Positions 1 to 38,748 of a stretch of 38,748 bases of DNA are shown in pieces. The notes under the pieces were generated by a model. It was not told the origin of the DNA and ran no database searches. It worked only from the letters and a program-made list of their open reading frames with translations. The position numbers and the translations under genes were made by a program. Source of the stretch: Promethearchaeota archaeon (lineage in GTDB: Archaea > Asgardarchaeota > Lokiarchaeia > Sigyniarchaeales > Promethearchaeaceae); assembly GCA_018238965.1 (NCBI GenBank), contig JABCSI010000005.1, positions 1 through 38,748 on the forward strand, read 5' to 3'. Within the stretch, counting starts at the first letter, position 1. The number at the start of each line of letters is the position of its first letter.

Positions 1-654
1 AATGGGCATAAAGATGGTTGGGGAATCGCCCGGTGGTCAGAAAATGCAGAATTTTCATTAGTGGCTAAACATCCGACAGATGCTTTTCGGGATCCCAACT
101 ATGACTTTGCAGTACAAACGTTAAAGGAGTCCACCGATGGAATTATATTCGGTCACTTACGGGCGGCATCGAAGGGAGGAGTTAGTTATGAAAATACCCA
201 TCCTTTTCTTGATGATGAATCGGGATCAAGGATGGCATTCATGCATAATGGCACGGTCTTCTTCAATGAATCCAAGGAAGAATCAACAAGAAATGATAGT
301 CGCCAATATTTCCAATATCTCTTAAAGAATTTCCAGCAAGAGGGTACGATGCAAGGAGCATTCACCCATACTATGGCACAATTTGCTTCCGAAGATATAA
401 AATTCACTTCAGCAACTGCGTTTGCTGCCAATTCCTCGGGTGTGTGGGTGTTTAGGTCCTATTCCCGGGATGAAGAGTATTATACTGTATATTATTTGAA
501 AATGGCCGATCATATTATCATCTGTCAAGAACCGATCATCGAGGGAAACTGGCAAGTACTGAAAAATGATACTCTAATGTATATCCCGTGGGAAACCCTC
601 ACTCCCCAATTTGTTTCCCTCCCAATTTGTTTCCCTCCCAATTTCCCATCATGA
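1..654 (+). CDS. Class II glutamine amidotransferase, 5'-truncated by the window edge
   Basis: The reading frame is open from base 1, so the catalytic N-terminal Cys lies outside the window. The visible part opens with NGHKDGWGIA, the N-x-x-DGWG motif of the Ntn-hydrolase class II amidotransferases (YafJ/EgtC type). It continues with HLRAAS and ENTHPF (the H-x-R-x-A-S/T...NTHPF signature) and FMHNGTV (the HNG motif). These proteins hydrolyse glutamine and pass ammonia to a synthetase, or act as stand-alone amidases; the substrate cannot be told here. The last ~15 residues are encoded by a 16-bp tandem repeat (605-644), so the C-terminus depends on repeat copy number. The gene converges on the histidine kinase and the two stops overlap (649-654). 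The family call is firm; the physiological role is unknown. Confidence 0.85.
   Translation, partial: NGHKDGWGIARWSENAEFSLVAKHPTDAFRDPNYDFAVQTLKESTDGIIFGHLRAASKGGVSYENTHPFLDDESGSRMAFMHNGTVFFNESKEESTRNDSRQYFQYLLKNFQQEGTMQGAFTHTMAQFASEDIKFTSATAFAANSSGVWVFRSYSRDEEYYTVYYLKMADHIIICQEPIIEGNWQVLKNDTLMYIPWETLTPQFVSLPICFPPNFPS
605..644 (+). repeat. 16-bp tandem repeat at the 3' end of the amidotransferase gene
   Basis: The unit cccaatttgtttccct occurs at 605-620 and 621-636, with a third partial copy from 637. Sixteen is not a multiple of three, so gain or loss of a unit changes the frame and moves the amidotransferase stop. The convergent kinase gene ends at 649 and is not affected. Confidence 0.9.
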
Positions 655-2982
655 AAATAGAGTCTTCAATTTTTTTCGGAGTTCATCAATGTTATAGGGC
701 TTAACTAAGACATCTTTGAACCCATATTTCTCATAATTGGACATTATTGGATTTTGAGAATACCCACTAGATACTATGGCTAAAATATTTGGATCGAATT
801 TGTGTAATAATTCAAAAGTTTCCTTTCCTCCAATACTACCTGGAATTGTGAGGTCCATAATCGCAAAATCATATGGATGCCCAGTTTCTACCGCTCTTTT
901 ATAGGTTTCAATTGCGGAAATGCCTTCGGTCTCGATATCTGAAGTGATTCCAAACTTCAAGAGCATTTTTTGGATTGTTTTACCTACCATTTCATCATCA
1001 TCTATGAGTAAGGCATGTTTTTTATAATTGGGAAATTTTTCCTCGGTAAGAGAAGAAATACTCTTTTTTGCAGAACTAAGTGGAAGATATATATAGAACG
1101 TAGTTCCTTTCCCACTTTCAGATGTAAAATGTATGTATCCCTGATGATTACGTATGATACTATGGCTGGATGCCAACCCCAAACCCGTTCCAGTATCTTT
1201 GGTAGTGAAATAGGGTTCAAAAATACGGTTGGCCAATTTTATTGGAATTCCATGCCCTTGGTCCTTAATAGAGATTAATCCATACCCATTTTCAATTATG
1301 GGGATCGTTTCTAATAAGGGGGTTTTACATTTTTCAATATTGATTGAGATCGTCCCCCCCGTTGGCATTGATTGCATTGCATTAATTATTAGATTATTGA
1401 AGACTTGTTGGATTTGGCTTGAATCCATATTAGCTATAAATTTTTCTCCTACTTCTCCTTCATTCCCTTCTTTTATCGTAAACGCAATTTTACATTTTGA
1501 CCCGGGAGTGACCAATTGAATCGTTTGCTTCATAAGAGGGATAATATCATCTTCTTTTTTGATGGGCTTTCCGCCTTTTGCAAACGTTAACAGCTGGTTC
1601 GTTAGACCTTTTGCTCTGAATGTCGCCTTTTCAAGATCCAACAGGCATTCTTTTGTTTCCGAATCTAGACTATCGGTCATTTGTAATAAACTAATATTTC
1701 CCACGATTCCAACCAGAATATTATTAAAATCATGGGCAATTCCACCTGCCAGAATACTCAGCGATTCTAATTTCTGCATCTGGAGCCAATCATGCTCTTG
1801 TTGCCTTTTCTTTGTTAAGTCCTCAAAAATTAGAATTATTTGATTTTCTATTAAGGAGAGTGTGAATGCTAAATCAATGCTTGAATTATCTGAGCGCTGT
1901 ATTGTTAAGTCTGTGGCATAATCTTGAACCTTTGCAACGATCATCGCATTATTCCATATTTCTTGAAGGAAATCAATATTTACAATTTGGTTATTCTTTT
2001 TTATTGTAATCATTTGGGAAATTTCCCTTAATCCGATATTTTCAAAACTCGATATTCCGCTGATCTCAATAATTTTTTGATTAACATATCGCACAGAACC
2101 GTCGAGGGAACATATCATTATTGGGTAGGGGGCCAAATCAATCATTTTTTGGAATAAAATATCTTTTGCGCGGATTTCATCCTGTGCTTGTTTGATATGT
2201 GTTATATCATTTACATTACAGAGTACTTCATACGTATTTCCTTCACTATTAAGAAATGGAACAAGTTTATACTGGAAATAGGCTCTTATTCCTTCATCTG
2301 TTTGATAGATGACCTCTTCATTAATTTCAACTTTGTTTTGAATACATTCGGTTAATTTATTAGAAAACCCATTGTTTTGCAATTCAGGAAATTGAAGTAG
2401 GTTGACTTGTTTGGTTTTTTCGGGGGAAGTTAAATCGAGAATTTTCAGTAGTCTATCATTCAAAGTGAGAATATTGCCATTATTATCACAAGTTAATATA
2501 CCCGTTGGAGAGTATTCAAAAAGTTGGCGGTATTTTTCCATGGAATCTCGTAATTCCATTTCCATATTTACTCTTTCAGTATTATTCAAAATAATCATCT
2601 GGTCCGCCATTTTGCCTCCTATACGAATTTTTTCGGAAAATTGCCTAACCCAATATTCCTTTCCAGTCCGCGAAATCAATCGAAAATCCATATTTGGAAA
2701 TGTCGTCGTTTGAACATTTTGGATTGCTTTCAAATCCTCTTGGTTTACGTGTAGATTCGCTTGATCTAAATCCCATTTCAAAATGTCTTCAACGGTATAT
2801 TCCAGAATATCCGCAAGCCATTGGTTTACAAAAATTATATCTCTATCTTGAACAATCATAATACCAACTGCCGACATTTCTGCAATTATGCGATATTTTT
2901 CGCGTGATTCTTCAAGTTCTTGGATGATTTTTTTTAAATCATCAATTTTGTCTGACTTTTTTGAAAGAGATATAGTATCCAC
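649..2982 (-). CDS. Hybrid sensor histidine kinase: three PAS domains, HisKA, HATPase, receiver
   Basis: This 777-residue protein has no signal peptide or membrane segment and is expected to be cytosolic. It has three PAS-like sensor domains (about 30-135, 148-262 and 275-390). Then come the H-box AGGIAHDFNN with the phospho-acceptor His at 417, the N-box around N530/N534, the G1 box DQGHGIP (574-580), the F-box FEPYFTTK and the G2 box GTGLGLA. The C-terminal receiver domain (~655-777) has the acidic pocket DDD 661-663, phospho-acceptor Asp 710, a Ser at 738-739 and Lys 761 in VKPYN. There is no DNA-binding output, so the phosphoryl group probably passes to a separate partner, which is not nearby. 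The start is GTG; the next Met lies inside PAS1. Archaeal kinases of this type are generally of bacterial descent. Confidence 0.93.
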   Translation of the reverse strand: MDTISLSKKSDKIDDLKKIIQELEESREKYRIIAEMSAVGIMIVQDRDIIFVNQWLADILEYTVEDILKWDLDQANLHVNQEDLKAIQNVQTTTFPNMDFRLISRTGKEYWVRQFSEKIRIGGKMADQMIILNNTERVNMEMELRDSMEKYRQLFEYSPTGILTCDNNGNILTLNDRLLKILDLTSPEKTKQVNLLQFPELQNNGFSNKLTECIQNKVEINEEVIYQTDEGIRAYFQYKLVPFLNSEGNTYEVLCNVNDITHIKQAQDEIRAKDILFQKMIDLAPYPIMICSLDGSVRYVNQKIIEISGISSFENIGLREISQMITIKKNNQIVNIDFLQEIWNNAMIVAKVQDYATDLTIQRSDNSSIDLAFTLSLIENQIILIFEDLTKKRQQEHDWLQMQKLESLSILAGGIAHDFNNILVGIVGNISLLQMTDSLDSETKECLLDLEKATFRAKGLTNQLLTFAKGGKPIKKEDDIIPLMKQTIQLVTPGSKCKIAFTIKEGNEGEVGEKFIANMDSSQIQQVFNNLIINAMQSMPTGGTISINIEKCKTPLLETIPIIENGYGLISIKDQGHGIPIKLANRIFEPYFTTKDTGTGLGLASSHSIIRNHQGYIHFTSESGKGTTFYIYLPLSSAKKSISSLTEEKFPNYKKHALLIDDDEMVGKTIQKMLLKFGITSDIETEGISAIETYKRAVETGHPYDFAIMDLTIPGSIGGKETFELLHKFDPNILAIVSSGYSQNPIMSNYEKYGFKDVLVKPYNIDELRKKLKTLFS

Positions 2983-3125
2983 CTTGTAGAATTGTTTATT
3001 TATTTGAATAATTGAATGCCCAACAACCTAAAAGCTTAATGTTGGTGAAATAATTAAAGAGGAATCAAGGGAATTTGTGTAAAATTTAGGAAAGATGATG
3101 TTTTTTAAGTCAATCTACAAAACTC

Positions 3126-3365
3126 TCAAATTGAAACTCGTCTTTGTCCCCTTCTTTTTCTTGCTTTTTTTTTATCCCTTCGGGAACCAATCCAAACCAA
3201 CAATCCCGCAGGAATCGTAAGGACACAAGCAAGTAACACTAAAATAATTACTCCGATTATCCAAAATCCCGAAGGATCCTGTCCTATATTTGTCACCGTG
3301 AGAATTGCGGCAAGAATTAATGGGATGAGGATAAGACATCATCCGAGTTTTTTCCAAATACTCAT
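3126..3365 (-). pseudogene. Small two-TM membrane protein interrupted by an in-frame TGA
   Basis: Reading from an ATG at 3365 gives MSIWKKLG, then TGA (3339-3341), then an uninterrupted stretch to a TGA at 3126-3128. The rest reads as a hydrophobic segment (LILIPLILAAILTVTN), a polar GQDPSG turn, a second hydrophobic segment (FWIIGVIILVLLACVLTIPA...) and a very basic tail (RRDKKKARKRR). This is a normal two-helix hairpin with a positive cytosolic end. TGG (Trp) differs from the TGA by one base, so a nonsense mutation is the simplest explanation. There is no ATG, GTG or TTG between the TGA and the first helix. A sequencing error, or readthrough as selenocysteine, is possible but less likely. 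No homologue was recognised. Confidence 0.6.
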
Positions 3366-3463
3366 ATACTCTTGTTCTTTTTTGCATTAAAAAATATGAT
3401 GATAATAAAATGAAATTAAGTCTAATTAAGTGAAAATAAGTTGGTATTTAATTTGTTTGAGGC

Positions 3464-3886
3464 TTATTTGAGTTGTTTTTCATATGAAACAGCCTTAATA
3501 CCTGGGATACTTTCAAAATGTTTCTGGTTGCGTGTAATTATTCTCTTAATATTTCTTGAATGCATAATACCGGCAATCATGATATCATTATCATCAATAA
3601 TCTTCCCATTTTCAGATAGTTGATCGTAAATTTTTGCAGCTTCTTCCGCACAACTAGGTGAGAAATCTAATATTTTCATTAACGCTTTGAATTTATTCCA
3701 ACTCAGGAACTGTTGCTGATAAATTTTATCTGATTTCATTCGTTTTGTGCGTTCCAGACCTATGGAAACTTCATAAATTGAAATTGTTGTAATTGCGAAT
3801 AAGTCATTCATGTTTTGGATTAAGGATTTAATGGGTTTATATCCACGTAAATAATCAATGCAAGCGGTAGTATCAAGAAGAATCAT
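3464..3886 (-). CDS. vapC: VapC-family PIN-domain ribonuclease toxin
   Basis: The 140-residue protein has the PIN-domain layout: LLDTTACIDYL with the first catalytic Asp at residue 5, a conserved Glu in ISIYEVSIG, and the IIDDNDIMIAG motif with further acidic residues. It ends with the TRNQKHFESIPGI stretch typical of VapC. PIN toxins are Mg-dependent endoribonucleases that cut tRNA or rRNA when released from VapB. The frame is open upstream into vapB, but the start is set at the ATG giving MILLDTTAC, as in the family. vapB ends 5 nt upstream (3892), so the two form an operon. The fourth acidic position is weak in this copy (TRNQKHF rather than the more usual TxDxxF). Confidence 0.88.
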   Translation of the reverse strand: MILLDTTACIDYLRGYKPIKSLIQNMNDLFAITTISIYEVSIGLERTKRMKSDKIYQQQFLSWNKFKALMKILDFSPSCAEEAAKIYDQLSENGKIIDDNDIMIAGIMHSRNIKRIITRNQKHFESIPGIKAVSYEKQLK

Positions 3887-3891
3887 CCTAG

Positions 3892-4125
3892 TTACTCCAA
3901 ATCTGCGGTACGCATCCATTTTCGTCCAGGGCGTTGAGTAATATCTTCCCAAATTGTTTCGTAGTCTTCCGAAGAAATTTTCCAAGCACCAAAGCATTCC
4001 GTAAAGTTTTTCTGATATAAATCAATCATTCGTTGAAATAGTTGGGAGAAACTCTCATTTTTAACCTTCAAAGCGTTCAATCGATCATAGATTTCTTCGG
4101 TGATACTGATAGTTTTTGAAGCCAT
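3892..4125 (-). CDS. vapB: VapB-type antitoxin of the DUF217 group
   Basis: The protein begins MASKTISITEEIYDRL, the conserved N-terminus of archaeal VapB antitoxins of the DUF217 group: a short DNA-binding beta strand followed by a helix. It continues with SFSQLFQRMIDL and a toxin-wrapping tail containing ECFGAW. It is paralogous to the antitoxin at 6532-6765 (MATKTITIKEDVYEVL, SFSKLLLRL, RFFGMW). The start is placed at the ATG at 4125 because the family begins at MASKT; an in-frame ATG at 4140 would add five residues and would lie inside the promoter. It should neutralise the downstream VapC and autoregulate through the palindrome just upstream. Confidence 0.87.
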   Translation of the reverse strand: MASKTISITEEIYDRLNALKVKNESFSQLFQRMIDLYQKNFTECFGAWKISSEDYETIWEDITQRPGRKWMRTADLE

Positions 4126-4138
4126 TGTCACTATATAC

Positions 4139-4160
4139 ATATTGATATCAATATATATAA
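4139..4160 (-). promoter_or_regulatory. vapBC promoter with a 16-bp perfect palindrome
   Basis: The sequence atattgatatcaatat at 4139-4154 is a perfect palindrome. It overlaps an AT-rich TATA-like element (ttatatat on the minus strand, about 4153-4160) roughly 27-35 bp before the vapB ATG. A VapB(C) complex bound here would block TBP/TFB, the usual way TA operons autoregulate. The operator role is inferred from position and symmetry. Confidence 0.55.
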
Positions 4161-4217
4161 GTAACTAAAATATGGATTCAATGAATTATAATTAAAAGGA
4201 AGTAAAAAATCAAGAAA

Positions 4218-4835
4218 TTACAAACAGGATTTTAGAATGTCGAGAAAATCTTGAATGATGGGATTGTTTATGTCGATTTCAAGGTTGATGAACCACTCAA
4301 TCCAAGCATCAATGTCGTTAATCGGTAATAAATTGTTTTCAAAATCCACCTTAGTTTTATAGAACCTGAGATAACCATCGGCCACCTCCTCATTGAAAAC
4401 CTGATCCCCGAATATTTCATTTATTTTATAGGTCAATTCAAAATTACGTTTTAATGGATTTATGAAATTAGTTCTTAACTTAATAATTAGATAAAAATCA
4501 TCATCGTTTTGTGGTTTTGGGTTTTGTTTGATTGACAGATTCTTTTTTAGAAATCGGGGAAAATCTTCGTAGTTCGTTAATAGGTTATCATACATATAGT
4601 TATAGATATTGAAATCAACGTCATAAAATGCCCAAAATTCTTCCACTGACGAGAAAGAAATCTTACATGTGGAATCTGAAATGTAATCTACCGAAGATGG
4701 AGAAATATAATAGGTAGTTGTATAATCTGCAATAATTAGCTGGAGTATTTCCTTATGAGATAAGTCTTGTTCTTGGGTTTCAATGATCGAGATTTCCAAA
4801 AATATCCCGTCTCCCCCTTTTTCGTCATTACCCAT
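4218..4835 (-). CDS. Hypothetical acidic protein, 205 aa
   Basis: I do not recognise the family. The protein is acidic, soluble in appearance (no TM segment or signal peptide), rich in aromatic residues and Asn/Asp, and has no cysteine pairs or nucleotide-binding motif. Its N-terminal half contains ISIIETQEQDLSHKEILQ and its C-terminus is helical (IIQDFLDILKSCL). It lies between a vapBC pair and an aminotransferase on the same strand, but gaps of ~90-100 bp on each side argue for its own promoter. An inverted repeat, attat-ttgg-ataat (4836-4849), directly abuts the ATG and could be an operator or a short 5' hairpin. Codon use and length make it a real gene. Confidence 0.6.
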   Translation of the reverse strand: MGNDEKGGDGIFLEISIIETQEQDLSHKEILQLIIADYTTTYYISPSSVDYISDSTCKISFSSVEEFWAFYDVDFNIYNYMYDNLLTNYEDFPRFLKKNLSIKQNPKPQNDDDFYLIIKLRTNFINPLKRNFELTYKINEIFGDQVFNEEVADGYLRFYKTKVDFENNLLPINDIDAWIEWFINLEIDINNPIIQDFLDILKSCL

Positions 4836-4937
4836 ATTATTTGGATAATGCCATTTCGGAATTAAAATTTTCTAACAAAAAAACAACATAAAAATCTATG
4901 ATATTGCCAATTTCTTCTAATTCAAGCAAATACTACT

Positions 4938-5056
4938 CTATTCGCCCGATTGTTCCCGATCTTCAGAACTTTGCATTTGTTCTGTAAATTCACATATTTT
5001 TTGACACATTTCTAAAATCTTGGGAGCAACCTGTTCTAAATATTTCTCGGGGGATT
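4938..5056 (-). other. Out-of-frame 3' coding remnant of the aminotransferase gene
   Basis: Directly downstream of the repeat-generated stop of the aminotransferase, another minus-strand frame stays open to a TAG at 4938-4940. It encodes a well-formed amphipathic tail (SPEKYLEQVAPKILEMCQKI, then CEFTEQMQSSEDREQSGE). Removing one 20-bp unit from the adjacent tandem repeat joins this tail in frame to the aminotransferase. It therefore reads as the original C-terminus, now out of frame. Confidence 0.7.
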
Positions 5057-6310
5057 TTCGGCCCGAGAGTTGAAATTTCGGCCCGAGAGTTGAAATTTCG
5101 GCCAGAGATCAATTGCTTTTCGGCCATCATAATCAACAACAGCAATTCGTACTCCCAAATCGGTTTCCGGCATTCCAAAAGCAGAACTCGGGACAGTTCC
5201 CAATTTCCACTCGGAAATCAAATGTTCTGCCAAATCTGATACAGTCTCAATCCCTTTTTCGGCTAATTGCTCCTTGTAAAAATTCCAGTTCGGGAATAGA
5301 TAGAAACCGCCCCCGGGTTGGGGTGTATTGATCCCCCCACAGATCAATTGTTTGAAGACATAGGTGACCATAAATTTGTGGATTGCGGTACACTGAAAAA
5401 CATAATCTTTTAGTTCTTTTTTCATCCGATATGCTTCTATTGCGCCATATTGGATGGGTCCCGCAACACATGCCCATGTTTGGGCTCCAAATCGGAGAAG
5501 AACCGTCATTACTTCTTGCATGCTTTTGTGTAAGAGAACTGTACCTACCCGATATCCTCCCAACGAGCGATCCTTGGCCAATCCACTTATAATTATGGTT
5601 TTTTCAGGGTAATATTCAGCAATACTTGCCATTTTATTTGGATCAAAGGTTGTCAGTGCGTATATTTCATCTGCCAAAATGATCATGTTAAGTTCTCGGG
5701 CAGTTTCGGCCAAGGCTTGAAGTTCCTTACGACTAAAGGTAGTGCCTGTTGGGTTGTTGGGGTATGTTAGCAGCAAGAGTTTTTGATCCTTCAGCGTGAG
5801 ATTTCCTCGCTTAATTTCGTCATTGACTGCTTCGCGAATATCCTTGGATGAGATTTTCAGAGATAGCTTGTCGTCGGGAATAATTTTAATTACCGTTTTA
5901 TTAAGGATTTCCGCTTGGGGCTGGTAGGAAACCCAATGGGGAACCGGCAGAAATAGTGGGCCCTTAAGGGCAAAAAGAAGTGCATAGAAGAGGATTTTGG
6001 AACCTGGTCCAATCAATACTGAATTGGGTGAATAGTCCAAGTGAAAATATTCAGAGTAGAACTGGGCAACCATTTCCCGTAAAGGAAGAATACCTTGAGT
6101 AGGAGTATACCTATTTTTGTCTGCATTGAGGTCGACTGCTTCTCGAATTAATGGGTGAACCGGAAATGGGGATTGTCCGATGCTCATGTTTATAACATCA
6201 ATACCCTCCTTCAGATATTTTTGGATCATATCATTCACGGCCATCGTTGGGGAGGGCTGGAGAATAAGTGCTTTTTCTGTTAATTCTGTCAATTTTGTTA
6301 TTTCAACCAT
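5036..6310 (-). CDS. Class I/II PLP-dependent aminotransferase with a frameshifted C-terminus
   Basis: This 424-residue fold-type I aminotransferase carries the family's key features: YPNNPTG (183-189), Asp214 in ILADEIYAL (binds the PLP ring nitrogen), the Schiff-base Lys246 in SGLAKDRSLGGYRVG, and Arg388 in LGVRIA (substrate carboxylate). The family transfers amino groups between amino acids and 2-oxo acids; the substrate cannot be assigned. The core is intact to about residue 405. After DLWPKFQLSG the protein runs into a 20-bp tandem repeat and ends 14 residues later at a stop in the wrong frame. The likely original tail of ~33 residues is encoded at 4938-5056 in another frame. The enzyme may still work, since the loss is limited to the last helix of the small domain. 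Confidence 0.88.
   Translation of the reverse strand: MVEITKLTELTEKALILQPSPTMAVNDMIQKYLKEGIDVINMSIGQSPFPVHPLIREAVDLNADKNRYTPTQGILPLREMVAQFYSEYFHLDYSPNSVLIGPGSKILFYALLFALKGPLFLPVPHWVSYQPQAEILNKTVIKIIPDDKLSLKISSKDIREAVNDEIKRGNLTLKDQKLLLLTYPNNPTGTTFSRKELQALAETARELNMIILADEIYALTTFDPNKMASIAEYYPEKTIIISGLAKDRSLGGYRVGTVLLHKSMQEVMTVLLRFGAQTWACVAGPIQYGAIEAYRMKKELKDYVFQCTAIHKFMVTYVFKQLICGGINTPQPGGGFYLFPNWNFYKEQLAEKGIETVSDLAEHLISEWKLGTVPSSAFGMPETDLGVRIAVVDYDGRKAIDLWPKFQLSGRNFNSRAENPPRNI
5057..5108 (-). repeat. 20-bp tandem repeat that sets the aminotransferase frame
   Basis: The unit ttcggcccgagagttgaaat is present at 5057-5076 and 5077-5096, with a partial third copy (ttcggccagaga) at 5097-5108. Because 20 is not a multiple of three, copy number decides which of three C-termini is read. 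One fewer unit restores a ~33-residue helical tail; two fewer give a different 22-residue tail. Confidence 0.92.
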
Positions 6311-6482
6311 ATTTTCACCAGCCTTAATTACGGGGATGATTTCCGAATTCGAAAATTTCCATCATTTTTTATCTTAGTCTTATATCTAAAATATCTTTTC
6401 TGTTTTATATCCGCCCGTTGAAGATTTCGATAAGGATGCAATTCACAATTATCTTTCAATGTTACAAATATAAATATATATG

Positions 6483-6511
6483 TATGTTCAAACATAAACA
6501 GATTTAAATAT
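6483..6511 (+). promoter_or_regulatory. Promoter of the second vapBC pair: inverted repeat plus TATA-like box
   Basis: The inverted repeat tatgtt-ca-aacata lies at 6483-6496. It is followed by an AT-rich box, tttaaatat (6503-6511), about 21-29 bp before the vapB ATG at 6532. The spacing implies a leaderless transcript, and the inverted repeat just upstream of the TATA box is a candidate VapB operator. Assignment is by position only. Confidence 0.5.
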
Positions 6512-6531
6512 TCAAAATTTATAATTTCATT

Positions 6532-6765
6532 ATGGCTACAAAAACAATTACCATTAAGGAAGATGTCTATGAGGTTTTAACCACCCTAAAAAAATCGGGT
6601 GAGAGTTTCTCAAAATTGCTTCTTAGATTGGCAAATCAGATTAATGGACAGAAATTAGACCGATTTTTTGGAATGTGGGATATGGAAGATGAAGAATTTG
6701 AGAGAATTCAAAAAACCATACGAAATAGCGAAGTTACTTTTATGAAGAAGGTGGATTTTGATTGA
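6532..6765 (+). CDS. vapB: VapB-type antitoxin of the DUF217 group (second copy)
   Basis: The 77-residue protein begins MATKTITIKEDVYEVLTTLK and continues with ESFSKLLLRLANQ and a C-terminal toxin-binding tail (DRFFGMWDMEDEEFERIQ). It aligns over its length with the antitoxin at 3892-4125, so the two pairs are paralogues, but they have diverged well beyond a recent duplication. The stop overlaps the TTG start of vapC by four bases (ttga), a sign of translational coupling. Presumed roles are DNA-binding autorepression and inhibition of the partner PIN nuclease. Confidence 0.88.
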   Translation: MATKTITIKEDVYEVLTTLKKSGESFSKLLLRLANQINGQKLDRFFGMWDMEDEEFERIQKTIRNSEVTFMKKVDFD

Positions 6766-7151
6766 TTCTTCTAGATTCCAATATTTTCATAAACATTTTG
6801 CGAAAAAAGCCCAGAGGAAAAGAATGGAAGGATTTTTTGCATAATAAATCTATTGGGTTACCGAGTATCGGAGTTTTTGAATTATTTCTCGGCGCGGAAT
6901 TATCCCAGAATCGAGAAAAAAATTTGAATTCGGTAAAAGAATTGGTTCAGAATTACCCAATTTTCCCGTTTTCAACAAAAAGTGGATACATCGCTGCCCA
7001 GATATACGCAAAATTACAAAAAACAGGGCAACTAATTGAAATAAATGATATTTATATTGCAGCCATTACCTTGGAGAATGATTGCACCCTGGCTACGGAT
7101 AATATCAAGCATTTCAAGCGAATAGAGGCCCTAGATGTACTGTCAATCTAA
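6762..7151 (+). CDS. vapC: VapC-family PIN-domain ribonuclease toxin (second copy)
   Basis: The PIN signature is complete: ILLDSNIFINIL (Asp 5), a Glu in IGVFELFLGAEL, EINDIYIAAITLE (acidic metal ligands), and LATDNIKHFKRI with the final Asp/Asn. The length, 129 residues, is normal for VapC. Translation starts at TTG 6762, inside the antitoxin stop; this is the only start that keeps the full first strand. The expected activity is site-specific cleavage of tRNA or rRNA when VapB is degraded. Confidence 0.88.
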   Translation: MILLDSNIFINILRKKPRGKEWKDFLHNKSIGLPSIGVFELFLGAELSQNREKNLNSVKELVQNYPIFPFSTKSGYIAAQIYAKLQKTGQLIEINDIYIAAITLENDCTLATDNIKHFKRIEALDVLSI

Positions 7152-7189
7152 TGCACATTCATTTTACCATATTATGTGAAATTCCCCTT

Positions 7190-7296
7190 AAGATAAATTG
7201 GAAGAAGTTCATGCATATATTCAAAATGATATTGGATTACAAAGGAAATTGTATAACCAATATTAGATTAGTGAAATGACAGAGATGGAAAATTGC
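7190..7296 (+). pseudogene. Fused remnants of a second copy of the two zinc-finger genes
   Basis: Bases 7200-7258 match 9371-9429 (end of the 9063-9455 gene) with two differences in 59. Bases 7265-7295 match 9572-9602 (start of the 9583-9876 gene) with two differences in 31. The ~142 bp that separate these parts downstream are here replaced by 6 bp. In frame, the first part reads EEVHAYIQNDIGLQRKLYNQ then stops; the second reads MTEMENCTS then stops. Neither can make a working protein. I see no clear gene in 7297-7409, which reads through in one plus-strand frame without a start. Confidence 0.8.
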
Positions 7297-7409
7297 ACAT
7301 CTTAACCATATTTGGTTCTCTTATCGTTTAAAGGGTTTGAAGGGAGATTCCAAATCGCCAGTTGAAGACTTAGTGGTGTTGATTCAACCAATTTTAGATA
7401 TTTTTCAAG

Positions 7410-7592
7410 TCACATTTCATAAATTCCTCCCAAAGTCTCCCATTTGTTCCCTAAAAGGCTCACCTCATATTTTTCCCTTAGACTGAAAATTTTTATACCT
7501 TCGATCAAATATTCATTTGTATAAACATTTATGCTATCGTAAATTTGTTTCAAAGTAGCATTTTTGAGATGAGTTGTAATGAAGAGTAACAT
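7410..7592 (-). CDS. Doubtful small ORF, 60 aa
   Basis: The frame reads MLLFITTHLKNATLKQ...KYEVSLLGNKWETLGGIYEM. The composition is protein-like (an amphipathic helix, then a strand-rich end), but no family was recognised. Its start overlaps the start of the divergent gene at 7579 by 14 bases. It lies in a stretch with other gene debris, so it may be a surviving fragment of a longer gene rather than a functional one. Confidence 0.3.
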   Translation of the reverse strand: MLLFITTHLKNATLKQIYDSINVYTNEYLIEGIKIFSLREKYEVSLLGNKWETLGGIYEM

Positions 7593-8853
7593 TGTTAAAG
7601 TCGCCCCTGATTATTTGGCGCTCAGTTCTCACGAATTTATCCATCATTATGCCAATCTATTTGAAACTAAAGAATTCCAACACTGTTTCCGTTATCAAAA
7701 TTATATGAAACTGCTCGGTTATTCATGTAGATGCTTGTTAGAACTTTGTATGCAGTTTTATGCCAAACCCGACCTTGTGGTGGCGACAACCCCTTTAAAT
7801 CATACTTCCTTTAGAAATATCATCGAAAAAAATGTAAAGCTGCAGAATATTCACATTATCCCCTTCAATCGACACTATAATGCTCTTGGGGATCTCCCAG
7901 TTTTGGAAAAGTGTGATCTTGTGATTATCACACATCTATTTGGGCAGGATTTGGATTTGGAATCCTTAATCGAGTTCAAGAAGAAATATAATTGCGTTAT
8001 TTTGGAAGATCGGGTCCAGGGAGGAAGTTTTGACCTTAAATTTAGCCATGACGTGGTCGATATAGCGCTCTACTCTATGGCTATGGATAAAAGACCCATC
8101 GCACTTGGTGGGGGGTTTGTTCATATCAAAAACAAACATCGTGATTGTATTCGCGCAGTGGAACGGACTATGTTGGCCCTCCCTCAAGAAAAACCGCGGG
8201 ATCGCTTGCGGGATTTAATAAAAAAAATTCCCACCTATTTACTGTATAATAGTCGTACTTTTCTCTTTTACTTTGTCAACGTGGTTCGACTCCTCCAAAG
8301 ATATAACAAAAATATTAGTGTTTTGAAAATCACGCAATCTTATCGTAAATCCAACCCCGGATTTGGGCATTTTGATTACATGTTGAAGCCTTCACCCGGA
8401 TTATTCAAATCCATGAATGAAAACTTGTATAACCATCGGAAAATGGAGCGGATCTATACCACACAGTATAAAAAATTTATAAAATACTTCAGTCCTCCCC
8501 TAATGGCTTATTTTTTCCCGTGGTATAAAAATAAAGGAAAAAAGGGTGCTTTAACCCCCTATAATACAATTTATATGGACGAAAACCTGGTTCAACCCTT
8601 TTTGGAATTTTTCAATCGGCATCATATCTCCGTTATTGCCAATCCGACCTATAAAATATTCAATTTCACCTATGACTCCCTCGACAAAGATCAGAAATTT
8701 AATAACGGCATCGTCTATTTGCCTTCCCATGCGAATATGTCGGAAGAAGAGATGGAATATCTCTCCCTGCGAATAAGACAATTTTATCGAAAATACGTCC
8801 TCCCTTCAAAACAAAAATTAGAGCCGGAATTGAATATATTACTCAGATCCTAA
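7579..8853 (+). CDS. DegT/DnrJ/EryC1/StrS-like PLP-fold protein
   Basis: The 424-residue protein shows the plan of the DegT family of sugar aminotransferases: a middle DLVIITHLFGQ strand, then VILEDRVQGGSF (Asp144, the position that contacts the PLP pyridine N; usually EDAAQ), then ALYSMAMDKRPIALGGGFV with Lys171 ahead of a Gly-rich turn (usually SF...K...GEGG). Known members transaminate nucleotide-linked keto-sugars for surface glycans or antibiotics. The sequence between the Lys and the C-terminal domain is divergent, with a long hydrophobic/basic stretch (TYLLYNSRTFLFYFVNVVRLLQ, ~225-246) that could associate with membrane. No glycan genes are adjacent, so the substrate is open. It is bracketed by the direct repeat described at 7190-7296. 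Confidence 0.7.
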   Translation: MKSNIVKVAPDYLALSSHEFIHHYANLFETKEFQHCFRYQNYMKLLGYSCRCLLELCMQFYAKPDLVVATTPLNHTSFRNIIEKNVKLQNIHIIPFNRHYNALGDLPVLEKCDLVIITHLFGQDLDLESLIEFKKKYNCVILEDRVQGGSFDLKFSHDVVDIALYSMAMDKRPIALGGGFVHIKNKHRDCIRAVERTMLALPQEKPRDRLRDLIKKIPTYLLYNSRTFLFYFVNVVRLLQRYNKNISVLKITQSYRKSNPGFGHFDYMLKPSPGLFKSMNENLYNHRKMERIYTTQYKKFIKYFSPPLMAYFFPWYKNKGKKGALTPYNTIYMDENLVQPFLEFFNRHHISVIANPTYKIFNFTYDSLDKDQKFNNGIVYLPSHANMSEEEMEYLSLRIRQFYRKYVLPSKQKLEPELNILLRS

Positions 8854-8980
8854 CTATTTGGAGTCATCTCTGTATCTTTTTCGTGGTTTTTTATTACTGA
8901 ATTTTAATTTCTAATAATTTAATCGAAGATTATTTTAATCGAAGAGTGTAAATATTCATTAAAGCTATGGAATAAATAAG

Positions 8981-9060
8981 CATAGGTTAGCATAGGTTAA
9001 CATAGGTAAGAATTGGCAAGAATGGGCAAGATTAGATAAACATAGTAAAAATAGGTAAGA
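8981..9060 (+). repeat. Eight degenerate 10-bp direct repeats ending at a start codon
   Basis: Blocks of ten bases from 8981 read cataggttag, cataggttaa, cataggtaag, aattggcaag, aatgggcaag, attagataaa, catagtaaaa and ataggtaaga. They drift gradually from a common unit of the type cataggtaag. The array ends three bases before the ATG at 9063, so it forms the whole promoter-proximal region. One unit is close to one helical turn, so any bound protein would repeat on one face of the DNA. Confidence 0.8.
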
Positions 9061-9062
9061 AT

Positions 9063-9455
9063 ATGTCAGATGATGGGATCCGATGCAAAAAATGTTCGTA
9101 TGATTTCGCAAAATCTCTGTATGAAGAAAAGGATATCATAACATGTCCCTACTGCAAGAAAAAAGGGTCCGAACAGGATTTTGAGATACTTAATGAAGTT
9201 ACTTCCGGGGATGGCTATGCAATCACTCTCTCCGATTTCGAATATTTTCTAAAAAATAAAAGCTCATATCATAAACGAGATTTTTTTAAGAAAGATGTGA
9301 AATTTTTCTCGATCGTAATTAAAGGGGAGTTAAATTCTTTCAAAGACAAAAAAGGGAAAGATATACCAATGGAAGAAGTTCATGCATATATTCAAAATGA
9401 TATTGTGTTACAAAGGAAATTGTATAACCTATATTATGTTTTAGCCCATTATTGA
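9063..9455 (+). CDS. Zinc-ribbon hypothetical protein, 130 aa
   Basis: The N-terminus carries two CxxC knuckles, CKKC (~residues 8-11) and CPYC (~28-31), a short zinc ribbon. The remainder (from ITLSDFEYFLK) is a mixed alpha/beta domain ending in a helical IQNDIVLQRKLYNLYYVLAHY. No enzymatic motif is visible. The last ~20 residues are nearly repeated in the remnant at 7200-7258, so this gene has been duplicated recently. The zinc ribbon suggests nucleic-acid or protein binding; I cannot say more. The 10-bp repeat array abuts its start. Confidence 0.7.
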   Translation: MSDDGIRCKKCSYDFAKSLYEEKDIITCPYCKKKGSEQDFEILNEVTSGDGYAITLSDFEYFLKNKSSYHKRDFFKKDVKFFSIVIKGELNSFKDKKGKDIPMEEVHAYIQNDIVLQRKLYNLYYVLAHY

Positions 9456-9582
9456 AACCCAAGGAGAAATGAATTCATAAGGAATTGGAGGGATCAAACA
9501 ATGGAATTGATGATAAACCTACCATAAGAATATAAGGTAAAATTTTTTCTAAGCTAGCATAATCTAAAATGAGATTAGTGAA

Positions 9583-9876
9583 ATGACCGAGATGGATAAT
9601 TGTAGTTTTTGTGAAAATGCGGCTAAATTCAATTGCGTTGATTGTGGGAAACAACTTTGCGAAGAACACACTACCGTAATGAAAGTAAGTGGAGTAAATA
9701 AGATTCTCCGCCGATGTCCTGAGTGCTTGGAGGCATATCAAAAAAATCAAAAGGATATACGGAAAGAACGGCGTAAATATTACCAAAAATCATATCCTTT
9801 TCTTAGATATTCAATGATTGCAATGGCAATTTCGATCCCACTGTATTTTGTGCTCCGGTTTTTTGAAGTGATTTAA
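9583..9876 (+). CDS. B-box-like zinc-finger protein with a C-terminal TM anchor
   Basis: The 97-residue protein has the ordered zinc ligands CSFCENAAKFNCVDCGKQLC, then EEH and CPEC, the spacing of a B-box/ZnF-like fold. After a basic linker (KDIRKERRKYYQKS) comes one hydrophobic helix (SMIAMAISIPLYFVLRFF), so the zinc finger should face the cytosol on a tail-anchored stalk. B-box fingers usually mediate protein-protein contacts. The first bases of this gene are also found in the remnant at 7265-7295. It follows the zinc-ribbon gene at 9063 by 127 bp and the two were evidently duplicated together. Confidence 0.7.
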   Translation: MTEMDNCSFCENAAKFNCVDCGKQLCEEHTTVMKVSGVNKILRRCPECLEAYQKNQKDIRKERRKYYQKSYPFLRYSMIAMAISIPLYFVLRFFEVI

Positions 9877-9903
9877 GCCAAGTATCTGCAAGTCATGGAG
9901 TAA

Positions 9904-10191
9904 ATGCTGTGCAGTAAGCTCGATAAGTATATTAATATGTCGAGTAACAATTTAGTTATGGAATACATTTCAAAAATTGGTTCTAAGGGTGAAATTTTCA
10001 CTCCCGAGGTCGTGCGAAACAAGCTTGGCTTTCATGCGAACCAGCCCATATCAATTATTGTTCGGAAAAATGGGATTTTTGTTAAAAAAGTGAGAAGTGA
10101 AGAGGAAATTCTTAATCGCAATGGCAAGGATAATATAAAAATATCCTATCATGTAATTAAAGGATTAGATTCCGAAATTGAAGATAAATAG
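9904..10191 (+). CDS. AbrB/SpoVT-like swapped-hairpin DNA-binding protein
   Basis: Residues ~20-62 (YISKIGSKGEIFTPEVVRNKLGF...PISIIVRKNGIFVKKV) match the AbrB/MazE-like beta-barrel: a strand with the KGEI/ITIP-type turn, the VRxKLG helix, and a strand pair ending in a KNGIFVKKV hairpin. Such proteins act as transcription factors or as antitoxins of PIN toxins. No toxin follows on the same strand, so this is either an orphan antitoxin or a regulator. The ATG at 9904 has a good purine-rich site (ggag) just upstream; an in-frame ATG at 9937 is an alternative that gives a shorter N-terminus. Confidence 0.75.
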   Translation: MLCSKLDKYINMSSNNLVMEYISKIGSKGEIFTPEVVRNKLGFHANQPISIIVRKNGIFVKKVRSEEEILNRNGKDNIKISYHVIKGLDSEIEDK

Positions 10192-10269
10192 ATACCTTAG
10201 ACTAAATATTATTTAATCTCTCTTCAGAGTTTACATTTATATTATGAATAACACTTTCAAGCTTATCGC

Positions 10270-10581
10270 TCACTCTTCTAACCGTCTTTGAATCCCTTCA
10301 ATTTCATATGCTACGCTGGAATTATCTCCCCCAATAGAGATTTTCAATTGTCGTGCAGTTTCTAAAATCCGATAGATGGAAACTTTTGCATTTTGAGCAG
10401 CTTGACCAATTGAAACTTCCCCCTGTTGGATTAGGTCGATATTTTTTCTAATGATGTTTTCCTGATATCCATCCAAAATATATTTCCGAATTAAAACTCC
10501 ACGCTCAAGATTCATCTCATGGGCAATTTCTTCGATTTCTTTCAAAATTTTCTCATCAATACGCGTGCTAACTGTGATCAT
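10270..10581 (-). CDS. UPF0175/RHH-like antitoxin of a PIN toxin
   Basis: The 103-residue protein starts with a ribbon-helix-helix-like MITVSTRIDEKILKEIEEIA. It has a helical region, ERGVLIRKYILDGYQ, then QQGEVSIGQAAQNAKVSIYRILE, the helix-turn-helix of UPF0175 antitoxins (normally ...GKVSLGKAAELAGLS...). Its ATG overlaps the stop of the upstream toxin gene by four bases (10578-10581). The order is toxin first, antitoxin second. It should neutralise the PIN protein encoded just upstream and may repress the operon. Confidence 0.75.
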   Translation of the reverse strand: MITVSTRIDEKILKEIEEIAHEMNLERGVLIRKYILDGYQENIIRKNIDLIQQGEVSIGQAAQNAKVSIYRILETARQLKISIGGDNSSVAYEIEGIQRRLEE

Positions 10582-11105
10582 TTTTTTCTTTTTTCTCCCT
10601 CTTCTTTAATATAATGAATGAATCTTCTCAATTCAGTGATACGAATTAAACTTAACTTGTGATACTTATCAAGTACAATTATTTTCTCATCAAATTCATC
10701 TTCTGTCAGTTTTCCTCTCAAACAGAGTTCAACAAGTAGCGAATCCACTCCAAGTAATGCTAGATGTAATTTAATGGCTTCACGTTTGGCTTTTTTATCT
10801 TCAGTAACGCAAATTACCTTCTCTTTCCTGTCATGCTCGAATTTTGACTCGGCCAGAGTTTCTGCTTCGCCCAAACCTAATTTTAATGGCAAACGACCGC
10901 GATTTGTTACTCGAAGAAGTAACCCTTGTTCAAAATGAATATATAATTTATCAGCAATTCTCTTCTGCTTCTTTAAACCTACTTCAATTGCTTCTTGGTA
11001 AACCTCATCTGTGATTACAAGCTTTCCGATAACATCATTCACAAGAGGAATTATTTCTAGATGTTGGAGTAAGATTAAAGAACAGCTATCAAGTTTTAAT
11101 TTCAT
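10578..11105 (-). CDS. DUF3368-like PIN-domain toxin
   Basis: The 175-residue protein has LDSCSLILLQHLEIIPL (first Asp), VITDEVYQEAIE, a GLGEAETLAESK motif (the GEGEA-type helix with the catalytic Glu) and VICVTEDKKAKREAIKL, then LLGVDSLLVELCLRGKL. This order is the DUF3368 variant of the PIN fold, usually paired with UPF0175 antitoxins, exactly as here. It is presumed to be an RNase. The promoter region (11106-11160) holds the short palindrome atacgtat (11151-11158). Tail residues 135-175 are highly charged and extend past the domain. Confidence 0.75.
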   Translation of the reverse strand: MKLKLDSCSLILLQHLEIIPLVNDVIGKLVITDEVYQEAIEVGLKKQKRIADKLYIHFEQGLLLRVTNRGRLPLKLGLGEAETLAESKFEHDRKEKVICVTEDKKAKREAIKLHLALLGVDSLLVELCLRGKLTEDEFDEKIIVLDKYHKLSLIRITELRRFIHYIKEEGEKRKK

Positions 11106-11175
11106 TCAATATTAATAGAAAAATATGTCGTAATAAATCTTCGTAAACATATACGTATTCTGTATACAAAAATTT

Positions 11176-11240
11176 TGGGACCGAAGGGATTCGAACCCCC
11201 GTCTGAAAATTATTAGTACATTTGTTGAATTAAATTTTCA
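11176..11240 (-). tRNA. Orphan tRNA 3' half (T-arm and acceptor 3' strand only)
   Basis: On the minus strand, a variable segment CAGAC is followed by a T-arm (GGGGG, loop TTCGAAT, CCCTT), the acceptor strand CGGTCCC and discriminator A, ending at 11176. A T-run follows, as at archaeal terminators. The matching 5' strand (GGGACCG or a wobble form) is not found in the 64 bases back to the next tRNA, nor just downstream, so no full cloverleaf can be drawn. Upstream of the T-arm is an 8-bp hairpin, TGAAAATT/AATTTTCA (11233-11240 with 11204-11211), with a 21-nt loop. Possibilities are a decayed tRNA, a duplicated 3' half, or the 3' piece of a split tRNA. Confidence 0.6.
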
Positions 11241-11304
11241 ACTATATTTTCAAGTCATAAAAAACGAAAAATGTGCTGGAAGTTATCAGAATTGATGAAA
11301 AAGA

Positions 11305-11413
11305 TGGGACCAGGGGGAATTGAACCCTCGACATCTTTGAAGAAGCGATTTTGGTAATGAATCTCGCAATGGCTCCGAAGGCCAGCGCCATATCCAGGCT
11401 AGACTATGATCCC
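11305..11413 (-). tRNA. tRNA-Arg (anticodon TCG) with a noncanonical 34-nt intron
   Basis: The acceptor strands GGGATCA and TGGTCCC pair over seven positions (one G-U); the discriminator is A and no CCA is encoded. The D-arm is GTCT...TGGC with the AGCCTGGATA loop. The anticodon loop is CTTCGGA, so the anticodon is TCG, reading CGA. The 3' side of the anticodon stem (GCCA) directly follows the loop, so the intron is not at the usual 37/38 site. It fits at about 42/43 (11336-11369), leaving a 75-nt mature molecule. The intron can form GCGA/TCGC. The T-stem has one A-C mismatch. Archaeal splicing endonuclease can process such positions via a bulge-helix-bulge motif. Confidence 0.85.
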
Positions 11414-11505
11414 AAGAAAACTAATATTCCCTTCTATTTCAATTTTTTGGCATGATCAGTGCAACTCCCACAGTGTCCAGATCTAAAATCCAAATAGATT
11501 AGGTT

Positions 11506-11844
11506 ATGTATTCGCCCCGAGATGCGAGAATTGTCAAATCTAATGCCTACCAAGAATCTAGACCACACCTCAAAATTCAAAACAAAACGATAAATTATCG
11601 AACCAAAAACATTAATGTCATCCATGATAGATCTTCCATAATGCCAAAGTTTCATCAAGACAGAAGCATCCACACAGCAACCTTCTTTGATTATTCTTAT
11701 GTCTTAGAAAAAGCGGAAGCACAGTATAAGTTGGGAGTTATAACCCGTGACCAATTTCTCCGCATCCGGACCCGTTGTGAACAAAAATTGGAGATATCTT
11801 CCAAAACTGAAAAAAAAGTTTCTGAAATTCCTACGATTGAATAA
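11506..11844 (+). CDS. Hypothetical protein with a SHOCT-like C-terminal helix pair
   Basis: The 112-residue protein has a basic, probably disordered N-terminal half. Then comes YVLEKAEAQYKLGVITRDQFLRIRTRCEQKLE, which resembles a SHOCT-type short helical pair (hydrophobic heptads around a G-x-I-T turn, the E-x-x-F helix). SHOCT segments usually sit at protein ends and mediate oligomerisation. It starts 92 bp upstream of the tRNA-Arg 5' end on the opposite strand and ends 14 bp inside the convergent TFB-like gene. Confidence is limited because the N-terminal part has low complexity. Confidence 0.5.
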   Translation: MYSPRDARIVKSNAYQESRPHLKIQNKTINYRTKNINVIHDRSSIMPKFHQDRSIHTATFFDYSYVLEKAEAQYKLGVITRDQFLRIRTRCEQKLEISSKTEKKVSEIPTIE

Positions 11845-12937
11845 GTGTTATTAGTGTTTTTGCCCCCATTACTTGATTTTTACCTTGGATGACAATGGGC
11901 GAGTTAAAGAAAGCATTCAAACATCTTTCGGGTATTCGTAGTTTTCCACATTTTATAACAGCTTCCGGCGGTGTTTCAACAACACGTGATTTTATCCACG
12001 TTTCTTGACCGTAGCACGCATATATCTGAGTTTTGGAGATCTGTAACTCTTGGACGATGTCTTGTAGATTCAAGGTTTGGACTTGGTTTTCCACCCAATT
12101 GCGCCAACTTAGATCACTCAAATACCGTAAAAGGGTAATCCAATCGTATATTTTTTCGTTTTGTAAAATCTGGAAGAATTGTGTTAATTGTTTGGCTTTG
12201 AGATACAAAATTAATGCCTTTGCTGCCTTTATCTGGGGCATAAGACCGCAAATAGTTGGATCCTTGAGTATTTTACGAATGTAGGGAATATCCTGGCTCT
12301 GAATTCCACATTTTTCCTGTAATGCACTGAGGGAATGCAAAATTATTGCCGTATCATCTGCCTCAAATAATCGTTGATATTGGACGAGATCCCTGAAAAT
12401 TGCAAGGATTTTCTTGACATTGCACCCACACTTCCTGCAGGTTGATTTTAACTTCAAACGGTAAATGGGCTGCGCAGTTTTGAACAATATTCCGAAGCAG
12501 AGGTTGGCTGTGTTTTTCTTACGGGAATATTTGGGCAGTTTAGAGTATATTTTCCCGAAATTGATTACCAAATCCTCCACCCTCATATCGATATCCAGGA
12601 TGCCCAAATAATAGGTGAAAATATTCCGTGCCTCTTCCAATAATCCGTCCCGGAAAATGTACTGAATGTGGTTCAAATTGCGATATTTGGGCGATGTTCT
12701 TTCTTTCTTTTTTCCGATCGTTGTGGGAGAGCCATTTGGGGCATGGTAGGTGCGGGGATTATTATGTCGATCTCGGTAAAAAGGGATTCTATGGTCAAAT
12801 TGCATCGTTTCCCTAATTATTCCGCAGACAGGACATACTAGGCCCAAATTGTGGGAAAGAAGACCATTATGGCCGCACTCGGGACAAGAAAATGTTTGGG
12901 GCAGATGGCTTGTATTAGTATTGCAAGATTTACTCAT
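11831..12937 (-). CDS. Divergent TFIIB-like transcription factor (TFB paralogue)
   Basis: The N-terminus has a TFIIB-type zinc ribbon: CPEC (18-21) and CPVC (35-38) separated by HNGLLSHNLGL. A B-reader/linker-like segment follows (FYRDRHNNPRTYHAPNGSPTTIG), corresponding to the R-x-G-x-P...T-x-IG stretch of TFB. Residues ~95-330 are mostly helical and fit two degenerate cyclin folds. Key differences from housekeeping TFB are an extra CRKCGC motif near residue 166, low conservation of the cyclin repeats, and a C-terminal extension with QILQ/VQEL helices. TFB bridges TBP-DNA and RNA polymerase; paralogues can give alternative promoter choice. It starts at the ATG at 12937 with ggag ~9 nt upstream. 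A 510-bp gap with no other convincing gene separates it from the next TA pair. Confidence 0.75.
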   Translation of the reverse strand: MSKSCNTNTSHLPQTFSCPECGHNGLLSHNLGLVCPVCGIIRETMQFDHRIPFYRDRHNNPRTYHAPNGSPTTIGKKKERTSPKYRNLNHIQYIFRDGLLEEARNIFTYYLGILDIDMRVEDLVINFGKIYSKLPKYSRKKNTANLCFGILFKTAQPIYRLKLKSTCRKCGCNVKKILAIFRDLVQYQRLFEADDTAIILHSLSALQEKCGIQSQDIPYIRKILKDPTICGLMPQIKAAKALILYLKAKQLTQFFQILQNEKIYDWITLLRYLSDLSWRNWVENQVQTLNLQDIVQELQISKTQIYACYGQETWIKSRVVETPPEAVIKCGKLRIPERCLNAFFNSPIVIQGKNQVMGAKTLITLIQS

Positions 12938-13389
12938 TGATAATTTTCTCCCAAATCACCTGGTCGGCATCGGATTCACATTCCATTTAATGGGAAAGGG
13001 ATGTCGGGTGATAGGTAAGTTATGATTTTCTCGGTGAAAATTTATCCATTTAAAGAAAGGTATTTTTACGATGAAGTGCACCCAAACGAGCTGTTGGATG
13101 AGGTATGGCAGTAAAAATATGTTCTAAGGGTGACAAATATGTTTCACCTAGGCGTAAAGAAAATGCACACTTTCGTAAATACTCGAAAATGCAAGGTATA
13201 ATGGGGAAAATATATGAGAAATCATAGATCCTATTATTAACTAATTAATATTAAGTATTTGAGGGTATTATGCATAATCTGAAAGAGATTTATCTCTTAC
13301 TCGGTAGAAAAAATATGTCATAAATTGTTCAAAAAACTAGTTTTTCCGTTAGTGCCTTTCAAACCTTTGAAACGAAAGAATTTTATACA
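12938..13389. other. Intergenic region without a convincing gene
   Basis: The only ATG-initiated frame I noticed with a nearby purine-rich site is 18 codons (13071-13127), which is too short to support. A weak inverted pair, ggtga/tcacc, lies near 13129-13148. It presumably carries the TFB-like promoter on the left and the TA promoter on the right. Confidence 0.5.
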
Positions 13390-13418
13390 TATAGAACTAT
13401 TGTATCTATAGAACTATT
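13390..13418 (+). promoter_or_regulatory. Direct repeats in front of the third antitoxin gene
   Basis: The 12-mer tatagaactatt occurs at 13390-13401 and again at 13407-13418, a 17-bp period, followed by a looser copy (tactatagga) near 13429. They lie 31-60 bp before the ATG at 13449 and overlap the only TATA-like sequence, so they are probable operator half-sites for the antitoxin. Confidence 0.55.
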
Positions 13419-13448
13419 TTTACTGTAATACTATAGGAATGAAATCAA

Positions 13449-13694
13449 ATGGTTACCACAATTCAAGTAGATTCACAGACCAAAGATAAATTATTTCATT
13501 TAAAATTAAAAATATCAGAATTGGAGGGACGGAATGTTTCCTATAATGAAATAATCCAACGACTATTGAAAGATTTTAAGTCAACTAAGAAAAATATTGT
13601 TATAAATCGATTAACCATGCGGAAATATTGTGGAACCCTGCCAAAAAATGCCTTAAAAGATTGGCAAGAAGAAAAATACAAAGATTTTGCATGA
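13449..13694 (+). CDS. VapB-like antitoxin (RHH-type N-terminus)
   Basis: The 81-residue protein begins MVTTIQVDSQTKDKLFHLKLK, a strand with alternating polar residues followed by a helix, then NVSYNEIIQRLLKDF, the second helix of a ribbon-helix-helix fold. The tail (RKYCGTLPKNALKDWQEEK) resembles toxin-binding segments of VapB. It is not closely related to the two DUF217 antitoxins in this window. The PIN toxin follows after 61 bp, a longer gap than in the other pairs, but the pairing is clear from order and families. Confidence 0.7.
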   Translation: MVTTIQVDSQTKDKLFHLKLKISELEGRNVSYNEIIQRLLKDFKSTKKNIVINRLTMRKYCGTLPKNALKDWQEEKYKDFA

Positions 13695-13755
13695 ATCTCT
13701 CAAATTTACATATTTACTCAGTTCCATATTAAGATCCATTTAGGGGCAATAAATT

Positions 13756-14217
13756 ATGAAGATAGACGAATTAGCAATGTTTATAGACAATCATCAGAAG
13801 ATTGTCTTTGATTCAGGTGTTTTACTCGCATATATACAAGAGGAGAATGAAAATTTTACACATATTATGGATGAACTGGTATTCTCAGAAAAATCTGAAA
13901 AAGTGGTTATATACAATCAGTTAACGATAACAGAAATTTTTTATATTCACTGCCGAATAAATGGAGTTAAGAAGGCTACAATGCTAATTAATGACATGAG
14001 ATCAATGTTTGAGATACTTCAGATAGATTCACTTCATACTTTGGCTGGAGAATTAAAATGTCGATATCCAATTGCCCTCTCTGATTGCTTTTCAATTGCC
14101 TCAGGGATTGTAAAAAATATTCCAGTATTATTTATGAAAGAAAAAGAATTAACAAAAAAGATACAAGAAGAGATAGAACGAGATTATAATGCAAATTTAG
14201 CAGTATTGGCTTTGTGA
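13756..14217 (+). CDS. PIN-domain VapC-like toxin
   Basis: The protein shows KIVFDSGVLLAYIQEEN (first Asp, residue 19), TITEIFYIHCRINGVKKA (Glu of the second motif) and RYPIALSDCFSIASGIVKNIPVLF (the SDCFSIA motif that carries the central Asp in this PIN subtype). It ends with MKEKEL, where the last acidic position usually appears as TxDxE. At 153 residues it fits the VapC class. A purine-rich site (aggggc) precedes the ATG. The longer N-terminus, with MKIDELAMFIDNHQ before the first strand, is typical of the subgroup in which the toxin has its own ribosome-binding site. Confidence 0.75.
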   Translation: MKIDELAMFIDNHQKIVFDSGVLLAYIQEENENFTHIMDELVFSEKSEKVVIYNQLTITEIFYIHCRINGVKKATMLINDMRSMFEILQIDSLHTLAGELKCRYPIALSDCFSIASGIVKNIPVLFMKEKELTKKIQEEIERDYNANLAVLAL

Positions 14218-14250
14218 GTTATTTTTTGTAGTAATTTTTCCTTGGCTTGA

Positions 14251-14607
14251 TTACAGTAAGAAATCAGAAATCAAATTTTTAATATCTTTATAATCCAACA
14301 TCTCGAGATCTCCTCGTTTATTTTTAAATCGGTTGAAGGCCACGCTCCGAACTTGGAAAATCATGGCGATACTGGTTGCAGACAATCCATTTTGGGAAGA
14401 TGGAATAATTTCGTGAGTATAGGGAAAGCGTAAAGCGGATAGATTAGAAGTAAGGGGGATTATTGTCGCCATTTGTAATTGAGAAAGAACCTTTATTACT
14501 ACACAGGGGCGGGAACTCCCTTGCTCATGTCCGATAATCGATTGACTTCCCATTTGAAGATTCAACATCCACACTTCCTGTTCCTGAATCATTTTCATGT
14601 TTTTCAC
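14251..14607 (-). CDS. mazF: MazF/PemK-family mRNA interferase toxin
   Basis: The 118-residue protein has the MazF core: GSQSIIGHEQGSSRPCVVIKV (the G-S-E-Q-x-G-x-R-P-x-hhh motif with the catalytic Arg), MATIIPLTSN (hhhPhTSN), the NGLSATSIAMIFQVRSV segment (catalytic Ser/Thr on the S-x-xh-h-x-Q-h-R-t motif) and RGDLEMLDYKDI. MazF cleaves single-stranded RNA at short sites. Translation probably starts at GTG 14607 overlapping the upstream stop (gtga); ATGs at 14598 and 14592 are alternatives. There is no MazE upstream. Instead a YwgA-like protein and a wHTH regulator occupy the antitoxin position. Confidence 0.85.
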   Translation of the reverse strand: MKNMKMIQEQEVWMLNLQMGSQSIIGHEQGSSRPCVVIKVLSQLQMATIIPLTSNLSALRFPYTHEIIPSSQNGLSATSIAMIFQVRSVAFNRFKNKRGDLEMLDYKDIKNLISDFLL

Positions 14608-15155
14608 CCGTCATTTAGCGAATCCCATAATTCAAATTCGTCTTGAATTTCAGGAGTAAGCAACTCTGGGGAAAATTGCAGTTGCTTTATCACATTCAAG
14701 GAAATAGTCAGAATTTTGGAGGAAAGATGATTCTTCAACTCCTTCGCTTTATTCAGCAATGTGCGTTCAGAAAAATCTGGATTTTGTCCATTCAAATATT
14801 GGAGGGTTGTAATAGATTCGTGAAATTCGATTTTATTCGACCGGAAGAATGAATGATTCAAGATGAATTGTCTATAGCGTTCTAGTGATGAGATTTCTTG
14901 TTCTTGAAAGGAAACTGAAGATATATCCTTGGGATCTGGTACATTTTGATAGTAATCCTGAGTTAAATTTGGGCTATAGACTCCATTTAGATAAAAATTA
15001 AAATCGTCATAATTAGAAAAATCGAATCCAGTGTTTTTTAGAATATAGGCAAATTTTTGAATGAATATCCTGCTTGCTTTTCCCATGGGTGGAGAAATCT
15101 GTTCTAAATTCAAATATTTCATCGCAGAGAGGATTTTGAGATAATCTTTTTTCAT
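14604..15155 (-). CDS. YwgA/Panacea-like putative antitoxin paired with MazF
   Basis: The 183-residue protein contains ASRIFIQKFAYILKNTGFDF...FNFYLNGVYSPNLTQDYYQN. This resembles the YwgA/DUF4065 (Panacea, SocA-like) pattern of a helix carrying Q-K-hh-Y-hh followed by Y-x-x-GPYS-x-x-L. Panacea domains are known as general antitoxin modules paired with many toxin folds. The helical second half (LNGQNPDFSERTLLNKAKELKN...) would then hold the toxin-specific part. It lies between the wHTH gene (start abuts its stop) and mazF (four-base overlap), so it should be made with both. The antitoxin role is inferred from operon position plus a weak family match. Confidence 0.55.
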   Translation of the reverse strand: MKKDYLKILSAMKYLNLEQISPPMGKASRIFIQKFAYILKNTGFDFSNYDDFNFYLNGVYSPNLTQDYYQNVPDPKDISSVSFQEQEISSLERYRQFILNHSFFRSNKIEFHESITTLQYLNGQNPDFSERTLLNKAKELKNHLSSKILTISLNVIKQLQFSPELLTPEIQDEFELWDSLNDG

Positions 15156-15479
15156 TTATTTCACCAGTGTTTTGAGTTTTAGCTGCCACTTATCTATTTT
15201 GGATAATTCTTGGGTGCCTTCTTTGGAAATTGAATAGCAATCAAGCATTTTATTATCAATTTGGACTTTTTCCAATTGGATCAAATTGAGTTTTTTTAAA
15301 ATTTCGAGATTGGAATACAGATTTCCGTCTGAAATTCGGATGGATTCTTTCATTTCTCTAAATTGCAATCCATCCCTATGAAATTTTAGTAGATTTAGTA
15401 TTAAAATACGAGTGGGCGTGAAGATTTTTGAATTTATATGATAGTATTCATCTAGGATTTCCCTAAGAATTTTTTCCAT
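15156..15479 (-). CDS. Winged-helix transcriptional regulator of the MazF operon
   Basis: The protein reads as a compact winged helix: FTPTRILILNLLKF (helix 1), QFREMKESIRISDGNLYSNLEILKKLNLIQLEK (helix 2, recognition helix with the DGNLYSNL motif, and wing) and CYSISKEGTQELSKI (C-terminal helix). This is the HTH_34/MarR-like arrangement. An in-frame start at 15497 would add six residues, but the TATA-like box at 15503-15511 places transcription start near 15480. The ATG at 15479 (MEKILREIL) is therefore preferred, as a leaderless start. Its stop abuts the next gene. It probably binds the inverted repeat just upstream and controls the three-gene operon. Confidence 0.75.
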   Translation of the reverse strand: MEKILREILDEYYHINSKIFTPTRILILNLLKFHRDGLQFREMKESIRISDGNLYSNLEILKKLNLIQLEKVQIDNKMLDCYSISKEGTQELSKIDKWQLKLKTLVK

Positions 15480-15499
15480 CACTAATATTAAATTCAATC

Positions 15500-15542
15500 A
15501 AGTATATTTAAGTGTCGATTTTACTTTGAAATCCAAAGTAAA
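15500..15542 (-). promoter_or_regulatory. Operon promoter with a 9-bp-arm inverted repeat
   Basis: The arms tttactttg (15520-15528) and caaagtaaa (15534-15542) are perfect inverted repeats around a 5-nt spacer. They lie directly upstream of a TATA-like box (ttaaatata on the minus strand, 15503-15511) serving the wHTH gene. Position and symmetry fit an operator for the dimeric winged-helix protein, blocking or guiding TBP/TFB binding. Confidence 0.65.
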
Positions 15543-15570
15543 CTGATTTATCTAATTTTATCTAAAATAA

Positions 15571-16092
15571 TCACGATGTTTTCCTATAGTGCTTTTCAAA
15601 TCGTTGGGATGTGCCAACCATCAGGTCCAAGAGGAAATATTCTTTACCTCCAGGTGGATGGTATTCTATTGAATGGATATCTAAGTGATAGAGCACAAAA
15701 TTGGGGTCTTCGGGGGTTTCCCAATAGCCGTGGAAGAAGGGGATTACATCTGCCATTTCGGTTCGAGTCGTTGAGTCTGTGATTTCCAGAGCATTTCCTG
15801 CGGCTCGGATATTATGGAATTCATTGTCAATACGGGCAAGTAGAGTGAATTCAATGTTATTATTCTGCTTCAGTTGCTCGTATTTGGGGCGATCGGCACC
15901 ACTGCAAAACCATAATTGTTCTCGGTGCTGAATTAGGGAAACAACCCGAACGTGGGGGTGATTTTCCACCGAATTGGCGAGATACACCAAGGGAATCCCG
16001 TCAAAAAAGGGTTTGAGAGTTGCATAATCCATGAAGGGGAGAATCAAAGATCCATTTAAGCCTTTTCTCTGCGGAATTGAGTCCCCATTCAC
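15571..16092 (-). CDS. PNPOx-like split-barrel flavin protein
   Basis: The fold is read from MDYATLKPFFDGIPLVYLANSVENHPHVRVV (helix, then the LAT-x-x-x-x-x-P-x-VR-x-V strand pair), QLWFCSGADRPKYEQLKQNNNIEFTLL (the hWFxTxxxSxKhxxLxxNPxV analogue) and NIRAAGNALEI. These are marks of the pyridoxamine 5'-phosphate oxidase-like split barrel, which binds FMN or F420 and carries out various redox steps. The C-terminal RFEKHYRKTS is basic. The call uses GTG at 16092; a Met at residue 21 (16032) matches the family start and may be the true one. It is last in a four-gene minus-strand operon, 32 bp after the histidine phosphatase gene. Confidence 0.75.
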   Translation of the reverse strand: MNGDSIPQRKGLNGSLILPFMDYATLKPFFDGIPLVYLANSVENHPHVRVVSLIQHREQLWFCSGADRPKYEQLKQNNNIEFTLLARIDNEFHNIRAAGNALEITDSTTRTEMADVIPFFHGYWETPEDPNFVLYHLDIHSIEYHPPGGKEYFLLDLMVGTSQRFEKHYRKTS

Positions 16093-16124
16093 ATAATTTA
16101 GGGGTTTTTAGTGAATTCTGAATT

Positions 16125-16865
16125 TCAATCCGAAGATGGCTCTGAAGATGGTTCTGGAGATGGATCTGGAGATGGATCTGGAGATGGATCCGGGGCACCG
16201 CTGATTTGAACGGCTGCCTTTCCCCGTAAGTGGGACACCAAACCATATTCCTGCATTTCCCCAATAGGGTGATTCTTCTCAAGTCGGAGAGATGCCACCG
16301 TGATGCCCGTATTGGGCCACGATCGCTGCTCCAGGTCGGAAAAGGTGAGATTGGTCAAGATCGTCGGTAATGTTCCCAAAAATATACCACCATGTCCCAC
16401 AATTATTGCAGTATTAATTTTTGGATTGCTTAAAATTGTGTGTAGGCCCAATTTCATCCGAGACAGAAGTTGGTGGTAATTTTCTCCGTTGGGGAAGGAA
16501 GCGTCGTAGTCTCCTGCATTCCAGCGATTCCACGTCTTAAAAGACCGATCCCAGTTGGATTTCGAAGGGGGTAATTTCTCCAGATCGCCGACATTGACTT
16601 CCCGAAATTGTTCCACCACGTGCACGGGCAGAGCTGCGGATTGGGGATGACATGTGGTTATGAAATGGGCGGTTTCCTGTGCTCGAATAAGGGGAGAAGA
16701 AAAAATGGCATCAATGGGGAGTTTACTGAAATATTCACCTGCCTGTTGGGCTTGCAGCCGCCCCTTGGCAGTAAGGGGTTTATCCACCAGCTTATAAGAG
16801 AACTCATGGGTAATATTGACCTCACTTTCCCCATGTCGGATAAAATATATAGTGGTTATTGTCAA
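16125..16865 (-). CDS. Histidine phosphatase superfamily protein with a DPSP-repeat tail
   Basis: The protein opens with TTIYFIRHGESEVN, the catalytic RHG motif (His11), and has IFSSPLIRAQETA (Arg61), EVNVGDLE, and IIVGHGGIF with the second catalytic His158. This is the phosphoglycerate-mutase-like fold, acting on small phosphoesters or phosphohistidine. After residue ~224 the fold ends and a run of (D/E)PSP/EPSS units forms a 21-residue acidic Pro-Ser tail, encoded by five 12-bp repeats. The tail is unlikely to be catalytic. It is third in the operon, 18 bp after the M19 dipeptidase. The substrate is unknown. Confidence 0.85.
   Translation of the reverse strand: MTITTIYFIRHGESEVNITHEFSYKLVDKPLTAKGRLQAQQAGEYFSKLPIDAIFSSPLIRAQETAHFITTCHPQSAALPVHVVEQFREVNVGDLEKLPPSKSNWDRSFKTWNRWNAGDYDASFPNGENYHQLLSRMKLGLHTILSNPKINTAIIVGHGGIFLGTLPTILTNLTFSDLEQRSWPNTGITVASLRLEKNHPIGEMQEYGLVSHLRGKAAVQISGAPDPSPDPSPDPSPEPSSEPSSD
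16129..16188 (-). repeat. Five 12-bp tandem repeats encoding a Pro-Ser acidic tail
   Basis: The units read tccgaagatggc, tctgaagatggt and three copies of tctggagatgga. Twelve bases keep the frame, so expansion or loss changes tail length four residues at a time. The identical last three units suggest recent slippage. Confidence 0.9.
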
Positions 16866-16883
16866 TTCGCCTCGATGGGTGGT

Positions 16884-17882
16884 TTATATCCATGTTGCCT
16901 TAAATACTCTGTAGAAGTTATCATAGGTCATCTTCTGAAGATCTTGACGACTATAGCCGTGTTCCATGAGAAAATCGTAAAATTGGGTCAATTTATCACA
17001 TGAATCCACACATGTAGGTAATGTTGTCCCGTCAAAGTCTGTGCCGAAGGACACCGTATTGATATCAGCCTCTATTACGATTTGATCAATATGCAATTTG
17101 ATTACTTCAAAACTGAGATCTTTGTTCGCTTTGTCGAGATTGGCTGCATTAATAGCAGGATCTAGAAACATGTGGCCAAAATTCAGACCTATCACCCCAT
17201 GATTCGCTTGAATTGTTTGAATTTGTTCGTCGGTAAGATTGCGTCCCATATTCGAAATGCTGCGTGAGTTAGAATGTGAGGCCATGATGGGCTTTTCGGT
17301 TATCTCCATCACATCCGAGAATGATAGGTCATTGAGATGGGATACATCAACAGTTATGCCCAAGCGCTGAGCTTCATGAACTAACGCGCGGCCCTCGCTG
17401 GTAAGTCCCCGATCCATCTGGTCACCCTTAAAGAGGAATCCTGTTCCAAATTGGTTAGGGTTGGCCCAAGTAATTCCCATCGTGCGCATCCCAAGCTTTG
17501 CAGCCAATCTCAGGAGCATAAATTCGGAATCAAATCCCCCGGCTCCCTCGGTGTGCAGAATTGCCCCAATGTTGTCGTTTTTACCCACTTTTTCGAAATC
17601 TTCGATGTTTTTTACGTGGGTGAGATGGTTTTGCGGTTGGGAAACGAATTCAAGCCATTTATCCAACCCTGATATGATATGATATTGTGACATGGCGGGG
17701 AATATAGCAAAAAGTGCGAATTTTATATTATTTCGGCTCATCCGGGGATAATCACAGACCCCTTTATCGGATTCGGTTGAAAACTTTCGACGTTGGTGTC
17801 TTAATGCCGGTAGGGTGTCAATGTGTCCCAAAATAGTAGCTGGATAGGGGGAATCATTTTTACTTTCAGTGGTTTTTTCCAT
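16884..17882 (-). CDS. M19 membrane-dipeptidase (renal dipeptidase) family metallopeptidase
   Basis: All metal-binding positions of the M19 amidohydrolase fold can be seen: GHIDTLPAL (His20, Asp22), LHTEGAGG (Glu112), DVSHL (His182), ASHSNSRS (His203) and FGTDFDG (Asp282/284). The length, 332 residues, is usual. These zinc enzymes hydrolyse dipeptides, including some with D-amino acids. There is no signal peptide, so it acts in the cytosol despite the family name. It follows a membrane alpha/beta hydrolase (55-bp gap) and precedes a histidine phosphatase (18 bp) and a PNPOx-like protein. The four form one transcription unit, perhaps for uptake or turnover of small metabolites, which is a guess. 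Confidence 0.92.
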   Translation of the reverse strand: MEKTTESKNDSPYPATILGHIDTLPALRHQRRKFSTESDKGVCDYPRMSRNNIKFALFAIFPAMSQYHIISGLDKWLEFVSQPQNHLTHVKNIEDFEKVGKNDNIGAILHTEGAGGFDSEFMLLRLAAKLGMRTMGITWANPNQFGTGFLFKGDQMDRGLTSEGRALVHEAQRLGITVDVSHLNDLSFSDVMEITEKPIMASHSNSRSISNMGRNLTDEQIQTIQANHGVIGLNFGHMFLDPAINAANLDKANKDLSFEVIKLHIDQIVIEADINTVSFGTDFDGTTLPTCVDSCDKLTQFYDFLMEHGYSRQDLQKMTYDNFYRVFKATWI

Positions 17883-17937
17883 ATACTACTGTGGATCTTA
17901 ATTCTTCTAAAGGTTTTGTTCCGTTGCTTTTCTTCCA

Positions 17938-18957
17938 TCAGACCCTAGGAAAAATTTCATCCAGCCACCGCTTTACTTGGGTAGAGACGAGCGTTTCCTG
18001 ACCCCGAAGATAATGATCACCCTCTTCCAGTACCAAAACATGTTCCGGCGGCAATTTCAATAGATTTTGCATCGGAAGAAAGTGGTCTTCATAATTTAAA
18101 ACCTGATCATTACGGGCATGGATAATTCTGATACGATCGCGGTACTTCGGAGCATTTTCTTGAGTAAAAAAACCTTTGGGTGAAACCCGCGAATCCACGC
18201 TCATTATTTTGTTTTTGCTCACCTGCAAATTGATAAAAGTTCGAATAATCCATGGTTCTGAGAGAATTTTTTGGGTATGGGGAGATTCCTGATAAACCTT
18301 CCATGACCAAAAGGGAGAAAGTGCAATAACCAATTTAATGCGTGGATCCTGTGCCCCCCTTGAAAGTGCTAATCCTCCGCCCATAGAAGTTCCAATCATC
18401 GCTATTTGCTTAAGATCCACATCTTTCCTGGTTGTTAAATAATCTATAATGCGGGTTAAATCAGGAAATATTCCGGTGGATTCCGTGATATACCAATCAT
18501 CCGGGCGAGATGTGGGATAATTTTGCCGAGTTTCGCCATGACCCCGAGCATCGACCAAAAGAACATTATAACCGTTAACAACAAGGGGTGCAGCAATACC
18601 GAAGGGATGCTCCTTCATCCCAGTGACCCCATGATGTATTAACACAGTGGGATGGACCTCAGTACCATGGTGTTTGAGTGTGAGGAATAATCCAGAGAGG
18701 CACACTTCGTCAGCTGTGGGAATCACCACCTTTTCAGTCTTGATGCCCATTGCCGGGACATCGACCAAATTTGCCCAATCTCCCTGTATGCTGATAAAAT
18801 ACAATTGCAAAAATATCCACATGAATCCCCCAATCACTAACATAAATAACGTACCTAGTATGCGGACTCCCCACGTTCCAAAGATAAATAGGAAGATATA
18901 AAGAACCAGGCCACTCAGCGCCAATATTAGTGCCAAGCGCAATTTGTTGAAATACAT
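17938..18957 (-). CDS. Membrane-anchored alpha/beta hydrolase
   Basis: Two N-terminal hydrophobic helices (about 7-27 and 33-56) anchor the protein. The rest is an alpha/beta hydrolase: HHGVTGMKEHPFG oxyanion region, VDARGHGETR, the nucleophile elbow GTSMGGG with Ser191, Asp284 in HARNDQVL, and His315 in EEGDHYL. The triad is therefore complete. Family members are esterases, peptidases or lipases; the substrate cannot be predicted. The short gap between the helices suggests that both ends and the catalytic domain are on the same side of the membrane. It is the first gene of the 15571-18957 operon. Confidence 0.88.
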   Translation of the reverse strand: MYFNKLRLALILALSGLVLYIFLFIFGTWGVRILGTLFMLVIGGFMWIFLQLYFISIQGDWANLVDVPAMGIKTEKVVIPTADEVCLSGLFLTLKHHGTEVHPTVLIHHGVTGMKEHPFGIAAPLVVNGYNVLLVDARGHGETRQNYPTSRPDDWYITESTGIFPDLTRIIDYLTTRKDVDLKQIAMIGTSMGGGLALSRGAQDPRIKLVIALSPFWSWKVYQESPHTQKILSEPWIIRTFINLQVSKNKIMSVDSRVSPKGFFTQENAPKYRDRIRIIHARNDQVLNYEDHFLPMQNLLKLPPEHVLVLEEGDHYLRGQETLVSTQVKRWLDEIFPRV

Positions 18958-19124
18958 AATAAGATATACATTGCGGGATGGATTTTTCTATCTTTCTATT
19001 AGAAATAATTAGAAATCACTGAATATCCTTGGAAAATTTTGAAATCACTGATAATCTTAGGAAGAAATCGAAATACTTGGTCGGTTATGTTTAATACTAT
19101 TAAAAAATGATAAATCTGGGTTGA

Positions 19125-19445
19125 TCAAAACGGAAAATACAGATCCTTAAGCCAAAATTCGGCAATCGTTCCAACTTTATTCATAATTAGGTTTGAGTCG
19201 ATTTTTCCTCCCAAGGATCGTTGAAAAGCGGTGATCATTTTCTGAATCTCATCGTTTTTAACCCGATCTGAAACGTGAAAAAGGGCTTTCATTTCTTTGT
19301 TATTCTTCTCCTCCCACTCGTTGAGGACTTTCTCGCAGGATTTTCGAATGAATTTTGTGTCTATCTCTGTTATTTCGCCAATACGCTGAACCATACTTGC
19401 AAATTTTTCAGCCCTTTTAGAAGTACTTACGAATTTGTTTTTCAT
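19125..19445 (-). CDS. Hypothetical all-helical protein, 106 aa
   Basis: No family was recognised. The sequence is a run of charged amphipathic helices (KRAEKFASMVQRIGEI, TKFIRKSCEKVLNEWEEKN, KNDEIQKMITAFQRSL) ending in AEFWLKDLYFPF. There is no membrane segment or cysteine motif. It stands alone, 167 bp from the hydrolase operon on the same strand and divergent from the 19614 gene. The regular helical pattern and clean ends make it a likely real gene, perhaps a small DNA- or protein-binding factor; the function is unknown. Confidence 0.5.
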   Translation of the reverse strand: MKNKFVSTSKRAEKFASMVQRIGEITEIDTKFIRKSCEKVLNEWEEKNNKEMKALFHVSDRVKNDEIQKMITAFQRSLGGKIDSNLIMNKVGTIAEFWLKDLYFPF

Positions 19446-19613
19446 GATTTTTTACATCCAAGGGTAAATTATGAAGTAGTTTATCGAGCAAGAATGTAAA
19501 AATGTTTTGTGAAAAATCACTCATCTTCGTTTCCAAACCATTGACATCAAATTAACATGGATGTGAAAAATAATTGCATAACCTTATAACAAATAATTAA
19601 TGATTATACTCAA

Positions 19614-19967
19614 ATGGGTCAGATTTCCTTGGTATTTCAGCCAAATGTCGTTTCCTTTTTACAATCGAAGAACACCCAGCAATTGCATGTAATCATTGAC
19701 TTACATGAAGGGCCTTGCACCGTGATATTATCTCCCAAAGTTATTCCTATCTTGAAAGAAACAGATCGTGAGGCCATTGCGGAGGATGCATTTGAAATTT
19801 CTTCAAATGGATTGCAGGTATTTTTCTCCCCTGAATTTGTTCAAAAATTTGCCCCCGAGGGTGAAATCAATTTCCAATTCAAAGGTCTGCTGAAAAAACA
19901 TATAGAGATTACAAATATAGACCCGATCATTACCAACACCTGTAAAGTAAATTATTCTAAATATTAA
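19614..19967 (+). CDS. HesB/IscA-like small protein, possibly the CC/Se-motif group
   Basis: The order of elements is a helix with FLQSKN, a strand LHVIIDLHEGPCTV (single Cys at residue 34), ILKETDREAIAEDAFEISSNGLQVFFSPEF (the turn plus the G-h-x-V-hhs strand), and FQFKGLLKKHIEITNIDP (L-x-h-x-G/N-I strand). It resembles HesB/IscA-fold proteins annotated as the CC/Se-motif family, in which paired Cys/Sec sit in the first strand. Here only one Cys remains at that site and another lies at the C-terminus (NTCKVN), so iron-sulfur or redox chemistry is uncertain. A TATA-like box, ccttataac (19582-19590), lies 24-32 bp before the ATG, so the message is probably leaderless. The thioredoxin-fold gene follows. 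Confidence 0.45.
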   Translation: MGQISLVFQPNVVSFLQSKNTQQLHVIIDLHEGPCTVILSPKVIPILKETDREAIAEDAFEISSNGLQVFFSPEFVQKFAPEGEINFQFKGLLKKHIEITNIDPIITNTCKVNYSKY

Positions 19968-20037
19968 TCCAAGCATTAGTTCTAATTGTTAATTCCAAGA
20001 ATCACATACCGTATAACAGAAAATTGAGTGAAATAGC

Positions 20038-20715
20038 ATGCCAAAATCCAAATATCAACAAAAAGCACAAAACAGCATCAAGCAGAAAAAAGGAAAAGGT
20101 GGTCCCCATTACTACGACGAAAATATCAAAAAGAAGAAAAATTCCGGAATTGCAATCTTTGCGGTATTTGTCCTTCTTATTGTCGGAGGCGTTGGCATTG
20201 TGGGAAATTTACTGAACAAAGCGAATGAACCCGCGGATGCCAATTTTAATCCCTACTATACCGAAAATACAGACTCTGCCTTTGATAATTCCGATACCAG
20301 CGGATATAAAACTCCTATCTCGATCACGACTCTTTCGGGGCAAACCATCAATCTCGCCGATCACGCAGGCAAAGTGGTTGTACTCTACTTTCATTTCCTT
20401 TCCTGCACATATTGTCATTACCATTCTCCAGAATTGGAGGCTGCCTCCCAGAATTTCGGTGCGGATGAATTGTTGGTAATTGCTATCTCGGTCCAAGCCG
20501 CGGATACACCTGCTGCCCTTACGAGTTGGGCTTCAGACAATGGCTACTCTTTTGAATTGGCCAAGGATACAGAATATTCCCTTTCAACCCAATTTGGTGC
20601 CCAATATACTCCCCATACTGTCTATCTTGCCCCTGATGGTGATTCATTGACTTCCCACACCGGTGCCCAATCAGAAGCAGAAATAACGACCACCATTAAT
20701 GGGTTATTAAATTAA
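20038..20715 (+). CDS. Membrane-anchored TlpA/redoxin-like thioredoxin-fold protein
   Basis: A highly basic cytosolic N-terminus (1-36) precedes one TM helix (~37-59). An acidic Asn/Asp-rich linker and an external thioredoxin fold follow. The active site is FLSCTYCHYHSPEL with Cys123 and Cys126 (CxxC). The cis-Pro loop is QYTPHTVYLAPDG (Pro192), and the opening strand KVVVLYFHF is typical of TlpA/ResA-like redoxins. The positive-inside pattern puts the CxxC outside the cytosol. It should reduce (or isomerise) disulfides on surface proteins, with electrons supplied through the CcdA-like gene just downstream (75 bp), a standard pairing. Confidence 0.88.
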   Translation: MPKSKYQQKAQNSIKQKKGKGGPHYYDENIKKKKNSGIAIFAVFVLLIVGGVGIVGNLLNKANEPADANFNPYYTENTDSAFDNSDTSGYKTPISITTLSGQTINLADHAGKVVVLYFHFLSCTYCHYHSPELEAASQNFGADELLVIAISVQAADTPAALTSWASDNGYSFELAKDTEYSLSTQFGAQYTPHTVYLAPDGDSLTSHTGAQSEAEITTTINGLLN

Positions 20716-20790
20716 TCTTCATCCATATTTATGAATTTTTTTTCTAAATAACAAATTAAGTAAATCTTAAACAAAGTAAGTGGATAAAAA

Positions 20791-21606
20791 ATGTTGAGTA
20801 TGCTGAGTATGCTAAGTTTGTTGATTGTTGAACCCATTTTGTACTTTTATGCGGTCGGTGCCGGAATTATTTCATTCATTTCTCCGTGCAATCTGGCTCT
20901 CCTTCCTGCGTTCATGTCTTATGTAATTTCAACTGCCAAGAACCGTAAGGAAAGCTTCATGCTATCGGTATTGTATTCCATTGGATTTGCTGTAACTTTT
21001 GCAATCATCGGCGTGATATTTCTGGCGGGAGTAATGACTCTAGAGAATAGGGCGATATTTAACCTACTGGCCGGGATCATCACCATTCTTTTGGCATTCT
21101 ACGTTTTTTTCAACAAAGAAATTCAACATTGGTTCCGCAAACTCCGCCTCAAAGCCAATCCTCCTTCAATTTCTGACCTTGATGACAACACACTCGAAAA
21201 CAACACTCCCGAAAACATCGAAAATATGGAGAATCTAGAGCAAAATACCGAAAAAACAACTGCCCAACGCTATTCCGGATTTGGGGGCGCTTTCATCTTG
21301 GGATTTTCAACCGGATCTTCCTGGATTGCGTGTGTTACCCCAGTGTTCGGCACGATTCTAACGGTTGGATCTGTGCAAGGTGAATATTCCACCGCACTAT
21401 ATTTGATGATACTCTATGGACTAGGAATAATGGTTCCATTCATTCTATTGGGAACGCTATTAGGGGAATTGAACGCCCGAATCTTGGCGAAAATGATTCG
21501 TTGGGGTTCAATTATCGGGCGGATATTCGCTCTCTTGTTGATGTGGATAGGTGTAGAGATGATTCTCTCCGCATATAATCTACCAGGCTTGCTTCAATCT
21601 TTCTAG
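20791..21606 (+). CDS. CcdA/DsbD-family transmembrane electron transporter
   Basis: Six to seven hydrophobic helices are seen, with the two signature cysteines of the CcdA fold: Cys33 in ISPCNLALLPA and Cys181 in IACVTPVFGTIL. In DsbD/CcdA these carry electrons from cytosolic thioredoxin across the membrane. A long acidic Asn/Glu-rich loop (~122-158) separates the two halves. The start lies in a 9-bp repeat (ATG at 20791, 20800 and 20809), so the exact N-terminus is open; all give the same first helix. With the upstream thioredoxin-fold protein it makes a complete extracytoplasmic reducing pathway. Confidence 0.88.
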   Translation: MLSMLSMLSLLIVEPILYFYAVGAGIISFISPCNLALLPAFMSYVISTAKNRKESFMLSVLYSIGFAVTFAIIGVIFLAGVMTLENRAIFNLLAGIITILLAFYVFFNKEIQHWFRKLRLKANPPSISDLDDNTLENNTPENIENMENLEQNTEKTTAQRYSGFGGAFILGFSTGSSWIACVTPVFGTILTVGSVQGEYSTALYLMILYGLGIMVPFILLGTLLGELNARILAKMIRWGSIIGRIFALLLMWIGVEMILSAYNLPGLLQSF

Positions 21607-21697
21607 TCTCTCTTTTTTCATTATTTCCTCTTAAGATTGCGGATTTAAATTGAAATAAAAAATAAAATTTTTAGCCTTGGCTAATTTAATTATAAGT

Positions 21698-22240
21698 ATG
21701 CCCGAAAAATCATACGAAGAAACCCTTCTTGATTCCCGTCAAGGTAAAGATCGGTTTTTTCAATCCAGCGGTTACTCTCCCATCCCATCCGATGAACGAG
21801 AAAAATTTTCAAAGTTAAAGTATTTTCCCCCGAATTCCCTATACAGATTTGAACTCGAGCTTCACAAGCATCAAAACCCAACCTCCTTCGAAAGTGCGGA
21901 TTCCGTAGGAAATATCCGGAAATTCTATCGCTATGGCGAGTTCCACTTCATTATTGATGATGAATCCTACACGCTCCAAGCCTATAAATCGAGTTTAGAA
22001 GAATCTGGATTATTTATTCCATTCAAGGATGTTTCCAATGGAAAGGAAACCTATGGTGCAGGCCGTTACATCGACCTGGATGAGGGACGTGATGTAACTC
22101 CCGAAGGAAAATACATTCTTGATCTCAATTTAGCTTACAACCCTTATTGCGCGTATAATTCTGGCTATGCTTGCCCACTTACCCCCTATGAAAATCATTT
22201 ACAGATTAACATTTCCGTCGGGGAAAAAAGTTATCACTGA
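21698..22240 (+). CDS. DUF1684 family protein
   Basis: The C-terminal motif LDLNLAYNPYCAYNSGYACPLTPYENHL followed by INISVGEK is the DUF1684 signature (D-Y-A-NPYCAY...C-P-x-P-x-N-x-L-x-h-x-h-x-AGEK). Upstream blocks GRYIDLDEG and EGKYILDLN also fit. The function of the family is not established. The frame is open back to a TTG at 21677, but the ATG at 21698 (MPEKSYEETLLDSR) is preferred because the family begins with a helix of this kind. Two cysteines in the signature, next to disulfide genes on the same strand, hint at a redox link; this is only a neighbourhood argument. Confidence 0.82.
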   Translation: MPEKSYEETLLDSRQGKDRFFQSSGYSPIPSDEREKFSKLKYFPPNSLYRFELELHKHQNPTSFESADSVGNIRKFYRYGEFHFIIDDESYTLQAYKSSLEESGLFIPFKDVSNGKETYGAGRYIDLDEGRDVTPEGKYILDLNLAYNPYCAYNSGYACPLTPYENHLQINISVGEKSYH

Positions 22241-22412
22241 AACCCGAGAAGATATTTTTCCGATCACAATTCCAAACTTGTAAATCTGCATTTTTTTTTA
22301 TTTTCCTCCTTCTTTTCCTCCAATTGTTACTCCGACTGATCCCCCTTCATTTATTATAATTTTGAGATAGTTTAATATGGGGCAAATTCAAAAGTAAATT
22401 GGGATTCAAAAC

Positions 22413-23951
22413 ATGAGTGGTCAAGGTATTCAAAACAAGAAATTATATGTTTGCAGGAACTGTAAAAGAGGGTTTCTATATTCAGAAACAGAAGCCCAAA
22501 ATAAATTATGTCGAAATTGTTTAACACAAACATTGGTATTACAGAAAAGACGGACAATTTTTGTTTGTTCTACGTGTAATCGGCATTACGACTCCAGTAA
22601 TATTATTAACTTAGATATACCAAAGGATAAACGCCCTGCTTTTAATTTAGGATCACTTATATGTAATAGAGATGAAACCCCCTTAATTATCCGAAGTTTA
22701 AAAGAAGATATCGGTCAATTGACCCGAAATTTCTATGGAAAGTTCGACCAAGACAAGGAATCCGAGATTTCCCAAGAACGTGAATTTTTAGAAAAACTCC
22801 AGCAATTGCGTTCTGAAGATGTTGACTATGAAAAAGATATCTTATCCTCCGTTGCCCCATTAGATGAAGCTGGCGCATTAAGTGGCGATTATTTCAACCG
22901 GAAATCCACTTGGTGGTATGGAGAGAAATTTGACACTCCCCATGCCAACGAATTTTGGCGCCATTATTTCATTGAGCGCAAAATTTACGACCCTGCAAAC
23001 TTTTTGGGAAATGGAAAAAGAGTTTTAAAAATTAAAGAGCTTTTGGATGAGGTAAACCTCTATCTTCTTAATCCCGATAAGCTTAACCCTGGCTATCCGG
23101 TTGTTGACCATCTTGATAATGGAAAAATTTATTATGTGGGTGATACCCACGGATCCATTTTTGATCTCGATCAGTGCATTAAATTCTTTGTAAATGAGAT
23201 TGAAAAGGCGCTGAGAAACGATTATCCCGTTCTGATTATATTTGCGGGGGATTATGTCGATCGCAACGAAATGGATATTCATAATTTGCTCTATCTCTTC
23301 AGTTTTGCCCTCCAATTTCCCCAACATGTTCGCTTACTGCGTGGTAATCATGAGGAAGTGACCATCAATATGCAATATGGGTTTTGGGATAATATCAATA
23401 AATATCTCCCGAATTCTTATCTCTTCAACGATTTCGAATATACGTTCATGAACCTCCCTCTGACGCATGTTGCACATACCCCCAAGGGTTCTGTTATGAC
23501 TTTGCACGGTGGTGTACCGTTCTATCCTGAAAATTACGAAACCCTCCCTAAGACTCCCCGTATTGTCGATGGGACGGTGGTGCTGAAGCCCAGCTATTCA
23601 ACCGTGGACGAAATGGATGTTTTATCACGGCAAATCCTGTGGGGTGATCCCGAAGACCGAATGCCGCCGAATATGTACTATCTTCCCAGCAGACGTGGGG
23701 TTGGTTATAGCTTTGGTCGGGAAGTTTTCGAAGAGTTTATGAAAGTGAACGAAATCCATCGTATTATTCGGTCACATGAGGTCTTTTTGGATGGCCATAA
23801 GGAATACTTCGATAACCGCCTGTTTAGTCTTTTCTCCTCTTCGAGCTACGGAAGTCGGGAGATCGAGGCAAAAATTTTGGAACTCGATCTGTCTAAGGAG
23901 TGGGATTCCAATTGGAGATACATTACTATCTTGGATGGGTTGGATGTTTGA
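22413..23951 (+). CDS. PPP-family Ser/Thr phosphatase with N-terminal tandem zinc ribbons
   Basis: Residues 1-90 hold two CxxC-CxxC ribbons (C14/C17, C33/C36, then C52/C55 with a further Cys84). A helical linker follows, then a full PPP catalytic domain: GDTHGS (243-248), GDYVDRN (279-285), RGNHE (310-314), HGG (365-367) and RSHE (453-456). These are the metal and catalytic positions of eukaryotic PP1/PP2A-type phosphatases. It should remove phosphate from Ser/Thr of partner proteins in the cytosol. The ribbon pair matches that of the kinase at 33266-35200 in spacing and local sequence. The catalytic domain is paralogous to the phosphatase at 32131-33264. Confidence 0.93.
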   Translation: MSGQGIQNKKLYVCRNCKRGFLYSETEAQNKLCRNCLTQTLVLQKRRTIFVCSTCNRHYDSSNIINLDIPKDKRPAFNLGSLICNRDETPLIIRSLKEDIGQLTRNFYGKFDQDKESEISQEREFLEKLQQLRSEDVDYEKDILSSVAPLDEAGALSGDYFNRKSTWWYGEKFDTPHANEFWRHYFIERKIYDPANFLGNGKRVLKIKELLDEVNLYLLNPDKLNPGYPVVDHLDNGKIYYVGDTHGSIFDLDQCIKFFVNEIEKALRNDYPVLIIFAGDYVDRNEMDIHNLLYLFSFALQFPQHVRLLRGNHEEVTINMQYGFWDNINKYLPNSYLFNDFEYTFMNLPLTHVAHTPKGSVMTLHGGVPFYPENYETLPKTPRIVDGTVVLKPSYSTVDEMDVLSRQILWGDPEDRMPPNMYYLPSRRGVGYSFGREVFEEFMKVNEIHRIIRSHEVFLDGHKEYFDNRLFSLFSSSSYGSREIEAKILELDLSKEWDSNWRYITILDGLDV

Positions 23952-24087
23952 ATTGCCGATAGGGTACCAAAGTTAGTGTAATCATAATTTAGATTTTTGA
24001 GTGAATATCGAAAATATTCTACTAAAACTAAAAAAATAATTAATTAAGAAAAAATATGCTTCAAAGGATTTCTTCTCTGAAATTCCG

Positions 24088-24897
24088 TTAAACCTTCTGC
24101 AATACATAGGAATAATACTGGATCGTGCCATCGGCGAATAGCTGAAATCGACGGGATCCCTTTGCTCCAGAAAATTCAGCACATGAGTTATGCAAGAATT
24201 TAGGGGTCTTTTCTTGAGCAAGCCGGATTCGACGATCTGAGTCTATCTCCAGAGCTGCCACTACATTGCGAAGAATGTTTTTTTCCGATTCAATCGTAAA
24301 TCCTGCCTCCAAAAATTGGGTTTTCAGAACAGCATTTCCCTCCTCAGTGCGCATATCAGAAAATAACAGATGTCCGCCGGGTTTTAAGGTTCGATACACT
24401 TCGTTGAGAAAGCCCGCCATATTTGCATAACACCTGGACGACTCAACATTAACAACTGCATCAAAGCGTTCATCCTCAAAGGGGAGATCCTCGGCTTTTC
24501 CTCTGATAAAAGATAATCCAGGTATGTTATATTTTTCATTGCAAAATTTTATCGCCTTGGACGATAAATCGAGCCCAATATAGGACTTGGTGTTTAAATA
24601 TCGTGAGATATACGATGCACCACCACCCCTTCCACACCCTACTTCTAGCACGTCCTTATTCTCAACTGGGATTTTTTGCACATCATGATGATATAAATTA
24701 ATGCAATAACGCTCGTTTTCGTCTTCTAATTTGAGGTTTAGCGGCCGAAATTCGCCATTCATCCCGCAAAACCCATAATTCATGAACTTAACATCTAATG
24801 CTTCATCATGTGAGACCAGATAATTATGCCAAATTCGCCACAGGGGACGTCGTAAAAACTTTGGTAACTCCGCATATCGCTCCATCAGATTTCTCAT
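24088..24897 (-). CDS. Class I SAM-dependent methyltransferase
   Basis: Motif I is DVLEVGCGRGGG (82-93). Acidic motif II YIGLDLS follows (the Asp binds the ribose), then GKAEDLPFEDERFDAVVNVES (motif III/IV) and LNEVYRTLKPGGHLLFSDM. This is the UbiE/PTM-like arrangement used for methylation of lipids, quinones and other small molecules. The N-terminal ~80 residues have a basic, aromatic helix (FLRRPLWRIWHNYLV) that may touch membrane, in line with a lipid substrate. It stands alone on the minus strand between a phosphatase and an alpha-mannosidase. The acceptor is unknown. Confidence 0.87.
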   Translation of the reverse strand: MRNLMERYAELPKFLRRPLWRIWHNYLVSHDEALDVKFMNYGFCGMNGEFRPLNLKLEDENERYCINLYHHDVQKIPVENKDVLEVGCGRGGGASYISRYLNTKSYIGLDLSSKAIKFCNEKYNIPGLSFIRGKAEDLPFEDERFDAVVNVESSRCYANMAGFLNEVYRTLKPGGHLLFSDMRTEEGNAVLKTQFLEAGFTIESEKNILRNVVAALEIDSDRRIRLAQEKTPKFLHNSCAEFSGAKGSRRFQLFADGTIQYYSYVLQKV

Positions 24898-25053
24898 AAT
24901 TCTCTTATTATATTAGATTGTTAGATTATTTAATAGAATTGATGCCTATCCTTGACATGGAGACAGAAACGTCTATTTCACTTCGCAGATTTCGATTTCG
25001 AGTGACTATTGTATATTCAATACTTTTACTTTGGACCTTGTAAATAATTAACT

Positions 25054-28000
25054 ATGGGTGACTCTGGTAAAAAAACCATTAAAAAAATCAATAGAAAAAC
25101 CTTCAAAAAAAGCGGGAATGTGGGTCATTACTCTGGATCGGAGCGACTAGATCCTGCCCAATTTGAGGAAAGGGATCTTGATCTTCCCCATGCTAAGAAA
25201 TTTTGGTTGGAGGAGCAACTCAATTCGCAAAAATTTAAAGACGAAATGGCGACATTACTATCAGAATTTGAACAAAAACTCGCTCCCGCAACCTTTAGCA
25301 ACCATCAAATTTACATGTGTGGCCAAAGTCATATTGACATGTGCTGGCTGTGGAGATACGAGCAAACCCGTAAAAAGGGGATTAAAACACTTCGTAAAGT
25401 TGTCACACATGCAAGATTATTCTCGGATTTCAAATATGCTGTATCGGAACCACAATTACTTCAATGGATTAAGGAAGACGATCCTGAATTGTTCGCTGAA
25501 ATCCAAGAGTTAAATCGTGGCGGACAAATCGAACTGGTTGGAGGGTCGTGGGTTGAACCGGATTGCATGATGCCCAGCGGTGAATCCATGGTACGTCAAC
25601 GGTTATTCGGTATGCGTTTTTTCCGGGATGAATTCGGTAAATTACCCGAAGTGGAATGGTTTTTGGATTCCTTCGGATATAATCGTGGCTTACCCCAAAT
25701 ATTGCGTAAATCGGGCGCCAATTACTTCTGGACCACCAAAATAACATGGAATAAGGACACAATATTTCCCCTGGTACATTTTTACTGGCAATCCCCAGAT
25801 GGGAGCCGTATCCTAACAAGCAATTTTGGCCAGAACCGGGAAATGTTTGATCAATGGTCCAAGTTTCATCCAGGAAGACATCTATCGCTTCCGTCCACTC
25901 CCCTCGTATGGAATTATTCCCAAGATTATTCCAATTTTGAGCAATATGCCGATTTCACCAAACCCATTATCCCGGTTGGATTTTTTAACGGTGCAGGGGA
26001 TGGCGGCCACGGTCCCACCCATCAAGAAGTCGCCCAAATGATTACTTTACGTGATCTGGCAGAGAAAAAAGGATATCGTTGGAATTGGGCCGGAGTTTCC
26101 GATTATTTTACTGCTCTTGAGGCTTACGGTCCGGATTTGCGAATTTGGGATGATGAATTGTATTTAGAAACTCATCGGGGAACCTTCACAGTCCACGCTG
26201 CAGTAAAGCGTCATAATCGGCGGTTGGAAGCCCGAATTCTCAGCATTGAGCGATTAGCTACCTTGACCTCACTCCAAAACCCTGCGTATAATTTTCCACG
26301 GCAAGAGATGGAAAGGATATGGAAACTAATTTTGCTCAATCAGTTTCACGATATGTTGCCCGGAAGTTCTATTCCCGAAGTTTACGATGATGCTTATGAT
26401 ATTTGGCATGAATGCGACACAGTGTTGGATTCCATAATCAATGATATTTCCACATTTGTATTGGCTGATTTACCTCCCAAGCGAGATTCATTAAACGCCC
26501 TAATGCTCTTCAATCCCTTGAATTGGAATCGCAAAACCCGAGTCTTCATTCCTCTATCCCTTATATCCCATCCCCCGGCGCAGAAAAATCCTATTGACTT
26601 GCTGCCCTATGCGCGATTGTATTTCAAGCGTAAGGGACAGGTAACCTCAACCATCTGCCAACCCGTAACGGCGGAAAATGTTGATGATATTCAGAATGAT
26701 ATGCAAAATTACGGCGAAGGGTGGTGGACTGTACTTGAACTGGAAGGCAATGAAATTCTTACTGCAGTTCTCAAAATTAAAAAAGTGCAATCTCCTCCAT
26801 TATTTGTTACAGAATCCCCTGCTCCGCGTATTACTAACCGAAGATTGTCTGTGGAGTTTGATCCCAAATCCGGTGCTCTGTTGAAAATCACAAATCAGCA
26901 TATCAATCACGGTAAAAATCTTCTATACGGTTCCCGCAATCTAATAGTGGAAGGATTTCAAGATAAGGGAAGCCTTGAGTATCCGGCATGGGATTTGCAA
27001 AAAGAATATTGGAAACACCCCCTGAAAGATAACCAAATGCAATCCCAAAATAGCAAAATCACCATAAGGGATCGTGGTCCGATCTTCTCTACTTTGCAAA
27101 TCACCAAAGAATTTGCAGCTACTACAATTTTTCAGACCTTTCAACTGTTCCAAGATGATCCGGTCCTCTATAGCTCGTGGGCAGCCGATTGGAAACAAAA
27201 AAACGTGTTATTGAAGATAGGGCTTCACACAAATACCAATGCCACCACGGACACCAGTGATCAGATGTATTGTGCTGAAGAATGCTCTACATTACCTGAC
27301 AATTCCGCAGATAGAGCCCGGTTTGAGAAAATTATGCACCAATATGTTGATGTTTCAACCCCCGATAACCAATGGGGAATTGCCTTCATCAACGAAGGAA
27401 AATACGCATACGATGCCAGTGGAGGACGATTGCGCATTACATTGCATCGAAGTCCTAAATACCCGCGGCCCACTTCAGAGGCATGGGTTAACTTAGAACG
27501 TCGTGAGCGGAGAAGAGAAAAGAAGGGCAAAACCCCAGGTAATTCTGGATTAGGTCCCCAGAGTGCCCGATTTGGTATTCTTCCACATCTTGGTGGGGCA
27601 CTGTCTACTGGAAAAGGGACGCCATCATCACTTGTATATAAAAAAGCCGAAGAATTTAATCATCCCATTCTTGTGAGTCAAGTTGTGAATCAAATCACCC
27701 CGAAAGAATCCACAAAACCTACTAAACCTACCAAGTTGGCGCCCGAACCAACCGCTAACGCATTCATACTTCCCCACAACATAAAGCTAAGTGTTTTTAA
27801 ACCCGAAGAATGGGAGGGTGAAAGTAGCCAGACCCCAGAAAAACGTGAATTTATCCTGCGTTTCGTTGAATTTTGTGGATATGCAACCGAAAAAGTGTCG
27901 ATCCAATTTCCATTGATCCTGGAAAATAGGGTTTCTAATATTTGTGAAGTAGATTTATTGGAACGGGAATTACCTAACCTGATACTGGATTGGCATAAAG

Positions 28001-28068
28001 CTACCCAAACGTTGAGTACATCCTTTGGACCCTTCGAAATCAAATCAATCAAGATTCAACTCAAATAG
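25054..28068 (+). CDS. GH38 alpha-mannosidase
   Basis: The 1004-residue protein has the class II alpha-mannosidase layout. The N-terminal catalytic domain opens with QSHIDMCWLWRYEQT (zinc ligands His93 and Asp95). It continues with QIELVGGSWVEPDCMMPSGE and VEWFLDSFGYN (nucleophile Asp205), then NQFHDMLPGSSI (zinc-ligand His region). The C-terminal beta domains run to the end. It hydrolyses alpha-linked mannose, probably from glycans or glycoproteins; there is no signal peptide, so it works in the cytosol. Unusual additions are a basic insert (RRERRREKKGK) after RSPKYPRP near residue 805 and a TKPTKPTK low-complexity run near 890, both in the C-terminal region. No operon partner is present. 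Confidence 0.93.
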   Translation: MGDSGKKTIKKINRKTFKKSGNVGHYSGSERLDPAQFEERDLDLPHAKKFWLEEQLNSQKFKDEMATLLSEFEQKLAPATFSNHQIYMCGQSHIDMCWLWRYEQTRKKGIKTLRKVVTHARLFSDFKYAVSEPQLLQWIKEDDPELFAEIQELNRGGQIELVGGSWVEPDCMMPSGESMVRQRLFGMRFFRDEFGKLPEVEWFLDSFGYNRGLPQILRKSGANYFWTTKITWNKDTIFPLVHFYWQSPDGSRILTSNFGQNREMFDQWSKFHPGRHLSLPSTPLVWNYSQDYSNFEQYADFTKPIIPVGFFNGAGDGGHGPTHQEVAQMITLRDLAEKKGYRWNWAGVSDYFTALEAYGPDLRIWDDELYLETHRGTFTVHAAVKRHNRRLEARILSIERLATLTSLQNPAYNFPRQEMERIWKLILLNQFHDMLPGSSIPEVYDDAYDIWHECDTVLDSIINDISTFVLADLPPKRDSLNALMLFNPLNWNRKTRVFIPLSLISHPPAQKNPIDLLPYARLYFKRKGQVTSTICQPVTAENVDDIQNDMQNYGEGWWTVLELEGNEILTAVLKIKKVQSPPLFVTESPAPRITNRRLSVEFDPKSGALLKITNQHINHGKNLLYGSRNLIVEGFQDKGSLEYPAWDLQKEYWKHPLKDNQMQSQNSKITIRDRGPIFSTLQITKEFAATTIFQTFQLFQDDPVLYSSWAADWKQKNVLLKIGLHTNTNATTDTSDQMYCAEECSTLPDNSADRARFEKIMHQYVDVSTPDNQWGIAFINEGKYAYDASGGRLRITLHRSPKYPRPTSEAWVNLERRERRREKKGKTPGNSGLGPQSARFGILPHLGGALSTGKGTPSSLVYKKAEEFNHPILVSQVVNQITPKESTKPTKPTKLAPEPTANAFILPHNIKLSVFKPEEWEGESSQTPEKREFILRFVEFCGYATEKVSIQFPLILENRVSNICEVDLLERELPNLILDWHKATQTLSTSFGPFEIKSIKIQLK

Positions 28069-28236
28069 ATTATTATTCTAACACACTTTTTTCACTTTTG
28101 GGCCACATCGATGATACTTCATTTTTTTTACCCATGGTATTTCCATTTGATTTTCATTACTCCTCTCGTCTATCCACAATGTTATTAAGATCAAAACGCA
28201 AATGATAATTGTTGGAGTAAAGGAGTTATTTCTTAT

Positions 28237-31200
28237 ATGAGCGAAAATTGTAATCAGTGCGGAGAAACCGTGAAATATTCGAAAAGTCGGTTCTGTAATT
28301 CATGTGGGGCTGAGATACGACCATTAGAGGTAGTGTTTACACCGTCCCTTGATGAAAATGCGATTGGCTTCAATAAATTCTTAGAACAGATAAAAATCAA
28401 ATACTATGAGCAGGTATATGATATAAATCTCTGGTTAGCCAAAAAATCGGTGAATTTATTCAATTCTCGCATGTATCTATCTAGGAATCTTTCTATTTTG
28501 CAACAAGTTCCGATTTTTGAACGAACGGAAAAGTTAGAAGACACTACTCTGGAAGCGAAAGAAATTTCCATTAAAATCCGTTCAGAATCCGAAACAATTC
28601 AACATACATATCAAACCGCCAAAGATGTATTTGATCAAGGCGAACTCGTAGAAGCTAAAGTAAAATTGGAACCTGCACATTCAACAGCCAAGAAGTTTGG
28701 CTTCTACCAATGGATTTCAGACATTATTCAACTTGAAACTCAAATCGCTGATAATTTAACTTGCCTCCAAAGTCTCGAAAAAATTCACCTTCCTGAGAAT
28801 CTACCCACTGAAAAAGTCGAATCTTCCCTCCTTTTTAGTTATTACAAACTCCTCCAACTGGAAAATTTTATCAATGCCCGAAATAGTGATCCTAAGACAA
28901 CTTTAAAAATTATTTCTCAAGTAGTAACAAAGATGGAAGGTCAAAAATCGATTCTTACAGACAAATTTAAAGAAATTAATCGAAACATCCCTGAATTTGG
29001 ATTTGGGGATAAAATTAAGTATTCAATTGAGTCTACCATTAAGAATTTCACATATTTCAAATCCCATTTCAAATTTAATAAGTTATTAGCCCAAGGAGAA
29101 GTATATTCAAATCTCCCCAAAGCTTGGGAAAGCCTACAAACAGCCCAAAAAATCATAGACGATGAGTCGGTTTTGATTTATACCGATAAAATTGCAGAGT
29201 TCAAGTTAATTTTAGAAAAAGCACGCAGTTTAGTTGCCCAATTGACTGAAGAGAAAAATGCTACAGTGGAAAAGACTTTGGAGTTGATGCAAAAATTTGA
29301 ATTCGAAGAGGCAATTAAGCTTATTGCAGCAACCATTGAAAACTTAACAGCATATTCCATGAATGTCTTAATCGGGCAGCTCGAAGAGCAAATTTCCTTT
29401 GTGCGTTATAATCAAGAAATTGATACGGAATTAGTGACAATAAATGATATTTACGATTTGGGAGATTATTTGGAAGCCCAAAGTCAGATTGATGCTCTTC
29501 AAAAACGTGCATCCCATGACGATGCTGAATTTGAAGTTGTGGAGAATCTTAATAGAAAAATTACAGAATTTCAAGAGAAGATCACCCTCAGTCGCACTAA
29601 AGGAGAAACTTTGCTAATTGATGAGTTAGACGAAATTTGGCGCGTTTTGATGGAAAATTTAACCTTCGCAGATAGTTCCCGCATCTTAATCGAGAAAAAG
29701 GATCTTGCCCATAAACAAGAGTATAAAGCAGCAGCAAAAAAAATCGATTCACTGATAAAAAATCTCGAACTCAATCAGCAATCCTATGGGTTCTTGCAGA
29801 ACATGGAAAAATTATTCCAAGAAGGAGAATTTGCTCAAACTAAAACCGTAATGGATGAATTAGAAAAACGTATCAAGAAATCTAAAAAAGATCATTTCCC
29901 TCTCCTTATCCAAAAGATCGAAGATTTTAAAGATTCCCTCTCTAAATCCATTTCAGATGAAGAAAATATTCTCAAGGGTGAAATTTCTAAAGCCCAGAAA
30001 CTGGTTGCCGATAGTCTTGAATTCTTCCAAGCCACAGAAATTTTAAGTAACTGTAAAGATCGAGCCGATATCGCAGGTTTGAATAATATTTCTAAACAAA
30101 TAGATATTATTAGCCAAAATTTTGTAGAAAATCAACGCTTACAAACAGAACAAGTGAGCTTTGAATCACGAATCCAAGAGGGTAAAATCCAAGAAGCTAA
30201 ACTTGGGTTGGAGGAATTATTGAAGACCGTATACAAGAACCCAAAAATATACTTACCCTTAATCAAGCAAAATTTGGAATCCATAATCGGAAAACTCAAT
30301 AAAATTATTGAAGAAGAAGAAGCCACTATTCACAAAAAGATTGAGGAATTCCACGATCTAATGGATAAATCATTGGATTTCAAAGAACCTATTGTCATAA
30401 TCGAGGAATTGGTACGAAGGATTAAATTAAATGGATTTTTCCAATATGATGATATTTTGGATCAATTGACCCAGAAAATTGCCCACAATAATCAAAAAGT
30501 TACTGAATTAGCCTCCGTGCAAAAAATCTTTGAAGAAGGCGATATTAATATTGCAGAAAAGGAAGCCAGTCAGTTATTGAAGCAAATTGAAAGTGAATTG
30601 AAGAAAACTCCCAGAATTTATGGGATCGCAATCAAAAACGCTGTAGAATTACTGAATTCCGAAATAGAAACCGCTTTAAAAGACGGGTTGGATAAACTTT
30701 CCACTGATTTTGCAGATATTACCGAGCTTGCCCAAACAGCCTTAGATTTCACTGAGATCTTACAAAAACTTAAAAATTACCAAATTCGAGCCCAAAGACT
30801 CGGCGAGGAAAACCTAAAAAATCAAATAATAGTTTTGGAATCCCAAGTCCAGTATAATTCGAATTTAGTTGCAAAACATAACACCTTAGCTGCAAAATAT
30901 CAACGGATGGAGGATTTCCTTCAAACTCTCCGGGAAATTAAAAATTTAGCCACCACCACCAAAACAGATCCAGCAGTTTTTGATCAGATAAAAAGTATCC
31001 TTGAGGCCCTTCAAGATCGCGTCGATGACGATAGTTCTGATCGGGAAGAAAGAATGCGAACTTCATTACAAAATATCATCAAAGAAGAATTGGACGTTCT
31101 GGATTTTGCAAAAGCAGGTGAATCATTACGGGGATTGCAGGAAACGGCCCAAGGGTTAGCTATTACAACGTTTAATACGGAAATTAATAAATTTCTAATG

Positions 31201-32007
31201 ATCTGCCAATCCCATAAAAATTTCAAGATTCGGGCGGAATCTGCACTTGTAAAACATAAAGTAGGTGGAATCATGGAAGCGCGGGAAGCTTTAGCGGATG
31301 TACAAAGTGATTTGGGACATCATGATGGGCCCGTGCTAGATGCAATGGTTACTTTTGTAAAGACGAATCATGATGCAATTGATGCTGAAATTACGAAGGA
31401 AATTGCAGATATTACAAAAGATGTTAAAGGGCGCTTATTGAATTTAATAGAATCTAAGAAAGGGGAAGAGGCTTACTTTATTTTAGAAGAAAAACTTGAA
31501 AGGGTCCGATATCTCGAATCCAAAGAATTACTCGCAGAAATTCCCGATTTAATGAAATTGTGCACCCTGCAATTTGATCCAATGGATAAGAAATATCGGA
31601 AAAAACGCAAAATACAAGATCTACAATTTTTGGAGAAAGAAATTGGACAGGTTTCAACCACCCTCATGCCTAAAGCAGCTACTAGAACCTCTACTGTGCA
31701 AACCATGATGGTACAAAGAGATTTTCAAATACAGGAAAAAACTCCTGAATTCGATACAAAGAAAGAGCTACGGGAGTATAAAATTAATCTGAGAATGAAA
31801 CAGCGTGCTCGAGTTGTAAAACCACCCAAAATCGCCGAAAACCTAAATAATAAAGTCAGAAATTCCACGACACGAGTTCAACTCCAAGCATTCGATTGCC
31901 AAACAAATCGCCCCCAAAAGCGCACCCAAACTACCTGTGCCAATTGCGGGGCCCACCAGAAGAATGCAATTGTTGTCTTCTGTGATTTTTGCGGTAAGCC
32001 ATTGTAA
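28237..32007 (+). CDS. Giant helical-repeat protein capped by zinc ribbons at both ends
   Basis: The 1256-residue protein has a zinc ribbon at the N-terminus (C5/C8, C20/C23) and another at the extreme C-terminus (C1234/C1237, C1249/C1252). Between them is almost pure alpha-helix, rich in Glu/Lys/Leu/Ile. A recurring pattern of a short EG(E/D/K) turn followed by ...A-K/E...L-L-K-x-I, a Pro or Tyr, and I-K-x-x-h-E-x-h is visible at about 131, 284, 405, 526, 645, 764, ~888 and ~1006, mostly 119-122 residues apart. This suggests spectrin-like bundles in an extended rod. A basic low-complexity tail (~1120-1215) precedes the last ribbon. No enzymatic motif is seen, so a scaffold or cytoskeletal role is likely. 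The region 28069-28236 upstream carries only its promoter. Confidence 0.85.
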   Translation: MSENCNQCGETVKYSKSRFCNSCGAEIRPLEVVFTPSLDENAIGFNKFLEQIKIKYYEQVYDINLWLAKKSVNLFNSRMYLSRNLSILQQVPIFERTEKLEDTTLEAKEISIKIRSESETIQHTYQTAKDVFDQGELVEAKVKLEPAHSTAKKFGFYQWISDIIQLETQIADNLTCLQSLEKIHLPENLPTEKVESSLLFSYYKLLQLENFINARNSDPKTTLKIISQVVTKMEGQKSILTDKFKEINRNIPEFGFGDKIKYSIESTIKNFTYFKSHFKFNKLLAQGEVYSNLPKAWESLQTAQKIIDDESVLIYTDKIAEFKLILEKARSLVAQLTEEKNATVEKTLELMQKFEFEEAIKLIAATIENLTAYSMNVLIGQLEEQISFVRYNQEIDTELVTINDIYDLGDYLEAQSQIDALQKRASHDDAEFEVVENLNRKITEFQEKITLSRTKGETLLIDELDEIWRVLMENLTFADSSRILIEKKDLAHKQEYKAAAKKIDSLIKNLELNQQSYGFLQNMEKLFQEGEFAQTKTVMDELEKRIKKSKKDHFPLLIQKIEDFKDSLSKSISDEENILKGEISKAQKLVADSLEFFQATEILSNCKDRADIAGLNNISKQIDIISQNFVENQRLQTEQVSFESRIQEGKIQEAKLGLEELLKTVYKNPKIYLPLIKQNLESIIGKLNKIIEEEEATIHKKIEEFHDLMDKSLDFKEPIVIIEELVRRIKLNGFFQYDDILDQLTQKIAHNNQKVTELASVQKIFEEGDINIAEKEASQLLKQIESELKKTPRIYGIAIKNAVELLNSEIETALKDGLDKLSTDFADITELAQTALDFTEILQKLKNYQIRAQRLGEENLKNQIIVLESQVQYNSNLVAKHNTLAAKYQRMEDFLQTLREIKNLATTTKTDPAVFDQIKSILEALQDRVDDDSSDREERMRTSLQNIIKEELDVLDFAKAGESLRGLQETAQGLAITTFNTEINKFLMICQSHKNFKIRAESALVKHKVGGIMEAREALADVQSDLGHHDGPVLDAMVTFVKTNHDAIDAEITKEIADITKDVKGRLLNLIESKKGEEAYFILEEKLERVRYLESKELLAEIPDLMKLCTLQFDPMDKKYRKKRKIQDLQFLEKEIGQVSTTLMPKAATRTSTVQTMMVQRDFQIQEKTPEFDTKKELREYKINLRMKQRARVVKPPKIAENLNNKVRNSTTRVQLQAFDCQTNRPQKRTQTTCANCGAHQKNAIVVFCDFCGKPL

Positions 32008-32130
32008 GAATGGAATATTGTTAATACTTGCCAAAAACTTTTTTTCCTAATTATTCTGTCGTGCTATTACAGACAAATACATGTATAAATATAGCTTTCA
32101 CAACTTGATTAGAATGTCGATTACCGGATT

Positions 32131-33264
32131 TCAATAGACTGTTTTTGCATTGTAGTAGGTTTTCAATTGTGTTTCCAAATATTTTTCATCTACCCAGAGA
32201 ATACCCTGTGAGTTTTCCTCTTCTGGACCAATTTGAGAAACGGGGGTGTCGGGTCTCAAGCGAAGAAATCGTGCATTCCCTATTTTTCGACCGTCGTAGG
32301 TGGATGTGCTAAAGAGGGTAATTACACGGTTATCCCAGAGAAGATTGTAGCCTTCGGAAAATTTTTGGTGCCCACGGATAAGTATATCAAACCTATTTAA
32401 TACCATGAAGTCCTCAAAGGCTTGGCGGCTAAATCGAGGGCGCCCCGTTCTAGGTGTAGGGGCTACAACTTCCTGTAACTGTGGATCTGGATCTGCCCAG
32501 AGCATTGTTTGCGAATAAGTATCCATATCAAAATGTTCTTTTTGGAAGCAGTTCATACTGGGTTCGAGTTCAACCAGTGAGACAGGGCTGTAATTTTTTA
32601 CATCGAAGGGAATCCCTCCGTGTATCACCACGATTTTCTTATCCCCGATTTGGCAAATAAAGCCCATGGGTAATTTACTGAAGAAATCTGTGGCTAAATT
32701 CCAAACCGGTTCAAATTCCTCCCGAGATCCTGCTTTTTCATATAAATGTTGCGAAAATCCATACCGGGAGCACACTGAACTGTCTTCATGATTTCCCCGG
32801 ATTATGAACACGTTATCCGGAAATAGGATCCAGAAGGATAAAATGAACGCTAAATTTTGCAAATCAAAAGGATTTCTGTCAACCATATCTCCGATCCAAA
32901 CAATTTTAGTCTTGGGATGGACCTGAAATACTTTTACAAAATAATCTATCATTAGAAAGGTATCATCGAAGGAGCCATGCGTATCACCCACAAAATAGTA
33001 GGTATTATCCGGAGTATGGATATCCCGTATGATTTTTTGATATTTTTTCTCTGAATACTTATGTTCCAATAATTTCAATCCCATTTGGAATAGGGCTTCA
33101 TAGTTTTCCAGAATATCCCTTGCTTCAGCTTTAAATCTAGAGGATCCTCCCGCGAAATATCGAAAAAACCACTGCCATACATATTCGGGAGCTGTTTGGT
33201 TTCCAATTTCATATAATCTATCGCGTAAAGCATTTTCTGTTGTGTTCGGATTAGCCTGCGTCAT
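32131..33264 (-). CDS. PPP-family Ser/Thr phosphatase
   Basis: The protein has the PPP metal-site motifs GDTHGS (93-98), GDMVDRN (125-131), RGNHE (156-160), HGGIPF and a final RGHQ (the RAH/RSHE position). It ends with FSTSTYDGRKIGNARFL, a block also found in the phosphatase at 22413 (FSSSSYGSREIEAKIL), so the two are paralogues. Unlike that copy it has no zinc ribbons; residues 1-85 are helical. Its gene starts one base after the stop of the kinase gene upstream (33266), so kinase and phosphatase are made from one transcript. This suggests they act on the same targets in opposite directions. Confidence 0.92.
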   Translation of the reverse strand: MTQANPNTTENALRDRLYEIGNQTAPEYVWQWFFRYFAGGSSRFKAEARDILENYEALFQMGLKLLEHKYSEKKYQKIIRDIHTPDNTYYFVGDTHGSFDDTFLMIDYFVKVFQVHPKTKIVWIGDMVDRNPFDLQNLAFILSFWILFPDNVFIIRGNHEDSSVCSRYGFSQHLYEKAGSREEFEPVWNLATDFFSKLPMGFICQIGDKKIVVIHGGIPFDVKNYSPVSLVELEPSMNCFQKEHFDMDTYSQTMLWADPDPQLQEVVAPTPRTGRPRFSRQAFEDFMVLNRFDILIRGHQKFSEGYNLLWDNRVITLFSTSTYDGRKIGNARFLRLRPDTPVSQIGPEEENSQGILWVDEKYLETQLKTYYNAKTVY

Positions 33265-33265
33265 A

Positions 33266-35200
33266 TTACTCTACTTCCTGGGAATATATTTTGAACGGAA
33301 TTCTGTAAGATTTGTTGTCGGGAGCTAAGAAGGGAACTTCGATGATCATATTTCCTAAATTTGCTTCCGAAAGTTCAATTGAAACATTATCTAGCCCTTT
33401 AATTGCCACATTATTATAGACTTGTTGATTTGGCATCGTCAATTGGCTCAGGAAAGTTCCCATGGGCGAAGAAATGTCCCGTATGTATGCCACATCATTA
33501 TCAATATATAGCTGAAATGAAAATCGACCCTCGTCGGTGGGGATTAGTGCATTAAATAAATGACCATCCATATCGTGGGTTCTTCCCACTTTCAAAATTT
33601 CATCCCGCCCAATATTGATGATTGTTTGAGGTGGAAGGGCCAGAAATCCTTGATTATAATCGCAATAAAGGTAATAATTCTTATCTTTTTCAACCAAATT
33701 GGGGTGCTCCAACTTCCCAGAAGTGTCATATAACCACTGAAGAGCATCATATACTTTAACCATATCTGCCATTCGATCCGCTGGTTCATATTGGGTCATG
33801 TACTCTACGAGTTTGTTGAATTCTTGGGGTAAATTCGGATTATAGTCACCTGGATGGAGTACAAAATCTTCATTGGTGGCCGCCGCACTGGCATAATTTC
33901 CTCCACTGAAGAGGTAAAACATGATGTGCCCCAGCATATAAATATCTGTGGTTGCAATAGGTTCAAACCCTGCCATTACTTCGGGAGGTGTGCCTCTATT
34001 CCGAATTCCTGTAGCTTCGGGGGTGGCTGATACGTAATACGGTTTGCGGGGATTGTACATGCTGTCTAAACTAATTTCTTTAGCGACTCCCCAATCAATT
34101 ATAATCGGATACAACCCAATCTCCGGATCCGTTACAATCATGATGTTTTGAACCGTGAGATCACGATGGATTATTCCTTTCTGATGGCAATAATACATGT
34201 GGCGAGTAATCGGCATTAAAACTTCCTTTATCATGGTCCGGAGTGTTCCGATTGTTAAGTGGCTAAGATCGGTAAATTTTTGGCCATACCATGTATCTAG
34301 GGGGACGCCATCGATAAATTCGAGAAAAATGTAGTATTCTGGATTATGAAATTCGGTTAAATGCAATTTCCCAACATATTTCATGGATTTTTCTGGGGAT
34401 TCGTTTTGGAGATCGCTGATTTGAGCCTCTCGGGTCCAGTATTTTTCACAGAAATTATTCCCTGATTCGGGATCGTGAAATCGGGAGTAATAAAATTCCT
34501 TAAGGGCAGTAATTTGCCCCGTTTCAATGTTACGTAATTTATGTACGGATCCCATACCTCCTGTACCAATTTTCTCAATCACTTCGAATTGAGATGAATC
34601 GATCCGCAATTTATCTCCGGGTTGAATGCTCGCATGGGATTTCATCGTTGAAGAAGCGGCAGCTTGGGGAACCGGAAAAGGAGTGAAACTAGGGGCAGAT
34701 TTTTGGGGATCTGTGGAAGTAGAAGTTGAAGAATCCAGATCTTCGTCTTCGATAACAGGAAATGGGAGAAAAGCACTTTTTTTGATTTTTGGTTTTGGTT
34801 GTGCGGCTAAGGTTTCAGCGAAGGCTGCAGCTTCTTGGGATGATTTGGCTGCCAATTTTCTCTTTCGGGGTGGTTCTGGGGGCAGCTGGGTGTTAAATCC
34901 TAAAAGTGATTTTCTTTTTACTTTATTCTGACGAGATTGCCGGGCACCTATGAGAATACTTTTCACTTGACCAGAACAGTTAGATGCTTGACATGTTAAA
35001 TGGCTATCTCCATGTAACTGGACGAAAGAATTTTTGTTTTGGGTTAATCCACAGGTTTTACAGCGAAGAATAAAACGTCCCGTTAATTTTTCTATAGGTG
35101 AATGTTGGCACGCCTCACATTTTTGGGCTTTGTCAGATGGAAGTACATATATACTATTACACGAAGGACACTGGAAGAAATCTTTTGAGGAATTTGACAT
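33266..35200 (-). CDS. Ser/Thr protein kinase with tandem zinc ribbons and an FHA-like domain
   Basis: Order: zinc ribbons (C11/C14, C28/C31; then C47/C50, C70/C75); a disordered Pro/Ser/Ala linker (~85-195); a kinase domain; and a C-terminal beta domain. The kinase has a Gly loop IGTGGMGSV (211-219), Lys234 in ALKEF, Glu258, HRDLTVQN (345-352), Asp369 in DWG (DFG variant) and PPEV at the APE position. All catalytic residues are present, so it should be active. Residues ~525-620 (IINIGRDEILKVGR..., RDISSPMGTFLSQ) resemble an FHA phosphothreonine-binding domain. The ribbons match those of the phosphatase at 22413. The phosphatase gene follows after 1 bp. Confidence 0.9.
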   Translation of the reverse strand: MSNSSKDFFQCPSCNSIYVLPSDKAQKCEACQHSPIEKLTGRFILRCKTCGLTQNKNSFVQLHGDSHLTCQASNCSGQVKSILIGARQSRQNKVKRKSLLGFNTQLPPEPPRKRKLAAKSSQEAAAFAETLAAQPKPKIKKSAFLPFPVIEDEDLDSSTSTSTDPQKSAPSFTPFPVPQAAASSTMKSHASIQPGDKLRIDSSQFEVIEKIGTGGMGSVHKLRNIETGQITALKEFYYSRFHDPESGNNFCEKYWTREAQISDLQNESPEKSMKYVGKLHLTEFHNPEYYIFLEFIDGVPLDTWYGQKFTDLSHLTIGTLRTMIKEVLMPITRHMYYCHQKGIIHRDLTVQNIMIVTDPEIGLYPIIIDWGVAKEISLDSMYNPRKPYYVSATPEATGIRNRGTPPEVMAGFEPIATTDIYMLGHIMFYLFSGGNYASAAATNEDFVLHPGDYNPNLPQEFNKLVEYMTQYEPADRMADMVKVYDALQWLYDTSGKLEHPNLVEKDKNYYLYCDYNQGFLALPPQTIINIGRDEILKVGRTHDMDGHLFNALIPTDEGRFSFQLYIDNDVAYIRDISSPMGTFLSQLTMPNQQVYNNVAIKGLDNVSIELSEANLGNMIIEVPFLAPDNKSYRIPFKIYSQEVE

Positions 35201-35221
35201 TTTTTTTTACCGTATTGATTA

Positions 35222-35235
35222 ATCTAGTTCTAGAT
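35222..35235 (-). promoter_or_regulatory. Perfect inverted repeat upstream of the kinase-phosphatase operon
   Basis: The sequence atctag-tt-ctagat is symmetrical and lies 22 bp before the kinase ATG at 35200, where core promoter elements are expected. It is a candidate operator, assigned by position and symmetry only. Confidence 0.4.
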
Positions 35236-35343
35236 GGATTATTTTTCCTAAAAAATTTATGTACAGATTCGGGTGAATTAATATTATTCACGCCAACCTT
35301 TTCAATAATTCTTTTTTAAGGATTAGAACCTTTTATAATAATA

Positions 35344-35562
35344 ATGGACCCAATTCCGGCATCCCGTGAAACTTTTGTTCGGTATTTTACTAGTGGAAAT
35401 AAGCCAAAATTACAAAATGATCATGAAGAACATCTGCAATCATTAATTCATCCTTTAATTTATTCCATGGATCCAAAAATGCATCCGGACGTTCTCCAAA
35501 TCCCCATGGGATATCACTATCAACGAAATTTCTTTGAATTTGTTAAAGGTCTCGTTAAATAA
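35344..35562 (+). CDS. Small hypothetical protein, 72 aa
   Basis: The frame reads MDPIPASRETFVRYFTSGNK...HLQSLIHPLIYSMDPKMHPDVLQIPMGYHYQRNFFEFVKGLVK. The composition is balanced and protein-like, with no cysteines or TM segment. An AT-rich block (ttttataataata) directly precedes the ATG. No family was recognised. It lies between the divergent kinase operon and RNase Z on the RNase Z strand, 43 bp before the latter's start, so the two may be co-transcribed. The short length keeps confidence moderate. Confidence 0.5.
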   Translation: MDPIPASRETFVRYFTSGNKPKLQNDHEEHLQSLIHPLIYSMDPKMHPDVLQIPMGYHYQRNFFEFVKGLVK

Positions 35563-35605
35563 TTCACAATGTGCGAATCTTGTTACATAAAGAGTTGATT
35601 TTGGT

Positions 35606-36697
35606 TTGGATTTAATCTTTCTAGGAACAAGTGGGGCGACTCCCACTCAACACCGCAATTTACCAGCGATTGCATTGAGATTGGATTCGGGTCATCTTAT
35701 AGTTTTTGATACCGGAGAAGATATTCAACGGCAGTTTGAAGCAGCTAATTTGAGATTTAACGTTCCTACAACCATTTTTATCTCACATTTACATGGTGAT
35801 CATGTCATTGGATTACCAGGTTTACTATTTAATTTTCATTTGAATTCTCGTTCGAAAGCTTTAACCATAGTAGGGCCTTTGGGACTTGCATCATTTTTGA
35901 TGTCGCTTCATCAAATTGTCGGTCTGAAGGCATCAAATTATGCCCTAACTGTGAAGGAAATCGTTCCTCCCCAATTAAAAACAGATGTTAAAGAGGTTAA
36001 AGAAGTTAAAGAGGGAACAGAGGATACAAAGAATACAGAAGATACAGAAAATGCTGAAGTTCAGGTTATTACTTATACAAATTTTCTTAAACCCACCTAC
36101 GAACGAAGGGTAACAATTCAATCTCACCGTAAGCTTATTGAAAAATGGGAATTTGGTGTCAAATTTTCCTGGATGGATCATTCCGTTCCAACGATGGCAT
36201 TTAGATTTGAAGAAGCCCCCCTGGATGGAAAATTTTCGCCAGAACGAGCAATAGAATTGAGGGTTCCCAAAGGACCCTTATGGAAACGAATGCAAAAGGG
36301 GCAATCTATCACTTTAAAAAATGGAACTCTGATTGATCCGGTGGAGACCGGAATTGTAACTCGACCTCGTCGGGGAAGGATTATTGTTTACAGTGCGGAT
36401 ACCGCTAAATGTGAGGCAATCGTCTCGCTTGCCCATGATGCGGATTATTTTATCTGTGAAGCCACCTATGGAAGTGAGCACGAAGATTTAGCCGTGGAAA
36501 AAAAACATTTAACTGCGAGGTTTGCAGGTGAAATTGCACGGGATGCTCAAGTTGTCCAATTAATCCTCACCCACTTTTCAAGTAGATATAAGGATGTCTC
36601 GTCATTATTAGAAGAAGCACAAGTAGTTTTTCCACGTACCCAAGTTGCCGAAGATTTGCTGCAAATTGCGATTTATCCTCGCGAAGAATTGTCTTAA
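35606..36697 (+). CDS. rnz: Ribonuclease Z (tRNA 3' endonuclease)
   Basis: The beta-lactamase-fold nuclease opens with MDLIFLGTSGATPTQHRNLPAIAL, the RNase Z N-terminal signature. It has SHLHGDHVIGLPGLL (HxHxDH, residues 61-66), MDHSVPTMAFRF (His192), IVYSADTAKCEA (metal-bridging Asp) and LTHFSSRY (final His motif). The enzyme removes 3' trailers from pre-tRNA; the tRNA genes here lack an encoded CCA, so this step is needed. Translation starts at TTG 35606, the only start that keeps the first strand. A 24-residue VKE/DTE repeat insert (~128-151) lies in the region between the HxHxDH motif and His192, where RNase Z has surface arms. The length, 363 residues, is slightly long for that reason. 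Confidence 0.92.
   Translation: MDLIFLGTSGATPTQHRNLPAIALRLDSGHLIVFDTGEDIQRQFEAANLRFNVPTTIFISHLHGDHVIGLPGLLFNFHLNSRSKALTIVGPLGLASFLMSLHQIVGLKASNYALTVKEIVPPQLKTDVKEVKEVKEGTEDTKNTEDTENAEVQVITYTNFLKPTYERRVTIQSHRKLIEKWEFGVKFSWMDHSVPTMAFRFEEAPLDGKFSPERAIELRVPKGPLWKRMQKGQSITLKNGTLIDPVETGIVTRPRRGRIIVYSADTAKCEAIVSLAHDADYFICEATYGSEHEDLAVEKKHLTARFAGEIARDAQVVQLILTHFSSRYKDVSSLLEEAQVVFPRTQVAEDLLQIAIYPREELS
35987..36058 (+). repeat. Eight 9-bp repeats inside the RNase Z gene
   Basis: Three units of gttaaaga(g/a) are followed by five looser units of the gatacagaa type. The frame is kept, giving VKE-VKE-VKE-GTE-DTK-NTE-DTE-NAE. The stretch is charged, probably disordered and outside the catalytic core. Confidence 0.85.
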
Positions 36698-36754
36698 CTA
36701 AATTCTAAAAGGATCTTATTCAGGCAAGAATCGGATAGAGAAGAAGAAAAAAGG

Positions 36755-36762
36755 GATTGAAA
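36755..36762 (+). repeat. Left target-site duplication (gattgaaa)
   Basis: Identical to 38243-38250 and directly abuts the left inverted repeat. Confidence 0.9.
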
Positions 36763-38242
36763 CAGTCTTCGAGGTTATAGACGGTCCGACTTAAATCGCC
36801 TCTAATCGGTCAATAACATTTTCCGATCAAGTTATAAGCGGGAAAGTAGAAATATTAAGTGATCACCATGATATCTCTACAGTCACGGGCGATTCTCCAA
36901 TCGACCGACTGCTCTTTCCCTACTGATCTTTTGCTTTTGAAAGAATTTAAAGCTTTGGTGGATGAGCAGGTCAAGCTATTGGGAGTCGCCGATCGCTTCC
37001 GCCCTCGGCTCTATGCACATTCGGATTTTGTTATGGTGAAGTTATATGCCATCATACGCCAAATCTCAGTTCATGTTGCCGCAGAAGGGTTAAATGCCTA
37101 CGTAACCAAATATTATGCAAAAAATCATAATTTGACCCCCAAAACCTTTGCAGATAATAAGCGTAAACGACGATTTATACCCCATCAAACCGAAGTAGAT
37201 AAATATTTCAGGCGTTTTTCGGAAAAAGAGGTGCAAGATCTCTTTGGAAATACACTTATGGCTCTTTGTCGTAAAATTGCCAAATTTTTTGGATTGTCAC
37301 AAAAATGGCGCTACTTGGTTGATAATACGGAATATCCATATTATGGAAAGACAATCACACCTTACGAGCAAAAAACATATAAGCGCCATATGGGCACGAA
37401 AACTGTACGCTTGTTTCAAGGTCACTCGGTCCACTGCCAGAATATCACTCTTTTTACCGATTTTTACTTATTGCAGAAGGGCAAATGTCGATTGCTTCCC
37501 ATTCCCAATTCTACAGAATGGTTGATGTGGAATGATTTTAACGTTAGCTATGGTTTAATGGATCGAGAATTTTATCGCGTTCAGCTAATCAAAGCCTTGA
37601 AAGATAAGAAAATTCCAATCATAATACCTTCAAAGAAATATCCTAAAGTAAAGCGGGTCATCAAAGACTATTTGTTGAAAAAGGGACCTTTGGTTTCCCA
37701 ATATCTATTTCAACAGAAAACAGGAGCCAAACCTTGGCGAACTTCAGTCTTAATCAATATTGTTGTAGTAGGGCATGATGATCAATCTGCTTGGAAAATC
37801 CGTGATCAATTCTGGACCGGAAAAATTGGCTATGATAAAGCACTTCACCAACTATCAGCCTTCTTTACAACCCTGAAACCATGGAAAAATGAGCGATCAT
37901 GGGCTCGTTGGTTGACAAGAACATACAAAATTCGTTGGAATCAAGAAACAGGTTTTAGTTCTCTAAATAAAATCCACTATCAATTCCGATACCGTAATCC
38001 TATTGTCCAATTGGCTGAATTATATCTACGCGCTCTAATTCACAACGGATGGCAATTTTATCGCAATCAAGGATTAAAACAAGGAATTCACCATCAAGAA
38101 CTGACTCTTTTTTGGTATCGCATGAGTAAAATCAATGAATTGGAGGCAGTGGTATTAAATTCAAGCATCCAAAATGTCAATCCTTTACAAGAAGAAAAAA
38201 GGAGGTTATATTTTGAGACATAATTTATAACCTTTAAGACTG
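36763..38242 (+). mobile_element. Complete insertion sequence, 1480 bp, with IS4-like transposase
   Basis: Imperfect terminal inverted repeats of 17 bp (15 matches) mark the ends: cagtcttcgaggttata at 36763-36779 and, on the minus strand, cagtcttaaaggttata at 38226-38242. The element is flanked by a perfect 8-bp direct repeat gattgaaa (36755-36762 and 38243-38250), the target duplication. A 9-bp reading is possible, since the adjoining g is shared. It holds a single DDE transposase gene. Perfect target repeats and an intact ORF indicate a recent insertion, in the gap between RNase Z and the Gly-Gly beta-grasp gene, with no gene broken. Confidence 0.92.
36859..38223 (+). CDS. DDE transposase, IS4-like
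   Basis: The RNase H-like catalytic triad can be read as Asp155 in YLVDNTEYPYYG, Asp235 in YGLMDREFYRVQ and Glu363 in YKIRWNQETGF. The last follows the Y-x-hR-W-x-x-E-x-x-F motif of IS4-type DDE transposases. A long beta-strand-rich insertion separates the second Asp from the Glu, as usual in this superfamily. The first ~110 residues are basic and helical (DNA binding). The frame starts at GTG 36859, with ATG at 36868 as an alternative. The gene fills almost all the element, and its stop lies 3 bp before the right inverted repeat. The exact IS family cannot be fixed without a database search. Confidence 0.9.
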   Translation: MITMISLQSRAILQSTDCSFPTDLLLLKEFKALVDEQVKLLGVADRFRPRLYAHSDFVMVKLYAIIRQISVHVAAEGLNAYVTKYYAKNHNLTPKTFADNKRKRRFIPHQTEVDKYFRRFSEKEVQDLFGNTLMALCRKIAKFFGLSQKWRYLVDNTEYPYYGKTITPYEQKTYKRHMGTKTVRLFQGHSVHCQNITLFTDFYLLQKGKCRLLPIPNSTEWLMWNDFNVSYGLMDREFYRVQLIKALKDKKIPIIIPSKKYPKVKRVIKDYLLKKGPLVSQYLFQQKTGAKPWRTSVLINIVVVGHDDQSAWKIRDQFWTGKIGYDKALHQLSAFFTTLKPWKNERSWARWLTRTYKIRWNQETGFSSLNKIHYQFRYRNPIVQLAELYLRALIHNGWQFYRNQGLKQGIHHQELTLFWYRMSKINELEAVVLNSSIQNVNPLQEEKRRLYFET

Positions 38243-38250
38243 GATTGAAA
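38243..38250 (+). repeat. Right target-site duplication (gattgaaa)
   Basis: Identical to 36755-36762 and directly abuts the right inverted repeat. Confidence 0.9.
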
Positions 38251-38298
38251 AAAAGGGAATTGAACAAACGGCGATGATTTTAGACGTTTATGAAAAGT

Positions 38299-38505
38299 TT
38301 ATCCACCCGCAATCTTTGGGAGAATTGTAATTTCAGATCCTTCTTCAATCATATTTTCGAGGGAGACTCGTTTTCCATTTACCAATATTGCGAAAAATTT
38401 CGTTTCCAATTTCAATTCTTTGAGTAGGTCACTTACGGTTCGGGCAGTTTTCACTTTATAGGTCTTTAATGATCCTGTGCTGGTAATTTCTTGTAAATTT
38501 TGCAT
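38299..38505 (-). CDS. MoaD/ThiS/SAMP-type ubiquitin-like beta-grasp protein
   Basis: The 68-residue protein has a beta-grasp pattern: LKTYKVKTARTVSDLLKELKL (strand and helix), KFFAILVNGKRV (the central ILVNG strand typical of MoaD/ThiS), ENMIEEGSEITILPKIAGG. It ends exactly in Gly-Gly, the thiocarboxylate or conjugation tail. Members act in sulfur transfer for molybdopterin, thiamin or tRNA thiolation, or as archaeal protein modifiers (SAMPs). The start at 38505 has gagg about 11 nt upstream. No E1-like or MoaE gene is in view; the partial gene on the same strand upstream could be related. The exact role cannot be decided. Confidence 0.85.
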   Translation of the reverse strand: MQNLQEITSTGSLKTYKVKTARTVSDLLKELKLETKFFAILVNGKRVSLENMIEEGSEITILPKIAGG

Positions 38506-38563
38506 ATTTTTTTTTTCCTCTAAATGTAAATGAAACGTTCCTATAGAAAGCTATATAGATGAA

Positions 38564-38573
38564 CCATATAAAA
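38564..38573 (-). promoter_or_regulatory. TATA-like box upstream of the beta-grasp gene
   Basis: On the minus strand the sequence reads ttttatatgg, a good archaeal TATA match. It lies ~59-68 bp before the ATG at 38505, so the transcript would have a short leader carrying the gagg ribosome site. Confidence 0.45.
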
Positions 38574-38602
38574 CTTTTGATTTAAAATATTATGAATACC
38601 AC

Positions 38603-38746
38603 CTAATTTAAATCAACTTTACTTGCCCTAGATAAAACAAGTTCCAAAAATTTTAGAAGGTGATCTTCGGTAACCTCATTAAGCGTTTCGGGAAGAAAAG
38701 TAAAAGGAATATAACTGGAATATCCTGCGCCGATTACACGACAAAA
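38603..38746 (-). CDS. C-terminal fragment of an unidentified gene cut by the window edge
   Basis: One minus-strand frame is open from the window end to a TAG at 38603-38605 and reads FCRVIGAGYSSYIPFTFLPETLNEVTEDHLLKFLELVLSRASKVDLN. It ends in an amphipathic helix, as normal protein C-termini do; the other two frames are closed by stops. No family can be named from 47 residues. It precedes the beta-grasp gene on the same strand with a 97-bp gap. Confidence 0.55.
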   Translation of the reverse strand, partial: FCRVIGAGYSSYIPFTFLPETLNEVTEDHLLKFLELVLSRASKVDLN

Positions 38747-38748
38747 TT

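Follow-up and report, generated by a model that had tools for sequence, protein, structure and literature searches.

Does a lokiarchaeal locus that encodes a protein kinase and an opposing phosphatase place the same N-terminal zinc-ribbon module on both enzymes, and could this module bring them to one partner? A sequence-only reading of the window, the 38,748-nucleotide stretch analysed here, had proposed so. The window belongs to a lokiarchaeal genome, from the same genus as Candidatus Harpocratesius repetitus, and encodes a ribbon-bearing PPP-family phosphatase (PPP_a), a ribbon-kinase-FHA-like protein (hereafter the kinase), a second PPP phosphatase (PPP_b) and a ribbon-capped protein of 1,256 aa (the giant protein; Table 1).

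Table 1. Features of the ribbon-kinase-phosphatase locus, with window coordinates.
Feature	Position	Strand	Basis or remark
PPP_a, PPP-family Ser/Thr phosphatase, 512 aa, N-terminal tandem ribbon	22413..23951	+	Pfam Metallophos 8.8e-20
PPP_a tandem zinc-ribbon module, residues 1-99; C14/C17, C33/C36, C52/C55, C84	22413..22709	+	
PPP_a catalytic domain	23124..23780	+	
GH38 alpha-mannosidase	25054..28068	+	Pfam; member of conserved neighbourhood; no evident signalling role
Giant protein, 1,256 aa, probably helical, short ribbon at each end	28237..32007	+	CxxC..CxxC at both termini
Giant protein, N-terminal single ribbon (C5, C8, C20, C23)	28249..28305	+	absent in sister genus g4
Giant protein, C-terminal single ribbon (C1234, C1237, C1249, C1252)	31936..31992	+	the one ribbon kept in g4
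PPP_b, second PPP-family phosphatase, 377 aa, without ribbon	32131..33264	-	Pfam 4e-21
Kinase, 644 aa: tandem ribbon, low-confidence linker, Hanks-type kinase, FHA-like C-terminus	33266..35200	-	Pfam Pkinase 5.4e-22
FHA-like C-terminal domain, about residues 505-644	33269..33688	-	hhalign, predicted model
Protein kinase domain	33767..34588	-	all catalytic residues present
Kinase tandem zinc-ribbon module, residues 1-88; C11/C14, C28/C31, C47/C50, C70/C75	34937..35200	-	
tRNase Z-like metallo-beta-lactamase	35606..36697	+	Pfam; adjoins kinase; conserved neighbour

The kinase has orthologues in four related genomes (52-70% identity) and carries the Hanks-type signatures, namely the glycine loop GTGGMG at 212, K234, HRDLTVQN at 345 and DWG at 369. 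Its PADLOC matches, PD-T4-6 and MAD6, were set aside as generic kinase-domain similarity. In the N-terminal module, all eight cysteines and the segments GRFILRC..CGLTQNK are invariant across the five orthologues, and the fourth cysteine pair (C70, C75), overlooked in the earlier reading, gives the kinase two complete ribbons. A profile of this module found nothing significant among PDB sequences, the best matches being ribbons from TnpB-like nucleases and from ribosomal S27e (E 0.07-0.5), and when the ribbons of the locus were compared with Pfam, NCBIfam and PADLOC no family passed its cut-off. The kinase C-terminus had no FHA match in Pfam; it aligned with the ZR-FHA protein of a second locus, described below, with an hhalign probability of 60% over 113 columns, and its model contains a beta-rich segment (block pLDDT mostly 63-85, with 45-48 over residues 541-560). 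A tree of the kinases places the window kinase with the C57-type kinase (7-row set, 100/99) and not with the operon kinase of the second locus, and so does not show a simple duplication of the entire cassette.

PPP_a and PPP_b both contain the PPP family motifs (GDxHG, GDxVDR, GNHE and the downstream His motifs) and, with their catalytic motifs intact, are predicted phosphatases. The set is complete in PPP_a (GDTHG, GDYVDR, RGNHE, HGG and RSHE), whose nearest solved sequences are the catalytic domains of PP5, PP2A and PP1, with PP5 as the best match (3.9e-26, PDB). The same motifs are found in the eukaryote-like PPPs of Asgard archaea (PMC8249667); PPP_a differs from those surveyed in having an N-terminal tandem zinc ribbon, and the word "zinc" is absent from the main text of that paper. 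The PPP_a module is 66% identical in H. repetitus. At its fourth cysteine pair only C84 is retained, with a conserved D87, and the second PPP_a ribbon is therefore incomplete. PPP_b starts 1 bp past the kinase stop, just as had been read for a paralogous phosphatase, and adjoins the kinase in five of five genomes. It belongs to a paralogue group older than and distinct from that of PPP_a, and the two PPP types occur at both the window and the second operon (b-type clade support 96/100).

The giant protein has an orthologue in H. repetitus (48% identity) and syntenic relatives in g4 (23-29%, E down to 2.7e-48). Its description as a zinc-ribbon-capped repeat protein holds as to the caps, with a ribbon at each end, but self-BLAST revealed no internal repeat and the N-terminal ribbon is missing from the sister genus. 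Both ribbons are short and single, unlike the tandem module of the kinase and PPP_a.

The gene order DsbD - PPP_a - GH38 - giant protein - PPP_b - kinase - tRNase Z is common to the genome of the window (G000), G001 and G004, and is kept in pieces in G006 and G007. The kinase, PPP_b, the giant protein and PPP_a thus remain together as far as another genus. At the same syntenic place, the PPP_a orthologues of g4 have no ribbon, and ribbon remnants sought upstream of them in G004 and G007 were not found. The module on both opposing enzymes is therefore limited to Harpocratesius, and the ribbon is not needed for the place of the phosphatase in the gene set. The proposal of opposing enzymes with the same adaptor accordingly applies to Harpocratesius and not to the sister genus, and the homology on which it depends is borderline, as follows.

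The kinase and PPP_a modules both lie at the very N-terminus, and their order and register agree over three knuckles. The cysteines first read for these knuckles were confirmed in both proteins, together with the identical offset of 16 between knuckles 2 and 3; the offset between knuckles 1 and 2 is 16 in PPP_a and 14 in the kinase. As for the local words said to be shared, R-x-I-x-x-C-x-T-C is present in both window proteins, and R-x-I-x-x-C-x-x-C in every orthologue, but F/Y-L-x-S-x-x-A-Q had to be discarded, since the two segments (FLYSETEAQ and YVLPSDKAQ) are out of register and the word is lost in orthologues.

Pairwise BLAST of the two N-termini gave no in-register alignment. The profile-profile score was 32.3, against 16.4 +/- 4.3 for 300 shuffles with the Cys columns fixed, one of which scored as high. 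Compared with ribbons preselected from 228 genomes the score was unexceptional, in a control biased by the fact that many of the comparison ribbons had been retrieved by similar profiles. A kinase-only profile run on the complete sister genome returned PPP_a as its best non-self match (E 5e-4) and a protein of the second locus, ZR2, as the next (0.0097); the PPP_a of the window itself was not reported. The kinase, PPP_a and ZR2 recovered one another above other ribbons in G001 and mostly in G004, while in G000 the direct kinase-PPP pair did not. AlphaFold models built from five-row alignments had a mean pLDDT of 47 for the kinase and 40 for PPP_a, too low for a comparison of folds; they showed short strands near knuckles 1 and 3, and a fold search with the kinase model listed kinases alone. 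Taken together, the shuffle score, the profile recovery, the BLAST miss and the 228-genome control indicate that the similarity between the two ribbons is real, and that their homology, moderately supported and borderline at the level of sequence, is likely but not proven.

Among the candidates listed from 228 Asgard genomes, the full module was found on three protein families only (the kinase, PPP_a and ZR2) and was confined to a single family, f1; the search scored the best candidates per genome and may have passed over a few divergent copies. For the full module, a generic fold used genome-wide was rejected. The expected restriction to kinases, phosphatases and repeat proteins fits the first two carriers; the third is ZR2, the giant protein having single ribbons. 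A profile built from the kinase and PPP ribbons alone found ZR2 in each of the three searched genomes that carry it (E 8.5e-5, 6.9e-4 and 8.9e-4). One other match ranked among these, a partial one to a TFB-like ribbon in G002 (9.1e-5), and other generic ribbons followed from 0.006. ZR2 was also reached separately by the kinase-only and the PPP-only profiles. It has the module but no enzyme domain that was recognised, and its gene lies near ZR-FHA and vWA genes, two genes away from the operon kinase.

The second locus (G000:C126) has the order vWA - ZR-FHA - ZR3 - ZR2 - ZR1 - kinase - PP2C - PPP - PPP, where ZR1 and ZR3 are additional ribbon proteins. The top solved match of its vWA protein is ArnB (8S05_A, 1.1e-13) and that of its ZR-FHA protein is ArnA (5A8I, 9.9e-4); ArnA-like and ArnB-like genes, so assigned from their best solved matches, are together here with kinase and PPP genes. 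The operon kinase, the operon vWA and the window kinase co-occur in two genera, g1 and g4, but in neither G003 nor G005. The Arn network of Sulfolobus consists of a zinc-ribbon FHA protein, a vWA protein, kinase and PPP phosphatase (PMC7472852, PMC6509490, PMC12852372), in which ArnB is bound by the ArnA zinc ribbon (PMC12852372) and is bound and dephosphorylated by PP2A (PMC7472852). The general principle is consequently known, and at that level the claim of a system not previously described in archaea does not stand.

All four part types of Sulfolobus Arn (ArnA, ArnB, the Hanks-type kinase ArnC/ArnD and PP2A) are likewise present at the second locus. Unlike in Sulfolobus, the kinase and phosphatase genes lie within the operon or locus, a PP2C and a pair of PPPs accompany them, and both the kinase and PPP_a bear a fused ribbon; no connection with archaellum genes was noticed. 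The window departs further from Arn: no vWA gene and no PP2C were recognised in it, either by Pfam in ten proteins or by eye in the remaining ORFs, and the vWA partner and zinc-ribbon FHA protein of an Arn-like module are both found at G000:C126 instead. TerY-P kinases have a C-terminal zinc ribbon with a proposed role in nucleic-acid binding or metal sensing (PMC11090510). The vWA, PP2C and kinase of this triad occur at the second locus, where the kinase lacks a Cys ribbon at its C-terminus, and the window kinase similarly joins a kinase to a zinc ribbon. However, the window kinase has a double ribbon, placed at the N-terminus, and the sets described here also include FHA domains and PPPs. 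Genes for defence or tellurite resistance were not noticed in the vicinity, and with neither vWA nor PP2C recognised the window also falls outside the triad.

On balance, we lean towards the view that the window holds an offshoot of an Arn-like (TerY-P-like) switch. A docking ribbon would have been fused to the kinase and, in Harpocratesius only, to PPP_a as well, giving both a shared partner. We infer a common origin of the ribbons, a docking role, one partner and phospho-cycling. The complete Arn-like version would be that of the second locus, where ZR2 carries the tandem ribbon as a protein of its own; the fusion to the kinase, characteristic of the offshoot, is conserved in two genera. The kinase would phosphorylate Ser/Thr of a shared scaffold or substrate, for which the giant protein or a vWA protein are candidates, FHA domains would read the phospho-Thr and hold the complex, and PPP_a and PPP_b would remove the phosphate. 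The ribbons would dock both enzymes onto the same partner, as the ArnA zinc ribbon docks on ArnB. The docking target could equally be nucleic acid.

Alternatively, the ribbons could be nucleic-acid- or metal-sensing regulatory domains that gate each enzyme separately, with no common partner. This agrees with the role proposed for the TerY-P kinase ribbon (PMC11090510), with the nuclease and ribosomal identity of the best, insignificant solved matches of the kinase ribbon, and with the tRNase Z-like gene next to the kinase, but we consider it unlikely, as the direct archaeal precedent, the ArnA ribbon, is one of protein docking (PMC12852372), and ZR2, encoded near ZR-FHA and vWA genes, has the module but no recognised enzyme domain. 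Less probable still is that generic, unrelated ribbons were acquired independently, their likeness reflecting the common CxxC pattern and their neighbourhood being incidental. The failed BLAST alignment, the window PPP_a missed by the kinase-only profile, the equally high scores of ribbons selected from 228 genomes and the ribbon-less PPP_a of g4 would all fit such an origin; against it are the rarity of the observed score among Cys-fixed shuffles, the recovery of PPP_a and ZR2 as the top two non-self matches in the complete sister genome, and the shared N-terminal placement, order and register of the modules.

The favoured Arn-like offshoot may be taken one step further, to a dedicated docking module that began as a separate subunit (ZR2) of an Arn-like operon and moved onto a kinase and then onto the opposing phosphatase, so placing writer and eraser on one scaffold (the giant or a vWA protein). 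We regard this step as doubtful; if true, it would describe an anchored kinase-phosphatase complex, in principle like eukaryotic anchoring scaffolds and independently evolved in Lokiarchaea.

To our knowledge, little is known about the targeting of Asgard PPPs. This lineage provides a defined set for PPP targeting, comprising a kinase, two PPPs, ribbon proteins, vWA and FHA, and the ribbon-less PPP_a of the sister genus is a natural experiment on the ribbon as a targeting device. Eukaryotic PPP phosphatases are thought to be of Asgard ancestry (PMC8249667). Our results suggest that Arn-like phospho-switches extend from Sulfolobus to Asgard archaea, in the form of operons that include a kinase and phosphatases of their own.

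The reading frames described in the sequence-only reading were all present, including that of the phosphatase PPP_b, which begins one base behind the kinase, and the giant protein is indeed capped, with one zinc ribbon at each end. Both PPP_a and PPP_b are PPP-family members that have all active-site motifs intact, and they belong to two old paralogue groups; the nearest solved sequences to PPP_a are PP5, PP2A and PP1. The kinase has the full set of catalytic residues, and its C-terminus contains a putative FHA-like domain (profile match, 60%) that is beta-rich in the predicted structure, with pLDDT mostly 63-85 across the block but 45-48 at residues 541-560.

The three CxxC pairs (knuckles) attributed to PPP_a (14/17, 33/36 and 52/55) and to the kinase (11/14, 28/31 and 47/50) were found, together with an unpaired C84 in PPP_a and an overlooked kinase pair, C70/C75. 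The kinase module therefore consists of two full ribbons, and that of PPP_a of one full and one incomplete ribbon. Regarding the words said to be shared, R-x-I-x-x-C-x-x-C is kept in the orthologues, but the other is not conserved there.

BLAST of the two N-termini found no in-register alignment. Profile-profile alignment placed the three knuckles in register with a score of 32.3, which was reached by one of 300 shuffles with Cys columns kept (16.4 +/- 4.3). In six-frame searches of whole genomes, the two best non-self matches of a kinase-only profile in the complete Harpocratesius repetitus genome (G001) were PPP_a (5e-4) and ZR2 (0.0097), a tandem-ribbon protein from a second locus; in the genome of the window (G000), ZR2 alone was matched (0.049). 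The PPP-only profile matched ZR2 of G004 (1.4e-4), the kinases of G004 (0.006) and G007 (0.05), and a few TFB-like ribbons. A joint kinase-PPP_a profile recovered ZR2 at E < 1e-3 in G000, G001 and G004, as well as one TFB-like ribbon of G002 (9.1e-5 over 41 positions), with the remaining generic ribbons from 0.006 up. Among the matches listed from 228 Asgard genomes, the full module occurred only in this family, on the kinase, PPP_a and ZR2; all others matched only in part, and the ones inspected were unrelated ribbons, among them TFB-like, TnpB-like and B-box-like ones. Counting against a shared module, ribbons preselected from these genomes reached hhalign scores as high as that of the kinase-PPP_a pair. 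On balance, a common origin of both ribbons is likely but not proven, with ZR2 as a bridge.

G000 and Candidatus Harpocratesius repetitus FW102 (G001) belong to one genus, and three Prometheoarchaeum sp. genomes (G004, G006 and G007) a separate genus of the same family. The order DsbD, PPP_a, GH38 mannosidase, giant, PPP_b, kinase and tRNase Z-like gene is the same in G000, G001 and G004, and is kept in pieces in G006 and G007. The kinase ribbon is kept in all five genomes, its eight Cys and a GRFILRC..CGLTQNK stretch being invariant. The G001 PPP_a carries the ribbon (71% full-length identity to the window protein), but the G004 and G007 orthologues have a charged N-terminal stretch instead, with no ribbon remnant found upstream, and a related PPP at the second locus likewise lacks a PPP_a-type ribbon. 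Thus the proposal of one adaptor on opposing enzymes holds in Harpocratesius but not in the sister genus, the simplest account being a gain of the PPP_a ribbon in the Harpocratesius lineage. The sister-genus giant retains its C-terminal ribbon and lacks the N-terminal one. A transposase-like gene different from that adjoining the window locus sits between giant and PPP_b in G001.

The second locus (G000:C126) encodes on one strand vWA, ZR-FHA, ZR3, ZR2, ZR1 (ZR, zinc ribbon), kinase, PP2C and two PPP proteins; it is also found in G001, and G004 and G006 carry it in pieces. The best solved matches were ArnB for the vWA protein (8S05_A, 1.1e-13) and ArnA for ZR-FHA (5A8I, 9.9e-4). The window kinase, operon kinase and operon vWA co-occur in the same two genera. 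In the kinase tree, the window kinase groups with a third, ribbon-less type (C57) and not with the operon kinase, so simply duplicating the operon does not appear to account for it. In a distant Asgard genus the locus is smaller and includes vWA, ZR-FHA, kinase, PP2C and another kinase-like protein; these compact operons are L179, L180 and L181 (G109, G108 and G110), and the two not cut on that side have a second vWA gene.

A third phosphatase locus that has ribbon partners is represented by L029 and L097 (G000:C123 and G001): its PPP, whose N-terminal region is long and acidic, adjoins two further conserved genes, and in G000 the products of both neighbours carry a single zinc ribbon at the C-terminus.

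Coordinates of the window genes and of related genes elsewhere
Feature	Sequence	Position	Strand	Remark
PAS-histidine kinase-receiver hybrid	window	649-2982		bacterial-type; by eye
PIN-domain-like and MazF-like genes	window	3464-3997, 6762-7151, 10270-11105, 13756-14607		toxin-antitoxin-type; first half; by eye
Divergent TFB-like protein	window	11831-12937		N-terminal zinc ribbon; by eye
PPP_a	window	22413-23951	+	phosphatase
Giant	window	28237-32007	+	1,256 aa
PPP_b	window	32131-33264	-	phosphatase
Kinase	window	33266-35200	-	
DDE transposase	window	36859-38223		adjoins locus; weak Pfam match, 0.004
Stand-alone tandem ribbon protein (L199)	G000:C27	321-578	-	86 aa; resembles PPP_a ribbon (PPP-only profile, E 0.0045); directly downstream of actin-like gene, same strand; broken remnant in G007:C59, not next to actin
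Actin-like gene	L199	748-1902		
Third a-type PPP	L188 (G000:C224)	6400-7377		cut by contig end; GDTYG replaces GDTHG, so metal ligand probably lost
Kinase-like protein	L182 (G002:C687)	915-3599		894 aa; YRN and RWLW replace HRD and DFG; likely pseudokinase

In Sulfolobus, ArnB is phosphorylated by the kinase ArnC and then interacts strongly with ArnA via the ArnA FHA domain, and PP2A both dephosphorylates ArnB and takes the complex apart (PMC7472852); the ArnA zinc ribbon docks on ArnB (PMC12852372). The main rival reading is that the window ribbons bind nucleic acid, as has been proposed for those of TerY-P kinases (PMC11090510). By analogy with ArnA, docking appears most likely: the ribbons would recruit the kinase and the phosphatase to one shared partner. 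The ribbon kinase/phosphatase set is real, conserved and lineage-restricted, and it is best read as a variant of the Arn/TerY-P-like phospho-switches, not a separate kind of system.
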